Shown piece by piece: positions 1 to 64,000 of a stretch of DNA of 64,000 bases. The stretch spans positions 124,001 through 188,000 of the forward strand of contig JAFIGT010000030.1 in the NCBI GenBank assembly GCA_017849585.1, written 5' to 3'. Every line of letters starts with the position of its first letter. Within the stretch, counting starts at the first letter, position 1. Below the pieces are notes generated by a model, which was not told the DNA's origin, made no database searches, and saw only the letters and a list, made by a program, of their open reading frames with translations. The translations under genes were made by a program, and so were the position numbers. The DNA comes from Verrucomicrobium sp. (GTDB lineage: Bacteria; Verrucomicrobiota; Verrucomicrobiia; Methylacidiphilales; UBA1321).

Positions 1-659
1 GTTACACGCTCGTGCGCGGCATTGATGTCGGCGACAACATCGCCACCGATCTGCCCGCCACTGATGCCATCATCGAGTTCAGCCACCACAGCGTCACCGT
101 CCCGCTCGCACAGCAGATCGCCGCGCAAAAGAAGGCGCTCGTCATTGGCACCACCGGCCATTCCGAAGCCGACAAGGCGACGATCACAGAACTCTCGAAG
201 ACCATTCCCATCGTTTTCGCTCCCAATTTCTCCATTGGAGTGAATCTCCTCTTCTTCCTCACCCGCAAGACCGCCGAAATTCTCGGCCCGGAATACGATC
301 AGGAAGTCGTCGAAATGCACCACCGCCTCAAGCTCGATGCTCCCAGCGGCACCGCGCGTCGTCTCGGTGAAATTCTCGCCGAAGTGCAGGACGCTCCCTA
401 CGACGAACTCATCCGCAACGGTCGCGTTGGCGAAGTCGGCAAGCGCACCAAGCGCGAGATCGGCATGCACGCGCTGCGCGGCGGCGATGTCGTCGGCGAC
501 CACACCGTCCACTTCGCCACCATCGGCGAACGCGTGGAACTCACACACCGCGCCTCCAGCCGCGACACCTTTGCCTCGGGAGCACTCCGCGCTGCCGCTT
601 GGGCGACCAAGCAGTCCCCCGGCCTCTACGACATGCAGGATGTTCTCGGCTTGCGCTAG
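1..659 (+). CDS. dapB: 4-hydroxy-tetrahydrodipicolinate reductase, 5' truncated
   Basis: DapB reduces 4-hydroxy-tetrahydrodipicolinate with NAD(P)H in the lysine and diaminopimelate pathway in the cytosol. The frame is open from base 3, so the gene begins outside the window; about 40-50 N-terminal residues with the Rossmann glycine motif are missing. The visible part has GTTGH of the cofactor site and the hallmark HHRLKLDAPSGTA, whose histidines and lysine form the active site. The C-terminal RGGDVVGDHTV and SRDTFA stretches are typical of the family. It lies 25 nt before folK and probably starts a dapB-folK-panB operon. Confidence 0.95.
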   Translation, partial: YTLVRGIDVGDNIATDLPATDAIIEFSHHSVTVPLAQQIAAQKKALVIGTTGHSEADKATITELSKTIPIVFAPNFSIGVNLLFFLTRKTAEILGPEYDQEVVEMHHRLKLDAPSGTARRLGEILAEVQDAPYDELIRNGRVGEVGKRTKREIGMHALRGGDVVGDHTVHFATIGERVELTHRASSRDTFASGALRAAAWATKQSPGLYDMQDVLGLR

Positions 660-684
660 GGCCTGTTAACACTAAAGGGAAACT

Positions 685-1152
685 ATGAAAACCGGCATTG
701 CTCTCGGCTCGAATCTCGGAGACCGCGCCGCCAGTATGGACGCCGGTTTCGCCTTCCTGCGTTCCCTCTCGCAGAATGGCTACCTGTTGCAGTCCTCGGT
801 CATTGAAACCGATCCCGTCGATTGTCCACCCGGTTCCGGGGCGTTTTTTAACGCCGTCGCGGAAATTGATTACGAAGGCTCGCCACTACAACTCCTCGGC
901 CAGCTCCAAAACTTCGAGCACACTATGGGCCGCCAGCCCAATCGCGCGATCAACGCCCCGCGCCCGCTCGATCTCGATATTCTTTATTTCGGCGACACCA
1001 AGCTCAATACACCCGATCTCATCATTCCTCACCCCCGCATTGCTCAACGCGAATTCGTCCTCAAGCCCCTGGCCGAAATTTACCCGGACCTCATTCTCCC
1101 CGGTCAAACGCACAGCGTGCAAAATCTCCTCAATCATTTGACCTCGAAATGA
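685..1152 (+). CDS. folK: 2-amino-4-hydroxy-6-hydroxymethyldihydropteridine pyrophosphokinase
   Basis: FolK transfers pyrophosphate from ATP to 6-hydroxymethyl-dihydropterin in folate synthesis. The 155-residue length is normal. The N-terminal ALGSNLGDR is the family start motif, and RPLDLDILYFG (about 93-103) supplies the two aspartates that hold magnesium; IPHPR follows near 114. An AAAGGGAAA stretch precedes the ATG. Its stop overlaps the panB start by 4 nt, so the two are likely translationally coupled. The link makes sense because PanB uses methylene-tetrahydrofolate. Confidence 0.95.
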   Translation: MKTGIALGSNLGDRAASMDAGFAFLRSLSQNGYLLQSSVIETDPVDCPPGSGAFFNAVAEIDYEGSPLQLLGQLQNFEHTMGRQPNRAINAPRPLDLDILYFGDTKLNTPDLIIPHPRIAQREFVLKPLAEIYPDLILPGQTHSVQNLLNHLTSK

Positions 1153-1922
1153 ACGCCCCCACCAAAATCACTCCCCAGTGGATTCGCGATGCGAAAAAAC
1201 GCGGCGAACGGCTGCCCACGCTCACGGCCTACGATTATCCGACCGCAAAGTTGCTCGATGAAAGCGGCATCCCACTCCTCCTCGTTGGCGATTCCCTCGG
1301 CATGGTCATGCTCGGCTATCCCGACACCACGGAAGTCACGATGGAGGACATCCTTCACCACACCCGCGCCGTGGCCCGCGCCAAGACGAACGCACTCGTG
1401 GTCTCCGATCTGCCAATCCATTCCTACGACACCCCCGAGCTTGCCGTCGCGAATGCCAAGCGGCTCGTCGCTGCCGGAGCGGAAGCAGTCAAACTCGAAG
1501 GCGGCGCGCAACGTATCGCCCAGGTCAACGCCATCATCGCGGCAGGCATTCCCATGTTCGGCCATCTCGGCATGCTGCCGCAGGCCGTGCGCGAAGAAGG
1601 CGGTTACAAGATCAAGGGACGAGTCGCGGAAGAACGCGAGCGACTGCTCTCTGATGCCAAGGCGTTGGAAAAAGCTGGTGCCTTCGCCATCGTCTTGGAA
1701 CTCGTCCTGCCGGAAGTCGCCGCTGAAATCTCCCGCTCCATTTCCATCCCCACCATCGGCATTGGTTCCGGTCCCGACTGCGACGGCGAAATCATGGTCG
1801 TCCACGATCTCCTCGGCACATTCCCCTGGTTCCGCCCCAAGTTCGTGAAGGAAAAGAACGAACTCGGCGAAGCCATCCGCACTGCCGCGCGTGCTTACGC
1901 CAGCCGCGTCAAGCAGAGCTAG
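1149..1922 (+). CDS. panB: 3-methyl-2-oxobutanoate hydroxymethyltransferase
   Basis: PanB makes ketopantoate from 2-oxoisovalerate and methylene-tetrahydrofolate, the first committed step to pantothenate and coenzyme A. The 257 residues match the usual length. Family motifs are visible in order: LTAYDYPTAKLLDESG (25-40), the metal-binding VGDSLGMV (47-54), VSDLPIHSY (85-93), KLEGG (115-119) and GHLGMLPQ near 138. The ATG overlaps the folK stop as ATGA. It ends 6 nt from the convergent HAD gene, and no terminator hairpin is visible between them. Confidence 0.96.
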   Translation: MNAPTKITPQWIRDAKKRGERLPTLTAYDYPTAKLLDESGIPLLLVGDSLGMVMLGYPDTTEVTMEDILHHTRAVARAKTNALVVSDLPIHSYDTPELAVANAKRLVAAGAEAVKLEGGAQRIAQVNAIIAAGIPMFGHLGMLPQAVREEGGYKIKGRVAEERERLLSDAKALEKAGAFAIVLELVLPEVAAEISRSISIPTIGIGSGPDCDGEIMVVHDLLGTFPWFRPKFVKEKNELGEAIRTAARAYASRVKQS

Positions 1923-1928
1923 CCCAGC

Positions 1929-2594
1929 TTACGCCGGGAACCACTTCGTCCACGTCTCGGGCGAAATCGCATCGAGCCGATCCACTATCAGATCCGCCTC
2001 CTGCAATTTTTCCGGCGGATTTGTCGTCGTCACCGCGACGACGCGCATCCCGGCGGCTTTGCCCGCCTGCACGCCAACAACGGCATCTTCAAACACGACA
2101 CAACGTTGCGGCGGCACCTTGATCTTGGAGGCTGCTACCAGAAATACCTGCGGGTCGGGTTTGCCTTTGGTCACATCCTCCGACGTCGCCATGTCCGCAA
2201 AGAAATGCCCGATCCCCAGTCGCTTGAACGCACTCGTGATATTCAATTTTTGCGTGGATGACCCGATCACGCACGGCACGCCGGACCGTTGCAAAAACTC
2301 CAGAAAATTCACAACACCAGGAATGGGCTCCAGTCCTTTCTCCTCCACGACAATGCGGTAGAGTTCCTCCTTGCGAAGGGAAAGGCGTTCGATTTCCACC
2401 GGATCATGCGACCAATCCAGTAGGTTGGGAATGATGTGCGCATTCTTCATTCCGAAGCTGCGTTCAAAGTGATCCGGCGGCAGCGGCTTGCCAATTTCAG
2501 CCGCGAGCCGTTCCCAGCTCTCTTCGTGTTGCGCGGCGGAATTGATAATGACGCCGTCGAAATCAAAAACAGCGCCCCATGCAGCATGAGTCAT
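1929..2594 (-). CDS. HAD-superfamily sugar-phosphate phosphatase/phosphomutase-like protein
   Basis: This is a cytosolic HAD hydrolase of the beta-phosphoglucomutase/CbbY type. With the chosen ATG at 2594 the protein has 221 residues and starts just before FDFDGV (10-15), which carries the nucleophile Asp11 and general acid Asp13. Motif II is GSST, motif III KGKPDP and motif IV FEDA. A helical cap lies between motifs I and II. The frame stays open to 2741, but that would add 49 residues unlike any HAD N-terminus. The exact substrate cannot be told. It is divergent from the pseudopilin cassette. Confidence 0.85.
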   Translation of the reverse strand: MTHAAWGAVFDFDGVIINSAAQHEESWERLAAEIGKPLPPDHFERSFGMKNAHIIPNLLDWSHDPVEIERLSLRKEELYRIVVEEKGLEPIPGVVNFLEFLQRSGVPCVIGSSTQKLNITSAFKRLGIGHFFADMATSEDVTKGKPDPQVFLVAASKIKVPPQRCVVFEDAVVGVQAGKAAGMRVVAVTTTNPPEKLQEADLIVDRLDAISPETWTKWFPA

Positions 2595-2806
2595 GTCATC
2601 CAAACTAGCCCGGCACAATGCGGATGCAAGCCAGCTCTCAATATCGCGTTCTGATGGGATACCCTTGCGGCATGGGTTTGGCCGGTTCTCGCAACATTTT
2701 TTAATAATCTCCGTCAGCCTATCACTGTTTATGCCGATCATTTCCCCAGCAAGCCCATTGCTGCTGTGGTACGCACGATATTCCGCTTCATACCAAGAAA
2801 AATACC

Positions 2807-2836
2807 TTGCTCTATTTAAACTAACTTAGTTATAAT
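2807..2836 (+). promoter_or_regulatory. sigma-70-type promoter of the pseudopilin cassette
   Basis: TTGCTC (2807-2812) and a perfect TATAAT (2831-2836) are 18 nt apart. The first ATG is at 2841 and a second at 2844, so transcription would begin at about the start codon, giving a leaderless or nearly leaderless mRNA. No Shine-Dalgarno sequence is present. Inference from sequence only. Confidence 0.55.
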
Positions 2837-2840
2837 AGAT

Positions 2841-3482
2841 ATGATGCGCGTTACCACCCTATCTAAAAAAGGATTTTCGCTCATTGAGTTGCTTGTGGTT
2901 ATAGCCGTAGTCGCTCTTTTAACCTCAGTCAGCATGGTGGCCGTCGGGGGCAATCAAGCGCGTAAGTTGGCGTCGAACGGTAACCTGATCGCTGACCTGT
3001 CTAAGCAAGCGCGGCAAAACTCAATTAGTAAGGGAGTATTGACAGCGCTGGTCCTATGCAAGACCTATCCAAATAATCAGGAATTGAATAATCGCCTACT
3101 AGTTCTCATGGAGTTGTCACCCGATAGCACGACTTGGAGGCAACTCACCAAATGGCAAATTCTGCCCCAGGGAGGTGTTGTTGATTCCAGCCAAAGCGAC
3201 AGCTTTATTTCTCAAGTGCCGAATGTAGAAACCCCCATCAGCAATCTCAAATATTTGGGTGCTACCGTCACGGATATTGCGTTTCAGGTTTTTTTGCCGG
3301 ATGGCAGTTTGGCCACTAAAAAGCAGTCATCCAGCGGATCAGTAATCATGCAGCCTCCGGTATTGAGTTTGTCCCAGGGAAATATTAATTCGCGCGGAGA
3401 TTTGGTCAAAACATCCTCCGTCAATTATTATAAAATAACGTTTAACTTGCACACCGGAATGACGAAAATCGAGTGTCCATGA
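2841..3482 (+). CDS. prepilin-type protein, Verru_Chthon cassette protein D-like
   Basis: This 213-residue protein begins with a class III signal: KKG|FSLIELLVVIAVVALL, with cleavage after Gly11 and the conserved Glu at +5 of the mature protein. The hydrophobic helix (12-35) would anchor it in the inner membrane before assembly. The rest is a Ser/Gln-rich globular domain without recognised catalytic motifs. Its position first in a four-gene run of three prepilin-like proteins and one large GspK/PilX-like protein matches the Verru_Chthon cassette described from Verrucomicrobium and Chthoniobacter, where it would be protein D. The cassette's function is unknown. The next gene overlaps its stop. 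Confidence 0.8.
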   Translation: MMRVTTLSKKGFSLIELLVVIAVVALLTSVSMVAVGGNQARKLASNGNLIADLSKQARQNSISKGVLTALVLCKTYPNNQELNNRLLVLMELSPDSTTWRQLTKWQILPQGGVVDSSQSDSFISQVPNVETPISNLKYLGATVTDIAFQVFLPDGSLATKKQSSSGSVIMQPPVLSLSQGNINSRGDLVKTSSVNYYKITFNLHTGMTKIECP

Positions 3483-3898
3483 GCCTTTGGTCCAATCAAA
3501 AACTAGGGTTTAGTTTGGTCGAAATCGTCATGGCGTTGGGTCTTGTCAGCTTTTGTCTTGTGGCTCTTCTGGGTTTATTCAGCCTCGGGATTAAAACAAG
3601 CAAACAATCGGCCGAGGAAACAAATTTGGCAGCCATGTCATCGGAAATTATAACCGAATTGAGAGCCAGGACATCCAGTACGACGATTGCACTGAACCAA
3701 AAGTATTATTTCGACAATCAGGGCGAACGCACCAACGCCATCGGTGCGTATTATGAATGTCATTTAATCACCCAGACAGATACCTCATTTAGCGCAAATC
3801 TGATTCGCGGAACATTGACCTTTACCTGGCCGGCCCATCTCGCAGCAGGCAAACGCCCAAATACCAATACGTTTTATTCCACATTTCCACATCGTTAG
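3479..3898 (+). CDS. prepilin-type protein, Verru_Chthon cassette protein B-like
   Basis: The protein has 139 residues from the ATG at 3479, which overlaps the preceding TGA by 4 nt; a GTG at 3473 is the alternative. The leader ends LG|FSLVEIVMALGLVSF, again with Glu at +5, so it should be processed by a prepilin peptidase. The body resembles PilV/GspI-type minor pseudopilins in length and placement. The order and sizes fit Verru_Chthon protein B. It is probably cotranscribed and translationally coupled with its upstream neighbour. Confidence 0.78.
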   Translation: MSLWSNQKLGFSLVEIVMALGLVSFCLVALLGLFSLGIKTSKQSAEETNLAAMSSEIITELRARTSSTTIALNQKYYFDNQGERTNAIGAYYECHLITQTDTSFSANLIRGTLTFTWPAHLAAGKRPNTNTFYSTFPHR

Positions 3899-3916
3899 CG
3901 TGCTCGCCATCAGGAT

Positions 3917-4723
3917 ATGAAAACGCCACAGACGCGCACCTTTGAGTCGGCATTTAGTTTGGTGGAAATGCTTGTAGCCACTGCCATTTTATCTTTCTTA
4001 CTTCTAATCCTGATCAGTCTCACCAGCCAGTCCAGTCAAGTGTGGTCAACGGGAACGAAGCAAGGTGAACACCGTCAGAAAGCGCGATCGACGCTTGATT
4101 TCATCGGGCGGGAAATGCGATTGGCCACCGTGGCAGTGGACGGTGGTGGTTCACTTCGATTTGTTATCTATAACCAGACAAATCCGGGCATTAGCACGCT
4201 CAACCCCCACGCCGTTTTTTGGCTGGCACCAGTGGCGACGGAAACGTCCATGGGCGATTTGGCGGAAGTCGGCTATTTCATCCGCTGGGACACCGAACTG
4301 AAGCAATCCAATTTGTGCCGGATGCTCGTCAATCCCAGTGACACCGCTCACTATCTTATCTACACCTCACCTGAAAATTGGATTACAGATGCACTCTTGC
4401 TGCAAGTGGCTCCAGGAACCAAGGCCAGTGGTTATCAAGGTCTCTTTTTGGAAAACGTGCTTGGATTATGGGTGAAAGCTTATCGAGCTGATGGAACGGA
4501 TTATGGAACCGACTCCAGTAGCTCCTCCAACCGAAACAAGCTGCCAGCCTATGTCGATATTTCTCTCGTATTTCTGGATTCGATGACAGCGAAGCGGCTA
4601 CAAAATCCAATCCCTCCTAAAGAAAGCCAGTCACCGGAAGATTATATCGCCGCCCTGCCAATCAGCCTCAAATCTGGAGCCACCCGGGCAAGCCTTCGAG
4701 TGATTCTCGACAATAATCGGTAA
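3917..4723 (+). CDS. prepilin-type protein, Verru_Chthon cassette protein C-like
   Basis: This 268-residue protein has the prepilin signal SA|FSLVEMLVATAILSFLLL at residues 11-30; Ala replaces Gly before the cut site, while Glu at +5 is kept. The following LDFIGREMRLATV resembles PilW/GspJ minor pseudopilins. It ends 2 nt before the large fourth gene. By order it is protein C of the Verru_Chthon cassette. Whether it forms a tip complex with its neighbours is an inference from type II secretion and type IV pilus systems. Confidence 0.78.
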   Translation: MKTPQTRTFESAFSLVEMLVATAILSFLLLILISLTSQSSQVWSTGTKQGEHRQKARSTLDFIGREMRLATVAVDGGGSLRFVIYNQTNPGISTLNPHAVFWLAPVATETSMGDLAEVGYFIRWDTELKQSNLCRMLVNPSDTAHYLIYTSPENWITDALLLQVAPGTKASGYQGLFLENVLGLWVKAYRADGTDYGTDSSSSSNRNKLPAYVDISLVFLDSMTAKRLQNPIPPKESQSPEDYIAALPISLKSGATRASLRVILDNNR

Positions 4724-4725
4724 AC

Positions 4726-7410
4726 ATGAAACATGCATTACTTAAGCGTACCGAGGCGCGTGGCGCAGCGCTGATCATGGCTCTCTCCTTGATCTCGCTC
4801 ATGACCATTCTATTAGTCGGTTTCCTAGCCAGCATGCAGATCGACCGGGCCGCATCCCGATCCCATATGGACGGCCAGCAGGCGCAGTGGTATGCACAGG
4901 TTGGCGTTGATCTTTCCATCGCAAAACTAAAGAGCCTCAGCTCATCCACCGCTGTGTGGGCCAGCATGCCGGGCCGGATAACCGTGGTTGGTACCGGTGG
5001 AAATCCCTCCACCAATATCGATCTTTCCTCAGGGTCCGCGCGAGGTGAAACAGACTCGAAGGTGGTGGTCAACTTGAATCCGAGGACATTGCTTTTTTCC
5101 TCAAAGGGTCTGATCGCCAAATCTGGAGAAAACATTTCGGTGCGGTGGATTTATCTCAGACGCGACGGTTCCTTTGAAGCCAATACTCCGCCCACCTACA
5201 ACCAAGCCAATCCCGTAGTGGGTCGTTTTGCCTTTTGGGCGGACGATGCGAGCACTCGGGTCAATATAAACACCGCCGCAAGTCGAATCGGAAATACCAA
5301 TGCTCTTTCTCATCCCTCGCGGGTGGATATGACGGCATTTCTAGGTACCCCAGCCATTGAGAGCATTCAGGTCGCCCGCAATGTTCGTCCATTCAATTCC
5401 TTGTTTGAGGCGAGACGAATAGTTAACACCGACGCCTTTAACACTAATCAATTTGCTCTCACCCACTTCAATCACTCTCCGCTGCCATCAGTGAATATGT
5501 TCGGCGAGCCTCGCATACTCTTGACTACTCAAAAAGGTGTAGCCGAAAAAATCTATGGCACCGGAACCACCAACTACCTCGATATTCTCACCGTGCCCGA
5601 TACAGATCCAGGTTCGCCGAGTAATCTGGATTCAGTCAAAGTGGAAAAAATTGTCAATCGAATTGCCAATTATCTGCGCCGGACCGACTGGCCGATTTTG
5701 CCTGGGAAAAGTTTCGCATCCAAGTATACGCCATTCACGACAAGCCCAACCTATAATAATAATTATGTGGCACAGATCGCCATCAACATTCTCGATTATG
5801 TGCGGTGCGCAGAATCTACTCTGAGTGCCGTAGCGGCCACCAAAGGTCGATTGGATCCCGTGTCCGGCAATTTTGTCTACGGAACCACTGGACTAGCGGT
5901 GAATCCCGGAGCTTCCGGTGTGTCTCCAGCTCCATGGTGGAATAGCAATTTCCCCTCGACTATGATGGGACTGTCCCGTGGCCCAAGGATCACGGAATTT
6001 CGCTGTACGATTACCAGTACAAATCCATGGGCTGATGGCAGTAAATGGGATTGGACAGCCAAGTATGAAGTGGAGGTTACGTTGCCGGAGAATAGCGGCC
6101 TCTCTTCAATCGACTTATCCACCCTTACCATTTCAGCCGAGAGCATGGACCCTACTGGCATGGTGCAGGGCTGGAGCAATCGTAAAACCATTCCAATAAC
6201 CGGCGCCATGTGCTCAGGCGGTGGCTCTACGCTTGCCGCAGGCAATTACAAAACGATTACGGTCACTGGTATCCTTCCCACGAATCAGAAAACGCCCACT
6301 CCCACAACTGTCTATGCCATGGCCTCACTCGAACCCACGATTGATACAACCGCCGTGATCTCGGGTTTTGGCAATAATACAGCCCCCATTTACTGGCAAA
6401 CATTCACCCTAGTGGCAGGAAATACAGTCAATTCCTGCGCCCGAAAATATACTGATGTAATGCTCCCAAGTTATCCCGAAGCTTGGACGACTCAAGGGCC
6501 AAGCTCATTCGATGCTACAAATCCCGGAGCCATTACCTCGGTTTCCGCGACACCCTCTCAAGATAAGGATGGCAGCGGAAATGTAACATCGGTGAGCACA
6601 CGACTCCCTGCCCCCAAAGGCAGCGCATCCAATTTACTGGGTATCGTAAAGTCGGTTGGGGAATTGGGATTCATCCACACGGGTAGCGTTGTAGCGCATA
6701 TGCATTCGACTTCCACAAGCGGCATTCTCTATGGCACGATTGTGCCTTACCGCACCTTACGATTGCGCCCTCAAGATGCTACTTCAGGGGAATTGCCTGA
6801 CTGGGCCATTCTTGATCTATTTGACGCCCCTGGCCTCCCCCAATCATCTACCTCCACTGTCCTACGACCTGGCAATGCCAGTGTAGGCGGGCAGATCAAT
6901 GTTAATGGCGGGCTGGTGACATTTATCGACCAGAATGGAAACCCTACCCTCACGCGCTCGCTACCAATGCAATGCGCCCTGACTGGTGCTGGAAATAAAA
7001 CCGCAACGGTCAGCAGCGTGATCCCTTCCACATCCGTCTCTACTCTCGCCAATGCCATCAATAGCTATGCCTTTACCAATGATAGTCTAGCTACCAATGG
7101 AAAACGCTATGGAACCGGGGTCCTCACGAATGTATTCATCTCACCCTGGCAAATCTGCGAGATCAAAGGCGTGGCAGACTCTGGCGAAGAGAGCGAAGAG
7201 GTTGTGCGGCACGTCGGCAGCGTAGGTACTGTTCGAGGCAACGTCTTTAGCATCTATAGCATTGGCCAGTCCATCAAGCAGGATAGCAATGGTGGAGTCT
7301 CTATACTCGGAGAACGGCGCATGGAAACTATCGTTGAACGCTATCAAGACACTCCTAACAGTTCCGCCACCTTCCGCACCATTTTTTCACGCGACTTAAA
7401 ATCACTATAG
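4726..7410 (+). CDS. large GspK/PilX-like protein, Verru_Chthon cassette protein A-like
   Basis: The last and largest cassette member has 894 residues. The N-terminus carries basic residues and one hydrophobic helix (14-36, GAALIMALSLISLMTILLV), like PilX/GspK proteins whose leader is not fully canonical. FAFWADDASTRVNIN (about 168-182) resembles the GspK segment. The remainder is a long Ser/Thr/Asn-rich exported region. In Verru_Chthon cassettes protein A is the large member, so the identification rests on order plus this N-terminus. Base composition is visibly more A+T-rich than dapB-panB. No terminator is seen in the 120 nt before the convergent hydrolase gene. Confidence 0.8.
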   Translation: MKHALLKRTEARGAALIMALSLISLMTILLVGFLASMQIDRAASRSHMDGQQAQWYAQVGVDLSIAKLKSLSSSTAVWASMPGRITVVGTGGNPSTNIDLSSGSARGETDSKVVVNLNPRTLLFSSKGLIAKSGENISVRWIYLRRDGSFEANTPPTYNQANPVVGRFAFWADDASTRVNINTAASRIGNTNALSHPSRVDMTAFLGTPAIESIQVARNVRPFNSLFEARRIVNTDAFNTNQFALTHFNHSPLPSVNMFGEPRILLTTQKGVAEKIYGTGTTNYLDILTVPDTDPGSPSNLDSVKVEKIVNRIANYLRRTDWPILPGKSFASKYTPFTTSPTYNNNYVAQIAINILDYVRCAESTLSAVAATKGRLDPVSGNFVYGTTGLAVNPGASGVSPAPWWNSNFPSTMMGLSRGPRITEFRCTITSTNPWADGSKWDWTAKYEVEVTLPENSGLSSIDLSTLTISAESMDPTGMVQGWSNRKTIPITGAMCSGGGSTLAAGNYKTITVTGILPTNQKTPTPTTVYAMASLEPTIDTTAVISGFGNNTAPIYWQTFTLVAGNTVNSCARKYTDVMLPSYPEAWTTQGPSSFDATNPGAITSVSATPSQDKDGSGNVTSVSTRLPAPKGSASNLLGIVKSVGELGFIHTGSVVAHMHSTSTSGILYGTIVPYRTLRLRPQDATSGELPDWAILDLFDAPGLPQSSTSTVLRPGNASVGGQINVNGGLVTFIDQNGNPTLTRSLPMQCALTGAGNKTATVSSVIPSTSVSTLANAINSYAFTNDSLATNGKRYGTGVLTNVFISPWQICEIKGVADSGEESEEVVRHVGSVGTVRGNVFSIYSIGQSIKQDSNGGVSILGERRMETIVERYQDTPNSSATFRTIFSRDLKSL

Positions 7411-7530
7411 ATCGGAGAATGGAAAACCCTAGGAGGTGGCTCTGCCTATCGCCATCTTCAGGCCACACGCGCCCGAACGATATTCCCTATTTCAGGACTG
7501 TTAAGGCTCTGCCCATAAATATGCATCGCT

Positions 7531-10410
7531 CTATTCTCCAGCAGAGCGAACTACTAACTCAAAATATGAAGCTGGCCCCGCTTTCAACGCACCCGTATCA
7601 ACACTCACTTCAATGGCCTCGCTTCCCCGATGGAGGTCCAGTTCTTCCAGGCGCTTCCCATTGGCAGACAAGGCAAAGAGTCGAAGAGTTGATGCATGCT
7701 GTGTTTGCAATTGCAATTTAGCTTTCACTACACGCGCCAAAACCTCCGGACCTCCGAGACTAACCAGTTTACGACGGGTATCGTCTTCAAAAGTCATATT
7801 TTCATTCAGCGCATCACTCACAAGAATCAGCAATAAACGTGTACTTTCATGAATAGATTCCTTGGTCAGTGAACCGACAAAGCAAGTCAAAGAAGAAGAT
7901 CCGAGATTTTCCACTTGCAATCGACTTAAATTAACCGGCTTGGAACAGGCCGGCAAAGATACTCCCTCACTATATTTCGTGACGACGCGCAGCTGACTCT
8001 CCTTTTTGCTCAATATTAGCTCGCCGGTATCACTCTGATAAACCCCTCTTTCCTGATCGGTCTGATTGTTCTCAGGAATAATTTTCTTTTTTTTGAGATC
8101 GTCTACCAAACCGCCAAAAGACTGGCGCGCGTTTGCTTCATCACTTACCTCCTGCGCGCCCTGTCCCGTGGAAACAGAGGATCCTGTCTCAGGTTTGACA
8201 ACATAATCTATCACCTGGGGAGCGCGTGGTGCAGCTCCATCGCGACTTGGCAATTTCACCCCAATCCCCGCAATCAGCGCCAATTCAGTTATCGATCCGG
8301 GCAGGGCATTCTGTGGCCTGAGTTTATCGAAAACGGTCTGTGGATCTAGTTCTACAGCGATGGCATGTGGAGATGCCGTTACATCCCCACGGCGATATAG
8401 CATTACTGACATGTACTCCGCTGCTCGTAGTGGTGGATCACGCAAAATTCGGAATGGTACGATCGGTTCGCTCGGTTTGATTCCTATGGGATTGGAGAAT
8501 TGCGCAATCATCTGCCACCCCTGCAATGCCGCATAAGCCGGAATGGAAAGACCAGCCTCATGTCGCCATGGCTGCCAGAAGCTGTGCCCCCATTCTGAGC
8601 ATACGAAAGGAGCTCCCCAGTGCCGCAAGCCAGCCATGCTGCGAAAGTAACTCAATCCGGTCTTTGTCGCGCTGTCGCCTCGAATTCTGGATCCAGCTCG
8701 GGTAAAATCCGTCGGATGATCGTGATAGGCGTGTGAGTCGATCAGCGGAAGCACATCCCTGGTGAGAGTGGATTGCATCGAGTACTCGTTATTGTAGTCC
8801 AGAATGAGAGATTTCACGCCAATCTCGCGCAAATGGCTTGAGAGCAGCAGAAAGGTCTCTTGTTCAAGATCGACAAAAAATCGCTGTAAGTCCCTCGCCG
8901 CTGGCGTAGCCTCGCTCACTGCAGGAAGTGCGACGAGATCAAAGCCTTCTCCGCCTTGCTTGCCCTCATCTGCAGAGACAAACCCAGCCCCAGCTCCCCA
9001 TGCCTTGCGCAATGCTTCCATGCTTCCATAACGTGACCTCAGCCATTTGCGAAATGGAATCACAAGATCAGGATCCCGGCTGTTCGGCAGGTACATCAAA
9101 AAATTCAAGCCGGACTCATTACGCGTCTGGACGATGGCAACCTGCGGATCATCTTTAAGTGCCATACCGGTGTAGGGATTGACGTGTTCGAAGAGTTGGG
9201 TCACAGCTTTCTTCCAGTGCTCTTGTGCCTTTGTGTCATAATAGATACGTGACTTGAGCTTTAGCGCGCGCGCTTTGGCCGACCAGGGTTCCGGCACGGC
9301 ATAGTAGGCCGCCCATGATGTCGAGGCATCTATGTAAAGATAGATTCCGTTTTTTTTCAGTTCCGCCGCAAATCGATCCCATTGATCGAGGCGTTCCGGA
9401 TTGATCGCGAGATCCTGTACACTTCCCACCATCAAAAAATGATCCAGAAAATGGCACCGAAGCATATTATAGCCTGCCCTCTTGATTTGCTGCGCATACG
9501 AGGCAACCACTTCCGGCGCTTGCAACTTGGTGGTCATCACCTCGGAGTAACAGAGAAAGCGAACGGGCATGGCTGGATTGCCTTGAAAGGCAAGCTTACC
9601 TTGCTCATTGACGATCACCGGTCCACTAGAGCCTGCCTCTTTGCCCGGCTCAAAGAGCGCAGACATATCTAGCGCACTCCCTTCAACCACCGTCCGGTCT
9701 GTAAGGTCGACAAGTCTCCAGTCCGCGCTGACCTGAGCCTTCCACTTTTCTGGACTCGGTAGCGGAACGTCATGATCGGAAATTGTCGCCGCAACAATGA
9801 TCCAACTAGCATTTTCCGCTCGTGCAAAGCGAATTGAAACGGGATGCCCCATAAATTTAGGCAATGAGAACTTTGAAAAATAAAGGCCTACGGTATGGAA
9901 TCCATACGTGATTTTGTACGCAATGGCTCCGTTTTCCTTGGCGGAAAGACTCCTCCAGTCGGCCAGTTCCCGACCATTCATGATCGAGTAATCCATCTTC
10001 TTTCCTGAGTCAAAATCAACCATGATCTGACCGATTTTTTGATGTTCATCCACTCCGTCTAACGGGGCAGTATGCAACAGATAGAGCGTACTGCCGCGTT
10101 CAAGCTTTTTAGCATCTACGAAAAGACACGCTTCGCGCAGTGTTGTCGAACTGGTGGAGTCAAAAACCAGGAGTTGGCCCTCTCCTTTGACATTTCCATC
10201 CAGAATTCGAAAGCCGATTCCGGCAAAGCGAAACTCTCCGGTTACGAGATCCTTTAGGTCGATAGGCGCTGTATCGACCAACAGTTCAGCAAAAGACCTA
10301 TTCGCTCTCCCCTCAAAGTTGAGACATACCTCCGCCCCCTCAAGCGCCCCCGAGATAAAGAGAAACTGCAACAGAATCACACAGCATCGCGCCCGCCGCA
10401 ATACACTCAT
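7531..10410 (-). CDS. secreted clan GH-A-like glycoside hydrolase
   Basis: The 959-residue protein starts with a signal peptide (about 1-26, ILLQFLFISGALEGA). An N-terminal beta-sandwich-like region (30-215) is followed by a TIM-barrel region (about 285-690). TRNES near 430-433 fits the Asn-Glu acid/base of clan GH-A, and CSEWGH has a candidate nucleophile at Glu606; DSHAYHDHP (558-566) is a likely substrate-site strand. It aligns by eye with residues 250-1133 of the paralogue at 31138-34539, which shares NPYTG and DxHxYxDHP. The ATG directly follows the in-frame TAG of the upstream gene. Substrate unknown; the neighbouring sulfatase and mannosidase suggest a complex glycan. Confidence 0.72.
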   Translation of the reverse strand: MSVLRRARCCVILLQFLFISGALEGAEVCLNFEGRANRSFAELLVDTAPIDLKDLVTGEFRFAGIGFRILDGNVKGEGQLLVFDSTSSTTLREACLFVDAKKLERGSTLYLLHTAPLDGVDEHQKIGQIMVDFDSGKKMDYSIMNGRELADWRSLSAKENGAIAYKITYGFHTVGLYFSKFSLPKFMGHPVSIRFARAENASWIIVAATISDHDVPLPSPEKWKAQVSADWRLVDLTDRTVVEGSALDMSALFEPGKEAGSSGPVIVNEQGKLAFQGNPAMPVRFLCYSEVMTTKLQAPEVVASYAQQIKRAGYNMLRCHFLDHFLMVGSVQDLAINPERLDQWDRFAAELKKNGIYLYIDASTSWAAYYAVPEPWSAKARALKLKSRIYYDTKAQEHWKKAVTQLFEHVNPYTGMALKDDPQVAIVQTRNESGLNFLMYLPNSRDPDLVIPFRKWLRSRYGSMEALRKAWGAGAGFVSADEGKQGGEGFDLVALPAVSEATPAARDLQRFFVDLEQETFLLLSSHLREIGVKSLILDYNNEYSMQSTLTRDVLPLIDSHAYHDHPTDFTRAGSRIRGDSATKTGLSYFRSMAGLRHWGAPFVCSEWGHSFWQPWRHEAGLSIPAYAALQGWQMIAQFSNPIGIKPSEPIVPFRILRDPPLRAAEYMSVMLYRRGDVTASPHAIAVELDPQTVFDKLRPQNALPGSITELALIAGIGVKLPSRDGAAPRAPQVIDYVVKPETGSSVSTGQGAQEVSDEANARQSFGGLVDDLKKKKIIPENNQTDQERGVYQSDTGELILSKKESQLRVVTKYSEGVSLPACSKPVNLSRLQVENLGSSSLTCFVGSLTKESIHESTRLLLILVSDALNENMTFEDDTRRKLVSLGGPEVLARVVKAKLQLQTQHASTLRLFALSANGKRLEELDLHRGSEAIEVSVDTGALKAGPASYFELVVRSAGE

Positions 10411-11193
10411 CTACTCCGTCCTCACACTTAGGACAGTTTCAAAAACCACTTTCTGACCAGCAGAAATAGCCCTGGATTTCACATAAGGCATCTGCCTGGA
10501 AGCATCAACTCTTATAAAGTTCGCTCCAAATCCACGCCCATCAATAATCGAAAGCTGGGCTTCAGTTGCAGCTTCGATACTGATGGACTCCTTCCCCTTT
10601 TTAAGCGTGCATTTTTTAAGACCATAGCCCTTCAATTCTCTGGAGCCATGATCGATAACATGCGTTTTCTCACTGGTGGCCGATTGAATGACGCACTCTC
10701 CACCTTGGAACATCGCGAGAGGAAACTTGAACGAAAAGGAAATAGGCTCACTCCAATTGGCATCCGTCAAATGTGTCACCTCGATATGTATGCGAATGGA
10801 GTCTTTTTCCTCCTTGGTATATGTAATATTGAATTCAGCAATCCCGGCTGGGTCTCCTTTGGATTGAGGTGAGATCAAGACACCTGTAACGAACACGCTG
10901 CTTTCACCCCCCTTAACTTCAGCCTTGTTTCCCATCACTCCGCCTGAAGCTTGGTAGAGAGTCTGACTATCGCATTTCCCTGCCAGCTTGGACTCCAACA
11001 TCAGCTGTCTCCCGCTACATTCAAGGTCTCGAATCGCACCCTGCACGTTAATCGAAAGCGTGGCATCACGGGCAAAATTTAAAACAGGTCCAGAAGCTGA
11101 TGCGTTTTTCCCACTCAAAATGAAAAAAACGAGCATCGCCACAGATGCCATGAGCAGGTAGGAACGAGAGACAATGCGAATGTTAGTCAGCAT
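10411..11193 (-). CDS. secreted beta-sandwich-like protein, partner of the adjacent glycoside hydrolase
   Basis: This 260-residue protein has a long N-terminal hydrophobic stretch (12-34, YLLMASVAMLVFFILSG) ending in ASASG, which fits a signal peptide. The rest is predicted to be beta-rich with no catalytic motif. Its length and C-terminal pattern (IDGRGFGANFIRVDASR) resemble domain 1 of the 1133-residue paralogue at 31138 (LVADARAFKGNNYQLIIEP), so it looks like a detached N-terminal domain of the same enzyme. Its TAG stop abuts the ATG of the hydrolase in the same frame. A regulon box lies 50 nt upstream at 11243-11256. Confidence 0.6.
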   Translation of the reverse strand: MLTNIRIVSRSYLLMASVAMLVFFILSGKNASASGPVLNFARDATLSINVQGAIRDLECSGRQLMLESKLAGKCDSQTLYQASGGVMGNKAEVKGGESSVFVTGVLISPQSKGDPAGIAEFNITYTKEEKDSIRIHIEVTHLTDANWSEPISFSFKFPLAMFQGGECVIQSATSEKTHVIDHGSRELKGYGLKKCTLKKGKESISIEAATEAQLSIIDGRGFGANFIRVDASRQMPYVKSRAISAGQKVVFETVLSVRTE

Positions 11194-11242
11194 AGCTACC
11201 TATACTAGCTTTTGAATTTTCCCATTCGCAACAAAGACAACG

Positions 11243-11256
11243 TGTTCACATTAACA
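11243..11256 (-). promoter_or_regulatory. regulon box 1 upstream of the split glycoside hydrolase
   Basis: On the coding strand this reads TGTTAATGTGAACA, a 14-bp pseudo-palindrome with TGTT/AACA ends. It is followed after 11 nt by TTGCGA (11231-11226) and, 18 nt further, by TAGTAT (11207-11202). Those fit -35 and -10 elements and put the transcript start within a few bases of the ATG at 11193. Four other copies lie nearby. Confidence 0.7.
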
Positions 11257-11294
11257 GAAAATCACATTCATGGAATCATGATGATTTTCACCCA

Positions 11295-12068
11295 CTATTG
11301 ACCGCTCCAGAAGCTGGCACTGGCCTGACTGACTGGTGGAATATCGGTATACGGCATCAAGGAAACATGCCCATCAAAGAATAAGATGTTGCACTTCTTG
11401 CTATGCGGCAGAAGCCCGTAGAAGTTGTGGAAAAGAAAACGGTTGCTTGGATTCTCATTCTGCTCCAGCACCATCGCCGTCGCCGAGGAGTTAGCGATTT
11501 GCATGGAACGAATCGCCGTTATGGCACTGTTATTGACCGGACCAGTATTTAGCGCGTAAGAAAAGCGATTGCCGGCTGATGAGTTCGCATTAGGCGTTTG
11601 TATCTCCTGAAACTTCCTGACTGATTGACGTTTTGTTGCCGGGCAGTGAAACATATTTCGATCCTCCCCGCTGTTACCTTGCAGATCGTTGTCAGGATAT
11701 CTGAAGGACGAAGCGGAATAGCCGACATAAGTCCAAATCGTATAGCTCCAATGCTTGCATTGGGTGCCTGCATATTTGGGATCTGTATTCTCCGATGCTG
11801 GGAAAACACCCCCGTTTTCAGCAGCGTAGGTTAATAAAGCCACTCCAATTTTCCGGAGATTCGAGGTACAGATTGCCATATCAGACTGCGCTTGAGCATT
11901 CCGCAACGCAGGAAACAAGAGAGCCGTAATTACAGCCATGATCATGATCGTTACGCTCAGCTCGATTACAGTAAATGCGCGCTCTTGGAGTCTCCATTTT
12001 GACAGAGGATCGCAACCACAATCATGATTACAACTCCATGAATCCCTGTAGATGTCTGGTAGTATCAT
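11295..12068 (-). CDS. pseudopilin with prepilin leader and H-X9-DG domain
   Basis: A prepilin-like segment RA|FTVIELSVTIMIMAVITALL lies about 28 residues after the chosen ATG at 12068; GTG 12095 and ATG 12089 are alternatives. The C-terminal part has LPHSKKCNILFFDGHVSLMP, where His is followed by nine residues and then Asp-Gly. This is the processing-associated H-X9-DG motif common in Planctomycetes and Verrucomicrobia, where such genes are highly multiplied. TSNLRKIGVALLTYAAENGGVFP is also typical. The product (257 residues) should be a surface or periplasmic pseudopilin of unknown role. It lies 57-85 nt downstream of the sulfatase start-stop unit on the same strand and may share its transcript. 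Confidence 0.75.
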   Translation of the reverse strand: MILPDIYRDSWSCNHDCGCDPLSKWRLQERAFTVIELSVTIMIMAVITALLFPALRNAQAQSDMAICTSNLRKIGVALLTYAAENGGVFPASENTDPKYAGTQCKHWSYTIWTYVGYSASSFRYPDNDLQGNSGEDRNMFHCPATKRQSVRKFQEIQTPNANSSAGNRFSYALNTGPVNNSAITAIRSMQIANSSATAMVLEQNENPSNRFLFHNFYGLLPHSKKCNILFFDGHVSLMPYTDIPPVSQASASFWSGQ

Positions 12069-12152
12069 ATGCGCAAATGACCTCATCATTATCACATCCC
12101 AGTTGACCGGCCATAATTCAGCTAAAAATCAACCATTCATTTCTCCGCTGAT

Positions 12153-13850
12153 TCATATAGATGAACAAGCGATCTGGTTTTGTGGGTGACGCTCAGATGC
12201 ATTTGCATTGACGGCCGACGGCGGAGGTGAACAGTAGAAGATGCGCCTGAACGAATCCATATCGCCTCCACGCTCCTCCCAATGGCGCCACCATTCGGAA
12301 CGCTCGAGATCTTCGAGTTGAACACGTGCATCAGCACCCAAAGGCTCGTTCTTGATTACCTTATCAAATTCTCTCTTGAGTTGATCGATGTGAGTTGAAG
12401 AGTAGGAGCCCGGAAACGCCGGCCACTGCGATAGAGACCATCTCGGCACGACCATTCGATGTGCCTCGATATTTGTACGAAAGGGGATGGCAATAAATTC
12501 TCCATTGCAGACAGCTCCTTTCAATCCCCAAACAAGCTCATATTGTAGAGCGTGTTCACGCAATTTCCGATATGCGTGTTGAACTTCCTCGGCGGGATTA
12601 TTGATCAAGTTGCACAATTCATAAGGATCATGGCTTAAATCAAATAATGAATCCAGGCCACCACCAAACCAATGGATGTACTTCCATTGGTCGTTGCGAA
12701 TCATGATCCAACGAGGTGCTTGCGACTCGGTAAGATCGCCAAATTCGCAGTACTGAATAGAACGATCCTTAAGACTGTGGAGCCTGAGCAGCGAATCCCC
12801 GGGAAATCCATGCTCGAGATTATGCCGGCACGCCACCTCCGAAACATTAATGTCCGCCGCATCAAGAGCCGTCGGCAGGATATCATTAAGATCGGCAAAT
12901 GCGTCTCGATTTGTTCCCGGTTGAATCCGTCCAGGAAAACGGACAATCAAAGGCACTCGCACGGAGCCTTCGTAAGGAAGTTGTTTTTGCATGAGGCCAA
13001 GATCGCCAAGCATCTCTCCGTGATCACTGCAATAAATGACAAGTGTATTGTCCGCCAATCCTAGCTGGTCCAGTTTATCGAGCACCATCCCAATACCTTT
13101 GTCCACCAAACTGATGGCGGCATAGTAAAGCTCGCGAAAGCGACGCGCCTCCGGACGCTCCTCACCTTCGAGCCCGCGTATTTCAGGCAGTGCAACGCCG
13201 GAATAGAGATCAGCAAATGTATCAGGAACGTTGGCGGGTGGATGAGGCGCAATCCATCTGGCCCATGCAAACCAGGGTCGGTTCTGATTGGACTCGATGA
13301 AGCGGCATGTTTCACGAGCCACCCAGGTCGATCCATGATGCTTCTCCGGCATGATGCTGCGTTGAGGCAGTTGATAGCCAAGCACGCGAGATCCATGTAT
13401 TTGCAATAACTGATCCAACCCGACGGAACGTAAATACTGCAGGTACTCATCATCTTCAACATGCGTTGGAATTTCTTCCATTAGTCTCATCGTATTGAAC
13501 CCGTGATGAGCGCGTACGGGGTAGAAATGCATTTTTCCGATGGCCGCAGTAGTATAGCCATTCGCCCCCAAAATCCGAGGTAAAGTAGGCACGGTAAGCG
13601 GTAAAGGGCGGTGCGCGTTATGGGGCATGCCATGGTAGCGCGCAGGAAGGCCCGTCAGAATATTATGCCGCGCCGAGACACAGATCGGATTGGGTGTGTA
13701 AGCTCGACGCCACACGCACCCCTCGTTCACGAGGCGGTCTAAATTCGGAGTCAGCATAAAAGGGGCATTGACCGCTCCTATAGTGTCGTAGCGCTGCTGA
13801 TCCGCTGTCAGCAAAAGAATATTGGGACGAGATGGGGTCGAAATTTTCAT
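12153..13850 (-). CDS. type I sulfatase
   Basis: The enzyme hydrolyses sulfate esters, probably on a carbohydrate. With the ATG at 13850 it has 565 residues, beginning just before RPNILLLTADQQRYD, whose Asp contributes to the calcium site. NPICVSARHNILTG carries the formylglycine motif C-x-S-x-R at Cys57, so an anaerobic-type or FGE maturase is needed. YCSDHGEMLGDLG supplies further metal ligands. An upstream start at 13952 is open, but it would overlap the inferred -35 element. No clear signal peptide is seen at the chosen start, so export is uncertain. It is controlled by box 2, divergently from lacI. Confidence 0.9.
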   Translation of the reverse strand: MKISTPSRPNILLLTADQQRYDTIGAVNAPFMLTPNLDRLVNEGCVWRRAYTPNPICVSARHNILTGLPARYHGMPHNAHRPLPLTVPTLPRILGANGYTTAAIGKMHFYPVRAHHGFNTMRLMEEIPTHVEDDEYLQYLRSVGLDQLLQIHGSRVLGYQLPQRSIMPEKHHGSTWVARETCRFIESNQNRPWFAWARWIAPHPPANVPDTFADLYSGVALPEIRGLEGEERPEARRFRELYYAAISLVDKGIGMVLDKLDQLGLADNTLVIYCSDHGEMLGDLGLMQKQLPYEGSVRVPLIVRFPGRIQPGTNRDAFADLNDILPTALDAADINVSEVACRHNLEHGFPGDSLLRLHSLKDRSIQYCEFGDLTESQAPRWIMIRNDQWKYIHWFGGGLDSLFDLSHDPYELCNLINNPAEEVQHAYRKLREHALQYELVWGLKGAVCNGEFIAIPFRTNIEAHRMVVPRWSLSQWPAFPGSYSSTHIDQLKREFDKVIKNEPLGADARVQLEDLERSEWWRHWEERGGDMDSFRRIFYCSPPPSAVNANASERHPQNQIACSSI

Positions 13851-13908
13851 AAAAAGAGCTCTGGTACAACACTCATTGGAGTACTCTCGCAATAAGCTGC
13901 CTCTATTG

Positions 13909-13928
13909 AAATCAGACCGTTCTGATTT
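13909..13928 (-). promoter_or_regulatory. inverted repeat in the sulfatase 5' leader
   Basis: AAATCAGA and TCTGATTT form a perfect 8-bp inverted repeat around CCGT. It lies between the inferred sulfatase promoter and the ATG at 13850. It could be an operator or an mRNA hairpin; nothing in the sequence decides between them. Confidence 0.4.
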
Positions 13929-13975
13929 GCAGAAGAAGCATCGACCAACCAAAATAAATCACAAGACGTCCCAAT

Positions 13976-13989
13976 TGTTCACATTAACA
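13976..13989 (-). promoter_or_regulatory. regulon box 2 in the sulfatase/LacI divergent region
   Basis: Toward the sulfatase the box reads TGTTAATGTGAACA, then 11 nt, then TTGTGA (13964-13959). The -10 region is poor. Toward lacI the box ends 42 nt before the ATG at 14032, so a bound protein there could also control the regulator's own gene. Confidence 0.72.
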
Positions 13990-14031
13990 CGCCATTGACC
14001 CCGCCATCCCGGCGTGTTATTAAGTCTCGAG

Positions 14032-15018
14032 ATGGCCCAAGCTGGTTCCCAACGCCCTACCCTAATCGATGTGGCCCGAGCGGCTGGAGTCAGCCACATG
14101 ACCGTATCTCGCGTCGTGCGCGGTCTACACGCTGTATCCCCGCAAACAGTAGAACGCGTGAAGCTCGCCATTAATCAATTGGGCTATCGGCCTGATCCCG
14201 CACTCTCTGCCCTTGCTTCGTACCGCACCAATGGGAAGGCACACAATCATAGCAGTACGCTGGCCTTTCTGGACTGCGATGGAAGTGAGCACTCCCAGAA
14301 AATATACATGGCCGCACAGCGGGAAGGTCAATTACTCGGATATGCTGTCGAACGCTTTTCTATAGTTCCCGAATACCAGAAACAACAACGCGTGAGCCGG
14401 GTCTTGTTCAATCGGGGAATTCAAGGTTTGTTGTTTGGTCCCACCATCTTGCCTTGGAAAGGTCTGGATGCTTGGGATTGGACTCACTTTGCCCCTGTCT
14501 CTTTGGGGGCAATCGCTCACAATCCGCATATGCCCAATGTCGCGATGGATCACTTTCACGGCGCCATGACCGGCTGCCATTATTTGCGGGAATTAGGCTG
14601 TCGCCGAATAGGGCTCGTACTGGCAGACTGGTTGATGCCGCGAACAGAGTATCGGTGGCTTGGCGGATACATTGCTGGACTGCGAGGGAAAGGTAAACTT
14701 CGCCTCCACACGCCAGACGATCTCAAAGCGCTGAAGCGTTGGGTCATCCAAGAAAAGATTGATGGAGTCCTGACCATCCATCCAGAAATATATCCCCTCC
14801 TGCGCCCATTGGGAGTCCAAGTTGGATTTCTAAACAGCGTGAGCGCTGTTCCCGGCGCTCCCCACCTGCACTTTGACCCTAGCTGGATTGGCGAAGAAGC
14901 CGTTCGATTGGTTCACCACCTGCTACTACGTCGCGAATTTGGCCTCGATCAAAAATCCAAAATGATGGCGTTGCAAGGTACGTGGAATTCTCGTTCCGCA
15001 GATCTGGCTGACCGTTAA
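14032..15018 (+). CDS. LacI-family transcriptional regulator
   Basis: The 328-residue protein has an N-terminal LacI helix-turn-helix, TLIDVARAAGVSHMTVSRVV, followed by the hinge region with GYRPDPALSALASYR, a form often seen in Verrucomicrobia. The remainder fits a periplasmic-binding-protein-like effector domain, so the ligand is probably a sugar. The ATG at 14032 is chosen; GTG at 14014 is in frame. It lies in the middle of the five-box set with one box directly upstream, which makes it the leading candidate to bind the boxes and to regulate itself. The AraC protein at 20061-20921 is the alternative. Confidence 0.92.
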   Translation: MAQAGSQRPTLIDVARAAGVSHMTVSRVVRGLHAVSPQTVERVKLAINQLGYRPDPALSALASYRTNGKAHNHSSTLAFLDCDGSEHSQKIYMAAQREGQLLGYAVERFSIVPEYQKQQRVSRVLFNRGIQGLLFGPTILPWKGLDAWDWTHFAPVSLGAIAHNPHMPNVAMDHFHGAMTGCHYLRELGCRRIGLVLADWLMPRTEYRWLGGYIAGLRGKGKLRLHTPDDLKALKRWVIQEKIDGVLTIHPEIYPLLRPLGVQVGFLNSVSAVPGAPHLHFDPSWIGEEAVRLVHHLLLRREFGLDQKSKMMALQGTWNSRSADLADR

Positions 15019-15093
15019 GACACGCCTCAGAGCGACTCTTTTCAATCAGCGCAGGCCAGCCCCCTACCCCTTGCAAATCCTTCGGCCTAATGA

Positions 15094-16854
15094 TCAGGCG
15101 CCCACATCGGCTCTACGCACCCGCCCCAGCCAGAGCAAAAAGACCAAGCCAGACAACAGCGCCGACCAAATGGTCGGCTCGGGAACTGCGGTGACCGTAA
15201 TCACTGAGTTCAACCCAGTTCCGTAATCGATCGAGTAGTCCGATGGCAACCCATTGATCGTCGCAAAGGTGCCGCTGAGCGCACCCGTGTAGCTGGCTAT
15301 TGTAAAGGTGGTGGTCGTTGGCGTGGTATTCAACAGATTTAATGCCAAAGTCACGGCTCCATTCAAAGTCAGATCTCCAGTAATGGAAAGCAAATCGCAG
15401 GTGCCGCCGATCTCATCAAGATCGACAGCGAAAATACTGCCACTATTAAACGTCACATTACTATTAAGAGTCAGCGTTCCGGTTCCAGATTCACCGGGAG
15501 TCACCATACCATCCACCGTCAGGGGACCACTAATAATGCCCGAGCCCCCCAAGGCACCGGCCAGCCCCACACTCACCGCTCCTGTACCAGTCGCGCTCCC
15601 CGAGAGATTGCCGATGATCAAGGTGCCGTTGGAAACCGTCGTACCTCCCGCATAGGTACTACCGATCGAACTCAACAGCTTTACCTTACCTCCACCGTTG
15701 ATAGTGATCTTGCTATTGGTTGAACTACCGCTGATTGTGTTTGTAAAAACCGTTGTTCCCCCCGCATTGGCCGTAAGTTCCAAACCGTTGGCCACTCCCT
15801 GTAGATCTCCAACAATGATCGCCCCGGAGTAAGTTGCCGCACCACTGGTAATAGTGGACCCCACAACACGCACGTCTCCAGTATCTGTTGCGGTAGTGGC
15901 ATTCACCGTTATCTTACGGTCCATCACCACATCAGCCGTGCCAATCAGTAGCTTGGAAGTATCACCCGTGCCAGATGTCGTCGTCGCATTGCCAAAGACC
16001 ACTCCCAGGCTGGTTCCCAAGGCATTGCTGTTATTCAGTAATAGGGTGCCGCGATTCATCGTCACCGTGTTCGTGACGCCTGTATTATTTCCGTCCAGAC
16101 GAACCACCGCCGCATTCCCCACCACCGATGCCACGCCCGTATCGCCCACGGTGACGCCAATTCCACCTGTACTCGATTTTGTCATATCGCCTGTGACCGT
16201 AGTGCCCAGTCCATTGTACGTCACAAACATGAGTGTGGTGGAGGAGGCAGCTGAATTATTAATCCCACCAGCCAAGGTCAGCAGCCCATTCGTAGAACTT
16301 CCCAATTGAAACCAAACCGTGGAGCCACCCGCCGAGGTAAGATCAATCTGGCTACTGATCGTGGCTGACGTATTCACATTATTCAACGTGACCGCAGAAC
16401 CAAATCCACTCACGGACAAATGAATTACTTGTCCCGTTGAACCCACTGTATAACCATTTGTATTAAACTGCAGATCGTGCGCATAGACATCCGAAGTTAA
16501 TGCCACCGAGCCCCCTTGAGTTGTCGAAGACACCCCGAACGCCGCACGATCATTCGCCGTCGCCGTACCGGTATCCGGCCACGCCGTCAAAATTCCGGTT
16601 CCATTGCTAGCCGTATTCCAGAACATTGAACTGGTATCCCATGTACCACTACCCCCATACGCAGTCGCACCTGTGTTCGCCGCATTCCCATCCACATCCC
16701 AATAGTAGATGTTCGTTGGAGTATTTGTACCCGCCCCTGCTGCGGCAGCCTGCGGAGAGCTCATTATAAATGAGATTCCTGCCATGCAAACCAACAGTAA
16801 GCCGATTGAGGGCCGGAGCATTCGAGTATCCAAGACTGATATTTTTAGTTTCAT
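15094..16854 (-). CDS. PEP-CTERM surface protein with autotransporter-associated beta-strand repeats
   Basis: The 586-residue protein has a signal peptide (about 10-40, ending QAAAAGAG), a long Gly/Thr/Ser/Asn-rich beta-helix region, and at least one PATR-like unit (STYAGGTTVSNGTLIIG, then GSGIISGPLTVDGMVTPG). The C-terminus is VPEPTIWSALLSGLVFLLWLGRVRR in two parts: a Pro-Glu-Pro signal and a helix followed by arginines. Such tails are cut by exosortase, which must be encoded elsewhere. There is no beta-barrel, so despite the repeats this is not a classical autotransporter. Box 3 and a good promoter lie upstream, tying it to the glycan regulon. Confidence 0.88.
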   Translation of the reverse strand: MKLKISVLDTRMLRPSIGLLLVCMAGISFIMSSPQAAAAGAGTNTPTNIYYWDVDGNAANTGATAYGGSGTWDTSSMFWNTASNGTGILTAWPDTGTATANDRAAFGVSSTTQGGSVALTSDVYAHDLQFNTNGYTVGSTGQVIHLSVSGFGSAVTLNNVNTSATISSQIDLTSAGGSTVWFQLGSSTNGLLTLAGGINNSAASSTTLMFVTYNGLGTTVTGDMTKSSTGGIGVTVGDTGVASVVGNAAVVRLDGNNTGVTNTVTMNRGTLLLNNSNALGTSLGVVFGNATTTSGTGDTSKLLIGTADVVMDRKITVNATTATDTGDVRVVGSTITSGAATYSGAIIVGDLQGVANGLELTANAGGTTVFTNTISGSSTNSKITINGGGKVKLLSSIGSTYAGGTTVSNGTLIIGNLSGSATGTGAVSVGLAGALGGSGIISGPLTVDGMVTPGESGTGTLTLNSNVTFNSGSIFAVDLDEIGGTCDLLSITGDLTLNGAVTLALNLLNTTPTTTTFTIASYTGALSGTFATINGLPSDYSIDYGTGLNSVITVTAVPEPTIWSALLSGLVFLLWLGRVRRADVGA

Positions 16855-16930
16855 AGGGATGGTAGTTGATTGGTCCTGATCTATTCCCGATTATCAAATA
16901 CACGCGCGCCGCATCACAAACTGGAAATAA

Positions 16931-16944
16931 TGTTCACATTAACA
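16931..16944 (-). promoter_or_regulatory. regulon box 3 upstream of the PEP-CTERM gene
   Basis: The coding strand reads TGTTAATGTGAACA, then 11 nt, TTGTGA (16919-16914), 18 nt, and GATAAT (16895-16890). This is the best -35/-10 pair of the set and predicts a transcript start about 30 nt before the ATG at 16854. Confidence 0.72.
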
Positions 16945-17101
16945 CCATCGAGCGTCTGCCACTTACCTTCTCCCAACAATACCCATTCCAAACCACCACC
17001 ATTCAAACTACTTATTATAAACAAATTAAGAGGCCATCTATTACTTTATCTTAAAGAGTCGAGGTATTTTCTTGAGCACGCGCTCACGAATGAAGAGCGC
17101 A

Positions 17102-17115
17102 TGTTAAAGTGAACA
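17102..17115 (+). promoter_or_regulatory. regulon box 5, opposite orientation, upstream of the TIM-barrel gene
   Basis: TGTTAAAGTGAACA differs from the other copies by one base and faces the plus-strand gene at 17278. TTGCCC follows after 11 nt (17127-17132), with TATGAA 17 nt later (17150-17155). The inversion together with the inverted gene supports function. Confidence 0.6.
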
Positions 17116-17277
17116 GTCTCTTTCCATTGCCCCCTTTCCCTGGCTCTTTTATGAAAACACATCGCTAGGATCACCAGTACCAAGAGCTTCTTATCGGCTA
17201 GTAATCATAGGAGAAATGGAACGTAACGAGTCCTGTTATCTGGATAGCCAATTCTTTATACTAGAAGTCATCAGAAT

Positions 17278-18243
17278 ATGATCAACTGCTACTACTACGC
17301 GCCTCATAATCACACGTTGCTCTCGTCGCACATCCGGGAAGATTTCGCCAGAATGCGAGACCTCGGCACCGAGATCGTTTCATTCTGCGTCCAGGAAGAG
17401 CAAATGACCAACTGGCATCAAAAACGCCTGCATAATACGGTGGATCTCGCGCATGAAGCCGGACTCGCTGTGCATGCCGTGCCCAATCGCTGGGCTGGAT
17501 TGGTAGCGGGATGGCTGGACGGATTTGGCCGATTTACGCTGGACAACTACGACACGCTGATCCGCGATAAACAGGGAAAAATCCGCACCACACAGGAGGG
17601 AAACTACGAAATGACCTCCTGCACGCAAAATCCCAAAGTTCGGGAGCATATGAAGCAATCCATCATCACCCTGATGAATCATTACGCATTTGACGGCGTC
17701 ATTTGGGATGAACCCCATTCCGATGTCTGCTATTGCGAACACTGCCTAAAAGCAGCAGACGGAGAACCAACCCCCATTTGGCAGTATGCCCAAACGGCGC
17801 GCTTCTTCGATGAACTAAGCGCACAAATTCTCGTGATCAAGCCCCAAACCGCAATCAGCTGCTTCACGATGCCTGAAAGCGAAGGGCTATTCCATGCGCT
17901 CACCAAAACCGAACACATTGAATACCTCGGCAGCGATGGACATGTCCGCAGTCAAGACCACGTCATGCATCGCATGAAAACATCGATTTTTGAAGCCTAC
18001 GAAAAATTCGCCCCACAAGTACACGCGGCCAAGAAAAAGACTTTTTTCCTACTCGAAGCACAACGGCATCGGGATGAAGACCTCGAAGACTATTGCATTA
18101 ATATTGAAAAAGCCTTCCAGCTCCCGATTGATCATCTCATGTATTACTACTCCGCTCATGAAATGTCCTTGAAAAACGAAAGCGCATTTAATGACGCCAC
18201 ATGGAGAGCGCTGCTAAACCGCAGCAAGCGGCCTAAGCGCTAG
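17278..18243 (+). CDS. TIM-barrel glycosidase-like protein of unknown specificity
   Basis: The 321-residue protein has no signal peptide and is probably cytosolic. A TIM-barrel pattern is visible, with FDGVIWDEPHSDVCYCEHC (about 140-158) resembling the end-of-strand acidic site plus Cys pair of bacterial hypothetical glycosyl-hydrolase families (beta-galactosidase-like clan). MTSCTQNP and YYYSAHE are other conserved-looking stretches. Catalytic residues cannot be named with certainty; Asp-Glu in WDEP is the best candidate. Box 5 lies 163 nt upstream, so it should be expressed with the sulfatase and hydrolase. A role in cleaving imported oligosaccharide is an inference. Confidence 0.6.
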   Translation: MINCYYYAPHNHTLLSSHIREDFARMRDLGTEIVSFCVQEEQMTNWHQKRLHNTVDLAHEAGLAVHAVPNRWAGLVAGWLDGFGRFTLDNYDTLIRDKQGKIRTTQEGNYEMTSCTQNPKVREHMKQSIITLMNHYAFDGVIWDEPHSDVCYCEHCLKAADGEPTPIWQYAQTARFFDELSAQILVIKPQTAISCFTMPESEGLFHALTKTEHIEYLGSDGHVRSQDHVMHRMKTSIFEAYEKFAPQVHAAKKKTFFLLEAQRHRDEDLEDYCINIEKAFQLPIDHLMYYYSAHEMSLKNESAFNDATWRALLNRSKRPKR

Positions 18244-18310
18244 GCTCCAGGATGAATGATCCAGTCACTAGACGCGGACACACCACTCCACAGTTGCTTT
18301 TGACTATAGG

Positions 18311-18327
18311 ACCTCAGGGGCTGAGGT
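18311..18327. repeat. hairpin around the MFS stop codon
   Basis: ACCTCAG and CTGAGGT form a perfect 7-bp stem with a GGG loop that contains the MFS stop codon. It lies between convergent genes, but neither side has a T-run, so a role as terminator is uncertain. Confidence 0.4.
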
Positions 18328-19729
18328 GCCTAGGTAACGGCGCCTCATAGTGATCCGGGCCGCCGTGGTTCTTCCATGCGCGATAGAGTGCCAACATGGG
18401 AATGGTCGCCAGCATGTAAAAAAAGGCGCTCCAGAGGAAGACCATTCGATAATTACTGTGATTTAAATCCATAAAGACGCCAATCAGATAATTTCCCACA
18501 AATAGACCGCCACACCCGAAGACATTCACCCCGGCAGAAAACTGACCGAAATATTTTTGCGGAAAAAGCTGCATGGTAACCGTCATTGATCCGAGCCCCC
18601 ATCCAACAAATGGGATGGAAATCAAAAGGGAATAAATCATCCAAGTCAGTTTATCGTGGACGAGAAAATAGGCGCAAAGCGCTCCGAACAACAAAAGGCC
18701 AATACTGCAGAACACGACGCGCATCGGAGTAAACCGCTCGCAAAGCCAACCAACCGGTGCGAAGAGAAAAGCGCTCGCGATTTGAGCGTAGGCCCAAAGA
18801 TGCCCCATGTCCGCCATCGATAAACCCAGGGTCTTACTCGCATAGAGAGTCGAAAAGGAAGTCGCGCTCATCCCGGCCATCAGGACAAGCAGATAGACGA
18901 TAAAATAATTGCGGTAAAGTGGTACCGATAGACAATCTCGGAAATAAGTGCCAAATCGGCTAAGAAAATTGTCCCGCGCATTTCCTGTCTCTGGATCAGG
19001 ATACTGCCCCTCCCTCACCTTCCAACACATTGTCATGAAGACCACCATATAGAACCCACCCATCAGCAGGAATGTAGTCCGGCGATAGCTCATTATAACC
19101 GGAAACACATAAAACAAAAAAATCACCGAAGCCACCGTTCCCACGACTCGAAACCAGGAAAGAAATCGAGCCATAAAAACCTGCGGTACGACGTCCCGCA
19201 ACAGCCAGTTATACGCCCCCACCAGCACCATGTTGAAAAAGTGAAAGGAAACGGCAAAAACACAAATCAGCGACAGCAGAAGCGTCGACTGAGTAAGCCA
19301 TGGAGCGATTTCTGCCGTGACATAGCGATGACACCAAGCAGCAATCTCTGGAGAAAAACCCACAGCCATCAGAGACAGCGTTGTTAATGGAGTAACCACA
19401 AGCAAAAATGGGATGCGCCGCCCCAGTTTGCTCCGAAAGCGATCGCTCCATTGGCTAATATTCGGCAGAAAAAGCACATTGACCAACCCGGCGAGACCAC
19501 CAGTCACGATGCCGATTAGCGTATTGGACGCATGCAAACTTTCGAGATAGATCGGCATGAATCTTCCGTAAATAGCCTCAAAAAAAGTGAAAGCAAAATC
19601 ACCCCACAAAAGCCATCCAAAGAGGATATACAACGACCGTTGGTCGTACCTCAACGTGCCTATCGTATAGAATTTTGAAACGGAGGACTCGGATGGAATA
19701 GAAATGGTTGCAACTTGATTGGCATTCAT
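18314..19729 (-). CDS. MFS transporter, probably sugar or glycoside uptake
   Basis: The 471-residue protein has about 12 hydrophobic segments. The cytoplasmic loop QWSDRFRSKLGRRIPFLL after the second or third helix matches the sugar-transporter-like branch of the major facilitator superfamily (GPH/SLC45-like signature). The ATG at 19729 is chosen over a TTG at 19747. Box 4 sits 169 nt upstream with TTGTGC and GTATCT, predicting a leader of about 120 nt. Because it shares the box with secreted hydrolase, sulfatase and a TIM-barrel protein, import of released oligosaccharide is the natural inference. The substrate cannot be read from the sequence. Confidence 0.82.
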   Translation of the reverse strand: MNANQVATISIPSESSVSKFYTIGTLRYDQRSLYILFGWLLWGDFAFTFFEAIYGRFMPIYLESLHASNTLIGIVTGGLAGLVNVLFLPNISQWSDRFRSKLGRRIPFLLVVTPLTTLSLMAVGFSPEIAAWCHRYVTAEIAPWLTQSTLLLSLICVFAVSFHFFNMVLVGAYNWLLRDVVPQVFMARFLSWFRVVGTVASVIFLFYVFPVIMSYRRTTFLLMGGFYMVVFMTMCWKVREGQYPDPETGNARDNFLSRFGTYFRDCLSVPLYRNYFIVYLLVLMAGMSATSFSTLYASKTLGLSMADMGHLWAYAQIASAFLFAPVGWLCERFTPMRVVFCSIGLLLFGALCAYFLVHDKLTWMIYSLLISIPFVGWGLGSMTVTMQLFPQKYFGQFSAGVNVFGCGGLFVGNYLIGVFMDLNHSNYRMVFLWSAFFYMLATIPMLALYRAWKNHGGPDHYEAPLPRHLSP

Positions 19730-20060
19730 AATGCATCGAATCCTCAAATGCGAATACTCCTCGCTCGCCGGGGCCCGCCATTAACTTGATACGCTACCCA
19801 ACGTCAATTTCAGCAGGTCTCTATCTTGGAGCGATTTTTCAAGCATTCGTAGACACAGATACTGACCCCTTGGCGAAATGGCACAATTCTCAGATTGTGT
19901 TCACATTAACAATTCATCCCAATCTCCTTATCGACTCAGCATTATCAAATGCAATGAGACCAAAGCATGAGCCTGATTTTACGAGAGGCGAATTGTCCAT
20001 CTGGCGGATTACCGCCGTGGTATTGGTCGTGCTTTCTCTATTAGCCTTTTGGCCTGGTTG
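19730..20060. other. 331-nt region between the MFS and AraC genes
   Basis: It contains box 4 and the MFS promoter (19857-19911). The right part includes a possible 39-codon membrane ORF starting at 19954. No RNA gene or terminator is seen. Confidence 0.5.
19898..19911 (-). promoter_or_regulatory. regulon box 4 upstream of the MFS transporter
   Basis: The coding strand reads TGTTAATGTGAACA, then 11 nt, TTGTGC (19886-19881), 18 nt, and GTATCT (19862-19857). The same phase as in the other four copies makes a chance match unlikely. Confidence 0.7.
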
Positions 20061-20073
20061 TCACGTACGCTGA
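19954..20073 (+). CDS. possible 39-residue single-pass membrane protein
   Basis: The ORF begins MRPKHEPDFTRGELSIWRI and continues with a hydrophobic helix of about 17 residues ending in WPGCHVR. A charged head followed by one helix is what a small membrane protein would look like, but there is no Shine-Dalgarno sequence, and its end overlaps the 3' end of the AraC gene by 13 nt. Chance is a serious alternative. Confidence 0.2.
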   Translation: MRPKHEPDFTRGELSIWRITAVVLVVLSLLAFWPGCHVR

Positions 20074-20921
20074 CCGACCGCCAATTGCTGCTGTAGTCGG
20101 AACTGTCGCGGTGTATGGCCATAGCGTTTTTTGAATAAGAGATAAAAATGGCCCAGATTATTATATCCCACCTCAAGACCAATATCGACAATCTTGCGAT
20201 CCGTGAGCCGCAGTTGACGCGCCGCATGGCGCAAACGCGCCTCGGTGACGATTTCCCCAGCAGGTAAAGCCCGATGCTTTTTGAGTAATCTATTAAGATG
20301 TTGCAGCGAACATCCAGCGAGTTTGGCCAGCCGATGGACTCCTCCTGAGAAATGCTGCGGTTCGCGAATCTGTCGCAGGGCTAGCGTCAGCCTCTCCGGC
20401 ATTTGGGCATCCTCCTTTCCAAAGATTTTGTTAGGCTGAAGTGAGTGGAAGAGATCGAGCAGAAACCAGTCAAAGTGCAGTGGAGCATTGGGACAAGTAG
20501 AAAGATGATCAGTCCACTTTTGCAAACGCTGCATTTGCGCAGAATCCAAAATCTGACTGTACGGCAGGTCTTCACGACTCCAGAAAAAAAGCGGCTGGTC
20601 GGAAAAATAACGCCGGTGCCAACCCGCCACGGATGTGCGTGGAAAAGACAGATTCACAACCGTCAGTGTTTCTCCGGCTTCGGTCGTATAGCCATGCACA
20701 TCCCGCACGCGCACCATCACTAACATGCCCGCCTCCAGCCGCTGCTTTTGTCCATTCACCTGATGCCAGCCTGAGCCACTCTCGACCCAGAATAAGTCCA
20801 TGAAATCCTTGTGACCGTGCAGATAAAAGCCGGTGCGTGGTTTAAACTTATGTCGCACCAAATTAAAGTGAGAGTCTATCGGCGAAGTCTCTCGAAAGGT
20901 CAAATAGGGTATTTCACCCAT
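20061..20921 (-). CDS. AraC-family transcriptional regulator
   Basis: From the ATG at 20921 the protein has 286 residues: an N-terminal cupin-like sensing domain (about 1-140, with FYLHGHKDFMDLFWV) and a C-terminal AraC DNA-binding domain with two helix-turn-helix units (VHRLAKLAGCSLQHLNRLLKK and IVDIGLEVGYNNLGHFYLLFKKRYGHTPRQFR, here split for reading: first part IVDIGLEVGYNN, second GHFYLLFKKRYG). It is divergent from the beta-mannosidase with 102 nt between the starts, so it most likely controls that gene. No regulon box lies in that gap. The open frame to 21164 overlaps mannosidase and is not used. Confidence 0.9.
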   Translation of the reverse strand: MGEIPYLTFRETSPIDSHFNLVRHKFKPRTGFYLHGHKDFMDLFWVESGSGWHQVNGQKQRLEAGMLVMVRVRDVHGYTTEAGETLTVVNLSFPRTSVAGWHRRYFSDQPLFFWSREDLPYSQILDSAQMQRLQKWTDHLSTCPNAPLHFDWFLLDLFHSLQPNKIFGKEDAQMPERLTLALRQIREPQHFSGGVHRLAKLAGCSLQHLNRLLKKHRALPAGEIVTEARLRHAARQLRLTDRKIVDIGLEVGYNNLGHFYLLFKKRYGHTPRQFRLQQQLAVGQRT

Positions 20922-21023
20922 AAAAGTAATGTTCTTATACCGTAATAAGTGATTCGGAATCCAGAAGATATTTATTTGAGAATTGATTATAAAAGTGCTC
21001 AGAACATCAGAAATTACTCTTTT

Positions 21024-23573
21024 ATGCTTAACAAACTTGATCTCAATGGAACGTGGAATCTTCGCTGGACTGATACGGAGCGCGGAGGAAGGCGCTGGTA
21101 CGCTCTCCATGAAGAGATTGATCCATTGCGCTACATTCCAGCACAAGTTCCCGGCGAGGTTCACCTTGATGCGCTAAAGGCCGGCTTGATTGCAGATCCC
21201 TATCTTGGCGCAAACTGCCTCGCCGCCCGCTGGACCGAGCAATGTTTCTGGAGTTATCGCCGGGAATTCGATGCCTCGACAGAAATTGTGGAAAGTCCCC
21301 ACATATGGTTGAACTTTGAAGGCCTCGATTATTTCGCGGAAATCTTCCTAAATGGCGTTCTGGTCGGACGCCATGAAAACACCTTTTATCCGTGCCGCGT
21401 AGAAATCACGGGCAAACTTCGTTCTGGGAAGAATCTCCTGGTCGTCCATCTGGATGGAGGCCTCTTCGGCACAGCAGATAAACCTTCCTACGGCTATACT
21501 CCAGAGTCGGTCAATGATCGCGAGAAAATCACAAAACGCCATTGGCTGCGCAAACCGCAGAGTCAATTCAACTGGGACTGGTCGACCCGCCTGATCAACG
21601 TAGGTATCTTCAAACCGGTCACGCTGGAATGGAGCCGGGACGCAGCACGCCTCGATCAGCTCGTACCGTTGGCCACACTGAGCCCTGATTTGCAGGAAGG
21701 ACTATTGAAAGTGCGCTGGTTTGCTGAAGGACTGCGTCCGGGCGAAACTCCGGCCACGCTCATTGTGGAGATCCCCGAAGCGGGGGTCAGTACACGCGCC
21801 TCTGTTACCATCAAGCCGGGACTCCATCCGCTCGAAGCGCAGGTGACCGTCCCCCACCCGAAACTCTGGTGGCCGGTGGGTCATGGAGCCCCGGACCGTT
21901 ACAAGGTGAAAGTGGCGCTCGAAATCGACGGTACGGTGATCGGAGCGCGAAGCGTGCATGTCGGATTCCGCCGCGTGGTGATCAATCAGGACACACATCC
22001 ACAGAGCGGACGCTATTTCATCGTGGAGATCAACAATCGCAAGATTTTCGCGAAGGGGGGCAACTTTGTTCCGGCCGATATGATTTTCACCCGAATCGAT
22101 CGAGCACGTTATGAGACGTTAATTGATCGTGCGCTGGAGGCCAATTACAACCTGCTGCGCATCTGGGGAGGAGGCTTGTACGAGTCGGACGATTTCTACG
22201 ATCTCTGCGACGAACGAGGCCTCCTCGTCTGGCAGGAATTCATTTTCGCCTGCTCCAAATATCCAATACAAGATGCTGCCTTTTTCGATAATGTGAAGAA
22301 GGAGGCCGTTTACAATATCCGCCGACTCGCTTCGCACCCAAGCCTGATCATTTGGTGTGGCAACAATGAAATGGAGTGGGGTGCTTGGCACTGGGGTTAC
22401 GATCAGGGTGTGATTCACCCCGATCATGCTCTGTTTCACATTACTTTGCCACGCATGCTCTCCGAAGAAGACGGCACACGCTACTATCAACCAAGCTCCC
22501 CATTTTCGCCGGACGGCAAAGATCCCGTCGCGGACGACGCAGGAGATCAGCATCCATGGAGCATTGGATTCAGTGATACCGATTTCCGTAATTATCGGAA
22601 GATGATCTGTCGGTTTCCGAACGAGGGTGGCATTTTGGGTTCGACCGCCCTGCCCACGATGCAAGCATGCCTGATAGACGGACAACGTTTCCCGGGCTCG
22701 TTCTCGTGGCAGTTACACGACAATTCTATAGATTGCTGGCAGGAACCCAGCCCTCCCGACCAGATGATCCGTTTCTGGCTCGCAGTGGAACCGCGGCAAC
22801 TATCCATCGAAGCCTTCACCTACTGGGCTGGTTTAATTCAGGGCGAAGGATTGCGCGAGTACTGCGAGAATTTCCGCCGCCGGATGTTTGACAGCGCGGC
22901 GGCGATCTTCTGGATGTTCAACGATTGCTGGCCCGCCACGCGCTCGTGGACCATCGTCGATTATTACCTGCGCCGCACGCCGAGTTTCCACCCCGTGCGC
23001 CGAGCCATGGCACCGGTCCACGTGGTCGTGGTGGAAGACGGCGATAACGTGATTTTCTGCGGCGTGAACGACACGCAGGAAACGATTCGTGGCGAACTGC
23101 GCCATGGTATTTTCACACTGGCTGGCACCTATGTGAAGGACGCGACCGTGACGGTGGAATTGCAGCCGAATGCGTCAACGCGGCTGGCGACAATTCCTGC
23201 CTCCGCATGGACCGACCGCATGCAGACCATGCCGTTCGCGATGTTGAGCCAGAACGGAGAATTGATCGCCCGCAGCCGGACCTTTGGCCCACTCTTTCAC
23301 GAGATCGCATGGCCCGAGACGCGCGTGCAGGTGGAAGTGCGCGATGGACAAGCCATTTTCACGAGCGACGCCTTCGCGTGGAATGTCTGTATCGATCTCG
23401 ACGGCGAAAAGAAACTCGCGGACAACTTCTTCGATCTCTACCCCGGCATCCCCTACTCCATGCCATGGACGGAACCGGAGCCGCCGCGCGTTCTGTTCGT
23501 GGGAAACCAGTTGCCAGAGCTGATGCGACAAAACCCGGGCAAACCGTTACCCCCAGCGAAGCCTCAAACGTAA
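21024..23573 (+). CDS. GH2 beta-mannosidase
   Basis: The 849-residue enzyme removes terminal beta-mannose residues. It opens with LDLNGTWNLRW, the sugar-binding domain start of GH2, followed by an immunoglobulin-like domain and the TIM barrel. LRIWGGGLYESDDFYDLCDERG is split here by the catalytic region IIWCGNNEMEWG, whose Asn-Glu (about 448-449) is the acid/base. FPNEGG near 534 has the probable nucleophile Glu, in a less usual setting than the common SEFG. ATG 21024 is chosen; GTG 20949 is in frame but falls in the divergent promoter. No signal peptide is seen, so it acts on imported sugars. Confidence 0.9.
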   Translation: MLNKLDLNGTWNLRWTDTERGGRRWYALHEEIDPLRYIPAQVPGEVHLDALKAGLIADPYLGANCLAARWTEQCFWSYRREFDASTEIVESPHIWLNFEGLDYFAEIFLNGVLVGRHENTFYPCRVEITGKLRSGKNLLVVHLDGGLFGTADKPSYGYTPESVNDREKITKRHWLRKPQSQFNWDWSTRLINVGIFKPVTLEWSRDAARLDQLVPLATLSPDLQEGLLKVRWFAEGLRPGETPATLIVEIPEAGVSTRASVTIKPGLHPLEAQVTVPHPKLWWPVGHGAPDRYKVKVALEIDGTVIGARSVHVGFRRVVINQDTHPQSGRYFIVEINNRKIFAKGGNFVPADMIFTRIDRARYETLIDRALEANYNLLRIWGGGLYESDDFYDLCDERGLLVWQEFIFACSKYPIQDAAFFDNVKKEAVYNIRRLASHPSLIIWCGNNEMEWGAWHWGYDQGVIHPDHALFHITLPRMLSEEDGTRYYQPSSPFSPDGKDPVADDAGDQHPWSIGFSDTDFRNYRKMICRFPNEGGILGSTALPTMQACLIDGQRFPGSFSWQLHDNSIDCWQEPSPPDQMIRFWLAVEPRQLSIEAFTYWAGLIQGEGLREYCENFRRRMFDSAAAIFWMFNDCWPATRSWTIVDYYLRRTPSFHPVRRAMAPVHVVVVEDGDNVIFCGVNDTQETIRGELRHGIFTLAGTYVKDATVTVELQPNASTRLATIPASAWTDRMQTMPFAMLSQNGELIARSRTFGPLFHEIAWPETRVQVEVRDGQAIFTSDAFAWNVCIDLDGEKKLADNFFDLYPGIPYSMPWTEPEPPRVLFVGNQLPELMRQNPGKPLPPAKPQT

Positions 23574-24689
23574 TCAGCGATGGCCGCCCCCGTGGTGGCC
23601 TTCGGGTGCAGAGGGTTGACCACCTCCGCGCTGCGCCGGAGCTCCGCCGCCTTGCCAGGGATTACCCAGATTGGGCGCTGGAGCTTGGGAACGCTGGGGT
23701 TGGGGTTGAAATTGCGGTTGAGTCTGTGCTTGAGGTTGGGGCCTAGGCTGTGACTGGGGCTGACTCTGCACCGGACCAATTCGGCTGGGCTGCGGTTGCG
23801 GCACCGGTTCGTGTTTGTACACCGAGGCATTCGCGGCGCGGTTTTGCTGCGGTACAGCAGAGGGAACAGCATAGGGTCCCACGGCCGGAGGACGATAGGC
23901 GTTGCGACCATCATTGACCACGGGCGTCTTCACCTGAGCCGAAGGATACGGACGAGGCGTGGGTGAATTCTCGCGGCGAACCGGAGGCGCATAGACGACG
24001 ATTTTGCCGCCGTTGGGTTGCGGGCGGAAATTGTCGTAGCGATCGCGGACGACGACGTTGCGTTCGAGCATATAGCGCGGCACGGGACGGCGGACGGCAT
24101 AGCGATTGATCTCCACAATGGGCGGTCCGGAATAAATCCGCGTGTTGCCGATGGAGATGTACGCATTGATCACGTTCGTGCGGCGGACATATTGGTAATT
24201 GTAGTTGCGGTTGATGATGACCACGCGCAGGGACGATTCGCCCATCGCGCTGGCGGGACAAAAGTTGTACCAACCTGGACCGACCTCGCCGACAAAGCGC
24301 GGCGGCGGCATCGGGGCCCAACCGCAATAGCCGTCGCCATAGCGCCAGCTCACCCACGCGGGAGCCCATTCATATCCCGGCACCCAGCACCAGCCTCGAC
24401 CTTCGAGATTGATCCAGCGTCCATAGTGGTACGTGGCCCAGCCAAACGGCTCGTCCGAAACCCAGAGCCAGCCTTGATCCGTATACGCCCAATTCCCGAG
24501 CGTGTAGGGACTCCAGTCGGGATCGTCGACATAGGGTTGCCAACAATCGCCGTAATCGGCCACGCGAATCCACGTGCCGTAGGGACTGAGCGAGTCCTGA
24601 AAATATTCCATCGATATTTCCTGAGCCGAAACGGTCTTCGGGAGGAACCAGCAGGAGAGGAGCACCAGTAACAGCAAACCCTTTTTCAT
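23574..24689 (-). CDS. secreted DUF6600-type WxxxGxW-rich protein
   Basis: From the ATG at 24689 the protein has 371 residues with a clear signal peptide (KKGLLLLVLLSCWFLPKTVSA). The first half has tandem Trp/Tyr-Gly units such as YGTWIRVADYGDCWQPY, LGNWAYTDQGWLW and YGRWINLEGRGWCWVPG, typical of the DUF6600 family. The second half is a low-complexity Pro/Gln region (about 240-350) ending GHHGGGHR. It is probably periplasmic or surface-attached; the function is unknown. A small hairpin (24698-24712) lies just before the start codon. It follows the PH-domain gene on the same strand. Confidence 0.8.
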   Translation of the reverse strand: MKKGLLLLVLLSCWFLPKTVSAQEISMEYFQDSLSPYGTWIRVADYGDCWQPYVDDPDWSPYTLGNWAYTDQGWLWVSDEPFGWATYHYGRWINLEGRGWCWVPGYEWAPAWVSWRYGDGYCGWAPMPPPRFVGEVGPGWYNFCPASAMGESSLRVVIINRNYNYQYVRRTNVINAYISIGNTRIYSGPPIVEINRYAVRRPVPRYMLERNVVVRDRYDNFRPQPNGGKIVVYAPPVRRENSPTPRPYPSAQVKTPVVNDGRNAYRPPAVGPYAVPSAVPQQNRAANASVYKHEPVPQPQPSRIGPVQSQPQSQPRPQPQAQTQPQFQPQPQRSQAPAPNLGNPWQGGGAPAQRGGGQPSAPEGHHGGGHR

Positions 24690-24697
24690 AATGTTGT

Positions 24698-24712
24698 CAG
24701 CCTGTATGGCTG
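24698..24712. repeat. short hairpin before the DUF6600 start
   Basis: CAGCC and GGCTG pair around TGTAT. It ends 8 nt upstream of the ATG on the minus strand, so it would sit in the ribosome-binding region. Confidence 0.35.
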
Positions 24713-24755
24713 TAATGACTTCGACGCCACGGAGGCGGGAAAGCTTCAACATTAG

Positions 24756-24771
24756 GCCACGCGAGCGTGGC
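24756..24771. repeat. 16-bp intergenic palindrome
   Basis: GCCACGC and GCGTGGC form a perfect 7-bp stem with a two-base loop. It lies between the PH-domain and DUF6600 genes and belongs to a local group of palindromes. Confidence 0.5.
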
Positions 24772-24778
24772 AGGAAAA

Positions 24779-25291
24779 TTAATAAGCGCTTCTCTGTAAG
24801 CACTCAATAAAGGCAGTGGGATCGGCGGGAGAAACGACGTAAAGACGTTTGCCTGTTCGAAAGGTGACGGTCTTTTTCGAATCCGTGACATAGGCGCGAT
24901 AGAGTCCGAACTCCTTCTTGTAGAACCAGCCAGCCCACGCAAAGAAACCACCATTACCGCAGATGCGAAGCGACGGGGTCATCGCCTCCGGTTGAACTCT
25001 CGCCTCGCTCATCGAATCGCGCGGGATCGAAATCGGCAGGAGGAATCGATCAATGATCAGGCGATCCCGAGTGAGGATCAGTTTGCGGGGATTCATCAGC
25101 CATGCGATGAGGAGAATTCCTGCAATGAAAGCAAAGAAGACGGTACTATTCGTCGCCGGCATGCGAACCGCACGCGACAGCCAGATCAAGACGGCGAGAA
25201 TAAAGAGAATGGTGGCCCAGCCAATGATCTGAAGCCGCCCCGATATGGGAGCCGTGGGGAAAACCGTACGATCGTCGGGATTGGTTGCCAT
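24779..25291 (-). CDS. membrane protein with bacterial PH-like domain
   Basis: The 170-residue protein has two hydrophobic helices (about 21-43 and 48-68) followed by PRKLILTRDRLIIDRFLLPISIPRDSM, given here as two motifs, PRKLILTRDRL and LPISIPRDSM, which resemble bacterial PH domains of the YdbT/bPH type. The later part has a beta-rich pattern with KTVTFRTGKRLYVVSPADPTAFIECL, shortened here as TGKRLYVVSPADP. ATG 25291 is chosen; the frame is open to 25342. Function unknown. Confidence 0.6.
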   Translation of the reverse strand: MATNPDDRTVFPTAPISGRLQIIGWATILFILAVLIWLSRAVRMPATNSTVFFAFIAGILLIAWLMNPRKLILTRDRLIIDRFLLPISIPRDSMSEARVQPEAMTPSLRICGNGGFFAWAGWFYKKEFGLYRAYVTDSKKTVTFRTGKRLYVVSPADPTAFIECLQRSAY

Positions 25292-25322
25292 AAATGAACC
25301 TACGGCGGTATGTCGTATAAAA

Positions 25323-25340
25323 GCGGGAGAAAGCTCCCGC
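25323..25340. repeat. 18-bp palindrome
   Basis: GCGGGAG and CTCCCGC pair perfectly around AAAG. It lies 32 nt upstream of the PH-domain gene and 100 nt beyond the end of galE. Confidence 0.5.
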
Positions 25341-25352
25341 ACTCCAACTCAT

Positions 25353-25382
25353 CGCCCGACCAACCAAGGGTCAGATCGGGCG
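25353..25382. repeat. inverted repeat with 16-nt loop
   Basis: CGCCCGA and TCGGGCG are perfect complements separated by 16 nt. It is the middle member of the palindrome group between galE and the PH-domain gene. Confidence 0.4.
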
Positions 25383-25392
25383 TCAGCCTAAC

Positions 25393-25440
25393 GGCGGCAC
25401 AATGTGCCGCCAGTTACTGGGTGCAGGGCTCAGCCCTGCT
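25393..25440. repeat. 48-bp REP-like double-hairpin repeat, copy 1
   Basis: The unit contains GGCGGCAC-AA-TGTGCCGCC, a spacer with TACTGGGT, and the palindrome GCAGGGCTCAGCCCTGC. A second copy at 56985-57032 matches at 45 of 48 positions. The last base is also the first base of the galE stop on the other strand, so the repeat abuts the gene's 3' end. Confidence 0.8.
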
Positions 25441-26411
25441 CAATCGCCGTAGCCGTTCGGGAACTTCTTATGCCAGGCCCAAGCGTCTTCCATGATTGCC
25501 TGCAGGCGCGCATGCTTCGGTTTCCAACCGAGTTCGGCAGTCACCTTGTGCGAGCTTGCCACGAGACGGGGCGGATCGCCCGCGCGGGCTTCCTTGACGA
25601 CGACCGGAATTTCATGACCGGTCACCTTGCGAGCCACGTCGATGACCTGACGCACGGAGTAGCCTTCGCCACTGCCAAGATTGTACGCGGCGCTGGTCGT
25701 ACGACCCATGGCCAGCATGTGCGCCGCGGCGAGATCCTTGATGTGGATGTAGTCGCGGATGCAAGTGCCGTCCGGGGTGGCATATTGTTCGCCGAAGATC
25801 TGGACGTTTTCCTTCTGGCCGAGAGCGACCTTGAGGACGTTCGGGATCAGATGGGTTTCGATGCGGTGATCTTCACCGAATTTTTCCGACGCGCCCGCCG
25901 CATTGAAGTAGCGGAGGTTGACGTGGACGAGACCGTGGATCTGGTCGTACCAGCGGAGAATCTGCTCGAACATGAGCTTCGACTGGCCGTAGGGATTGAT
26001 CGGCTTTTGCGGGAGACGTTCATCCATCGGGATGCGCTCGGGCGTGCCGTAGGTGGCGCAGGTGGAGGAGAAGATGAACTTGAGGCAATTCGCGGCGACG
26101 GCGGCGTCGATCAGGTTGATCGCAGAGCAGACGTTATTGCGAAAATACTTTGAAGGATTCGTCATCGACTCGCCCACGAGAGCGTTCGCGGCGAAGTGCA
26201 TGATCGCGTCCGGCTTGATATCGGCGATGGTCTTATGGATGAATTCGCGGTCCGCGAGATCACCCTTGATGAACTTGGCGCGCTTGTCGACGGCCAGCAA
26301 ATGTCCCTCGGTAAGGTTGTCAAACACGGCCACATCGTAGCCGGCGTTCAGTAGTTCTTCCGTACAAATGCTGCCAATGTAGCCAGCGCCCCCGGTCACC
26401 AATACTTTCAT
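25440..26411 (-). CDS. galE: UDP-glucose 4-epimerase
   Basis: GalE interconverts UDP-glucose and UDP-galactose for galactose use and envelope polysaccharides. The 323 residues carry GGAGYIGS (7-14) for NAD, SST at 115-117 and the catalytic Tyr141-x3-Lys145 (YGQSK). RYFNAAGA and the C-terminal GDPPRLVASS are typical. A strong Shine-Dalgarno, AAGGAGAGAG, directly precedes the ATG. It lies 35 nt after rho on the same strand and is probably the last gene of a coaE-rho-galE operon. The 3' end touches the 48-bp repeat. Confidence 0.96.
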   Translation of the reverse strand: MKVLVTGGAGYIGSICTEELLNAGYDVAVFDNLTEGHLLAVDKRAKFIKGDLADREFIHKTIADIKPDAIMHFAANALVGESMTNPSKYFRNNVCSAINLIDAAVAANCLKFIFSSTCATYGTPERIPMDERLPQKPINPYGQSKLMFEQILRWYDQIHGLVHVNLRYFNAAGASEKFGEDHRIETHLIPNVLKVALGQKENVQIFGEQYATPDGTCIRDYIHIKDLAAAHMLAMGRTTSAAYNLGSGEGYSVRQVIDVARKVTGHEIPVVVKEARAGDPPRLVASSHKVTAELGWKPKHARLQAIMEDAWAWHKKFPNGYGD

Positions 26412-26446
26412 CTCTCTCCTTGTATGATTTTACGTTGTTAAAACAA

Positions 26447-28111
26447 TTACTTGTCCAAATTCATTGCGAGCAGGAATTCGATATTGTTCTGCGTTTTCTT
26501 CAAACGGTCCAGCAACAATTCCATCGCCTCGATCGGCGGCAGCGAACTGAGCGCGCGACGCAACACGTGGATGCGCGGGAGTTCGTCCGGGTGATAGAGG
26601 AGTTCTTCCTTGCGGGTGCCCGACTTGGGAATATTGATGGCGGGGTAAACACGGCGGTCGACCAGCGAGCGGTCGAGATTGATTTCCATGTTCCCGGTGC
26701 CCTTGAATTCCTCGAAAATGACTTCATCCATGCGACTGCCCGTTTCGATCAACGCAGTGGCGATGATGGTCAAGCTGCCGCCCTCCTCGATGTTACGGGC
26801 CGCACCGAAGAAACGCTTCGGTTTTTGCAGCGCGTTGGAATCCACACCGCCCGACATGATCTTCCCGCTGTGCGGCTGCAAGCTGTTGTAAGCCCGAGCC
26901 AGACGGGTGATACTGTCGAGCAGGATGATGACATCCACCTTGCCCTCGGCGATGCGCTTGGCGCGCTCAATGACCATCTCAGCCACTTGCACGTGGCGAT
27001 CCGGCGGTTCGTCGAAGGTGGAACTGATCACCTCGCCCTTCACGGAACGCTCCATGTCGGTCACTTCCTCGGGACGTTCGTCGATGAGGAGAACGATGAG
27101 GTAGGCGTTGGGGTGATTCCGCGTGATCGCGTTGGCGATCTTTTGCATGATGATCGTCTTGCCGGTACGCGGCGGCGCGACGATGAGTCCGCGATTGCCG
27201 AAACCGATCGGGCAGATCAGATCGAGCGCGCGCGTGGACAATTCCTTGCTGTCGCCCTCGAGGATGATGCGGCGATCCGGAAACAGCGGCGTCAGGTTGT
27301 CGAACAACACCTTGCCCCGGGAAAGTTCTGGGTCCTTGTTCTCGATCTTGTCGACCTTGATGAGCGCGAAATAGCGTTCCTTATCCTTCGGCGCGCGGAG
27401 CGGACCGGAGATGAGATCGCCCTTCTTCAAACCGAAGCGGCGAATCTGCGACGGGGAGACGTAAATGTCTTCCGGGCAGGGCAAATAATTGTAGCAGGAG
27501 GAGCGCAGGAAACCGTAGCCATCAGGCAGGACTTCGAGGACGCCGTCGCCGGTCATCGTGCCGTTACGGTCGGCATTACGCTTGAGAATTTCGCAGATGA
27601 GCTCGTGCTTCTTGAGCAAGTTCGCGTTCTCAATCGGATACTCCGCGGCCATCTCATTGAGTTCGAGAATGGTCTTGGACTGGAGATCGCCGAGATTGAG
27701 CTCGGGTCCCGGCGGCAGGGCCGGAGCGGGCGGCAGAACCGGAGCCGCCGGTACGGCGGGATTCACCGGGTTGTCGGAAGACTGCGCGATCGTCGGAGCC
27801 GCCGGATCGCTCGGGCTCATGCCGGGCAGATTTGGGTCACCCGCGCTGGGAGTCCAATCGCCAGGAGCAGGGGCCGGGGCAGACGGATCGGAAGCGGCTT
27901 TAGCCGCCGCCGCAGCTGCTGCTTTCGCGGCCGCTTCAGCTTTTTGCTGTTCTTCACGCTCAACGTCTTCGATATCGCGGGGGAGAAACTCGGGCGGAAT
28001 GGAAGGCTGCTTGCCGTTGCCGGTTTTTTTCGGGCCGTAAGGACGGCGGCCACGGGACTGTTGCCGGTTATTGGAACGGCGGGGAGGCCGGGGTTGACGA
28101 GGTTGTCTCAT
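26447..28111 (-). CDS. rho: transcription termination factor Rho with disordered N-terminal extension
   Basis: Rho is the hexameric RNA-dependent ATPase that ends transcription. The 554 residues exceed the usual 420. Residues 1-30 are Arg/Gln/Pro-rich, a Glu/Lys/Ala stretch follows (45-75), and Pro/Ala-rich sequence runs to about 138. The Rho N-terminal domain starts near 140 ([13 protein letters not shown]), the RNA-binding cold-shock domain lies at 185-260, and Walker A is APPRTGKT (312-319). Q-loop [12 protein letters not shown] and R-loop [21 protein letters not shown], shortened as [14 protein letters not shown], are intact. It follows coaE by 34 nt; the coaE-rho pair also occurs in Chlamydiae. 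Confidence 0.97.
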
Positions 28112-28145
28112 AGGTACAAATAAAGGTTAAGGGACTTGGGTTCGA

Positions 28146-28730
28146 TCAAGCGCGAGTCAATTCCTGAAATTGACGGCAAAGGCAATCCAGGGAGCCTTCG
28201 TTCCAGATCACGCTCTGGCTGTGGTTCATCTTCTCCAGCAAGGGCCACTGACTGGCCAGCCGTTGCCGGGTTTGCTCTTCGCTCAGGCCGCGGGCCAGCA
28301 GACGACGCCATTGCGTCGCGGCGGAACAGGCGACGCAGATAACCGCGTCGAATTCCTTCTGCAGGCTGCATTCGAATAGAAGTGGGATGATGACAACCAT
28401 GGGTTGTTGGGGATGACTATCGGGGAACCGGTTCATCTCGCCCTGCCAGACTTCACGAATGGCGGGATGAGTCAGAGTGTTGAGCTGTTGTCTTAGTGCG
28501 GGTTGACTGAAAACAAGGTCGCCCAAGGCACGCCGGTTGATCGTGCGGTCTGAATTAAGGATCTTATCGCCGAAGGCGTCAACCACTTTTTTCCAGTTCA
28601 CTTCCCCGGGTTCCATCAATTTATGCGCGATGGCGTCGCTGTCAACAAGGGTCCAGCCCTGCGCCCGCATCATTTCCCCAAGGGTGGTTTTGCCGCAGGC
28701 GATGCCTCCGGTGAGTCCGTAGATCGTCAT
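28146..28730 (-). CDS. coaE: dephospho-CoA kinase
   Basis: CoaE performs the last step of coenzyme A synthesis, phosphorylating the 3'-hydroxyl of dephospho-CoA. The 194 residues are normal. GLTGGIACGKTT (5-16) is the P-loop, DSDAIAHKL (about 30-38) is the family signature for the CoA-site Asp, and IPLLFE (about 114-119) is also diagnostic. The gene is upstream of rho on the same strand. Together with panB at 1149 the window holds two genes of the CoA pathway. Confidence 0.95.
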   Translation of the reverse strand: MTIYGLTGGIACGKTTLGEMMRAQGWTLVDSDAIAHKLMEPGEVNWKKVVDAFGDKILNSDRTINRRALGDLVFSQPALRQQLNTLTHPAIREVWQGEMNRFPDSHPQQPMVVIIPLLFECSLQKEFDAVICVACSAATQWRRLLARGLSEEQTRQRLASQWPLLEKMNHSQSVIWNEGSLDCLCRQFQELTRA

Positions 28731-28805
28731 GCGCCGCTAGGTTATACGGAAGATCGAGCGAAAGGGAATGCGGAAATGGGAGGAAAAGTTTTCGATTCGA
28801 AGTTT

Positions 28806-29411
28806 TCAGATTTCCGTCTTGTTCGGACCAAATTCCGGCACGATCTCCATGCTGCGCAAAACCATCTCTCCAATCGCTTCCATGCCAGCCATCGTACCGT
28901 AGCACTTGTCATGGATGAAAATCCGGTCGAGACAGATGCAAAGAACCTTTCCACTGGGCAGCCCAATGTAATAGGAAACAAGATCGGCCTGATGGTTCAG
29001 CAACCGCTCCGGGCCAAAATACGCTTTGACCCCATACAAACCAGACCGCGTACGAAACGGTTCGGAATGGAGTAAAACGGGAATCCCGCGCTGGTTGTTG
29101 GCGACAGCGGTCTCTTCTTTAATCTTGCGACGGAGGGCCGCCGATAATTCGACCGCTTCCTCGGGAGTCCTGGCCTTCGGATTCGCGCGATGGATACGCA
29201 AACGGACATCCAGCCCGCAGACCTCATAGTAGTACCCATGAAAGCCGGTCCAGCGAAAATCAGGGGGGAGCGTCATCTTACATCCCCATTCTGGAACGGA
29301 AATGGCTACAGGCTTCTGGAGTGAAGCCCCTGCGAAGGCGCGCTCCCAAGACACCCAGAAAGGAATCGCCACTCCCAGCAAAATCAACCACCCGATTTTC
29401 CCCACCCTCAT
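28806..29411 (-). CDS. secreted protein of unknown function
   Basis: From the ATG at 29411, preceded by GAAGAA, the protein has 201 residues. A hydrophobic N-terminus (KIGWLILLGVAIPFWVSW) ending near AFAGAS suggests export. The mature part has six cysteines in all, in pairs such as VCGLDV and VLCICLD, and no recognised motif. It lies 75 nt upstream of coaE on the same strand and is divergent from the parvulin gene 76 nt away. It is an orphan; no function is proposed. Confidence 0.55.
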   Translation of the reverse strand: MRVGKIGWLILLGVAIPFWVSWERAFAGASLQKPVAISVPEWGCKMTLPPDFRWTGFHGYYYEVCGLDVRLRIHRANPKARTPEEAVELSAALRRKIKEETAVANNQRGIPVLLHSEPFRTRSGLYGVKAYFGPERLLNHQADLVSYYIGLPSGKVLCICLDRIFIHDKCYGTMAGMEAIGEMVLRSMEIVPEFGPNKTEI

Positions 29412-29487
29412 TTCTTCAGTGTAACGGCTCAATCACGAGCGTGTAAAGACACCTTGCCAAACGGCAAGGGGTACGCTAGCAACGGGA

Positions 29488-30606
29488 ATGAGTGTTACTT
29501 TTCGTCATCTGGCATTGCCGTTGAGTCTCGTGGCCGTTTTGGCCCTGGCGGCTTGTGGTGTTTCGGATCCTAAAAATCCCCGTTTCGTCGTTGCGAAAGG
29601 CAAAGGCGTCGAGGTGACCCGCGGTGAATTGGATGAGGCCATCAATCAAATCCTCTCCCAACGCGGCATGAACATCAGCATGCTCCCTCCCGAGCGCCTG
29701 CCGGAGATCGAGCGCAATATCATCGATCAACTCGCGATCGAGAAACTCCTCCTCAACACCTCGAAGTCGGTAACGTTGAAAGACGTCGACAAGAAGACGG
29801 AAGAAAAGTTCAAGGAAATCACCAGCAGCGTTCCCTCCCCCGAAGTGCTCAAGCAGCAGCTCGAAAAGCGCGGCTTGACCCTCGAAAAGCTGAAGGCCGA
29901 AATCAAGAAGCAGATCATCCTGCAGGAAACCGTCGAAGCGAAGGTGCCGGAACCGAAGGCCCCGAGCGAAGCCGAAATCGAAAAATTCTACACGGATAAT
30001 CCCGCCCGCTTCAACCGCGATGCGATGGTCCGCGCCAGCCACGTGCTGATCATGTTCAAGGCCGACGCCCCCGCCGCCGAAAAGGCCGCGAAGAAGAAAG
30101 CCGCCGAAGCCGCCCGCGTCCGCGTGACCAAGGGTGAAGCGTTCGCCAAGGTCGCCCAGGAAGTTTCCGAAGACAAGGGCAGCGCCGCCAACGGTGGTGA
30201 CCTAGACTACTTCCGCAAGGGCATGATGGTGCCGGAATTCGAAAAGGTCGCTTTCAACGCCAAGGTCGGCGAAGTCAGCCAAGTGTTCGAAACCCCCTTC
30301 GGCTACCACTTCCTCGTCGTGACCGACACCAAGCCCGCTGGCAAGATCCCGCTGGCCGAAGTGCATGACCGCATCGCCATGGTGATCAAAAACACTCAGC
30401 GCAGCGAATCGCTCCGCGCCTATGTGCAGAAGCTGAAGGAAGACGCGAAGATCAAGATCCTCCTTCCCGAGCCGCCGAAGGTTTCCCCCGAAGCCGCCGC
30501 CAAGGCCCCGGGTGCCGCCCCTAGCGCCGCTCCGGCCCCCGCCGCCCCTGCGCCCGCTCCAGCAGCTCCCGCCCCGGCTCCGGCCCCCGCGCCAGCCAAG
30601 AAATAA
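29488..30606 (+). CDS. SurA/PrsA-like parvulin peptidyl-prolyl isomerase lipoprotein
   Basis: The 372-residue protein has a lipoprotein signal with LALAAC, Cys23 being the lipidated residue. A SurA-type N-terminal chaperone region (about 35-165) is followed by a parvulin domain (about 175-285) with ASHVLI, GDLDYFRKG, MVPEFEKVAF and TPFGYHFLVV, all typical of rotamase motifs. The tail (about 330-372) is Ala/Pro repeats ending PAKK, which may span the periplasm or peptidoglycan. It should help fold exported proteins in or near the outer membrane. A strong intrinsic terminator follows. Confidence 0.92.
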   Translation: MSVTFRHLALPLSLVAVLALAACGVSDPKNPRFVVAKGKGVEVTRGELDEAINQILSQRGMNISMLPPERLPEIERNIIDQLAIEKLLLNTSKSVTLKDVDKKTEEKFKEITSSVPSPEVLKQQLEKRGLTLEKLKAEIKKQIILQETVEAKVPEPKAPSEAEIEKFYTDNPARFNRDAMVRASHVLIMFKADAPAAEKAAKKKAAEAARVRVTKGEAFAKVAQEVSEDKGSAANGGDLDYFRKGMMVPEFEKVAFNAKVGEVSQVFETPFGYHFLVVTDTKPAGKIPLAEVHDRIAMVIKNTQRSESLRAYVQKLKEDAKIKILLPEPPKVSPEAAAKAPGAAPSAAPAPAAPAPAPAAPAPAPAPAPAKK

Positions 30607-30622
30607 GCGATCGTCGCTCAAC

Positions 30623-30659
30623 AAAAGACCCGCAGGGTAATTCCTGCGGGTCTTTTTTT
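30623..30659 (+). terminator. intrinsic terminator of the parvulin gene
   Basis: AAAAGACCCGCAGG pairs perfectly with CCTGCGGGTCTTTT around a six-base loop, and the T-run reaches seven. This is the clearest rho-independent terminator in the window. Confidence 0.93.
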
Positions 30660-30826
30660 CGCCCTCATACCACAAAAATATCGCACACGCAGCTCATATA
30701 GCTCACCTAACGCAAACGCCCTTCGTGTTTCCGTGCTATAACTCGTGGTATGTCCAGCCCCTGTTCCGCTGAGATCTCAAATCTCCGATTTGAACTGAGA
30801 CGACACTCCCCGCGACACCCAACAGA

Positions 30827-30867
30827 AGCGGTCGATTCTTGTCGCCGTTTGTCGACGCTGTTTTTTT
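30827..30867 (+). terminator. terminator-like hairpin in the intergenic region
   Basis: AGCG(G)TCGA pairs with TCGACGCT with one bulged G and a 16-nt loop, followed by GTTTTTTT. It lies 168 nt beyond the parvulin terminator with no ORF between, so it may end a small RNA. Confidence 0.4.
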
Positions 30868-30973
30868 AGCTCCTCCTATTCGATGAAAGAGCGATACGTA
30901 ATAATGATTTAGTCCGCTCCAAAGGCCATCTCCCCCTGTCCTTTTGTCAATTTAATACTCAATAATAGATCGT

Positions 30974-30994
30974 TCGTTTATTTAAAATAAACGA
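30974..30994. promoter_or_regulatory. 21-bp palindrome upstream of the large glycoside hydrolase
   Basis: TCGTTTATTT-A-AAATAAACGA is a perfect inverted repeat with 10-bp arms and one central base. It lies 143 nt before the ATG at 31138 and just upstream of a TATAAT. It differs from the five regulon boxes, so another repressor or activator is likely. Confidence 0.5.
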
Positions 30995-31137
30995 TCGCAC
31001 TTTTCAAAAAGTCTTCTTGATATTACGTATAATATCCTTATTTTCAATGAAAGCTTGGTTGCAAGCATTTCAACTTAGCTTGGATAAACGCCAAATAATA
31101 GATTATCGTTCTTTTATTATAAACATAAAGAATCCCT

Positions 31138-34100
31138 ATGATGACTCCCCGTTCTTCCTCCCGATTCGCTTGGTTGGTTTGCTTATCGCTCCTGATTCTG
31201 CCATGGCATCTACAGGCCCAAGGCATGACAAATTTCATACTTGGCGAGAATGCGGAAACTGGCCTGACTTTGCAGGTTGATCCGCTTGGCGTGATTCGCA
31301 CGCTTGGCGATGTGACAATGGCAGCGGATTATCGGGTGGAAAATACCAATACCGTACAAAACCGAGCTGGCGTGGTTGTGGCAGAATCGGGCTTCCCCAA
31401 GCGCGAAGGCACACAATCGTGGACCTTGCAGGGCCAGTACAAGCCGATCTCCGGCGGTCAGCCGTTGCACTTCGAGGAAGCCATCGCTCGCACTTCCGCC
31501 TCGGCGCTTAAATTCTCCATCGGGGTAAGCCGGCCCGACAAATCTGAACCGGTGTATAAGCTCCGTTGGAGCATTCTTTTGCCAGTCGAGGTGTATGCCA
31601 ACCGGGTGATCGTCACGGACAAGCAGAATTACCCCCTCCCCAAAGACCTGAAGGAATACCCTATTGGCGGCGGTCCGGTGAAATTCATCGAAATTCCAAC
31701 CGACACCGGGACGTTGCGCATTACCGGTGCACTCAAAGTTCTCGTGGCCGACGCGCGCGCATTCAAGGGCAATAACTACCAGCTCATCATCGAACCGGAA
31801 GCCGCTCCGGCCGATCCATTCGTGCGCAAGATCGCCGTGGATCTCTCCTTTCAGCCACATCGCTTCGACACGGTGAGTCTCGCCCCTTCGGCAAACATGG
31901 GATTTGCGGATGAAGTCGCCGGTGATGGTCGCGGCGGTTGGACCGACCAAGGCAAAGACCACGATTTGAGCGCACTGGAACCGGGCCGCCGTCTCTTTGG
32001 CAACGTTCTTTTCGACGTGACAGATCCCAAGCAAAACAACGGGCGCTCCTGTCTCGTTTTCGCGGGACCGCAACTCATCGCTGGAATCAAGGAAGCCACC
32101 TTCGATTTGAAGTCGGCTCCCTATCGCACTTTTTTCATCATGCACGCCTTTGCGTGGGATCAGAAAGACAAGGCAGAACTGGGTCGCCTGATCTTCACAT
32201 TCACCGATGGCACCACGACAGAATTCCCCGTACGCGCCGCGGAGGAAGCCACCAACTGGACCGTAGGCTCTGACACGCCGAATGGCCCGATCGTCTGGAA
32301 AGGCAAGACCCCCTCGGGCGATCGCATCGGATTGAATATGTCGCGCTTTATCCTGCCGGGAAAACCCCTCAAGAACGTGCAGATCAAAGGCTCCGGCTCG
32401 GCGGTCTGGCTGGTCGTCGGCGCAACCGGAAGCCTCGACGCTGTCCCGATGGCAGCGAATCTCGTGACGAAACCCTTGGTGTATGAGGAAGACAAGGTCT
32501 GGAAGATCTTCTCGTTCGAAAAAGATGTCGAGCCGGGATCAATTCTCGACTTTAGCGGCAACCTCGATGCACCCGCAGGCAAATACGGTTTTCTCCAATC
32601 CCGCAACGGCCGTCTCTACTTCGAGAAGAAACCCGAAAAGCGGGTGCGACTCCTCGGCACCAACCTTGTTTTTGCCGCCAACTTCGTGGACAAAGCGCTC
32701 GCCGACCGGCTGGCCAAGCGGCTTGCGGCGCAAGGCTACAACACCGTTCGCATCCATCACTATGACGGGCTGCTGCTCAACAAGAATCCGAAGAACAGCT
32801 ACGATATTAATTTGGAGCAACTGGATAAACTCGACTACCTGATCGCCGCCTGCAAGAAGGAAGGCCTCTACATCAGCATCGACTTGTATACCACCCGCCC
32901 CTTTCCCGCGGGCGAGCTTGCGGAGATCAAGGAGCAAATCACCCAGGGAGTAAAAGCCGCCATTGCGATTTCCCCTTCCGCCATGAAATCGTGGCAGGAA
33001 TTCGCCACGCTCTTCCTCAAGCACAAGAATCCCTACACCGGACTGACTCTGGGTGAAGACCCGGCGCTGGTTGGGATCAATCCACTCAATGAAAATGTCC
33101 ACTCGGTCTTTTGGAACAACGACCCCAACGTGGCCGCGTATTTTCAGGAGAAGTTCACGGAACATCTGAAAAAAATCGGCAAGGAGAACGTGAACGCCGA
33201 TGAGCGCTCCCTGCTCTTTGCCCGTTTCCTGTCGGACTTGCAGATCAAAACCCAAGCAGAGATCCGCGATTTTCTCCGCAAGAATATCGGCACGAAGTCC
33301 ATTCTCACCGATGTAAGCCATCGCGAATACAAGCCGCTGACCATTGCTCGGGAACCGCTCGACTACGTTGATGTGCATCGCTATTGGGATCACCCTAAAT
33401 TTGTCGGTGCGCAATGGCGACTCCCCTACCTGTACGAGTGCGAATCGGCACTAACGCAGTTGGTGAAGACACCGCGAGAAGTGTTCCCAGCCCGGTTGCC
33501 GAATCATCCGTTCATGATGACCGAGTTCCAGTTCGTCTACCCGAATCCGTATCGCGCCGAAGCCGGTCCGATCATGGGTGCCTATGCCGCCTTTCAGGAT
33601 TGGGACGGCTTGATGCGGTTTGATTACGCTGGCGACGCCGCCTCGATCACGGATACAGCGCCCATTCGCGGATTCTCCACGGTGAATGATCCGCTTCACA
33701 TCTTGGGAGAACGACTCGTCTCATTGCTATTCGTCCGCGAAGATGTGAAGCCCACGCAGAATCTGGTGCTCTATCACATCGATCCGGAGAAGACCTTTGC
33801 CAATGCCGACGGCATCGGATCATTCTCGCAGGATTACTCCAAGATCGGGCTGGTCACCGGTCTCGGCTCCACCTCGCTGACGAAGCCGGTCGCGACCGGG
33901 AAGACGATTCTCGCCACGGTCGAACCCAAGGGCTCGACGGAGGATAATAAAACCGTATTTGCGGAAAGCGCCGATCTGCTCGACCGGCTCGTGAAGGCGG
34001 GACGCATTCCGGCCTCGTGCGTCGAGGGGAAAATTCTTCACTCGGATACGGGCGAGATCACGCTCGATACGGAAAAGGCTTCGCTGTCAGTCGTCACGCC

Positions 34101-34539
34101 GAATACGGAAGCCTACGTTCTGCGGCAAACCGGTTCTCTTTCCGGTGCCGTTGCGACCGTCCAAGCCAACGGTCAGGTCGTGATTTCGATCTCCGCCATG
34201 GACGGTCAACCGCTCGCAAAGAGTCAGAGGATGCTCATCCTGCACCTCACCGACATCAAAAATACCGGTACCACCTTCCGCAATCAGGATGGCCGCATTC
34301 TGGAAGCTTGGGGCAAAGCACCGCTTTTGATCCGCTCGCAAAGCGATACGCTTTCGCTCAAGCTCAAAGCCCCGGCTGGAAAATCCTACACCTTGTGGGC
34401 GGTCGGCATTAACGGAAAACGGCTCTGGAAAGTTCCCGTGCAAAGCAGCGGAGAAGGACTCACCTGCAAGCTGGAGACCGTCTCGAAAGACGGCCCGGCA
34501 ATGGCCTACGAGTTGATCGCGGATACCACGACGCCCTGA
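31138..34539 (+). CDS. secreted clan GH-A-like glycoside hydrolase, three-domain form
   Basis: This 1133-residue protein has a signal peptide (about 8-28, ending LQAQG). Domain 1 (30-245) and domain 2 (250-440) look like beta-sandwiches; the TIM barrel runs from about 500 to 860 and a beta-rich tail follows. INPLNEN (Asn651-Glu652) is the probable acid/base and MTEFQF (Glu796) the probable nucleophile of a clan GH-A retaining enzyme; DVHRYWDHP lies between. It is the fused counterpart of the genes at 10411-11193 and 7531-10410. G+C content is higher than in that pair. Substrate unknown. It stands alone, with its own palindrome upstream. Confidence 0.75.
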   Translation: MMTPRSSSRFAWLVCLSLLILPWHLQAQGMTNFILGENAETGLTLQVDPLGVIRTLGDVTMAADYRVENTNTVQNRAGVVVAESGFPKREGTQSWTLQGQYKPISGGQPLHFEEAIARTSASALKFSIGVSRPDKSEPVYKLRWSILLPVEVYANRVIVTDKQNYPLPKDLKEYPIGGGPVKFIEIPTDTGTLRITGALKVLVADARAFKGNNYQLIIEPEAAPADPFVRKIAVDLSFQPHRFDTVSLAPSANMGFADEVAGDGRGGWTDQGKDHDLSALEPGRRLFGNVLFDVTDPKQNNGRSCLVFAGPQLIAGIKEATFDLKSAPYRTFFIMHAFAWDQKDKAELGRLIFTFTDGTTTEFPVRAAEEATNWTVGSDTPNGPIVWKGKTPSGDRIGLNMSRFILPGKPLKNVQIKGSGSAVWLVVGATGSLDAVPMAANLVTKPLVYEEDKVWKIFSFEKDVEPGSILDFSGNLDAPAGKYGFLQSRNGRLYFEKKPEKRVRLLGTNLVFAANFVDKALADRLAKRLAAQGYNTVRIHHYDGLLLNKNPKNSYDINLEQLDKLDYLIAACKKEGLYISIDLYTTRPFPAGELAEIKEQITQGVKAAIAISPSAMKSWQEFATLFLKHKNPYTGLTLGEDPALVGINPLNENVHSVFWNNDPNVAAYFQEKFTEHLKKIGKENVNADERSLLFARFLSDLQIKTQAEIRDFLRKNIGTKSILTDVSHREYKPLTIAREPLDYVDVHRYWDHPKFVGAQWRLPYLYECESALTQLVKTPREVFPARLPNHPFMMTEFQFVYPNPYRAEAGPIMGAYAAFQDWDGLMRFDYAGDAASITDTAPIRGFSTVNDPLHILGERLVSLLFVREDVKPTQNLVLYHIDPEKTFANADGIGSFSQDYSKIGLVTGLGSTSLTKPVATGKTILATVEPKGSTEDNKTVFAESADLLDRLVKAGRIPASCVEGKILHSDTGEITLDTEKASLSVVTPNTEAYVLRQTGSLSGAVATVQANGQVVISISAMDGQPLAKSQRMLILHLTDIKNTGTTFRNQDGRILEAWGKAPLLIRSQSDTLSLKLKAPAGKSYTLWAVGINGKRLWKVPVQSSGEGLTCKLETVSKDGPAMAYELIADTTTP

Positions 34540-34554
34540 GCTTTTCTTCCACCA

Positions 34555-34583
34555 GACGGCATGCTATCTTTCAGCATGCCGTC
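34555..34583. repeat. perfect 11-bp hairpin over the DUF6504 start codon
   Basis: GACGGCATGCT and AGCATGCCGTC pair perfectly around seven bases. The ATG at 34576 lies in the right arm and another in-frame ATG (34561) in the left arm. There is no T-run. It may stop transcription from the upstream hydrolase weakly or control initiation of the small gene. Confidence 0.6.
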
Positions 34584-34902
34584 GTCCACGTTTGTCAGTG
34601 AAGCGCTCACCCCCCTGAATGCGAGTTTCGACACACATCGCATGGCGCAAGGCGAGCCGGGCATGCCTCACCAATTTCGCTGGCGCAAGCAGGAGTGGGA
34701 AGTGGCGGAAGTGCTCGAGACGTGGCGCGAGCATGGAGATTGCACGCATGGCAGCGGCGAACGTTATGTGCGCAAGCACGGTTACCGGATTCGTACGACG
34801 ACGGGCCTCGTGCTCAAGATCTATTTCCAACGCAAGTACGGCAAAACCCAGCGTAAGGAAGTTTCGCGCTGGTGGGTCTTTTCAATCGAATCCGAAAGCT
34901 AA
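34576..34902 (+). CDS. DUF6504 family protein
   Basis: The 108-residue protein has the pattern FVSEALTPLNASFDT, EPGMPHQFRWRKQEWEVAEVLE, shortened as PHQFRWRKQEWEV, and YRIRTTTGLVLKIYFQRK, shortened as LVLKIYFQRK, which together match my memory of the DUF6504 family. It is small, basic and probably cytosolic, with no known activity. In other bacteria the family is often near DNA-repair genes, but no such neighbour is here. The start codon is inside a hairpin. Its stop overlaps the convergent deacetylase stop by 4 nt. Confidence 0.7.
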   Translation: MPSSTFVSEALTPLNASFDTHRMAQGEPGMPHQFRWRKQEWEVAEVLETWREHGDCTHGSGERYVRKHGYRIRTTTGLVLKIYFQRKYGKTQRKEVSRWWVFSIESES

Positions 34903-35564
34903 CGAAGATCCCTCAACGCGATACCGCGAATCCCCTGCACTTTCAGATGGCGCATCATTTTCTCGAACACGGCAGGCGGCGTATCGACCCACGGATGATT
35001 GATATCCGGCACACCGTGGAAAGTATAGACGATCACCTCACCGGGCTGGCGTTGTTCGAGGGCCTGATAAAAGAGCGCTTCCTTTTCGCCGGTGATGACA
35101 AAACTCGGAACACTCAGGCGTGAATCGGTCGCAGGCCGGTAGGGACGGTCGCCGCAAATTCGGGCGAACGTGTAATTCATTCTTGCGAGCACCTGATGCG
35201 CCTCATTGGATTCGTTTCCGCACGGATAGGCAAATGTGGTGGGCCAGGCGATGCCATGCGCCACACACCGCTGCTCGATGGCCTCGATTTCATCCGTCAG
35301 AACCTCTTCGCTGACCCGGTCCGCCAGAACATGGTGAAGGGTATGATTTCCGACTTCAAATCCCACCGCATGCAAGCCAGCGATTTGCTCCCATGTCATG
35401 TACTGCCGCTTATCCGTGACAAAGTGATCCGTCCCCTCACCGTCATATTCAGCAATGTAAAAGCTCGCACCAAAACCAAGTTCCTGCAGCAAGGGTGCCA
35501 CAAAGGTGGCGTGATTACTCACCGCGTCGTCAAAGGTCAGAACCACTACGGAATCGGTATTCAT
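34899..35564 (-). CDS. polysaccharide deacetylase (NodB-like, CE4)
   Basis: The 221-residue protein has the NodB-fold motifs: TFDDA (Asp12-Asp13) and GNHTLHH with His74 and His78 as the metal-binding H-x3-H. TFAYPCGN is the third motif. No signal peptide is visible, which is unusual for an enzyme acting on peptidoglycan or other polysaccharide. It overlaps the upstream beta-lactamase-like gene by 4 nt, so the two are coupled and a cell-wall role is plausible. Confidence 0.9.
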   Translation of the reverse strand: MNTDSVVVLTFDDAVSNHATFVAPLLQELGFGASFYIAEYDGEGTDHFVTDKRQYMTWEQIAGLHAVGFEVGNHTLHHVLADRVSEEVLTDEIEAIEQRCVAHGIAWPTTFAYPCGNESNEAHQVLARMNYTFARICGDRPYRPATDSRLSVPSFVITGEKEALFYQALEQRQPGEVIVYTFHGVPDINHPWVDTPPAVFEKMMRHLKVQGIRGIALRDLR

Positions 35565-36316
35565 TGCGGGATTGCGGTGGGCGCGGGCAAGACGCGTTTG
35601 ATTTGATCGTAGAAGCGTTGAATCGCGCGCGAACGATTGGCGTCATCCGCGGTCAGGGTGACCGTGATTACTCGCACCGCACCGCCCGCTTTCACGGCCA
35701 GTCCGGAGAACCAATAAGTTTTCTCATAGGAACCGGTCTTGCCGTAGACATTCACTCCGGCTTCGACCGCAGGCCATGCCATGACGGCCATTAATTGCTT
35801 CTGGCTCTCCACAGACACCGGCAACTTACCCCGGATCAACTTGCGCAGGAACCGATGCTCCTGCAAGGGGGTCACGCGAATGCCGCCACCATGACTCCAA
35901 TCCTTGCGGTCCTTGGGCACTACGGCCGGAATCGTTCCGAACTCGCACCGCCTGGCCATCTCGATCAATTGCTCGTCCGTGAGCTTATCGACGAGTTGGC
36001 GGAAGAAGTCATTGCTCGAATCTTGCATCGCCTTCTGGAATTTCAACACCTGCGGCTTGGGCGACAGATGCGCGTCCTGACAGGTAAGTTCGGTTTCCGG
36101 CGTGGCGATCTTTTGCTCGAAAACCGTCAGCGCGATGATCATCTTGAAAGTCGACGCCGGACTGAACGCCTTCTCGGCTTCGGTCTCATCGCCGCTGATG
36201 TAGGGCACCTCCGCTCCGGGGATGTCCGAAAGCAACGTCACATCCGCACGCAGGGTTCCCTGCCCGAGGCCCCAAGCCAACAGCAATGTCGCCAGATAAA
36301 AGCCAGTCTTGCACAT
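35561..36316 (-). CDS. class D beta-lactamase-like serine enzyme
   Basis: The 251-residue protein has a signal peptide (about 1-24). SPASTFKM carries the active-site Ser55-x-x-Lys58. DSSND (100-103) is at the place of the S-x-V/S-x-N motif, FGT (126-128) stands where class D enzymes have YGN, and YGKTG (191-195) is the third motif. IRVTPLQEHRFLRKL and KLPVS are strongly OXA-like. It could be a beta-lactamase, or a penicillin-binding-protein-like sensor or carboxypeptidase; the changed YGN motif leaves activity open. It is upstream of and coupled to the deacetylase. Confidence 0.82.
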   Translation of the reverse strand: MCKTGFYLATLLLAWGLGQGTLRADVTLLSDIPGAEVPYISGDETEAEKAFSPASTFKMIIALTVFEQKIATPETELTCQDAHLSPKPQVLKFQKAMQDSSNDFFRQLVDKLTDEQLIEMARRCEFGTIPAVVPKDRKDWSHGGGIRVTPLQEHRFLRKLIRGKLPVSVESQKQLMAVMAWPAVEAGVNVYGKTGSYEKTYWFSGLAVKAGGAVRVITVTLTADDANRSRAIQRFYDQIKRVLPAPTAIPQ

Positions 36317-36342
36317 GTCGGGAGCATTGAATAAACAGGGAC

Positions 36343-36828
36343 ATGCTGCAAGCGCGCTTTTTGCGGATTTTCTCGCTCCTGCTGGTACTCACCGGCAGTC
36401 TCTCAGCCCTCACTGGCCAGGAAACCTCCAAACCGTTGCCGGTTATAGAAATCAAGGCCGGAGCGGCCACGATACGCGCAGAAGTGGCGCGCACGCCGGA
36501 GGAAAAAGCACTCGGCCTGATGCACCGCACGCGAATGTCTGACAATGCCGGAATGATCTTCATTCTCGATGGCAAAAGCCGCGCCTCGTTCTGGATGAAG
36601 GATACCTCCCTGCCCCTCTCCATCGCCTTTCTGGATGCGCAAGGTACGATCCTGCAAATCGTGGATTTGCAGCCGTTCGATCAAACCGCCGTGCGCAGTG
36701 AAAGCGACCGCGTGGCTTTTGCACTGGAGATGAACCAGCACTGGTTCTCGCTCAATCGCGTAAAAGCCGGAGACAAGCTCACCCTTGTCGGAAGTAATTG
36801 GTCCAAGCTCGCAAATCTGGGACGTTAA
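36343..36828 (+). CDS. DUF192 family exported protein
   Basis: The 161-residue protein has a signal peptide (about 1-25) and then the compact DUF192 fold: EVARTPEEKALGLMHR, MIFILDGKSRASFWMKDT, shortened as RASFWMKDT, and LSIAFLDAQGTILQI. The family has no established biochemical role. It is divergent from the class D beta-lactamase-like gene with 26 nt between the starts, and its stop shares bases with the convergent pabC stop. Confidence 0.9.
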   Translation: MLQARFLRIFSLLLVLTGSLSALTGQETSKPLPVIEIKAGAATIRAEVARTPEEKALGLMHRTRMSDNAGMIFILDGKSRASFWMKDTSLPLSIAFLDAQGTILQIVDLQPFDQTAVRSESDRVAFALEMNQHWFSLNRVKAGDKLTLVGSNWSKLANLGR

Positions 36829-37526
36829 GTCTGGGCCTTCGCGAACCGCTGCTGCAATTTTCGCGTAATGGTGCCGGTCTTGATCTTGTGCCGTCCCAAT
36901 TGCCCGACCGGTCGAATACCGATCCAGCTATTGGTCAGAAACACCTCGTCGGCCTCTTCGAGATCGCGCAGATCAAACAAACCTTCCTGCACCTTGAGCT
37001 GACCGAGAACCCAGGCGCGCACCACGCCTTCGCGGCAACCCGCTTCGTCCGAGGGCGTATACACTTTCCCATCGGTCACCCAAAAGACATTGCTCATCGC
37101 ACCGGACGCGATTTCCCCATACTCATTCAGCAGCAACGCCTCGTCGGCTTTCACCGATTGCCGCGCCTGCCAGTGCGTGAGATAACTCAAGGTCTTGTAG
37201 CGCGCGTCCCAGTTCTCGCTGCCCACGCGTTGCGGTGCGAGCGTGAGAGAGTAGGCCGCTTTTACCGTGAGCGATTCCGGGTGGAACATCACGTAGCTTT
37301 GGTCCGCCTCCACCACCCAGCGCAGGCGGCCCGATTGCCGTGGCAGTTCACGGCCAGTTTCGCGCAAATCGCCCGACACTTTCAGCCCGAGGGCCTTGGC
37401 GGCGACGCGAAGACTCTTCCAATGTTCCTCAACGAATTCGGCGCGCCCGTTTTTCACCCGAAGCGTTTCAAACACGCCACGCCAGGGAGTAAACCCTGTC
37501 GGTAAATTTTCTTTTTTTGTGCTCAT
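36825..37526 (-). CDS. pabC: class IV aminotransferase, probable aminodeoxychorismate lyase
   Basis: PabC releases 4-aminobenzoate and pyruvate from aminodeoxychorismate. The 233 residues fit the class IV PLP fold; Lys111 in RYKTLSYL binds PLP, and NEYGEIASGAMSNVFWV, shortened as GEIASGAMSNVFW, and TNSWIGIRPV are typical of the lyase and branched-chain aminotransferase group. The 4-nt overlap with pabB supports the lyase role over a branched-chain enzyme. It supplies pABA for folate, like folK at 685. Confidence 0.88.
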   Translation of the reverse strand: MSTKKENLPTGFTPWRGVFETLRVKNGRAEFVEEHWKSLRVAAKALGLKVSGDLRETGRELPRQSGRLRWVVEADQSYVMFHPESLTVKAAYSLTLAPQRVGSENWDARYKTLSYLTHWQARQSVKADEALLLNEYGEIASGAMSNVFWVTDGKVYTPSDEAGCREGVVRAWVLGQLKVQEGLFDLRDLEEADEVFLTNSWIGIRPVGQLGRHKIKTGTITRKLQQRFAKAQT

Positions 37527-38701
37527 GAAAATGTCTTTTCCGATTCCGTCTTGCTTTCGCCTGCGCCACGGCGGTACTCCTCCAGCGCGAGCTGCATGCC
37601 TGCAGCTTTGTGCAGTGTCTCCTCGTATTCACGCGCGGGGATGGAGTCGGCGGTAATGCCCCCGCCCACATGAAAATGCAGTTCGTTCCTTTCCTGGATC
37701 AACGTGCGAATGGCGATGGAAAACGCCGCGTCACCATTGAACCCGAAATAGCCGATTGCCCCGGTATAAATGCCACGCGGACATGGCTCCAATTCCGCAA
37801 TGATCTCGCAAGCCCGTTTCTTCGGAGCGCCGGAAATCGAACCGCCGGGGAAACACTCGCGCAGCGCGGCCAGAGGACTGATGCCCGGTCGCAGCATGCC
37901 TTCCACAGTCGAGACGAGATGAAAGACCTGCGCGTAACGCTCCAGCTTGATCAACTCCGTCACCGCCACGGAGCCGTACTCGCAAACGCGACCGAGGTCA
38001 TTGCGCTCCAGATCGGTGATCATCACCAGCTCCGCGAGCTCCTTCGGGTCGGTCATTAATTCGTACGCGAGCTGCTCGTCGCGGAGCGGATCGCGGCTGC
38101 GTGGACGCGTTCCCTTGATCGGACGCGTTACGATGTGTTGCCCGCGTATGCAAAGAAAAAGTTCCGGCGAGGAGGAGAGAATCTGCCGTTCACCCGTGTC
38201 GAGAAACGCGCCGCCGGGCGCGGGACTGCGCCAGAGCAATTGCTCAAAGAGCACATAGGGATTCACCTCCATCGGAGCGGAAAACCGTTGTGCGAGATTC
38301 ACCTGATAGATGTCGCCCGCCGTGATGTACTCCTGCGCGCGACACACCATGCGTTCGAATTCTGCGCGGGTGAAATTGCTGCGCCATGCGGCACTCTCGT
38401 TACACGGCAGCTCCCGCTCCGCTTGCTGACGCCGCTGCAACCAGAGGTCGTTCGGTTTTTCTCCGGCAGCCGCGATCATCTCAGGAAAAAAACCAAACCA
38501 GTAATCTCCCTCGTAGGTGAAGTAGCCGACCGCCGCGCCACGCGGATGCGTGGAATCAAGCGACGGCTGACGATAACGCGCCAGCGCCGCTTCCAGTCGG
38601 TCCCACTCCTGCCACGTGCCCGTGACAATCTCCACGGGATCGGACGCCTGCAGAATGCGTCCGGGTTCGTCCCAGGAGTTAAGTGATATGAATGGATTCA
38701 C
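37523..38701 (-). CDS. pabB: aminodeoxychorismate synthase component I
   Basis: PabB aminates chorismate to aminodeoxychorismate. The 392-residue protein has the chorismate-binding domain with PIKGTRPR, where Lys196 is the PabB-specific catalytic lysine, plus ITDLERNDLGRVC and GGSISGAPKKRACEII. The N-terminal part is shorter than in anthranilate synthases. The glutamine amidotransferase partner (PabA) is not in the window. It overlaps pabC by 4 nt and follows the M16 peptidase by 20 nt, so all three probably share a transcript. Confidence 0.93.
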   Translation of the reverse strand: MNPFISLNSWDEPGRILQASDPVEIVTGTWQEWDRLEAALARYRQPSLDSTHPRGAAVGYFTYEGDYWFGFFPEMIAAAGEKPNDLWLQRRQQAERELPCNESAAWRSNFTRAEFERMVCRAQEYITAGDIYQVNLAQRFSAPMEVNPYVLFEQLLWRSPAPGGAFLDTGERQILSSSPELFLCIRGQHIVTRPIKGTRPRSRDPLRDEQLAYELMTDPKELAELVMITDLERNDLGRVCEYGSVAVTELIKLERYAQVFHLVSTVEGMLRPGISPLAALRECFPGGSISGAPKKRACEIIAELEPCPRGIYTGAIGYFGFNGDAAFSIAIRTLIQERNELHFHVGGGITADSIPAREYEETLHKAAGMQLALEEYRRGAGESKTESEKTFS

Positions 38702-38721
38702 AACAGGTCTAATGCGGGGCG

Positions 38722-39987
38722 CTAGAAATGTGTCAAGGCACGGATCGATTCGGTTTCCGCGACGGGACTGACCACCGCCACGTTCAGTCGGGAATCCTGC
38801 ACCAGCACCTGTGCAATGGCTTTGATTTGAGTCGCCGTCACGCTTTCAATCTTTTCCGCCACCTTGGACGGATCGATTACCTTGCCATGAGAGATGGCGT
38901 GTTCGCCCATCCACATCATTTGATTCGTCGTGCTTTCGAGACTGAGCGCCATCTGGCCGAGCGTGTATTCCTTGGCGCGCGTGAGTTCCTCGGCAGTCGG
39001 GCCTTTCGCGGCAAATTGCTTCACCGATTTCAGCGCGAGAGTCAGCGCCTTCGAGAGTTTGCCGTTTTCGACCCCAGCGGAAATGCCGAAACAGCCCGTA
39101 TCGTGTAGGTAGGAAACCGTCGACTGAATGGAATACGCCAACCCATGTTTCTCGCGGATTTCCTGAAAGAGACGCGAACTCATGTTCTCACCGAGAATCA
39201 CGCTCATCAGTCGCACCGCGAAACGTTGCGGATCGTGACGCGAAACACTGCGCAAACCGATGGCGATATGCGATTGCTCAATGGGCTTGCGCACCACCTC
39301 CACCCGAGGCGCGCGTTGCTTGGTCAGCACCGGCGAGGCCTTGGCGGGGCGACCGGCCTGCAGTCGCTTAAGCAACGGTCCAAGCACGGCTTTCGCTTGC
39401 GCGGGGCTGACCTTGCCCGCAATGGAAATCCAGAGATTGCCCGCATGATAATGTTTCTGCCGGTAATCCATCAGATCGGCGCGGCTCATGCGTTCAACGT
39501 GCTTGACCGTGCCCGCAAGCGGACGGCCGAGCGGATGTCCGGCCCAAAGCAAGGCGTTGAGTTTTTCCTGCGCCACTTGCTGCGGCTGATCCTCATACAT
39601 GCGGATCTCCTCGCAAATCACGCCGCGCTCGCGCTCGATTTCCTCCGGCGGGAATGTCGAATTTACCAGCATGTCGAGCAAGACGTCGCATAAGCGCGGG
39701 AAATGACGTGCCGCAGCTTTGGCGAAATAACAGGTCATTTCCTCGGCCGTAAAAGCATTCAGGTAACCTCCCACCCCTTCGACCGCTTCCGAAATTTCGC
39801 GAGCGGAACGGCGGCGCGTGCCCTTAAAGATCATGTGCTCAATGAAATGGGAAACCCCGCTGAGTCGCTCGGGCTCGTGGCGGCCACCCACCCCAAACCA
39901 AAGCCCCACCGACACACTCTCGACCTGCGGCATCTCCGCAACGGCCAACCCGGCGCCGCACGGCAACTTTTCAACGGAAAACATCAT
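38722..39987 (-). CDS. M16 family zinc metallopeptidase (processing-peptidase-like)
   Basis: The 421-residue protein has the inverted zinc motif HFIEH at 47-51 (H-x2-E-H), with SGVSHFIEHMIFKGT characteristic of M16B enzymes. The C-terminal half has the second M16 domain without a zinc site (HGLAYSIQSTVSYLHDTGCFGI, shortened as HGLAYSIQSTV). No signal peptide is evident, so it is probably cytosolic. It is in the pabC-pabB operon, an association with no obvious logic. Confidence 0.94.
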   Translation of the reverse strand: MMFSVEKLPCGAGLAVAEMPQVESVSVGLWFGVGGRHEPERLSGVSHFIEHMIFKGTRRRSAREISEAVEGVGGYLNAFTAEEMTCYFAKAAARHFPRLCDVLLDMLVNSTFPPEEIERERGVICEEIRMYEDQPQQVAQEKLNALLWAGHPLGRPLAGTVKHVERMSRADLMDYRQKHYHAGNLWISIAGKVSPAQAKAVLGPLLKRLQAGRPAKASPVLTKQRAPRVEVVRKPIEQSHIAIGLRSVSRHDPQRFAVRLMSVILGENMSSRLFQEIREKHGLAYSIQSTVSYLHDTGCFGISAGVENGKLSKALTLALKSVKQFAAKGPTAEELTRAKEYTLGQMALSLESTTNQMMWMGEHAISHGKVIDPSKVAEKIESVTATQIKAIAQVLVQDSRLNVAVVSPVAETESIRALTHF

Positions 39988-40124
39988 GACGCATTGTCGT
40001 TTGACGTTTGCCCCATGTCAAACTTGCAGACTTTCAACCATGTCCAGCGATCGGATAAATTTTTTACGAGAGAAGTGCATTTCGGTTCTTGCGCTGCGCG
40101 ATGAACGTGACATTTTGAAGCTCT

Positions 40125-41318
40125 ATGATGCGTTCGCGGGATGAACAGGAACAGGCGGAGAGCACGATACTGGCGCCATATGCCCAGAGTAGTGCGGCTT
40201 CGCGGGGACGGCTCCATGAAGAGGAACCGCATCTGCATCGTACCGAGTACCAGCGCGACCGTGACCGGATCGTCCACAGCCGGGCTTTTCGCCGTCTGGA
40301 ATACAAATCGCAGGTCTTCCTGAACGGCAGCGGCGACCACTACCGTACCCGCCTGACGCACTCCATCGAGGTCGCCTCCATCGCCCGAAGCATGGCCCGC
40401 TCGCTGGGACTGAACGAGTCGCTCGCGGAAGCCATCGCCCTCGCCCACGATCTCGGCCATCCGCCGTTCGGCCATCCCGGCGAATCGACTCTCGACCGCC
40501 TCATGAAAGAGCACGGTGGGTTCGAACACAACCAGCAAAGCCTGCGCGTGGTCGAAGATCTCGAGCTGAAATATCCCGAGTTCAACGGTATCAACCTCAC
40601 TTGGGAAGTGCTGGAAGGTCTCGCCAAACCGTTTTCACCGAACCGCATTCCTACCGCGGCGAATCGCCGTTGGGCCGACTTCCCCCAGCCGTCCCTCGAG
40701 GCGCAAGTGGCCGACGCGGCGGATGAGATCGCCTATGTCTGTCATGACGTTGATGATGGACTCGAAGCCGGCCTGCTACAGGAATCGGACTTGAACAACC
40801 TCTGGCTCTGGAGTCTCGTGAAGGAGAAAGCGCTCCAGCCCTATCCCAACATCGAGCCCGAGCGCGGCCGCAGCTACGTGCTCCGCTGCATGCTGGATCA
40901 TCTCGTCGAGGACGCCATCGGCGCATCCACCGCCTCGCTAATGAAACATCATCCCGCTAGCGCAGACGACGCCCGCCGTCACCCGGAAAAACTGATCGTC
41001 AGCTCCCCTCGCATCGCGGAAGGCGTGCGCGAACAGCGCCAGTTCCTCCTGCAGAATCTGTACAATCATCCAGCGGTCAGTTCCGTAAACCAGAAAGCCT
41101 GCCGCTGTCTGGAACAACTATTCGAACTGCTCGTCAGCCACCCGCACCTGCTCACGCCGCCCTTTGCCGTGCGCATCAAGAAGGAAGGCGTACACCGCGC
41201 CACGTGCAACTATCTCGCCGCGATGACAGATCGTTCCGCCTTGATGCTGCACCAGAAACTCATCGGCGGGGAGAATTCGCTCACCGATCCCGACATGCGA
41301 CAACCCGCGCTGCTTTAG
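40125..41318 (+). CDS. dgt: deoxyguanosinetriphosphate triphosphohydrolase-like HD protein
   Basis: The 397-residue protein has RDRDRIVHSRAFRRLEYKSQ and RTRLTHSIEVA, the HD-domain entry of dGTPases, followed by the catalytic HDLGHPPFGHPGE. VADAADEIAYVCHDVDDGLEAG, shortened as DEIAYVCHDVDD, is also diagnostic. It cleaves dGTP or other dNTPs to nucleoside and triphosphate and balances nucleotide pools. The length fits the short, type II-like group. It is divergent from the M16 gene and lies 61 nt before the permease gene. Confidence 0.94.
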   Translation: MMRSRDEQEQAESTILAPYAQSSAASRGRLHEEEPHLHRTEYQRDRDRIVHSRAFRRLEYKSQVFLNGSGDHYRTRLTHSIEVASIARSMARSLGLNESLAEAIALAHDLGHPPFGHPGESTLDRLMKEHGGFEHNQQSLRVVEDLELKYPEFNGINLTWEVLEGLAKPFSPNRIPTAANRRWADFPQPSLEAQVADAADEIAYVCHDVDDGLEAGLLQESDLNNLWLWSLVKEKALQPYPNIEPERGRSYVLRCMLDHLVEDAIGASTASLMKHHPASADDARRHPEKLIVSSPRIAEGVREQRQFLLQNLYNHPAVSSVNQKACRCLEQLFELLVSHPHLLTPPFAVRIKKEGVHRATCNYLAAMTDRSALMLHQKLIGGENSLTDPDMRQPALL

Positions 41319-41379
41319 GCGTTTCGAGCAACTCGCTGGACATATCCCTCCGGGACTCGCTACTCTTCGTCACTTTCCG

Positions 41380-42492
41380 ATGCGCATTATTTACACCTAC
41401 CTGTTCAAGGAGATCGCCATTGTGGCCGTGGCCACGACGGCCGTCCTGACGTTTCTCCTGGTACTAGTCAATGCCTTCAAGGATATCTTCGACCTTCTGC
41501 TGCACGATGAAGTCTCTCTCTGGGTCATCGTCCAGTTAGTCTCCCTGCTCGTGCCCTTCGTTCTGACCTTCACTCTACCATGGGGCATCCTGCTAGCCGT
41601 GCTGATGGTCTTTGGCCGGTTTTCACAGGAAAAGGAGTTGCTCACGCTCAAGGCCAGCGGCGTCGGCCTGCTCCCCATCATCGCTCCGGCCATCTGGCTC
41701 GGAGTCATCTTCAGCGTCATCAGCCTGTTTAATAATTCCACAGTTGCCCCTCAATGCCGCCGCGCGTTCAAGCGCATTTCCATCGACCTGATCACTAACA
41801 ATCCGATGGCGTTCTTCACGCCTCAAACCACCATCGATAAATTTCCCGGCATGCGCATCTGGGTGGGATCGAAACAAGGCACCACGCTGGAGGATGTCCA
41901 CATCTGGAAGCTCAATGGCGACATGGTCCCGGTCAACTCCCTGCGCGCCGATCGCGCAATTCTCAAGCTCGACATCCCCAACGAACGACTGGTCCTCACT
42001 CTCTTCAACGCGCGACAGGAGGAACGCAGCGGCGGTGCGCCTGAGGACGTCAGCACCGTGCGCCCCGGCGCACACGCCAGTGAATTGCCTCTGCCTATTT
42101 CGATTGCCGACTTTTTCCGTCGCGACCAGAAACCGCGCAGCGACCGCTTGACCCTCGGCGAACTGCGTCTGCTGATCATCAATCCGATTCAATTGGCCGG
42201 CGACAACCCCATTCCCTTCCTGTTGGAGTTCCAAAAAAAAATCGCCCTTTCCATTTCCTGCCTGACCTTCGTCCTGGTCGGCATTCCCCTCGCCATCCAA
42301 ACCCAGCGCAAGGAAACCTCCGTGGGCGTGGCCATGAGTTTGCTGATCGTGCTTGGCTATTACTTCATTACTGTTCTGGCAGAGGTCTTCAAGCGCAACG
42401 CAGGACTCTACCCGGAATTTTTGATCTGGGTACCAAACATCATTTTCCAGACGCTGGGCGTGATCCTGATCGCCCGCGCAAATTACCGCTAG
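41380..42492 (+). CDS. LptF/LptG family lipopolysaccharide export permease
   Basis: The 370-residue protein has the YjgP/YjgQ pattern: two or three N-terminal helices (16-120), a periplasmic beta-jellyroll domain (about 130-270) and three C-terminal helices. MRIIYTYLFKEIAIV and PWGILLAVLMVFGRFSQEKELLTLKASG, shortened as GRFSQEKELLTLKASG, are family hallmarks. With LptB and a second permease it would extract LPS from the inner membrane; no second permease is nearby. Confidence 0.92.
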   Translation: MRIIYTYLFKEIAIVAVATTAVLTFLLVLVNAFKDIFDLLLHDEVSLWVIVQLVSLLVPFVLTFTLPWGILLAVLMVFGRFSQEKELLTLKASGVGLLPIIAPAIWLGVIFSVISLFNNSTVAPQCRRAFKRISIDLITNNPMAFFTPQTTIDKFPGMRIWVGSKQGTTLEDVHIWKLNGDMVPVNSLRADRAILKLDIPNERLVLTLFNARQEERSGGAPEDVSTVRPGAHASELPLPISIADFFRRDQKPRSDRLTLGELRLLIINPIQLAGDNPIPFLLEFQKKIALSISCLTFVLVGIPLAIQTQRKETSVGVAMSLLIVLGYYFITVLAEVFKRNAGLYPEFLIWVPNIIFQTLGVILIARANYR

Positions 42493-42638
42493 GTGCCTAC
42501 TTCAAGCCGCTGGTCCACGTTACGAAGGTGCAATACCAGCCCCCTCAGACAGGCATCGGGCGAGCCTTCCTCCGACTTTTATCTTTCCCATGTAGTCCGC
42601 TTGCCTAATAGTAGACGGCTATAAGCAACTGCCGAATC

Positions 42639-44417
42639 ATGCCGTCCCTGCGCCTGACTGTTTTGAATTCCCTGTTCCGTGGAGTGGCCATTACGCTGGC
42701 CGCGTTGCTGATTCCCGCGTGTTCACCCCGGCAGAAATTGAAGCGGGAGTTTCCGCCACTGCCGAAGGATGTGGATATTATCACGAAGCCGCCGGGTCGC
42801 TATGGCGGGATTTACATCAATGTCGATCCGGGCGGCGGGCCGAACACGTTCAATTATCTGGTGGCAGAGGATGCGACGTCCATGGGTGCCATCGGCACGG
42901 TGCTGGAGGGGCTGGTGCGAAGAAATTCCCTGACTGAGGAGATCATTCCCGGCTTGGCAAAGTCGTGGGAAGTGAGCCCGGACAACAAGACCTATACTTT
43001 CCACCTGCGTGAAGGAGTCAAGTGGAGCGATGGCGCGCCGTTCTCGGCCGATGATGTAGTGTTCACCTTTGCCTGCATTTACGACGAGCGTTTTCCAAAT
43101 CGTCACGCGAGCGATTATTCGATCGACGGGAAGCCGTTCAAAGTGGAGAAGATGGATAATCTGACGGTGCGTTTCATAACACCGGACATTTACGCCCCAT
43201 TCCTCGAAATGGTCGGAGGCGGTCCGATCCTACCGAAACATGCTCTGCAAAAGTTCGCCGATAACGGCACGCTAATGAAGGCATGGAATATCGGAACCCA
43301 CCCGCGTGAGATCGTGAGCACGGGAATGTTCCGCATTGCGTCTTTCAAGCCGGGCGAACGTCTCGTTTACGAACCGAACCCGCATTATTGGCGCGCGGAC
43401 AACACCGGACAGAGACTCCCCTATTTAGATCTCTACATCACGAAGTTCGTGCGTGATCAGAATGCGAGTCTGGCGGCTTTCGCGACCGGACAAAGTGACT
43501 CGGAAGGGATTACACCCGACAATGTGGAGTGGGTGCGCCGCGGCGAGAAGGCGCACAACTATACGGTGCATGAGCGCGGTCCGTCGACCGTCTGCAATTT
43601 CCTCTGGTTCAACCAAAATCCGGAAAAGGACAAAAGCGGCAAGCCGTTCGTGGAGCCGTACAAGTTGAAGTGGTTTCAGGATGTCCGCTTCCGGCAGGCG
43701 GTCTCGCACGGGATCAATCGCGAGGGCATCATCAAGGGCGTATTATTCGGTCGCGGCACGCCGTTGTGGGGACCAGAGACACCCGCGAATACGAAGTGGT
43801 TCAACCCGGATTTGCAAAAATATCCGTACAGCCCGGAAAAAGCGCGTGAACTGTTGAAGCTGGCGGGATTTCGGTGGAATGAGGCCGGAGAATTGTTCGA
43901 TAGTGCTGAGAATCGCGTATCGTTCACGCTAAATACGAATCAGGAAAATCCGATCCGCCAGCATATGGCGACGGTGTTCAAAGAGAACATGAAAGACCTC
44001 GGTATCGAGGTGAAGTTGCAACTCCTCGATTTTGGCACGTTCGTGAAGAAGATCGGCGAATCGTATGATTACGAGTGTGGCATGCTGGGGCTGACAGGTG
44101 GCGGCGACCCTGTGGGCGGCATGTCAGTCTATCTGAGCTCGGGTCGTATGCATGAGTGGTACCCAAACCAGAAAAAACCCGCCACCGCCTGGGAAGCGCG
44201 TATCGATGAACTGATGATGAAGCAGCTCAAGACGCTCAATCTGGCGGAGCGGAAAAAGTATTGGTTCGAGGTGCAGCGGATAATGAGCGAGCAACTCCCC
44301 TTCATCTACCTGATCACGCCGAATTCATACGAGGGCGTAAAGAATCGTTGGGAGAATGTGGAAATTCCCAAGTCCGGTGGTATTACCTGGAATCTGGATG
44401 AGTACTATCTGAAGTAA
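42639..44417 (+). CDS. ABC transporter substrate-binding lipoprotein, peptide/oligopeptide type
   Basis: The 592-residue protein has a lipoprotein signal (about 1-30, LLIPAC) and the SBP_bac_5 pattern: LAKSWEVSPDNKTYTFHLREGVKWSDG, shortened as YTFHLREGVKWSDG, then SADDVVFTF and RQAVSHGINREGI. It binds oligopeptides or, in some family members, oligosaccharides. It is the first of five collinear genes ending at 48123. No regulatory site or terminator is clear in the 146 nt upstream. Confidence 0.93.
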   Translation: MPSLRLTVLNSLFRGVAITLAALLIPACSPRQKLKREFPPLPKDVDIITKPPGRYGGIYINVDPGGGPNTFNYLVAEDATSMGAIGTVLEGLVRRNSLTEEIIPGLAKSWEVSPDNKTYTFHLREGVKWSDGAPFSADDVVFTFACIYDERFPNRHASDYSIDGKPFKVEKMDNLTVRFITPDIYAPFLEMVGGGPILPKHALQKFADNGTLMKAWNIGTHPREIVSTGMFRIASFKPGERLVYEPNPHYWRADNTGQRLPYLDLYITKFVRDQNASLAAFATGQSDSEGITPDNVEWVRRGEKAHNYTVHERGPSTVCNFLWFNQNPEKDKSGKPFVEPYKLKWFQDVRFRQAVSHGINREGIIKGVLFGRGTPLWGPETPANTKWFNPDLQKYPYSPEKARELLKLAGFRWNEAGELFDSAENRVSFTLNTNQENPIRQHMATVFKENMKDLGIEVKLQLLDFGTFVKKIGESYDYECGMLGLTGGGDPVGGMSVYLSSGRMHEWYPNQKKPATAWEARIDELMMKQLKTLNLAERKKYWFEVQRIMSEQLPFIYLITPNSYEGVKNRWENVEIPKSGGITWNLDEYYLK

Positions 44418-44425
44418 GCGACCGC

Positions 44426-45394
44426 ATGAAAACCTACATCCTCCGCCGCCTGCTGCTGATGATTCCAATGCTCCTCGGTGTGTCGCTACTGGTCTTTGTA
44501 CTGGTATACATCTCGCCGGGCAATTATCTGGATGCGCTCAAGGCGCAACGTGACATTCCTGCGGAGTTCATCGCGAAGAAGGAACGCGAACTGGGGCTGG
44601 ACCGCCCGTGGTACGTGCAATATGTGAGCTGGCTGGGACGCACGGTACGGGGGGACTTCGGCGAATCGTGGTCGTATCGTATTCCCGTCGCCGAACTACT
44701 CGCCCAACGCGCTCCGGCAACGCTCGCCCTGTCGCTGACCTCGCTGGTCTTCGCGTGGGCCATCGCGGTGCCGCTGGGCGTCTTCGCGGCGGTGTATCGC
44801 AATTCGATTTTCGACAAGCTGAGCGCGTTGAGCGCCTATGCGGCGCTTTCGATTCCCGAGTTTTTCCTCGCGCTGCTGGCCGTAATCTTCGCCTCGCAAT
44901 GGGGAGTATTCCCGACCGGCGGCCTAAGCTCCATCGATCACGATTATCTCTCGCCCGTGGGTCAACTCTGGGATTATGTGCATCACCTGATCCTGCCGAC
45001 GATCGTGCTCGGCATCGGTGGCGCAGCGGGTTTGATGCGCGTGATGCGAACGAACATGCTCGATGTGATCCAATCGGAGTATGTGATGACGGCGCGCGCG
45101 AAGGGCGTGCCGGAAAATGTGATCATGTTCCGGCACGTGTTGCGCAACGCGATCAATCCGCTCGTGACGAGTCTGGGCTTCGCCTTCTCCGGCCTGCTGA
45201 GCGGCGCGGTGCTGGTAGAGAATGTGATGAATTATCCCGGACTGGGGCAGCTCATCTTTCAAGCCTTCATGCGCAAGGACCGCGATGTGGTGATGGCGGC
45301 GGTGATCATCGGCAGTTCGATGTTGATCATCGGCAATTTGATCGCGGATATTTTGCTGGCATGGGTCGATCCGAGGATTCGCTATGACAAGTGA
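44426..45394 (+). CDS. ABC transporter permease, DppB-like
   Basis: The 322-residue protein starts MKTYILRRLLLMIPMLLGVS, typical of DppB/OppB, and has six helices. The coupling EAA loop is MTARAKGVPENVIMFRHVLRNAI, shortened as ARAKGVPENVIMFRHVLRNA. It forms the membrane channel with the next protein, which it overlaps by 11 nt. It starts 8 nt after the binding-protein stop. Confidence 0.95.
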   Translation: MKTYILRRLLLMIPMLLGVSLLVFVLVYISPGNYLDALKAQRDIPAEFIAKKERELGLDRPWYVQYVSWLGRTVRGDFGESWSYRIPVAELLAQRAPATLALSLTSLVFAWAIAVPLGVFAAVYRNSIFDKLSALSAYAALSIPEFFLALLAVIFASQWGVFPTGGLSSIDHDYLSPVGQLWDYVHHLILPTIVLGIGGAAGLMRVMRTNMLDVIQSEYVMTARAKGVPENVIMFRHVLRNAINPLVTSLGFAFSGLLSGAVLVENVMNYPGLGQLIFQAFMRKDRDVVMAAVIIGSSMLIIGNLIADILLAWVDPRIRYDK

Positions 45395-46436
45395 TCTCCT
45401 CCATCAAATTCTGCGCCGCCGCGCGGGGGCTTTCTGCCTCGTGGTGCTGATTCTCTTCTACGTCGCCGCCTTTTTCGCGCCGCTACTCGCGCCCTACGCG
45501 ACGAGCGATCAGGACCTGACGAAGACGTATCATCCGCCCACCGGAGTGGTGTGGCAGGAGGGACGGCTCGCGGTGCGGCTCTACAAACTCGTCGATCCGA
45601 CCTGCGCCAAGTACGAAGCGGAGCCGGGACAATTCGCGCCGATTCATTTCTGGGTGAAGGCCCCGACGTATCATTTCCTCGGGTTCATCCCGGTGTCGCA
45701 CCGGCTGTTCGGAGTCGAAGCTCCAGCCCGGCTCTATCTCCTCGGCAGTGACGAGACGGGCCGCGATGTCTTTTCGCGATTGCTCTACGGCAGCCGGGTG
45801 TCGCTGACGATTGGCTTGATCGGCATTCTGATTACCACGGTGATCGGGTTGACGGTGGGCGGACTGGCGGGGTACTTCGGCGGCGTGTTCGACAGCGTGG
45901 CAATGCGCGGTACGGAGTTGATCATGGCGATTCCGGGCCTGTACCTGATCATCGCGTTGCGGGCCGCGCTGGCGAAATACTTTGACGACTCGGACCAGAT
46001 TTTCATCCTGATCGTGGTCATCCTGAGCTTCATCGGCTGGGCCGGAACAGCGCGGGTGATTCGCGGTCTGACCCTCTCCCTGCGCAACCGTCCGTTTATC
46101 TACGCCGCCGAGGCGTTGGGTCAGGGACCGGTGACGATTCTGTGGAAGCATCTCTTCCCCAATTTGTTCAGCTATTTGATCGTCACATCGATGCTGAGCA
46201 TTCCCGGTTATATCCTGGGCGAAGCGGCGCTGAGCTTCCTCGGCATCGGCATTCAGGAGCCGTCCACGTCGTGGGGGCTAATGCTGTCGCAAGTGCAGGA
46301 CTTGAAGGTATTCATGCTCAATTTTTGGTGGTTATTGACGCCCGGTCTGGCCATCTTTATCACCGTGATTCTGTTCAACGTCCTCGGTGATGTCGTCCGC
46401 GACATCGTCGATCCGAAACTGAAAACGCAGGTTTAA
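45384..46436 (+). CDS. ABC transporter permease, DppC-like
   Basis: The 350-residue protein has LGSDETGRDVFSRLLYGSRVSL, shortened as GSDETGRDVFSRLLYGSR, a signature of DppC/OppC permeases, and an EAA loop near ALGQGPVTILWKHLFPN. An extra segment of about 70 residues lies between the first helix and that signature, longer than in Escherichia coli DppC. It pairs with the preceding permease. Confidence 0.95.
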   Translation: MTSDLLHQILRRRAGAFCLVVLILFYVAAFFAPLLAPYATSDQDLTKTYHPPTGVVWQEGRLAVRLYKLVDPTCAKYEAEPGQFAPIHFWVKAPTYHFLGFIPVSHRLFGVEAPARLYLLGSDETGRDVFSRLLYGSRVSLTIGLIGILITTVIGLTVGGLAGYFGGVFDSVAMRGTELIMAIPGLYLIIALRAALAKYFDDSDQIFILIVVILSFIGWAGTARVIRGLTLSLRNRPFIYAAEALGQGPVTILWKHLFPNLFSYLIVTSMLSIPGYILGEAALSFLGIGIQEPSTSWGLMLSQVQDLKVFMLNFWWLLTPGLAIFITVILFNVLGDVVRDIVDPKLKTQV

Positions 46437-46466
46437 TCCATCCCACAGCGTGAAAGAAATCATCCT

Positions 46467-47321
46467 ATGACATCCGTATCCGGCCCGCTCCTGAAGGTGA
46501 ACAATCTGCAAGTCGATTTCGGCAGCGGCGACACCGTCACCCACGCCGTCAATGATATCTCGTTCCAGATCCGCGACGGGGAGACCGTTGCCATCGTGGG
46601 AGAGAGCGGCAGCGGCAAGAGCGTGACCGCGCTCAGCCTGACGCGTCTGTTGCCGACGCCTCCCGCGCACTACGTCGGCGGCGAAATTCTTTTCAACGGC
46701 CGCAATACGCTGGCGCTTTCCGAAAATGATCTGCGCAAGGTGCGCGGCAAGCAGATCGCCTATATTTTCCAGGAGCCCGGCACGTCGCTGAATCCGGTGT
46801 TCACGATCGAATACCAGATTGCCGAAGCGATCCAGTTGCACCGTCCAGACGTCACCGATGTGCGAGCAGAAGCGATTCGCGCGCTCGATCTCGTGGGTAT
46901 CCGCAATCCAGCGCAGCGGCTGGGTGATTATCCCCATCAACTCAGCGGTGGCATGCAGCAACGGGTGATGATCGCGATGGCCCTCGCCTGCCAGCCAAAA
47001 CTACTGGTGGCCGACGAGCCGACCACCGCGCTCGATGTGACGATTCAAAAACAGATCATGGATCTACTGCGCGACATCAAGGTGAAAACCGGCATGTCGA
47101 TCATGTTGATCACGCATAATTTCGGCATCATCGCCGACATCGCGGATCGCGTCGTGGTGATGTTCCGCGGCAAGATCGTGGAGGATGGCCCGACCGGCGA
47201 AGTCCTGCGTCATCCGAAACATCCGTACACCCGCGCCCTGATCGATTGCGTGCCGAAGCTCGGGGCGAAGCAACGCCGCCTGCGCGCCATTGATCACGCT
47301 GAAATCGAGGCTTCCGCCTAA
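46467..47321 (+). CDS. ABC transporter ATP-binding protein, DppD-like
   Basis: The 284-residue protein has Walker A GESGSGKS (about 47-54), signature LSGGMQQR and Walker [13 protein letters not shown], with switch His in ITHNFG. It is shorter than usual (about 320-330), since the C-terminal oligopeptide-transporter extension is mostly missing after [14 protein letters not shown]. It energises import with the next protein. Confidence 0.94.
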
Positions 47322-47322
47322 C

Positions 47323-48123
47323 ATGAACGCTCCAGCCACTCCCCTCCTCCAGGTCGAGAATCTCAAGGTCCACTTCCCCATTACGGCGGGATTGCTCCAG
47401 CGTCGCATCGGCGAAGTGAAAGCCGTGGATGATGTGTCGTTCACGATCGAGCGCGGCACGACAGTCGGACTCGTTGGTGAGAGCGGCAGCGGCAAGACCA
47501 CCATTGGCCGCGCGTTGATCCGACTGGTGAATCCGACTGGCGGAACGATCCGTTACAACGGCAAAGACATCACTTTTCTCCGCGAGAGCCAATTCCGTCC
47601 CTACCGCAAAAAGATCCAGATCATTTTCCAAGATCCGTACAACTCACTGAACCCGCGCCTGACGATTTTTAAGATCATCAGCGAAGCTCTGGAGATCCAC
47701 TTCCCGGCGCTGGGACTGGAACAACGTCGCGCCCGCGTGGCGGAATTGCTCGGCAAGGTGGGACTCAAACCGGAACATATGGACCGATATCCGCACGAGT
47801 TCAGCGGCGGCCAACGCCAGCGCATCGGCATTGCCCGCGCCCTCGCGGTGGAACCGGAATTCATCGTGTGCGACGAACCGGTGAGCGCGCTCGATGTCTC
47901 GGTGCAGGCGCAGATCGTAAATCTGTTGCAGGATTTGCAGGAGGAGCTTGGACTAACCTATCTCTTCATCGCGCACGACCTGGCCGTGGTGGAGCACATC
48001 AGCGATTTCGTCCTCGTCATGAATCAAGGTAAGATCGTCGAAGCGGCCACGGCCGAAGCAATTTATCAGAATCCGCAGGACCCGTATACGAAGCGCCTGC
48101 TGGATGCCGTGCCGAAGATTTAG
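47323..48123 (+). CDS. ABC transporter ATP-binding protein, DppF-like
   Basis: From the ATG at 47323 the protein has 266 residues. Walker A is GESGSGKT, the signature [15 protein letters not shown] and Walker [30 protein letters not shown] is typical of DppF/OppF. Like DppD it ends right after [14 protein letters not shown] without the long tail. The start lies 1 nt after the previous stop. It is the last gene of the importer operon; the next gene is convergent. Confidence 0.94.
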
Positions 48124-48138
48124 CGGAAAACGGTCCGC

Positions 48139-48774
48139 CTAATTCGCCTCGATCACGAGTTCGTTCTTTTCCACACGGATGGCTTTGATTCCGGAGAAGA
48201 GCTCTTCCGTCTTGGGATTGGGAATGAAGATATTGCTCCACGAGAACGCTTGTAGCGCCTTGATTACGCCCATGGGTGCTTCGCGGTTGCCAGCCTGTAT
48301 AAGAATGGGAACGAGGCTGAGGTGACCATTCTCCATCTTCGGCTGGAACGTGATTTTCCCATTGAACCAGCGTCCCTGCAAGCCACGCATCTGGTCGAGC
48401 GGAACGCTCATCTGCGCAGTCAGACAATCTTTCTCGATGCCGAAATAGACCCGATTCTTGAGCAGGCTGAAAGCAGGATCAAATAATACCAGCGCATTCA
48501 TATCGTCCACATCGAGACGAAGCGTGGCCGACTTTTTCGCCTCGAGCGCCTCAGCGAAGGCATTCAGCCGCGACTGAACCGCTGGGCCTGCCGTTCCCTC
48601 GTAGACCGGAATGCCCACCGATCCGTCCGAGGTGAGTGCGTAGAGATTCTTGTAGGTGGAGTAAGCACCCCAACCGCAAAATCCGACGAAAACAAACAGG
48701 ACCACACTAAAAAACAAGCAGCCACGAATGAGGCAACCACCACTTTCCTTCGGCTCGGTTTCTTCGATGCTCAT
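48139..48774 (-). CDS. membrane-anchored protein of unknown function
   Basis: The 211-residue protein has a charged N-terminus, then CLIRGCLFFSVVLFVFVGFCGWGAY, shortened as LFFSVVLFVFVGFCGWG, as one transmembrane helix (about 18-40), and a C-terminal periplasmic beta-rich domain. No known family is recognised. Its start overlaps the uracil-DNA glycosylase stop by 4 nt, so it is the last gene of the five-gene chain 53297-48139. Confidence 0.6.
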   Translation of the reverse strand: MSIEETEPKESGGCLIRGCLFFSVVLFVFVGFCGWGAYSTYKNLYALTSDGSVGIPVYEGTAGPAVQSRLNAFAEALEAKKSATLRLDVDDMNALVLFDPAFSLLKNRVYFGIEKDCLTAQMSVPLDQMRGLQGRWFNGKITFQPKMENGHLSLVPILIQAGNREAPMGVIKALQAFSWSNIFIPNPKTEELFSGIKAIRVEKNELVIEAN

Positions 48775-49406
48775 AGCAGAACTCCTTGCTTCGCGACACG
48801 GACTTTGGGCCAGGCGGGATGTGCGGCGATTAATTTCAACGCTTTGCGCAGGAGCGAACGGCCCGGCTCCATGCGGTGCCAGGGCGAAGCCCCGGACGGA
48901 TGCGGTAGCGGGACGATGTCAAAGGTGTGTCCCCAGCGTTCGAGACGATAGCTCTTGCCGATGACTTCATCCAGGCGCGGAATTTCCATGAACTGCTGGA
49001 TGGCCAGTTTGCCGACGGGAATGACAAGCTCGGGTTGCAGGAGCGCAAACTCCGCTTTCATCCAGTTCGCGCAGGTCTCGATCTCGGTCTCGTCCGGCAC
49101 GCGATCCCCGCCACCTTCCTTCTTACCCGGAAAACAACGGCAGACCGCCGCCATGTAGACGAGCTTGCGGAAATTTTCCTCGTCGAGATTGGCCTGTTCG
49201 TAAAACCATTTGAACATCGTCTTGCCCGCGGTCCATGCGAACGGCTTGCCCACGATGGGTTCCTTCGTGCCGGGGGCCTGACCGACGAGAAATACTTTAC
49301 TGAGCACGGGACCGCCGCTGACAGCCGGGCGGTGCATCTTCGGGCACAGCTCGCAGGCATGGAGCGTCTTCACGAGTTTTTCGAGTTCAACTTGGCGTGA
49401 GTTCAT
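48771..49406 (-). CDS. uracil-DNA glycosylase family protein
   Basis: The 211-residue protein has LVGQAPGTKEPIVGKPFAW, motif A of the family 4/5 glycosylases, CELCPKM and a second Cys pair region (AAVCRCFPG) that could hold an iron-sulfur cluster, and LPHPSGASPWHR as motif B. It excises uracil from DNA. It overlaps genes on both sides by 4 nt. A DNA-repair enzyme inside a MoxR-DUF58-transglutaminase operon is unusual and may mark only shared expression. Confidence 0.85.
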   Translation of the reverse strand: MNSRQVELEKLVKTLHACELCPKMHRPAVSGGPVLSKVFLVGQAPGTKEPIVGKPFAWTAGKTMFKWFYEQANLDEENFRKLVYMAAVCRCFPGKKEGGGDRVPDETEIETCANWMKAEFALLQPELVIPVGKLAIQQFMEIPRLDEVIGKSYRLERWGHTFDIVPLPHPSGASPWHRMEPGRSLLRKALKLIAAHPAWPKVRVAKQGVLL

Positions 49407-51463
49407 TGATTCAAATGGAGTTCAGCCTGGGTGAGCGCTTCGCGCACAGCCTCCACTTTTTCCCGCAGCGGTTCCAAGGCCGGTTCCAGATAAGCAATCT
49501 TCCCATACCGCAGCAAGGCGTATTCACGCGCAAAACGCAAAATCGGCTTGGAAGCCGCGGGCAGGATGCGAGCCGCTCGCTGCGCATACTCCGTACTTCC
49601 CTCCCAATGGTAGCGCGGAACTCCGGAATTTTTCAGAGTGACGCAAAATTCAGCATAGATCGCAAGCAAGGCTTCCTCGCTAGTGCGCCGCCGTTGGAAC
49701 GAGCGCGAAACCAGCAAAATGGTCAGGAAAAGAACAAAGATGGTCGCCAGTAAAAAGAACTCCCATGAAAAACGTTCCAAATGCCAGTCCTTTAAAATAT
49801 CCGTCTGCAACTCGGGCGTGTACGAGAGCACCCATTGATCCCATTTTTCCTCGACCAACTGCCAGCGGAAACGGCCTTCCATCGCGAGCGGCGGCAGCCA
49901 ATCCGGCGTCCATTTGCGCTCCAACGCTTCACTTATCCGCCGGGTGGGTTCGACCTGACGCGCCGTCGGTGTGATGGGCGCAGCAAGATGCGTTACCGTT
50001 GCCATCACCGTGGGATCGACGCGAGTCCAGCCTTTGCCTTTAATGAAGACCTCACTCCAGGCGTGGGCGTTGAGTTGACGCACGATGATAAAATTCCCGT
50101 ACGGATTGTACTCCCCGCCGTGATAACCAGCCACGACTCGCGCGGGCACGCCCGCCAGCCGCATAAGCACGGTGAAGGATGACGCGAAGTGCTCACAAAA
50201 ACCGCGTCGTTTCACGAAGAGAAACTCATAAAGCGGATCGTCGCCGTAATTCTCCGCCTTGGTCGTGTACTCGAATCCGTTCTTGTGATAATAGGCGAGC
50301 ATGTTGGCGACAACTTTTTCGTCCGAATCACCGGGTCCGCGCAATTCCTTGGCCAGTTGCCGTACCTCGGGCCGGATCAAATCCGCCGCGATCCGCAAAG
50401 AAGCGCGCTGCATCGTCGGCGATTGAACCAGCGGGTGAGAATCCACTTGGGAAGTGACCAAGTACTGGATTTTGCGGTGAAGTTCGCGATTGATCTGCAA
50501 CACGTACCCGGTGCCGAGTTCCCCCTGCCCGTTCCATGCCGAGCCCGCAGGATAATCAAGCGCGAAGAGCCAGCGTTGCGAGTGGGCGCGCAATGTAATG
50601 CGCTGCAGCAGCCGCTTGCCGCCGACGAGATTGGCGGGCGTATCAGTGAGGTCGCGCCATTCCTGCGCGGGACTGGTGCCCTGCCATTCGTTCGTTGAGG
50701 CATTGTAATCCCAAAGCACAAACCCACGCCAGTACAGTGATGTGGCCGGAGGTATTTCGCCACCGGGAAAATCGGCGCGGAACGCCATGCTGCTATCCTC
50801 TGTCAGCGACTCGAAGGAGCTGGCACGAATTTTCTCCGGCAGGCCCGACGTTGACGACCCGAGGTTAAACCCGTACCGGGCATTGATGCGGGGATAAAAC
50901 AGAAACAACACCAGCGCCAGCGGCAATCCCTGGACAATCAGTCGGAGCGCCAGTTGGGCCGCGCTGCGTGACGGGGAATTATCGGGGCCTGGGCTGTGCA
51001 GCGTGATCAGATTCACCGTAAGGCATCCGCAGCAGATCACCACATAGACAAAAACAAGAATGCTTTGCTCGAACAGCAGTGCTGTCACGCTCATGAAATA
51101 AATGACGAACGTGAGCACCATGTAGTCGCGGCGATTGCGCAACTCGAGGAACTTCACAGCAATCAACCCCACCATGAGGGCTGTGCCGGAATCACGCCCG
51201 GTGAGCGTGCCTTTGTCGACATAGACGCCCAGCAGGAAGCCGATGCCGAGTAAAAGTTTTACCACGCTTGAAGGCGGCTCACTCTCGCGCCGCTCCTGTT
51301 GGATGCGCCAAAGAACGAGTCCGCCCGTGGCCAGCAGCAGCCACAGCGGGATATTGCCGATTTGCGGCATGACGCTGATGATAAAACACCCAAGCAGCCG
51401 ATAGACCTGCTCGCGGCTGAGAGAAACCGCGTGATCGCCATGCCTGTCCCGCAACCAACTCAC
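49403..51463 (-). CDS. TgpA-like membrane transglutaminase (DUF3488)
   Basis: The GTG start at 51463 is chosen because GGGGGAGG lies 7 nt upstream and the codon overlaps the DUF58 TGA as GTGA; earlier in-frame starts lack this. The 686-residue protein has about six N-terminal helices, a periplasmic transglutaminase domain with Cys in RRGFCEHFASSF, His in NAHAWSEVF and Asp in GWTRVDPT, and a last helix near 560-585. It probably processes or crosslinks cell-surface proteins or peptidoglycan with its MoxR and DUF58 partners. Confidence 0.93.
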   Translation of the reverse strand: MSWLRDRHGDHAVSLSREQVYRLLGCFIISVMPQIGNIPLWLLLATGGLVLWRIQQERRESEPPSSVVKLLLGIGFLLGVYVDKGTLTGRDSGTALMVGLIAVKFLELRNRRDYMVLTFVIYFMSVTALLFEQSILVFVYVVICCGCLTVNLITLHSPGPDNSPSRSAAQLALRLIVQGLPLALVLFLFYPRINARYGFNLGSSTSGLPEKIRASSFESLTEDSSMAFRADFPGGEIPPATSLYWRGFVLWDYNASTNEWQGTSPAQEWRDLTDTPANLVGGKRLLQRITLRAHSQRWLFALDYPAGSAWNGQGELGTGYVLQINRELHRKIQYLVTSQVDSHPLVQSPTMQRASLRIAADLIRPEVRQLAKELRGPGDSDEKVVANMLAYYHKNGFEYTTKAENYGDDPLYEFLFVKRRGFCEHFASSFTVLMRLAGVPARVVAGYHGGEYNPYGNFIIVRQLNAHAWSEVFIKGKGWTRVDPTVMATVTHLAAPITPTARQVEPTRRISEALERKWTPDWLPPLAMEGRFRWQLVEEKWDQWVLSYTPELQTDILKDWHLERFSWEFFLLATIFVLFLTILLVSRSFQRRRTSEEALLAIYAEFCVTLKNSGVPRYHWEGSTEYAQRAARILPAASKPILRFAREYALLRYGKIAYLEPALEPLREKVEAVREALTQAELHLNQ

Positions 51464-52383
51464 AAGCGACCTCCCCCGTTCGTGTGATGCAGAGCGAGAG
51501 CGGTCAGGCATTGCTGTAAGTGACCAGGCCCAATGGCGGGTTGGAAAACCTGCATCGGGAGCTTGAGTCCGTAAGGACCGCCTGCGCGATCTCCCTGCAC
51601 CACCCAGACGGCCAATTGCGATAGACGGGATTCCGTATCGAGGTCGGATAATTGCACCCAGTCGAACCAAAGCCGGCCCGTGCCGCCGCTGGCAAATTCC
51701 TTGACCATGAGCGGACGCCCCCGCGCGACCGCTTTCCAGTCGATATGCCGCTGCGATTCGCCGGGACGATAATTACGCAAGCCATAGAAACTCTCCCCGC
51801 CGCGATAATGACCGTCGTCCTGCGTGCGCACATCCGGTTCGATGTCTGGCCAAGGTCGGTCGCCCCACAGCCGGGGATACACCACGTAGTCCCACTCCAA
51901 TGGCACTTCAAAGCGGGCACGAATCAGGCCCATGGGATAGAGCGTGGCCACTTCCATGACATGAATGCAAAAGCGTCCACGACGGTCGACCGACTCAATC
52001 AACTCCACCATCTGGCTCGCTCCGGGTGCGAGATAGGGGCAGAACGCACGAAAAGTCGCGTCGCTGTCCTGCCTGCGAAAGGTGACACTATGCACCGGGT
52101 GATCGCCACGATTGATCACCTGCAGGGTGTAGCGCAGCGTGCCCCCGGCGAAGACGGGCCATATGTTGCCCGGCTTCACTTCGATCGACGTGAGATTGCG
52201 GTAGGTGTAGAGTCCGGAAACGACAAGGACGCCGATCAGCAGAAAGAGAATCGAGTAGACCAGATTGTTGTCGTAATTAATCGCCGCCAACAGCATGGCC
52301 AGCAACACCGGGATGAGTACCATCCCGTACCGGCTGAGTTCGAGGCGCACCGTCATGGTCGGCATCCCTCCGGAAGGCTTCAC
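51460..52383 (-). CDS. DUF58 domain protein
   Basis: The 307-residue protein has two N-terminal helices (about 14-55) and DUF58 motifs: DYVVYPRLW, the GGESFYGLRNYRPGESQRHIDWKAVARG stretch, shortened as YRPGESQRHIDWKAVARG, and LMVKEF. Such proteins resemble von Willebrand factor A domains with MIDAS sites and usually partner a MoxR ATPase. It overlaps both neighbours by 4 nt. Confidence 0.94.
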   Translation of the reverse strand: MKPSGGMPTMTVRLELSRYGMVLIPVLLAMLLAAINYDNNLVYSILFLLIGVLVVSGLYTYRNLTSIEVKPGNIWPVFAGGTLRYTLQVINRGDHPVHSVTFRRQDSDATFRAFCPYLAPGASQMVELIESVDRRGRFCIHVMEVATLYPMGLIRARFEVPLEWDYVVYPRLWGDRPWPDIEPDVRTQDDGHYRGGESFYGLRNYRPGESQRHIDWKAVARGRPLMVKEFASGGTGRLWFDWVQLSDLDTESRLSQLAVWVVQGDRAGGPYGLKLPMQVFQPAIGPGHLQQCLTALALHHTNGGGRL

Positions 52384-53297
52384 CGTACCGGCACCGAGCG
52401 AATCAAACGTTCTGCCGCGGTCATTCCCTCATCACCCGCCTCACTCCACGAGCGGCCGAGGCGATGCGACATCACGCTCGACGCGACAGCCTGGATATCC
52501 TCCGGATACACCATCTGGCGACCTTCCATTAACGCCCACGCTTGCGCGCAACGTTGCAGGGCCATGCCCGCACGTGGAGAAAGTCCCCCGCCTGCCGGTT
52601 GATTGCGGCGGCTGGCTTCAAGCAGGTCGAGCACATACTCCAGAATCGGTTCGGAGACATGCACCTGCCGGACCTGTTCCTGCCACTTGATCAAATTTTC
52701 CATCGCAAGAATGGGGCTCAACTCCCGCACGAGGTCATGACGGTCGCCCCCCAGCAACATGCCGCGCTCCGCGTCACGGTCGGGAAAGCCGAGTTCCACG
52801 CGCATGAGAAAGCGGTCGAGCTGCGATTCCGGCAGTGGATAGGTGCCGATCTGGTGCAACGGATTCTGCGTGGCGATAACGAAGAACGGTTGCGGTAGCG
52901 GATGGGTGATGCCGTCAATGGTGACCTGACGCTCTTCCATCGCCTCAAGCAGCGCGCTCTGCGCTTTTGGCGAGGCGCGATTGACTTCATCCGCGAGCAC
53001 CATCTGCGCGAAGAGAGGACCGGGATGAAAGACAAACTTCTGCTCGTTGCGATCGAAAATGGAATTACCGATGATGTCCGCCGGAAGCAAATCGCTCGTG
53101 AACTGGATGCGGCGCATGCTCAAACCCAAGCTCTTCGCCAGAGCATGCGCAAGAGTTGTCTTGCCCACACCGGGAACGTCCTCGATGAGCAAATGCCCCC
53201 GCGCCAGCAGGCAGCAGAGCGTCAAGCGCACGGTGTGACGCTTGCCGAGAATGACCGAGTTGACCTGGTCAAGAGTTTGCTCCAAGAGGCTTTTCAT
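52380..53297 (-). CDS. MoxR family AAA+ ATPase
   Basis: The 305-residue protein has Walker A GVGKTT (43-48) in EDVPGVGKTTLAHALA, Walker B VLADEVNRA and the MoxR signature FFVIATQNP. It likely acts as a chaperone for the DUF58 and transglutaminase proteins encoded next. It is the first gene of the five-gene chain and is divergent from an orphan gene 188 nt away. Confidence 0.95.
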   Translation of the reverse strand: MKSLLEQTLDQVNSVILGKRHTVRLTLCCLLARGHLLIEDVPGVGKTTLAHALAKSLGLSMRRIQFTSDLLPADIIGNSIFDRNEQKFVFHPGPLFAQMVLADEVNRASPKAQSALLEAMEERQVTIDGITHPLPQPFFVIATQNPLHQIGTYPLPESQLDRFLMRVELGFPDRDAERGMLLGGDRHDLVRELSPILAMENLIKWQEQVRQVHVSEPILEYVLDLLEASRRNQPAGGGLSPRAGMALQRCAQAWALMEGRQMVYPEDIQAVASSVMSHRLGRSWSEAGDEGMTAAERLIRSVPVR

Positions 53298-53485
53298 GAT
53301 GTAGAATTGAGGTTAGGCAAAGGCTCGGGACACGCGTAGAATTTGATTATTGAATCGGCGTTTGGTTGACCCGAAGTTAATCTTTATTCAGTTTGTAGGG
53401 GAAGCCATGCGATTAGACAAGATTTTGGCTTGGCAATGTACCCTCATTGCCTGTTAGCTTACACCATCGTGGCTGACTCGACTCT

Positions 53486-53866
53486 ATGAATTTTCGTGAC
53501 GTCCCCAATTTGCTCAAGTTTGAGGAACATGCGCGGGCCAATTCCACTTGTACCATCACGATGGATGCCTATCGCCGTGTACGGGACATCATTGCCCTCG
53601 CCCCACGCCCTGCCCACATCGTGGATTTCAATAATCAGGTACCATTGGAAGACCTGAAAGCCAGTTGCGCCGCCATCGAAAAGGCCACCCGCATCCTCTG
53701 GGCCTGCGCCACCGCCACGGACCACGTCCTGCCGCCTCTGTGGAATTACCTGCCAGACTATGACTCATCTCTTGAGTATTTTACATCATTAAACGATCTG
53801 GAGTTAATGGCCGTCACCAAAGAACACCGCATCGACTGGAATCAACAAGGTCGCGTGGTAACCTGA
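53486..53866 (+). CDS. small protein of unknown function
   Basis: The 126-residue protein is probably cytosolic, with an even mix of helix-forming residues and no signal peptide. PLEDLKASCAAIEKATRILW and CATATDHVLPPLWNYLPDYD are the most conserved-looking stretches. No family is recognised. It lies 68 nt before the zinc-ribbon gene on the same strand. Confidence 0.45.
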   Translation: MNFRDVPNLLKFEEHARANSTCTITMDAYRRVRDIIALAPRPAHIVDFNNQVPLEDLKASCAAIEKATRILWACATATDHVLPPLWNYLPDYDSSLEYFTSLNDLELMAVTKEHRIDWNQQGRVVT

Positions 53867-53934
53867 TCGTCAGCCCATGCCCATCGGTTCCTTTTGACAT
53901 TTTCACCCTGACACCCACGGAGTAAATTGAAGTT

Positions 53935-54648
53935 ATGAGCGACCTAATTGCCTCTCTGCTGATCCTGCAAGACAGGGACCAGCGCGTGACCCGCCTGACC
54001 GCCGACCTCGAACACATCCCAGTGGATGAAGCGGCCCTAACCAAAAAACTGGCCACCCAGACCGCTCGCTACGAGCAACTCAAGACCGAGACCCGCAAGC
54101 TGGAAACCGACCGCAAAAAGCTTGAGCTCGAGGTGCAAACCAAGCAGGCGCTCATCGCCAAATACAAGGGCCAGCAGCAACAAACCCGCAAGAACGAAGA
54201 ATTCGCCGCGCTCAACCATGAAATCGAACGCGCCGAGCAGGAAATCGTAACGTTGGAAGATCAGGAACTCGACCTGATGGCCCGCTACGATCAGGGGCTC
54301 AAGGTCACCGCCACTGAGGAAGCGGCGCTCAAGGAATTTCAAACCAAAGTCACCCACGCCCAAGCCGAACTCACGAAGAAACGCGCAACACTGGAAAAGG
54401 AATTGGAACAATCGCTGGTGGCCCGAACGGAAGCCGAAGGCAAGGTCGACGAGCTGGCCCTGCGCCGTTACCGCCGCATTCTTGCCAGTAAAAAGGACGC
54501 CGCAATCGTGCCGATCGTTCACGGCACCTGCACCGGCTGCCATTTCAAGCTGACCTCGACCGCGATCAATAACGCCAAGTCTTCCCCGGAACTCGTGGCG
54601 TGCGATAATTGCGGCCGGATCATCTATTGCCCCGACAGCCAAGGCTGA
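53935..54648 (+). CDS. coiled-coil protein with C4 zinc ribbon (CT398-like)
   Basis: The 237-residue protein is a long coiled coil (about 15-190, many Lys/Glu/Gln/Leu heptads) followed by a zinc ribbon formed by CTGC and CDNC near 200-230. The architecture matches the CT398/zf-RING_7 group known from Chlamydia, where it is linked to sigma-54 and secretion proteins. That link is from family knowledge and nothing here confirms it. G+C-rich, typical host codon use. Confidence 0.88.
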   Translation: MSDLIASLLILQDRDQRVTRLTADLEHIPVDEAALTKKLATQTARYEQLKTETRKLETDRKKLELEVQTKQALIAKYKGQQQQTRKNEEFAALNHEIERAEQEIVTLEDQELDLMARYDQGLKVTATEEAALKEFQTKVTHAQAELTKKRATLEKELEQSLVARTEAEGKVDELALRRYRRILASKKDAAIVPIVHGTCTGCHFKLTSTAINNAKSSPELVACDNCGRIIYCPDSQG

Positions 54649-54758
54649 GCCACGCCACTGCGACTGGTTTGGCTTGGCCAGCAAAAAGCAAGAGACAGAT
54701 TATTTCGGGTTCTACACTGACCGCTCTCCGATGACAGACTATCGGCGTTCGCCATCGA

Positions 54759-56876
54759 CTACTTCTCCGTGATGATCACCACGCCGTTCCAGTTTTCCTC
54801 CGGGGGATGCGCGATATATTCCTTGCAACGGCCAATGTAGAGCTTCGCCAGATAATCGTCGGGTCGATACGGCAGGAGGCTCTCGAACATTTCCAGTGCC
54901 TCGATGAAATTCTTGATCCGGAACAACCGAATCCCCTCCTCGTAGCACTCGAGGTACGAAAGCCATTCCTTCGAGAGCGGCTGAGCCTTGTCGCCGAGGA
55001 CGGTGTAGAGATCGAGCGCGTTGCTCTTTCCCTTCGCCGCCGCGCGATCGACGCTCTGCAGGTAGAAATGATCCTTCACCTGCGCCGCGACGGTGGGACC
55101 GATCAGGAGCGGTACGTGATATTTTTTCGTGAGACCTTCCAATCGCGACGCCGTATTGACCGCATCGCCGATGACGGTGAGATCCATCTTCTCGTTCGAA
55201 CCGATATTGCCCGCGATCGCCTCGCCCTGATTGATACCAACGCCGATCACCCATTGCGGCAACCCGCGCGTCTGCCAGTGTTCATTCAGCTTGCGCAAAC
55301 TCTCCAGCATCGCCAAGGCCGTGCGCACCGCCTGCTCGGCGTCCTGCGCCGTTCCGACCGTGCGGATATTGCCCCACACCGCCATGACCGCATCGCCCAC
55401 GAACTTGTCGAGCGTGCCGCCGTATTGGAAGACGAGTCGAGTCATCTCCTGCAAATATTCGTTGAGCTGCGTCACCATCTGCGTCGGGTCCGCGCGCTCG
55501 GTCATCGTCGTGAAATCGCGCACGTCGCTGAACAGGGCAGTCACCGGCAAACGCACCCCGCCGACCTTGTCGTAAAACGTGGCGGGATTATCGAGGATTT
55601 CGCGCACGAGATTTTTCGAGACGTAACGCTCCAGCGTCGCGCGCGTGCGGCGGCGTTCGATCTGTTCCGCGACAAATTCATTGGTGAAACCGAGAAGACC
55701 GCCCCCTAGAAAACAAAGCAGCGGATACGATATCAAGATGTAACGATCCGCCATGTTGTAGAAAAGAAAACCAACCGCAACGTAGAATAGGCTGATTCCG
55801 ATCAGATAGGTAAAGAGACGTCCGGGAGATTTTTCACGATAGAGCAGCAGACACGCAAATATTCCCCCGCCGACGATCGCGCAAAGATCCAGCCATGGCA
55901 GGGTATCGTAAATAAAGGCGCCGTGAATAAGTGAGTTGATCGCATTGAGGTGAATCTCCGGGCCGGGCATGACGCCCATTGGCGTCACGAGTTCATCCTT
56001 AAGGAAGTTGCCCTTCGGCCCGATCATCACCACTTTGTCGCGGAAAAACTCACCGTTCTGGAAGTTTTGCTTCCATAGCTTCGGCACGAAAATTTCCCAC
56101 AACGAGTACGAGACGAATCCGGACTCGGAATAAAACGTGGAATTGGGAACGCCCTGCCAGCGAAGGTAGCGGGGGCGGGTATCCTTGGGGATGCGCTCGG
56201 CCATACCCAATTTCTCCACGACCCGCGCAGAAAGGGATTCATAGATTTCTGGGAAAGGCTCCATCTGCACACGATATTGCATCCGGCGAACCGTGCCGTC
56301 CTCATCGGTGGGCACATTCACCAACCCCAACCGGCTATCCACTACGTCCCCTTCTTGTGGAATCAAGGTGACTGTTGGTGTCTGCAACGTTTTATAGGTT
56401 TTGCCCCGTTCGCCACCGGCGATAACGTAGTTCCAACCCACCACCACGCGATCACGGTACTTATCCAAAGCCGCCTTGAACTGAACATCCTCCGGCTTTG
56501 GCGTGATGAACATCAGATCGAAAATCACGAGTCGCGCGCCGGCTCTCATCAATCGATCCAGAGCGTGGGCGTACACGGTACGCGGGAACGGCCAACCCTG
56601 TTGCATCTGGGTCAGCGCCGGAGACGCTTGAATCTCCTCCGGAGAGGCCGCGGTGAGCTTGATCGAAAGATCGTCGATCGCGAGGTAAGTCAATTGCGGA
56701 TAACGCGGTGCATGGGAGCCGTACAGCGCGCGTCTATCCTTAAACCATTGTTCAGGAGCTTGGAGGACGTCGTACCCATAACGAATGGCCACCCAATACA
56801 GGAGGCACATGAGAAACGTACAGCCCGCGCAGATGATGGCCGGGGCGTACTTGCGATAACGGGCGTTCCACAACAC
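54759..56876 (-). CDS. CHASE2-domain adenylate cyclase
   Basis: The 705-residue protein has a first helix (about 14-32), an extracellular CHASE2 sensor (about 40-310), three helices (about 320-400) and a class III cyclase domain (about 440-620). FSDVRDFTTMTE and GDAVMAVWG carry the two metal aspartates; the Lys-Asp pair in EKMDLTVIG indicates ATP over GTP, and NTASRLEG provides the transition-state residues. A short tetratricopeptide-like tail follows. It makes cAMP in response to an unknown external signal. Monocistronic. Confidence 0.92.
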   Translation of the reverse strand: MLWNARYRKYAPAIICAGCTFLMCLLYWVAIRYGYDVLQAPEQWFKDRRALYGSHAPRYPQLTYLAIDDLSIKLTAASPEEIQASPALTQMQQGWPFPRTVYAHALDRLMRAGARLVIFDLMFITPKPEDVQFKAALDKYRDRVVVGWNYVIAGGERGKTYKTLQTPTVTLIPQEGDVVDSRLGLVNVPTDEDGTVRRMQYRVQMEPFPEIYESLSARVVEKLGMAERIPKDTRPRYLRWQGVPNSTFYSESGFVSYSLWEIFVPKLWKQNFQNGEFFRDKVVMIGPKGNFLKDELVTPMGVMPGPEIHLNAINSLIHGAFIYDTLPWLDLCAIVGGGIFACLLLYREKSPGRLFTYLIGISLFYVAVGFLFYNMADRYILISYPLLCFLGGGLLGFTNEFVAEQIERRRTRATLERYVSKNLVREILDNPATFYDKVGGVRLPVTALFSDVRDFTTMTERADPTQMVTQLNEYLQEMTRLVFQYGGTLDKFVGDAVMAVWGNIRTVGTAQDAEQAVRTALAMLESLRKLNEHWQTRGLPQWVIGVGINQGEAIAGNIGSNEKMDLTVIGDAVNTASRLEGLTKKYHVPLLIGPTVAAQVKDHFYLQSVDRAAAKGKSNALDLYTVLGDKAQPLSKEWLSYLECYEEGIRLFRIKNFIEALEMFESLLPYRPDDYLAKLYIGRCKEYIAHPPEENWNGVVIITEK

Positions 56877-56984
56877 GGCGGCACGTTAGCGCGGATGGCT
56901 GCGTGCGAACAAGCGGGAAATGGCACGCGCCGCCCTTACCACAGCGTTGACATGAGTGACCCCGCGACCGCTCCTGTTCAAAGC

Positions 56985-57032
56985 GGCGGCACCCTGTGCC
57001 GCCAGCTACTGGGTGCAGGGCTCAGCCCTGCT
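56985..57032. repeat. 48-bp REP-like double-hairpin repeat, copy 2
   Basis: GGCGGCAC-CC-TGTGCCGCC, TACTGGGT and GCAGGGCTCAGCCCTGC occur in the same order as at 25393-25440, with three substitutions. Its right end overlaps the TAG stop of the isomerase-like gene, the same position relative to a minus-strand gene as in copy 1. Confidence 0.8.
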
Positions 57033-57996
57033 AGGCCCAGCTCACCTGACCTTTTGGGTCGCGCATGATGATGTTCTGCAGGAAGCTGACGCCCTTCTTG
57101 AGCCCTTCGCTCGGGGTCATGAGACTGTCCTCGTGCTCCATCGACAGGACGCCGTCGTAACCGATCAGGCGCAGCGTGGAGACGAAGTTACGCCAGAAAT
57201 CCTCGCTGTGGCCGTAACCGACTGTGCGGAAGATCCACGAGCGGTTCAATTCGTCCGAGTACGGCTTCGTGTCGAGCACACCATTGACGAGCGTGTTCGT
57301 CTCGTTGACGCGGTTGTCCTTCGCGTGGACGTGATAGACCGCACCCTTGAGCGCGCGGAGCGCTTCGCACGGTTCAATGCCCTGCCAGAAGAGATGGCTC
57401 GGGTCGAAGTTCGCGCCGAGCACGGGGCTGACCGCGTTGCGGAGCTTGAGCATGGTCTCGGGATTATAGACCACGAAGCCGGGGTGCATCTCGAAGCAGA
57501 TTTGTTTGATGCCATGGGCTTCGGCGTTCTTGACCTCCCCTTCCCAATACGGGATGACTTTTTCTTTCCACTGCCAGTCGAGGATCTTCAGGTAGTCATC
57601 AGGCCACGCACAGGTTGCCCAGTTCGGGTACTTCGCATTCTCGTGATCGCCGGGGCAGCCGGAGAAAGTGGTGACGCGCGGCACGCCGAGGATCTTGGCG
57701 AGTTCGACTGTCTTGCGAAAAACGTCGTGGTGCGCCTTGGCAAATGCCTTGTCGGGATGGAGCGGGTTGCCGTGACAGCTCAGGGAGGAAATTTCAAGAC
57801 CTCGACGGGTAATCTGCTTCAGGAATGCTTCGGCCTTCTTGTGATCGGCGAGCAGTTCATCGGTCGGGCAATGGGCATTGCCGGGGTAAGCGCCCGTGCC
57901 AAGTTCAACGGCTTCCACGCCAATCGAGACGAGAAAATCGAGGGCTTTTTCCAGGGGTTCGCTGCCGAGAATGACGGTAAAGACGCCTACTTTCAT
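57031..57996 (-). CDS. sugar phosphate isomerase/epimerase-like TIM-barrel protein
   Basis: The 321-residue protein has the xylose-isomerase-like TIM-barrel pattern: AVELGTGAYPGNAHC, shortened as VELGTGAYPG, CFEMHPG with a metal-binding Glu, GANFDPSHLFWQG with Asp and His ligands, and YHVHAKD. Members convert or dehydrate sugars such as inositol derivatives; the substrate here is not known. AAGGAATGTATCACC precedes the ATG. Three operator-like inverted repeats lie upstream. Confidence 0.88.
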   Translation of the reverse strand: MKVGVFTVILGSEPLEKALDFLVSIGVEAVELGTGAYPGNAHCPTDELLADHKKAEAFLKQITRRGLEISSLSCHGNPLHPDKAFAKAHHDVFRKTVELAKILGVPRVTTFSGCPGDHENAKYPNWATCAWPDDYLKILDWQWKEKVIPYWEGEVKNAEAHGIKQICFEMHPGFVVYNPETMLKLRNAVSPVLGANFDPSHLFWQGIEPCEALRALKGAVYHVHAKDNRVNETNTLVNGVLDTKPYSDELNRSWIFRTVGYGHSEDFWRNFVSTLRLIGYDGVLSMEHEDSLMTPSEGLKKGVSFLQNIIMRDPKGQVSWA

Positions 57997-58031
57997 GGTG
58001 ATACATTCCTTGAGAGGTTGATTGATATCGA

Positions 58032-58112
58032 TCCGAAAACTCGGATTAATTCTCCGAAAACTATCGGCCTTTTACTCTGGAAACACGCAAAATCGATATC
58101 CGAATTATCGGA
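58032..58112. promoter_or_regulatory. triple TCCGA/TCGGA inverted-repeat array
   Basis: TCCGA-AAAC-TCGGA (58032-58045), TCCGA-AAACTA-TCGG (58053-58067) and TCCGA-ATTA-TCGGA (58099-58112) lie 36-116 nt upstream of the isomerase-like start. Repeated half-sites of the same sequence suggest cooperative binding of one regulator. Confidence 0.55.
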
Positions 58113-58175
58113 AAAATTGCAAGATTCTCGTACCGAACGACGGAGCTGCCCCCTCCAACTCCACGATTGCCGCGA

Positions 58176-58667
58176 TCAATACGGCACCTTGTCCGGCTTG
58201 GCCTGATACTTCTTCCACACTTCCACCGCTTCTTCCTGCAAAATCTGGGTCATCTGAATGGAGCGCTGTTCCTTCGGCAAGGCCAGCTGCTCGTAGATGG
58301 GGCGATCATCGAAATTCCCATACTGAAAGGCATCTTCCACCGTCGCCCCGTAAAATACCTGCTTGATGCCCGCCCAGTAACAGGTCGCCAGACACATTGG
58401 GCACGGCTCGGCGGAACTGTAGAGCGTGCAGTCGGGCAGCTTGAACGTTTTCAGGGTTACGCACGCCAGCCGGATCGCCTCCATTTCCCCATGCCATGTG
58501 GGATCATGGCTCGCCACCACACGGTTCATTCCTTCCGAAATGATTTTCCCGTCCCTCACAATCACCGCGCCAAAGGCGCCTCCCGTGCTGTATTCGATGG
58601 ATGCCTTTTCGGATAGCTCGATGGCGCGACGGATGAATTTTTCGTGTTCGGCGTGGGATGTGGTCAT
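58176..58667 (-). CDS. nucleoside/guanine deaminase-like protein
   Basis: From the ATG at 58667 the protein has 163 residues. The zinc site is HGEMEA (H-x-E) and SSAEPCPMCLATCYW (P-C-x2-C). AVIVRDGKIISEGMNRV resembles guanine deaminase and TadA-like enzymes; the length and the C-terminal KYQAKPDKVPY favour a guanine-deaminase-like role. The open frame to 58799 would overlap the monooxygenase-like gene and is not used. It lies 46 nt after that gene. Confidence 0.88.
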   Translation of the reverse strand: MTTSHAEHEKFIRRAIELSEKASIEYSTGGAFGAVIVRDGKIISEGMNRVVASHDPTWHGEMEAIRLACVTLKTFKLPDCTLYSSAEPCPMCLATCYWAGIKQVFYGATVEDAFQYGNFDDRPIYEQLALPKEQRSIQMTQILQEEAVEVWKKYQAKPDKVPY

Positions 58668-58713
58668 GTTTGTTTTGGGTGAGGTCGAGTTGACTGAGAA
58701 AACTATTCGAAAA

Positions 58714-59649
58714 TTACCAAGGAAGCAAATTCCAGAGCAGGAGAACTTCGAGGGTAAAAAGAACGCCAAGAAAACCGATGCCGCGGAGCGAGATCGCATT
58801 CGTCCCGCTTTTCGGATAAAGCCACCAGCCGAACCAGCGCACGAAAAGCGGCATCGTGAGGAAACTTGTCAGCGCCACGCTCACCACGTTGCCCAGAAAC
58901 ATGGCGGGTGAAGAGCGCAGCCCCCAAGCGCCCAGCATCGGACTCAGAAATCGCATCTCCAGCATCACGATGGGAAAGAGTCCCAGCAACACCAACAGCG
59001 CTGTTTTCCAATCCGGAGGTGCCTTTCCGGTCCGTGGATCGACCGGCACCCATCCCGGAAACGATGTACCCAGCCGCAGGAGTTCCTCGCTCTGAATAAA
59101 CTCCTTCGATTCGGCCAACAACGTCCGCCGCTCCGGTGCCCGCATCCATGCCTCCAGATGCTCCGCACTGTCGTAGCGCAGAATGGATGTCCAATGCCCC
59201 GCTCCGCCACTCGCGGGAGATTGCAGGTACATACCGCGATAGCCGGGATATTGTGCCTGCGCGGCCTGCATGCGCGACGCCCACTCGCAATAGCGATTCT
59301 CCATGCCGGGTCTCACCCTCGAGAAAATGACTTCGGTCACTTCGCTGCCGGGCGATGCGCTTCCCATCGCATTGAGGCTCTCCGCAAAATCACCCGCCAA
59401 TATGGGGGCGATCTCTTCCACCAGGGCCCGTCGCTTTGGCGATTGCTGCCAGGCGATCACCGACGCTTCGGACTCGAAGTTCATGAAGATCGACCACGCC
59501 TCACCCACCACGACGTCCAAAGGAATCACATCACGACTGATAAAACCGGGAAATTGGGAGAGCGCCTTCAGATGATGCGCCTGCCATGCTGTAAAGAGCC
59601 GTTCGGACCCAGGACTGATTTCGACATTAGCAACGAGGACAAATGACAT
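58714..59649 (-). CDS. tandem antibiotic-biosynthesis-monooxygenase-like domains fused to a membrane tail
   Basis: The 311-residue protein has two ABM-like ferredoxin-fold repeats (about 1-95 and 100-195), seen as paired WQAHHLKALSQFPGF and WASRMQAAQAQYPGY stretches. Three hydrophobic helices follow (about 215-235, 248-268, 290-308). Such fusions occur as proteins of unknown function in many bacteria; heme degradation or quinol oxidation cannot be shown. It is probably attached to the inner membrane. Confidence 0.78.
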   Translation of the reverse strand: MSFVLVANVEISPGSERLFTAWQAHHLKALSQFPGFISRDVIPLDVVVGEAWSIFMNFESEASVIAWQQSPKRRALVEEIAPILAGDFAESLNAMGSASPGSEVTEVIFSRVRPGMENRYCEWASRMQAAQAQYPGYRGMYLQSPASGGAGHWTSILRYDSAEHLEAWMRAPERRTLLAESKEFIQSEELLRLGTSFPGWVPVDPRTGKAPPDWKTALLVLLGLFPIVMLEMRFLSPMLGAWGLRSSPAMFLGNVVSVALTSFLTMPLFVRWFGWWLYPKSGTNAISLRGIGFLGVLFTLEVLLLWNLLPW

Positions 59650-60060
59650 TACTATCGCTAATCCTTAGCGGTGGAATCCCCTGACACCAGATAAAACCGA
59701 ATCCATTACCCCTCGCTCGCGATTGAGGGATGAACGTCCTGACATAAATGCATTAAATTGGAGTACGCTTCAATTGATACAACAAGCAAAGAGATTACTC
59801 TGGAAAACGTATCACAATGACTCCCATTTGGACTTATTTTCCGCTCGTTCCTGACGGCAAATTATTCAACCGCACTACTTCAGTATCAACAACTTCAATG
59901 CTTGTATTGACGAGCGCTTGTCTTTTTGCTTTGTCAGACAACTTTTTCTAATTTTCTGCTCAAGACGGGACGATTGCCTTGTTGGGCGACTTGGGGGTGA
60001 AAGCACCCAGTCAGAAGGACCTGAAGATGTACGATAACCTCAAACCGTGGACCGACCGCT
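59650..60060. other. 411-nt region upstream of the hybrid kinase
   Basis: It holds the divergent upstream regions of the monooxygenase-like gene and the kinase. Two ORF halves in one frame (59817-59951 and 59952-60068) are separated by a TAA and are described elsewhere. A GGGTG/CACCC hairpin with an AAAG loop lies near 59995-60009. No clear promoter or terminator is seen. Confidence 0.45.
59817..59951 (+). CDS. possible 44-residue small protein
   Basis: The ORF begins MTPIWTYFPLVPDGKLFNRT and continues with a hydrophobic stretch (MLVLTSACLFALS). No Shine-Dalgarno is visible. After its TAA the same frame is open for 38 more codons (FSAQDGTIALLGDLG... to WTDRFD) and ends inside the start of the kinase gene. 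It could be a decayed or recoded small gene, or chance. Confidence 0.2.
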   Translation: MTPIWTYFPLVPDGKLFNRTTSVSTTSMLVLTSACLFALSDNFF

Positions 60061-62082
60061 TTGATTAAACCTCTGCCAACGACCCCGAATCCGCCCGAAG
60101 TAAACGGCCACGACATCAGTCCAGAGCCGTCTACAAAGGCTTTGAAGACGTGCCGGATTCTGCTCGTCGAGGATAATCCCCTCGAGGCGCGACTCTTTCA
60201 ACGCGCCCTGACCGATGCCTGGGCCCGCAGCCGGGTGCAACTGAAGTTCGAAATCGTCCATGCCGAGCGCCTCGCACGCGCCTGTCAGCTACTTGAAACC
60301 CACTCGATCGATATTATTCTCCTGGATGCCACCCTTCCCGACGCCACGGGGCCGGAAAACATCGACCTCATTCGTCAGGAGGCCGCTAATATTCCCGTCA
60401 TTCTCATGACCGGCCTCGACGATGCCGCTGTGGTGGCAGAAGCCATCCGACGCGGAGCCCACGATTGCCTCGTCAAAAGCCGGTACGACGGCGTTCATAT
60501 TGCCCGCACCATCGGCCATGCCGTCGAACGGCATCAACTCCAGTCCCAGATCGAACGTCAGGCGGGAGAGATCAACCGCCACGAAAGCAATTTTCAGAAC
60601 ATCGTCGCCGTCGCACGCGATGGCATGGTCATTCTCAACGAAGAAGAAGCCGTCTGCTTCCTCAACCCGATGGCCGAAATGCTCCTCGGCAAATCCGAGA
60701 GCGAACTCCTCGCGCAGCCCTTCGATTACTCCGTCAATCTCGATCAACCTGTCGAGATCGACCTTGTGCGCAACGGCCAGGAACGCACCCTCGAAATGAG
60801 CGCCGTGGAGATCGACTGGATGGGCAAGCCCTGCCGCCTGATCACCCTGCGCGATGTGACCGAACACAAGCGTCTCGTCCAGGAGAAGGCGCTGCTGGAG
60901 CGACGCCTGCTCGAAAGCCAGCGTCTCGAAAGTCTCGGCATCATGGCCAGCAGCATCGTCCATGATTTCAACAATCTCCTCACCGCCATCATGGGCAGCG
61001 CTGGAGCTGCCCGCATCGAAATACCCGAAAGCTCACCCTTGCAGGAAGACCTCCAGGAAATTGAAAACTCCTGCCAGCGCGCCGCGGACATCTGCAAGCA
61101 AATGCTCGCCTATTCCGGCAGCAAGAGCGCCGCGGCCGTACAACCCATCGACCTCAACGCCCTCGTGCGCGAGACCAGTTCGCTCCTTCAACACTCCGTC
61201 TCCAAACGCGCGACCATCGATCACAAGTTTATCAAGGACCTGCCCGCGGTTCTCGGAGACCAGACCCAGCTCCGCCAGATCATCATGAATCTGGTTATCA
61301 ACGCTTCCGAAGCCATTGGCAAAAAAAACGGGGCCATCCGCATCGCCACCACTCAATCCAATCTCACCGATGATCTCCTCCGCACGGAAGGCCGCGGCCA
61401 TCCCCACCTCAAGGCCGGACAATACGTCTGCCTCGAGGTTTCCGACAACGGCTGCGGCATGCCTCCTGATGTGATGAAGAAGATATTCGATCCCTTCTTC
61501 AGCACCAAAAACACCGGTCGCGGCGTCGGCCTCTGCGCCGTCGCCCAGATCGTCAAGCAACACAACGGTCTCATCACCGTCTCCAGCCAGCCCAATCAGG
61601 GCACCACGTTCCGCCTCCACCTGCCCTGCGCCGGCGAACGCAAACCCAATCTTCCGGCGACCACTCCAGCTCCGGCCAAAGCATGGAAAGGCCACGGCAC
61701 GGTTCTGGTCGTAGATGACGAACTCGGGGTACGCACGGCGATCGCCCGCATTCTCAAACATCTCGGTTTCGACACCATCGTCGCCTGCGACGGACGCGAC
61801 GGACTTGCCAAGTTCCGCACTCACATGGAAAAAATCGATTGCGTCCTCATGGATCTCACCATGCCGCAACTCGACGGCAAGGAAGCGTGCTCGGAGATTC
61901 TCAAGATCAAACCCAAGATACCGATTCTGCTCATGAGCGGCTTCAGCGCCGAGGAAGCCTGCCAGCGCTTCGCCGATACCGGCATCTCCGGCTTCCTGCA
62001 AAAACCCTTTGACCATGCCAAGCTCACCAAGGCTTTCCGCTCCATCCTCGAAGGCAAAGTTGAACCAGCACCCAGTAGCTGA
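60061..62082 (+). CDS. hybrid sensor histidine kinase (REC-PAS-HisKA-HATPase-REC)
   Basis: The 673-residue protein lacks membrane helices and is cytosolic. The first receiver (about 31-150) has LLVEDNPLEA and Asp89 in LLDATLPD. A PAS domain (about 176-270) precedes the dimerisation helix with His301 in SSIVHDFNNLL. The ATP-binding domain shows NLVINASEA, SDNGCGMPP and GRGVGLCAV. The second receiver (about 547-665) has VVDDELGVRTA and Asp598 in LMDLTMP. The TTG start at 60061 is chosen because an in-frame stop lies at 60022 and no ATG is near. The N-terminal receiver suggests input from another kinase. Confidence 0.92.
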   Translation: MIKPLPTTPNPPEVNGHDISPEPSTKALKTCRILLVEDNPLEARLFQRALTDAWARSRVQLKFEIVHAERLARACQLLETHSIDIILLDATLPDATGPENIDLIRQEAANIPVILMTGLDDAAVVAEAIRRGAHDCLVKSRYDGVHIARTIGHAVERHQLQSQIERQAGEINRHESNFQNIVAVARDGMVILNEEEAVCFLNPMAEMLLGKSESELLAQPFDYSVNLDQPVEIDLVRNGQERTLEMSAVEIDWMGKPCRLITLRDVTEHKRLVQEKALLERRLLESQRLESLGIMASSIVHDFNNLLTAIMGSAGAARIEIPESSPLQEDLQEIENSCQRAADICKQMLAYSGSKSAAAVQPIDLNALVRETSSLLQHSVSKRATIDHKFIKDLPAVLGDQTQLRQIIMNLVINASEAIGKKNGAIRIATTQSNLTDDLLRTEGRGHPHLKAGQYVCLEVSDNGCGMPPDVMKKIFDPFFSTKNTGRGVGLCAVAQIVKQHNGLITVSSQPNQGTTFRLHLPCAGERKPNLPATTPAPAKAWKGHGTVLVVDDELGVRTAIARILKHLGFDTIVACDGRDGLAKFRTHMEKIDCVLMDLTMPQLDGKEACSEILKIKPKIPILLMSGFSAEEACQRFADTGISGFLQKPFDHAKLTKAFRSILEGKVEPAPSS

Positions 62083-62260
62083 TTGGCTCCGCAAATCGCT
62101 TCAAGACTTTCGCAGTCATCTCGTGTATCCAGATCAGATTAAGGAGCGGCGTTTCTCATCCTCCTTTAATCTACGTCAGTCAGCGTAATCAGCAGACTTC
62201 CCCTTCACACCTTCCTCATTTCGCGGTTGGAAATTGGTATTCGCGTCTTATCCTCTTCCC

Positions 62261-63058
62261 ATGCCCGAACTCGCCGAGGTCGACTACTTCCGCAAGCAAT
62301 GGAACCCCGCCCTCGGGCATTGCATCGACAACGTCATCCTTCACCCCAAGAGCCGCGTCTTTCGCGGCGTCGACACATCCCGACTGATCCACGCGCTCAC
62401 CGGCTCCACGCTTGAAACCTCGCATGCCCATGGCAAGCAAATGCTCTTCGAATTCCGTGGCGGTCACTGGCTCGGACTCCATCTTGGTATGACCGGAAAG
62501 CTCCGCCTCGAACCGAGAGGACTCCCGCCCCAAAAACACGATCGTCTCATTCTCGTTCAGGCCAAACATGCCTGCGTCTTTTCCGACCCGCGCCACTTCG
62601 GCCGCGTGCGATTCGACGAGGGTACCGAGCCGCCTGCATGGTGGCGCAACCTTCCTCCGGCAGTGACCTCAAAGGACTTTACCCATGATCTTCTCGCCGC
62701 GTTTTTCAAACGGCGCGCCAAGACCCCGCTCAAAGCCGCCCTCCTCATGCAGGAACGATTCCCGGGCATTGGCAACTGGATGGCCGACGAAATCCTCTGG
62801 CGTACGAAAATTCACCCGAGCCGCTCCGCCGGTTCACTCGACACCGCCGAAACCAAGCTTCTCTGGAAAAACCTCCGCGATATTTCCCGCCAGGCTCTCC
62901 GGCTCATCGGTACCGACTGGTCCGATCCGCCCAACACATGGCTCTTCAATCACCGCTGGAAAAACGACAACCATTGTCCCCGCTGCGGCACCAAGCTCAC
63001 CCGCCGCGAAATCGGCGGTCGCACCACATGCTTCTGTACGAAATGCCAAGCGGCGTGA
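62261..63058 (+). CDS. mutM: formamidopyrimidine-DNA glycosylase
   Basis: Fpg removes oxidised purines such as 8-oxoguanine and nicks the DNA. From the ATG at 62261 the 265 residues start PELAEVDYF, where Pro2 is the nucleophile and Glu3 the acid. TPLKAALLMQERFPGIGNWMADEILW, shortened as QERFPGIGNWMADEILW, carries the helix-two-turn-helix, and the C-terminal zinc finger is CPRCGTKL and CFCTKC. Pairing of LAEV instead of the usual LPEV is a mild deviation. The start leaves 178 nt to the kinase gene. Confidence 0.94.
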   Translation: MPELAEVDYFRKQWNPALGHCIDNVILHPKSRVFRGVDTSRLIHALTGSTLETSHAHGKQMLFEFRGGHWLGLHLGMTGKLRLEPRGLPPQKHDRLILVQAKHACVFSDPRHFGRVRFDEGTEPPAWWRNLPPAVTSKDFTHDLLAAFFKRRAKTPLKAALLMQERFPGIGNWMADEILWRTKIHPSRSAGSLDTAETKLLWKNLRDISRQALRLIGTDWSDPPNTWLFNHRWKNDNHCPRCGTKLTRREIGGRTTCFCTKCQAA

Positions 63059-63108
63059 CGATAACGCCCGCCATTGGTCAAGAAGAGCACGAGAAGCCTA
63101 GCCGCCTG

Positions 63109-64000
63109 CTAAATCGTCCGCCCGGCTTGGCGCACCAGATCCTTGAACCACTTCAGGCAGGAACCCGTTTCGGGATGGGTCAGATAATCGTTCAACGGCA
63201 TGTCGAGCCGCTTGCTCCAGTTCGACTCATTGCATGAGCCGGGCAGATTGAACCGCTGTGCTGTACCCAGAATGTCAGTCACCATGAAGATTGTCATGCA
63301 GCTCGGGGATTCGAGCAGCGCGCGGACAAAGGCCGCATGCAATACTTCGTTCCAGACCTTCGGCGGATTCTTGTCGTCCAAGCCCAACCAACGCATCAGG
63401 CGCTGCACGTCCAGCCACGCCTCATGGCCATCGCGACCGTGCCAGCGTTTGACCAGATCTTCAAAGTACGAGACCAGCGGCGCGTGATCGTGCGTGCCAT
63501 AAGTGGCCAGAGAAAGCGCCGGGTACGTCTCGCGTGGTTTGAACTCCCGATCCTCGTCACTGATGCGCTCGAAAATGGGAATGACAAAACCGGGAATGCC
63601 CAGCTTTTGCAGCAAGGGCCGGACATACTTCGGCACCACGCCGAGATCTTCCGCCACCACGCCAACCGATCCCGCCGCGTCGAGTACCATGCGCAGGAGT
63701 TCCTCGCCTTGGGCCTCGTTGATCTTGGCAAACGACTCCGGTTCATCCGGTCCCGGCAGAAATTGCGGCAGCCGGCCTTCGGTCATCGCTTTCACCTGTT
63801 CCGGCTGCAGATCGACGAATACGCCGTTATCTTTCGGCAACCAAGGAAAGGAATAAATGCGGAAAAAGCCCAGTACGTGATCAATGCGGAAATCGTGGAA
63901 ACAGGCGGAAATCAACCGCACGCGCTGACGCCACCAGGCAAAGTTTTCATTTCGGTGCGCATCCCAATAGTACAGCGGAATGCCCCAGTTCTGTCCCCAT
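63109..64000 (-). CDS. malQ: 4-alpha-glucanotransferase, 5' truncated
   Basis: MalQ transfers alpha-1,4-glucan segments in maltodextrin and glycogen metabolism. The frame is open to the window edge, so the N-terminal half is missing; about 297 codons are visible. The window-edge part reads WGQNWGIPLYYWD and ENFAWWRQRVR, and then FRIDHVLGFFRIY holds the nucleophile Asp. VAEDLGVVP provides the acid/base Glu and ATYGTHDHAPL the third acidic residue. Family GH77. The next gene upstream lies outside the window. Confidence 0.95.
   Translation of the reverse strand, partial: WGQNWGIPLYYWDAHRNENFAWWRQRVRLISACFHDFRIDHVLGFFRIYSFPWLPKDNGVFVDLQPEQVKAMTEGRLPQFLPGPDEPESFAKINEAQGEELLRMVLDAAGSVGVVAEDLGVVPKYVRPLLQKLGIPGFVIPIFERISDEDREFKPRETYPALSLATYGTHDHAPLVSYFEDLVKRWHGRDGHEAWLDVQRLMRWLGLDDKNPPKVWNEVLHAAFVRALLESPSCMTIFMVTDILGTAQRFNLPGSCNESNWSKRLDMPLNDYLTHPETGSCLKWFKDLVRQAGRTI

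Follow-up and report, generated by a model that had tools for sequence, protein, structure and literature searches.

What are four adjacent genes for prepilin-type proteins doing beside a cluster of glycan-related genes, on a contig where we found no secretion machinery to drive them? The question is raised by a cassette of Verrucomicrobium sp. (assembly GCA_017849585.1), located in the 64,000-nucleotide stretch of DNA that we analyzed as a whole and call the window (C11:124001-188000, on contig C11). A first-pass annotation had described four packed genes of this kind, and we confirmed the open reading frames, all on the forward strand between positions 2841 and 7410.

The cassette and its genomic island

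The genes of the cassette are the following.

2841..3482, +, protein D, GspH/FimU-like minor pseudopilin, 213 aa, with Glu5 (best match TIGR02596)
3473..3898, +, protein B, GspI/PilV-like minor pseudopilin, 141 aa, with Glu5 (best match TIGR02598)
3917..4723, +, protein C, GspJ/PilW-like minor pseudopilin, 268 aa, with Glu5 (TIGR02599, AlphaFold2 model)
4726..7410, +, protein A, giant GspK/PilX-like protein, 894 aa, without Glu5 (TIGR02600, predicted model)

Genes D and B share 10 nt, and the following gaps measure 18 nt (B to C) and 2 nt (C to A), an operon that is directly observed. Proteins D, B, and C have a type IV prepilin motif with a Glu at position +5, and the N-terminus of A is of the same kind minus this residue. 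In the ten cassettes of this genome that we read, A is the only protein lacking Glu5; a looser and unclean scan of 78 A proteins flagged 10 with the residue, mostly downstream of the helix. The earlier idea that the 894-residue member might be the tip protein fits these features, as it is GspK-like and lacks Glu5. The order of the genes, D-B-C-A, is that of gspH-I-J-K.

The genes next to the cassette form the glycan island.

7531..10410, -, secreted glycoside-hydrolase-like protein (GH42/GH5-like), 959 aa, adjoining first gene of the island (PF02449, E 2.8e-6)
11295..12095, -, single prepilin with a DUF1559 (SBP_bac_10) Pfam match, 266 aa
12153..13952, -, sulfatase, 599 aa (PF00884, E 1.5e-51)
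14014..15018, +, LacI-family regulator, 334 aa
15094..16854, -, PEP-CTERM protein with the appearance of beta-repeats, 586 aa (TIGR02595, 18.9 bits, above cut-off)
18314..19747, -, MFS sugar-transporter-like protein, 477 aa (PF07690, PF13347)
20061..21164, -, AraC-family regulator, 367 aa
20949..23573, +, GH2/beta-mannosidase-like enzyme, 874 aa, ending the block of low GC3

The placement beside a glycan island was thus correctly recognized from the start, and the two have a common base composition: GC3 ranges from 0.49 to 0.63 across the cassette and the glycan block (2841-23573), and from 0.74 to 0.77 in the three core genes lying farthest out, identified visually as dapB, panB, and galE. 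To characterize the cassette flanks of relatives we used Pfam scans, because regular expressions recovered LacI and AraC genes poorly (AraC was found in 0/100 stretches). The scan covered three genes in each of 29 of the 60 cassette stretches, those from genomes that also provided controls. It gave LacI in 8/87 against at most 1/80 in the controls, an association noticed post hoc, and also CBM9, cellulase, GH28, GH16, and PATR. Within the genome of the window a LacI gene lies within 8 kb of 5 of the 10 cassettes, which is not significant (P 0.07), and we did not retain this link. No PilY1-type domain was found by Pfam among 12 different neighboring proteins.

A sister group of the Verru_Chthon cassettes

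The first-pass annotation had identified the genes as a Verru_Chthon A-D cassette. The best NCBIfam match of each of the four proteins is indeed the expected Verru_Chthon model (E between 1e-11 and 1e-59), and as four proteins fit four models in one operon-like run, the match is more than chance. The annotation had also named the four models as the check and scores under threshold as grounds for refutation, and here all four scores fell short of the curated cut-offs: 44.3 bits for D (cut-off 70), 44.9 for B (51.4), 49.5 for C (256.5), and 202.5 for A (332.3). Plain membership in these families was therefore rejected. The order also differs, since canonical cassettes are arranged B-C-A-D or B-C-D-A. 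Hence, with scores under the cut-offs and a gene order unlike that of the genome's own canonical cassettes, the correspondence holds only at the level of a sister group: the four kinds of proteins, each with its own best model, are there.

The phylogeny of the A proteins agrees with this placement. We built a tree of 78 sequences (FastTree, midpoint root) after removing loci L112 and L113, which duplicate L037 and L044 (80 to 78 rows). The protein of the window falls in a clade of 18 of the 78 A proteins (support 100), apart from the 56 sequences of the canonical clade, and it is shorter than the canonical A. Lengths range from 843 to 1621 aa across the tree. Judging from these comparisons, the window cassette is a member of a sister clade to the canonical Verru_Chthon cassette. 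In the literature library that we searched, no paper mentioned Verru_Chthon cassettes.

The genome of the window has 10 places with a cassette by TIGR02600, and the same 10 by TIGR02598, so that the count of copies proposed in the first-pass annotation gave ten. Besides the window cassette, these comprise four canonical cassettes and five more divergent ones. In other genomes the best first-look candidates were scored, and the counts are lower bounds.

An orphan set of minor pseudopilins

What kind of prepilins are these? The clearest indication comes from the AlphaFold2 model of C. All eight Foldseek hits at E <= 1e-3 are chains of EpsJ heterodimers or TTHA1219. With VIA, the best 10 of the 50 matches listed are GspJ, XcpW, EpsJ, or TTHA1219 (Z 11.9-13.3), headed by 5vtm_W (Z 13.3, 3.1 A, 146 residues), and the next match falls to Z 4.4. 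On this model C is a GspJ-type minor pseudopilin. In a sequence search of the PDB its profile gave nothing beyond weak prepilin matches, and the profile of A had no hits.

The model of A is weak (mean pLDDT 61.6). GspK chain 3ci0_K ranks first, with Z 8.7 over 110 residues at 2.4 A in a model of low pLDDT, followed by the GspK/XcpX chains 9a1f_T (Z 7.9) and 6utu_F (Z 7.4), in the range of Z 7-8 that the tool describes as common noise. Each of these three matches takes in both ends of the model, and a beta-sandwich is predicted as an insert at about residues 405-593. Foldseek gave no hits for A at E <= 1e-3, and its matches were non-pilin beta-sandwiches at E >= 0.07. The likenesses of the insert to GH2, CBM21, and archaellin were at noise level and were dropped, and no glycan-binding fold was established from the searches with this model. 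Less firmly than for C, the predicted fold thus points to A being a minor pseudopilin of the GspK type that carries a large insert.

We compared the profiles of the cassette proteins with those of the gsp genes of the same genome. Using hhalign, B matched GspI at 95.3% over 115 columns and D matched GspH at 92.8% over the N-terminal 66 columns; the D-H and A-K matches are confined to the N-terminal helix common to all prepilins. The NCBIfam equivalog cut-offs were not reached for GspH (28.8 against 80), GspI (14.7 against 44.35), or T2SS_GspK (37 against 130), and the genome's own GspK is likewise under its cut-off (68.5 against 130). Because the order D-B-C-A corresponds to gspH-I-J-K and the folds predicted for C and A are of the matching types, the cassette is, as far as sequences and models tell, an orphan set of minor pseudopilins, i.e., of tip subunits. 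It has the gene order, the Glu5 pattern, and the C fold of the GspH-I-J-K (XcpU-V-W-X) tip complex, and less firmly the core fold of A. It differs from it in having no gspC-G, L, or M nearby, in its many copies per genome, and in the size of A, about 2.5 times as long as the genome's own GspK (894 against 365 aa) and with the extra sandwich.

Filament engines elsewhere in the genome

The absence of a secretion ATPase, platform, or secretin, remarked on in the first-pass annotation, extends to the whole contig: C11 has no match to T2SSE, T2SSF, or the secretin. The genome does encode engines elsewhere, which is a direct observation. A complete type II (gsp) cluster lies on contig C7, not beside the cassette, and holds its own H, I, and K, as well as the one GspG of the genome above cut-off. 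As its other ground for refutation the annotation had named close similarity to an ordinary GspH-I-J-K set with the other gsp genes nearby; here those genes lie on C7. There is also a separate PilB-PilB-PilC locus. The PilB pair was present in 8/8 of the other cassette genomes searched, hence in 9/9 with this one, in a comparison of nine cassette-bearing genomes and one cassette-free genome.

A strong GspG was found in 18 of the 24 cassette genomes. Among the six others, the search gave none in G120, G124, G125, G126, and G142 and a match of only 33 residues in G123; in G120, G123, G125, and G126 the PilB pair was not accompanied by a third strong ATPase of the GspE class. With GspG undetected or no third ATPase in several cassette genomes, a type II system as the obligatory engine was rejected, although these absences are provisional since the genomes concerned are 77-95% complete. 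The original alternative, machinery encoded elsewhere or a separate fiber, can thereby be made narrower, since the genome does have engines and a PilB-PilB-PilC locus persists even where GspG is undetected.

Association with PEP-CTERM genes and alternative explanations

One alternative is that the cassette is a dedicated tip for PEP-CTERM secretion, taking the place of GspH-K in the type II system to let an exosortase-processed beta-helix neighbor cross the outer membrane. GlyGly-CTERM and MYXO-CTERM proteins offer a precedent, as they are reported to cross this membrane through a T2SS (PMC3237569, PMC11980579). In relatives, PEP-CTERM genes occur in 26/60 cassette stretches against 1/40 control stretches, the latter placed by hand on long contigs of six genomes. 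In matched genomes the figures are 14/29 against 1/40 (P 5.6e-6, a value that treats the stretches as independent, which they are not), and in G078 alone 6/7 against 1/20. In a set of 80 cassette loci, which like the 60 stretches still counts the 2 duplicates L112 and L113, twelve PEP-CTERM genes are immediate neighbors (gap under 1 kb, nothing between), and 10 of these share the strand of the cassette. A further PEP-CTERM gene, read by eye, overlaps gene D by 4 nt in C. flavus Ellin428, whose cassette (L041) is a relative of the window type. An exosortase was found in 23 of the 24 cassette genomes. In the genome of the window 7/10 cassettes lie at most 8 kb from a PEP-CTERM gene, against an expected 3.0 (P 0.009), but the proximity is weak at 3 kb (3/10, P 0.25), and in the window itself the gene is 7.7 kb from the cassette and on the opposite strand. 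Moreover, 34 of the 60 stretches have no PEP-CTERM gene within about 8 kb. The exception to the exosortase pattern is G147, which has at least 8 cassettes but no exosortase match; its 8 cassette stretches and 13 control stretches were all free of PEP-CTERM genes. We therefore rejected PEP-CTERM export as the general role of the cassettes, and regard a dedicated PEP-CTERM tip as unlikely.

The same data bear on two other explanations. Four proteins might form a self-contained short surface fiber or piston, with A as its bulk product and the shared major (pseudo)pilin unused. The cassette encodes no major pilin, and A is very large throughout the 78 sequences, as such a fiber would have it; yet in make-up, gene order, and fold the proteins correspond to the subunits that usually form the tip of a GspG/PilA filament, and no motor gene lies beside the cassette, which makes this quite improbable. 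Even less credible is that these are ordinary type II minor pseudopilins moved away from the gsp cluster, with nothing special in their role. The predicted GspJ-type and GspK-type folds would suit displaced genes, but the gsp cluster has kept its H, I, and K, there are ten extra sets, A far exceeds GspK in length, and cassettes also occur where GspG was undetected.

A possible function of the cassette

The explanation that we favor, and think probable, is that the cassette encodes an island-specific set of minor pseudopilins that tips a shared type IV filament machine. It would be one of about ten spare sets, and its place among sugar-degrading genes suggests that the cell may change the tip according to the sugar under attack. 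D (GspH-type), B (GspI-type), C (GspJ-type), and the giant GspK-type A would together be the complete tip or priming complex, while the body and motor of the filament would not be supplied by the cassette. Presumably the sugar-responsive regulators of the island turn on the set, whose proteins, once the prepilin peptidase had cleaved them, would assemble as one tip with A outermost. The engine, encoded elsewhere, would most likely be PilB-PilB-PilC working with a secretin of the PilQ type, the type II system being the other option. Giant A and its beta-sandwich could then be exposed across the outer membrane to the polysaccharide of the island, where A would either hold the polymer or push out island proteins. 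For this last step, contact or adhesion, as hinted at in the first-pass annotation, and the export of island or PEP-CTERM proteins are both tentative suggestions, the first only slightly ahead.

Several tip sets on one engine have been described in Myxococcus xanthus, in which three minor-pilin clusters operate with a single major pilin and a single machine (PMC7541494). Its FimU-PilV-PilW-PilX-PilY1 sets are reported likewise to have an X protein without Glu5. They differ from the window cassette in that each of the three includes a PilY1, a domain type absent from the scanned neighbors here, and no placement in glycan islands is reported for them in the text consulted. Closer in taxonomy, Verruconatronum alginivorum, also of the Verrucomicrobiota, has pseudopilins tied to polysaccharide: single PulG-like pseudopilins are reported in alginate-induced clusters, over-expressed on polysaccharide, with 67 homologues per genome spread by gene transfer (PMC13274419). 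There the gene is a single PulG-like one, whereas the window cassette is a four-gene tip set.

It is conceivable, if rather unlikely, that the tips are interchangeable: a cell would have one filament engine and some ten sets, each inherited and regulated together with its island, so that a polysaccharide would re-arm the machine and a giant GspK-type tip would grip the polymer or deliver surface proteins. Such a system would be a structural counterpart of SusC/SusD of Bacteroidota, with no parts in common.

Verru_Chthon cassettes have family names, though the library we searched had no paper on them, and their placement as orphan GspH-I-J-K sets makes their role directly testable. Found in up to ten copies, in glycan islands and with PEP-CTERM genes, these tip sets bear on the route that PEP-CTERM proteins take across the outer membrane. 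They also bear on how Verrucomicrobiota bring together large secreted enzymes and polysaccharides, which to our knowledge they do without a Sus system.

Gene content and family assignment of the cassette

The first-pass annotation had described four packed prepilin-type genes of the Verru_Chthon A-D type. The open reading frames, their spacing, and their N-terminal motifs bear out the packed prepilin-type genes, with one 10-nt overlap (D/B) followed by gaps of 18 nt (B-C) and 2 nt (C-A). Scores are for the best NCBIfam match.

Genes of the cassette in the window
2841-3482, + strand: D, 213 aa; prepilin motif with Glu +5; TIGR02596, 44.3 (cut-off 70)
3473-3898, + strand: B, 141 aa; prepilin motif with Glu +5; TIGR02598, 44.9 (cut-off 51.4)
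3917-4723, + strand: C, 268 aa; prepilin motif with Glu +5; TIGR02599, 49.5 (cut-off 256.5)
4726-7410, + strand: A, 894 aa; prepilin-like N-terminus lacking Glu +5; TIGR02600, 202.5 (cut-off 332.3)

The family label stands in part: the top model is the expected one for each of the four proteins, but all four miss the curated cut-offs, which makes the cassette a near relative only of the named type.

Relation to type II minor pseudopilins

We propose that the four proteins would make up a spare tip for a type IV filament whose engine is shared, with D, B, C, and A as counterparts of GspH, GspI, GspJ, and a giant GspK. When C was modeled with AlphaFold2 from an alignment of 13 sequences (pLDDT 70.5), the model had eight PDB matches at E <= 1e-3, all of them chains of the EpsI:EpsJ heterodimer or the Thermus pilin TTHA1219. 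With VIA-align, the best 10 of the 50 matches listed were GspJ, XcpW, EpsJ, or TTHA1219 (Z 11.9-13.3), and the next had a Z of 4.4. The model of A is weak (18-sequence alignment, pLDDT 61.6), and Foldseek returned no match to it at E <= 1e-3. Its top VIA match was GspK (3ci0_K; Z 8.7, 2.4 A, 110 residues), and two further GspK/XcpX chains gave Z 7.9 and 7.4. All three alignments draw on both the first and the last parts of the 894-residue model, the layout that would be expected for a GspK core divided by a large insert. This insert comprises a helical part (~200-363) and a beta-sandwich (~405-593), and conservation within the protein is lowest in the sandwich region (mean pairwise identity 0.24 vs 0.29-0.50 elsewhere, 18 sequences). 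When profiles were compared with those of the type II genes in the same genome, B paired with GspI (95.3%, 115 columns), D with GspH (92.8%, 66 columns), and A with GspK (90.9%, 57 columns); the D and A alignments extend over no more than the N-terminal helix that every prepilin has.

Copies and distribution

The count of cassette copies suggested by the first-pass annotation gave ten places in this 4.79-Mb draft genome (43 contigs), the set being identical when TIGR02600 and TIGR02598 were used independently. Four canonical copies, two of them on contig C2 and one each on C25 and C37, exceed the A cut-off, and six divergent ones fall below it (C8, C11, which is the window's, C13, C14, C20, and C32). 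Gene order is D-B-C-A in all six divergent cassettes. In the canonical ones it is B-C-A-D (two), B-C-D-A (one), and B-C-A (one), the last at L027 5308-10084 (C2:97308-102084), where D was not found, as in the counterpart L109 of the relative G148. Among the 78 A proteins placed in a tree (68 from other loci, the rest being the 10 of this genome), the window's A lies within an 18-member clade (support 100), separate from the canonical clade of 56. Its nearest neighbor in the tree, from UBA1321 (L036), is 40% identical. The A proteins encoded on C8 and C14 group only with each other, as a third lineage.

Matches at E <= 1e-12 were found in 3 of the 115 genomes of an even sample of the phylum. 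At the level of the order, 24 of 62 genomes have cassettes, with no match in families f2 (13 genomes) and f39 (21 genomes). All 24 named loci found with the window's A family are labeled as Verrucomicrobia or subgroups, including Chthoniobacter flavus and a Verrucomicrobium.

Genomic neighborhood of the cassettes

In the window, the cassette opens a block of ~20 kb (2841-23573) with GC3 values of 0.49-0.63. The block lies between core-like genes: the dapB-like, panB-like, and galE-like genes outside it (named by eye) have values of 0.74-0.77, its two immediate neighbors are intermediate at 0.64 and 0.66, and the median for the remainder of the window is 0.71. The other products of the block are a GH42/GH5-like secreted protein, a DUF1559 prepilin, a sulfatase, LacI and AraC regulators, a PEP-CTERM protein, an MFS transporter, and a GH2 enzyme. 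Because the cassette and the glycan genes have a common GC3, apart from that of the outside genes, they look co-inherited, and the block is probably a horizontally gained saccharide island. The DUF1559 (SBP_bac_10) prepilin stands alone in it (11295-12095, - strand); such single prepilins may make up a further group of pseudopilins linked to islands.

Among stretches from relatives, genes with the exosortase-linked PEP-CTERM tag occur in 26 of 60 cassette vs 1 of 40 control stretches. In genomes having both kinds of stretch the counts are 14/29 vs 1/40 (Fisher P 5.6e-6), and in the complete genome G078 they are 6/7 vs 1/20. Across 80 cassette loci (78 distinct), 12 such genes are immediate neighbors within 1 kb, 10 of them on the cassette strand; in C. 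flavus the PEP-CTERM gene and the cassette share 4 nt (by eye). In the window's own genome, such a gene lies no more than 8 kb from 7 of the 10 cassettes, against 3.0 expected (P 0.009; P 0.25 at 3 kb, 0.056 at 5 kb, and 0.018 at 10 kb). A scan of three flanking genes per cassette in 29 stretches (87 genes, against 80 control genes) found LacI regulators in 8 and Peripla_BP_3 in 9 (Fisher P 0.023 and 0.013, post hoc, with a control upper bound taken as 1/80). PATR, CBM9, cellulase, GH28, GH16, and sialate-esterase domains also recur, and none of these flank families has more than one member among the controls.

The relative G147, the DISCRIMINATING case, has at least 8 cassettes, no exosortase match, and no PEP-CTERM gene in 8 cassette and 13 control stretches. 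Hence, PEP-CTERM coupling is frequent but not required. The G147 cassettes lie amid sugar-type genes, e.g., a secreted enzyme-like gene followed directly by a LacI-type regulator, and a sugar island appears to be the common denominator of cassettes. Upstream of one of them, a 1,581-aa protein (L079 911-5653, contig C3) has a filamentous-haemagglutinin-like N-terminus (by eye).

Candidate engines

As the first-pass annotation had stated for the surroundings of the cassette, a profile search of the window's contig matched no motor, platform, or secretin. A complete gsp cluster lies on C7, with E, F, G (over cut-off), H, I, K, and the secretin, L and M being named by eye. Adjoining it on the opposite strand, a second locus encodes PilC and two PilB/GspE-class ATPases (the PilB pair). 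Contig C43 (L034 8692-13732) carries a tandem pair of secretin genes next to PilM-like and PilN/O-like genes. We take this arrangement to be like Akkermansia Amuc_1098-1102; a model connected with that arrangement exists (NF042912). A further type IV-pilus-like cluster at a contig end (L030, C3:114000-130801), encoding an ATPase, platform, and secretin of its own, looks like a conjugative or mobile-element pilus.

Strong GspG matches (E < 1e-20) were found in 18 of the 24 cassette-bearing genomes and not in G120, G123, G124, G125, G126, and G142. The PilB pair was present in all 8 cassette-bearing genomes searched, including G120 and G123-G126, and absent from G132, the sole cassette-free genome searched. 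Since the pair is kept in 8/8 genomes and no strong GspG match was found in 6/24, the PilB pair with PilC is the better candidate engine, the cassette-free comparison being n = 1. In G126 and G124 (L117, C202; L118, C114), a cassette with an A of ~1,600 aa ends beside a gene whose C-terminus is similar to that of an L,D-transpeptidase-like gene near the PilB-pair/PilC locus in the window's genome, G078, and G120 (function named by eye).

Precedents and possible roles

The four minor pseudopilins of type II systems form the tip, with GspK uppermost and a proposed role in substrate recognition (PMC6211770), and in M. xanthus a single machine with a single major pilin can work with several minor-pilin clusters (PMC7541494). 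A glycan-binding complex and a bimodular adhesive pilin are reported among the minor pilins of S. sanguinis (PMC9934059, PMC8179133). Proteins whose C-terminal sorting tags are of other kinds than PEP-CTERM are carried across the outer membrane by a type II system (PMC3237569, PMC11980579). In Verruconatronum, a PulG-like pseudopilin with 67 homologues in the genome, spread by gene transfer, is over-expressed on alginate (PMC13274419); this polysaccharide-linked pseudopilin is a single gene, whereas the window has a four-gene cassette. Multiple minor-pilin sets per engine and polysaccharide-linked single pseudopilins in Verrucomicrobiota are thus already in print. Our literature search found no paper reading these cassettes as GspH-I-J-K tip sets, describing two cassette types in one genome, or linking cassettes with PEP-CTERM genes and glycan islands. 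Given these precedents, both tip contact and protein export are plausible roles for the cassettes.

Follow-up and report, generated by a model that had tools for sequence, protein, structure and literature searches.

A glycoside hydrolase and a stand-alone beta-supersandwich protein encoded by abutting genes in a Verrucomicrobium sp.: a candidate two-subunit enzyme

Introduction

The small subunit of the LacLM beta-galactosidases corresponds to the domain 5 region of LacZ. In lactic acid bacteria these GH2 enzymes are encoded by two overlapping genes, lacL and lacM, whose products purify as a heterodimer (PMC6412629). Co-oriented genes separated by very short gaps are enriched for subunits of one complex, and translational coupling typically operates through a 4- or 1-nt overlap; in E. 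coli experiments, a change from the native overlap to +2 nt cost 5–70%, and coupling was almost lost at gaps of ~20 nt (PMC10666635). Verrucomicrobia bacterium Tous-C9LFEB, which appears to be the sister species considered below, was reported to carry 218 glycoside hydrolases, the highest number among the genomes compared (PMC5673642). The window analyzed in this work is a 64,000-nt stretch of a Verrucomicrobium sp. genome (contig JAFIGT010000030.1, positions 124,001 to 188,000), from an assembly of 4.79 Mb in which ~20 relatives of the 959-aa protein described below were found. A search of the open-access literature found no paper on the small protein encoded beside it.

Organization of the locus

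The two genes, here called A and B, follow a sulfatase gene and a DUF1559 pseudopilin-like gene on the minus strand, in the order sulfatase, DUF1559, A, B.

12153..13952, minus strand: sulfatase neighbor, upstream (Pfam PF00884, E 1.5e-51)
11295..12095, minus strand: DUF1559 pseudopilin-like neighbor, upstream (Pfam PF07596)
10411..11193, minus strand: gene A, 260-aa stand-alone N-beta (supersandwich) protein (open reading frame, family profile, conserved beside GH genes)
10420..10423, minus strand: GAGG, possible Shine-Dalgarno sequence 9 nt ahead of the ATG of B, within the 3' end of A (sequence only)
10408..10413, minus strand: TAG/ATG junction, gap of 0 nt, one frame (read from sequence)
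7531..10410, minus strand: gene B, 959-aa protein with CBM-like, GH and beta tail domains (open reading frame, profiles)

The 260-codon frame spans 11193-10414 with its TAG at 10413-10411, and the 959-codon frame runs from the ATG at 10410 to 7531; the original prediction that the TAG directly abuts an in-frame ATG was correct. The G+C content of the window at ~2-22 kb is 0.475-0.54, as compared to 0.55-0.60 in most of the window, and third-position G+C is ~0.5 in A and B versus 0.68-0.74 in the other family members measured, leaving it possible from composition that the A/B region was acquired by transfer. This low-G+C stretch of ~20 kb (2001-22000) holds the sulfatase, a LacI regulator, an MFS transporter and the A/B pair.

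The 959-aa glycoside hydrolase

10333..10410, minus strand: signal-like N-terminus of B, ~residues 1-26 (charge and hydropathy only)
9775..10260, minus strand: CBM-like beta domain, residues 51-212 (family-built profile; "CBM" is descriptive and binding putative)
8257..9723, minus strand: GH5/GH42-like catalytic domain, residues 230-718 (Pfam GH42, PDB profile matches, family-built profile)
9115..9120, minus strand: N431-E432, presumed acid/base motif (invariant in the alignment)
8593..8595, minus strand: E606, presumed nucleophile (invariant in the alignment)
7555..8124, minus strand: C-terminal beta tail domain, residues 763-952 (family-built profile)

B matched Pfam GH42 at 27.4 bits, above the cut-off of 21, with a weak match to GH5 and no Pfam match to GH2, and a profile built from its relatives matched PDB entries for GH5 mannanases and GH42 galactosidases. 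The barrel motifs named in the original prediction (NPYTG, an Asn-Glu pair and DxHxYxDHP) were all located, the last as an HDHP-type motif, together with a second glutamate. We take the roles of N431-E432 (acid/base) and E606 (nucleophile) from what is known of clan GH-A; since N431, E432 and E606 are invariant, the presumed catalytic center is complete within B. By its barrel and catalytic residues, B is assigned as a putative clan GH-A hydrolase of GH5/GH42-like type. Both A and B start with positive charge followed by a hydrophobic stretch, which bears out the signal-like N-terminus earlier noticed on the second frame, and their products are probably exported.

The 260-aa protein

11092..11193, minus strand: signal-like N-terminus of A, ~residues 1-34 (charge and hydropathy only)
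10417..11085, minus strand: beta-supersandwich domain, ~residues 37-259 (AlphaFold2 model, LacZ domain 5-like)

The AlphaFold2 model of A (mean pLDDT 84.5, pTM 0.80) is a beta-supersandwich of the galactose-mutarotase-like kind. Its best structural match was the region of domain 5 in GH2 beta-galactosidases (3bga; Z 18.5, rmsd 2.9, 202 aligned residues), followed by PL26, GH174 and galactose mutarotases. Neither Pfam nor NCBIfam has a match for A, and annotation therefore offers no clue to a partnership with B. A Pfam search did not detect PF02929 (Bgal_small_N) in A or its seven relatives; this domain occurs in two long open reading frames elsewhere in the window's genome, to which A has no detectable sequence homology. 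On the basis of the model, A is predicted to have a LacZ domain 5-like fold; it would be a non-catalytic subunit.

Relation to a fused homolog

31138..34539, plus strand: fused homolog of 1133 aa, with N-beta, CBM-like, GH and tail domains (profiles, BLAST, predicted model)
31219..31875, plus strand: N-beta domain of the fused homolog, ~residues 28-246, homologous to A (hhalign E 6e-9 and 2e-8)

The window also encodes a single protein with this domain order, whose predicted fold matches a GH5 mannosidase (Z 22.9). B aligns with its residues 276-1127 by BLAST (25% identity, E 5e-62), and BLAST found nothing significant between A and the 1133-aa protein. Profile comparison by hhalign did connect A with the fused N-beta domain (E 6e-9 to 2e-8, probability 95-96%), whereas the CBM-like domain included as a control in the same comparison gave E 0.07-0.2 and a probability of <1%. 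Iterated profiles likewise link A to the 1133-aa protein, and both predicted models show their strands and short helices in the same order. Chance resemblance was rejected because the profiles were positive and the control domain negative, and the sequence profiles and models support a homology of A, at great distance, to the N-terminal domain of the 1133-aa protein. The original claim that A and B together follow the domain order of this protein thus held for both parts. The pair is not the 1133-aa protein cut in two, as B belongs to a different GH subfamily. The type X N-terminal regions of other fused paralogs had no homology to A by HMMER or hhalign; fission from inside that clade was therefore not demonstrated.

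Other family members showed unusual architectures. Two proteins of 1489 aa carry the GH and tail unit twice in tandem (L052, 5483-9949; L092, 2125-6591). In two members of ~1355 aa (L045, 10020-14081; L053, 3386-7465) the barrel match falls in two pieces ~300 residues apart, which suggests a large insertion. A tail domain without a barrel lies across two overlapping open frames in L056 (4730-5781), as a remnant or a frameshift.

Conservation and spacing of the pair

Five stand-alone A-type genes were found in the window's genome. Three of these (in the window and on contigs C32 and C23) precede a GH gene of B's family, one (C30) precedes a GH20 gene, and one (C20) follows a 1354-residue relative, its link to which is uncertain. 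The sister species (G002) has counterparts of the C32, C23 and C30 A genes and no close ortholog of the window's A/B pair, and one more A-GH pair is present in a Spartobacteria genome of another genus (L100). No relatives were found in viral contigs. As the layout recurs elsewhere in the genome, in the sister species and in another genus, the original view that this is a genuine two-gene arrangement was upheld: A and B are distinct genes with a common orientation, and their arrangement is old and conserved.

The distance from stop codon to ATG is 0 nt in the window, 17 and 18 nt in the orthologs L038 and L078, 21 and 24 nt in L040 and L079, 12 nt in L100, and 4 and 3 nt in the GH20-linked orthologs L054 and L080. 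As the gaps differ between orthologs (17 versus 18 and 4 versus 3 nt), the frame is not preserved, and taking the in-frame TAG/ATG for a sign of the split, as first proposed, finds no support. Junctions are in frame in six of the eight GH5/42- and GH20-linked pairs, and in 6 of 13 when the GH2-linked pairs described below are added. An in-frame excess as a relic of fission is not claimed, given that 6/13 is near the one third expected by chance and that orthologs disagree. The zero-length in-frame junction is incidental, one state of a short, drifting spacer.

In L038/L078, omega (dN/dS) is 0.057 for the A-type gene and 0.056 for the GH gene, from which both are under equal purifying selection. 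In L040/L079 the A-type gene is 47% identical versus 78% for the GH gene, with synonymous changes saturated; here the A-type gene evolves faster than its partner. Signal-like N-termini, judged by charge and hydropathy, are present on both partners in the GH5/42-like pairs examined, the A start in L100 being uncertain. Several close GH paralogs, L037, L041 and L042 among them, have no small gene nearby, indicating that the small subunit is dispensable for some.

Partners in GH20 and GH2

The stand-alone A profile was matched in six of 387 genomes of the phylum, the window's included. In four of these six, seven further loci place a stand-alone A gene beside a protein of ~1250-1330 residues that carries the same CBM-like domain at its C terminus; five of the large proteins were scanned, and all five have GH2 Pfam domains. 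At six of the seven loci the small gene comes after the large one, and two GH2-linked pairs (L192 and L196) have a 4-nt ATGA overlap. At the seventh locus (L195, 3085-10142, minus strand) the stand-alone N-beta gene is flanked by a GH20 gene and a GH2 gene, each with the CBM-like domain. In L054 (4226-7538) and L080 (4334-8062) the stand-alone N-beta gene lies 3-4 nt upstream of the GH20 gene, and these GH20 proteins have the family's CBM-like domain at their C terminus and no obvious signal peptide of their own. The recurrence of the small gene beside different hydrolases suggests that a two-part enzyme design is reusable in these bacteria.

Origin of the two forms

In the GH tree, B shares a 12-row clade (SH-aLRT 96) with every other split GH5/42-like member and with some paralogs that are unpaired, and the 1133-aa protein belongs to a distant clade where the N-beta domain is usually fused. 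Stand-alone A proteins are separated from all fused N-beta domains by one branch (100/99 with 9 rows, 100/98 with 16 rows; both trees unrooted), compatible with a single origin of the stand-alone form, and the split is old. Because stand-alone relatives of A also lie beside GH2 and GH20 genes, an independent, reusable A subunit is at least as likely as the original suggestion of fission or fusion in this family. The stand-alone subunit could be the older or an independent form, with the lineage leading to the 1133-aa protein having undergone a fusion instead of a fission, and to this we would give slightly less than an even chance. The single split between the two forms in the unrooted tree agrees with it, as does the range of partners, since stand-alone A accompanies GH2, GH20 and GH5/42-like enzymes and the fused form was seen only with a GH5/42-like barrel in the loci examined. 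Against this, the fused form appears in record titles from several phyla, whereas stand-alone A turned up in only a few genomes of the Verrucomicrobiota phylum; the tree has no root, and GH2-fused forms lie outside the sampling.

A proposed two-subunit enzyme

We propose that B is a secreted GH5/GH42-like hydrolase carrying the whole catalytic center, and that A and B would be exported separately and then assemble, A occupying the position of the N-beta domain, which is covalently attached in the fused relatives. A would pack on the enzyme and shape substrate binding, as LacM does on LacL. We assign this reading, an exported catalytic B and an exported supersandwich A forming a LacL/LacM-like two-subunit enzyme, a probability of roughly 60%. 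It draws on the repetition of the pair with short gaps on C32 and C23, in the sister species and in L100, on the single clade of stand-alone A proteins with their homology to the fused N-beta domain and LacZ domain 5-like fold, and on the confinement of the catalytic residues to B, the signal-like N-termini, the purifying selection and the occurrence of A beside GH20 and GH2 genes. We infer assembly from the fused forms and by analogy to LacL/LacM, and export and an effect on activity are likewise offered as expectations.

The GH paralogs that lack a nearby small gene and the faster evolution of the A-type gene in L040/L079 weigh against this reading, and the pairing could instead reflect shared regulation or a shared substrate. 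In a rival reading, A and B would be co-expressed and act apart, A being a soluble sugar-binding or sugar-modifying protein not bound to B; this we regard as unlikely, though a serious competitor. The adjacency of stand-alone A to three different GH families would suit it, as would the use of the same fold by galactose mutarotases, but many genomes encode a domain homologous to A in covalent fusion with this kind of GH, and LacZ-type enzymes contain the analogous domain within the enzyme itself.

Quite tentatively, the stand-alone supersandwich may be exported and exchangeable, a subunit of heteromeric enzymes whose other partner comes from at least three GH families (GH5/42-like, GH20 and GH2) in Verrucomicrobiota and relatives, applying the LacL/LacM principle across families. 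The recurrence of this gene beside three GH families is the main interest of the locus. Should the small partner complete these enzymes, large families of unstudied secreted glycoside hydrolases from these bacteria may fail or be misread when expressed alone, and the presence of two-gene and fused forms in one genome offers a natural test of the role of the N-beta domain.

Alternative readings of the junction

Frames that are continuous across the stop of A could be explained by one fused gene that had recently acquired a nonsense mutation, become a pseudogene or been misassembled, and the same genome does contain a truly broken fused paralog, L051 (G000:C23:51000-61500; 3036-6382, minus strand), whose N-beta/CBM-like/GH gene is frameshifted by one base within the CBM-like domain, the frame of its ortholog L089 being intact. 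That frameshift may have arisen by mutation or in the assembly. The window pair looks quite unlike it, a signal-like N-terminus coming immediately after the stop. A nonsense mutation in the window was rejected as highly improbable, given this N-terminus, the single clade of stand-alone A, and the recurrence of the two-gene layout, partly out of frame, elsewhere in this genome, in its sister species and in a different genus; nor was a fused N-beta domain detected in any member of the 19-row clade of B, and the earlier preference for a genuine split over a recent nonsense event stands. Programmed readthrough of the TAG, giving a fused A-B product besides A alone, is scarcely credible and was rejected as a conserved feature: the stop is in frame in the window and in five of the seven other pairs compared, but the two frames do not match in L038 (17 nt) or L054 (4 nt) and do match in their orthologs, the stop is TAG or TAA depending on the pair, and readthrough would bury the signal-like stretch of B within the product.

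Comparison with known systems

The window pair resembles known coupled gene pairs in being co-oriented with a very short gap, and L192 and L196 have the 4-nt ATGA overlap; it differs in its gap of 0 nt, and the sister GH5/42-like pairs differ more, with gaps of 12-24 nt. Reinitiation, as originally suggested, is possible at the window junction and is not a conserved feature. Coupling should be weaker in the sister pairs, and given their gaps and the strong distance dependence seen in experiments, reinitiation is unlikely to be a general rule in this group.

Among fused enzymes, the 1133-aa protein has homologous domains in the same order as A and B, differing as a single chain and in its distant position in the GH tree. 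B has its barrel and catalytic motifs in common with GH5 mannanases and GH42 beta-galactosidases; the sequence similarity covers only part of the barrel, and the B family has extra beta domains.

A close parallel is LacL/LacM, in which adjacent genes also encode a large catalytic and a small subunit, the predicted fold of A being that of LacZ domain 5. The A/B pair is not a member of the LacL/LacM family, since B has no GH2 match, being GH5/GH42-like, and A lacks PF02929; the small gene comes first, and both products look exported. The seven GH2-linked loci resemble LacL/LacM more closely than the A/B pair does.
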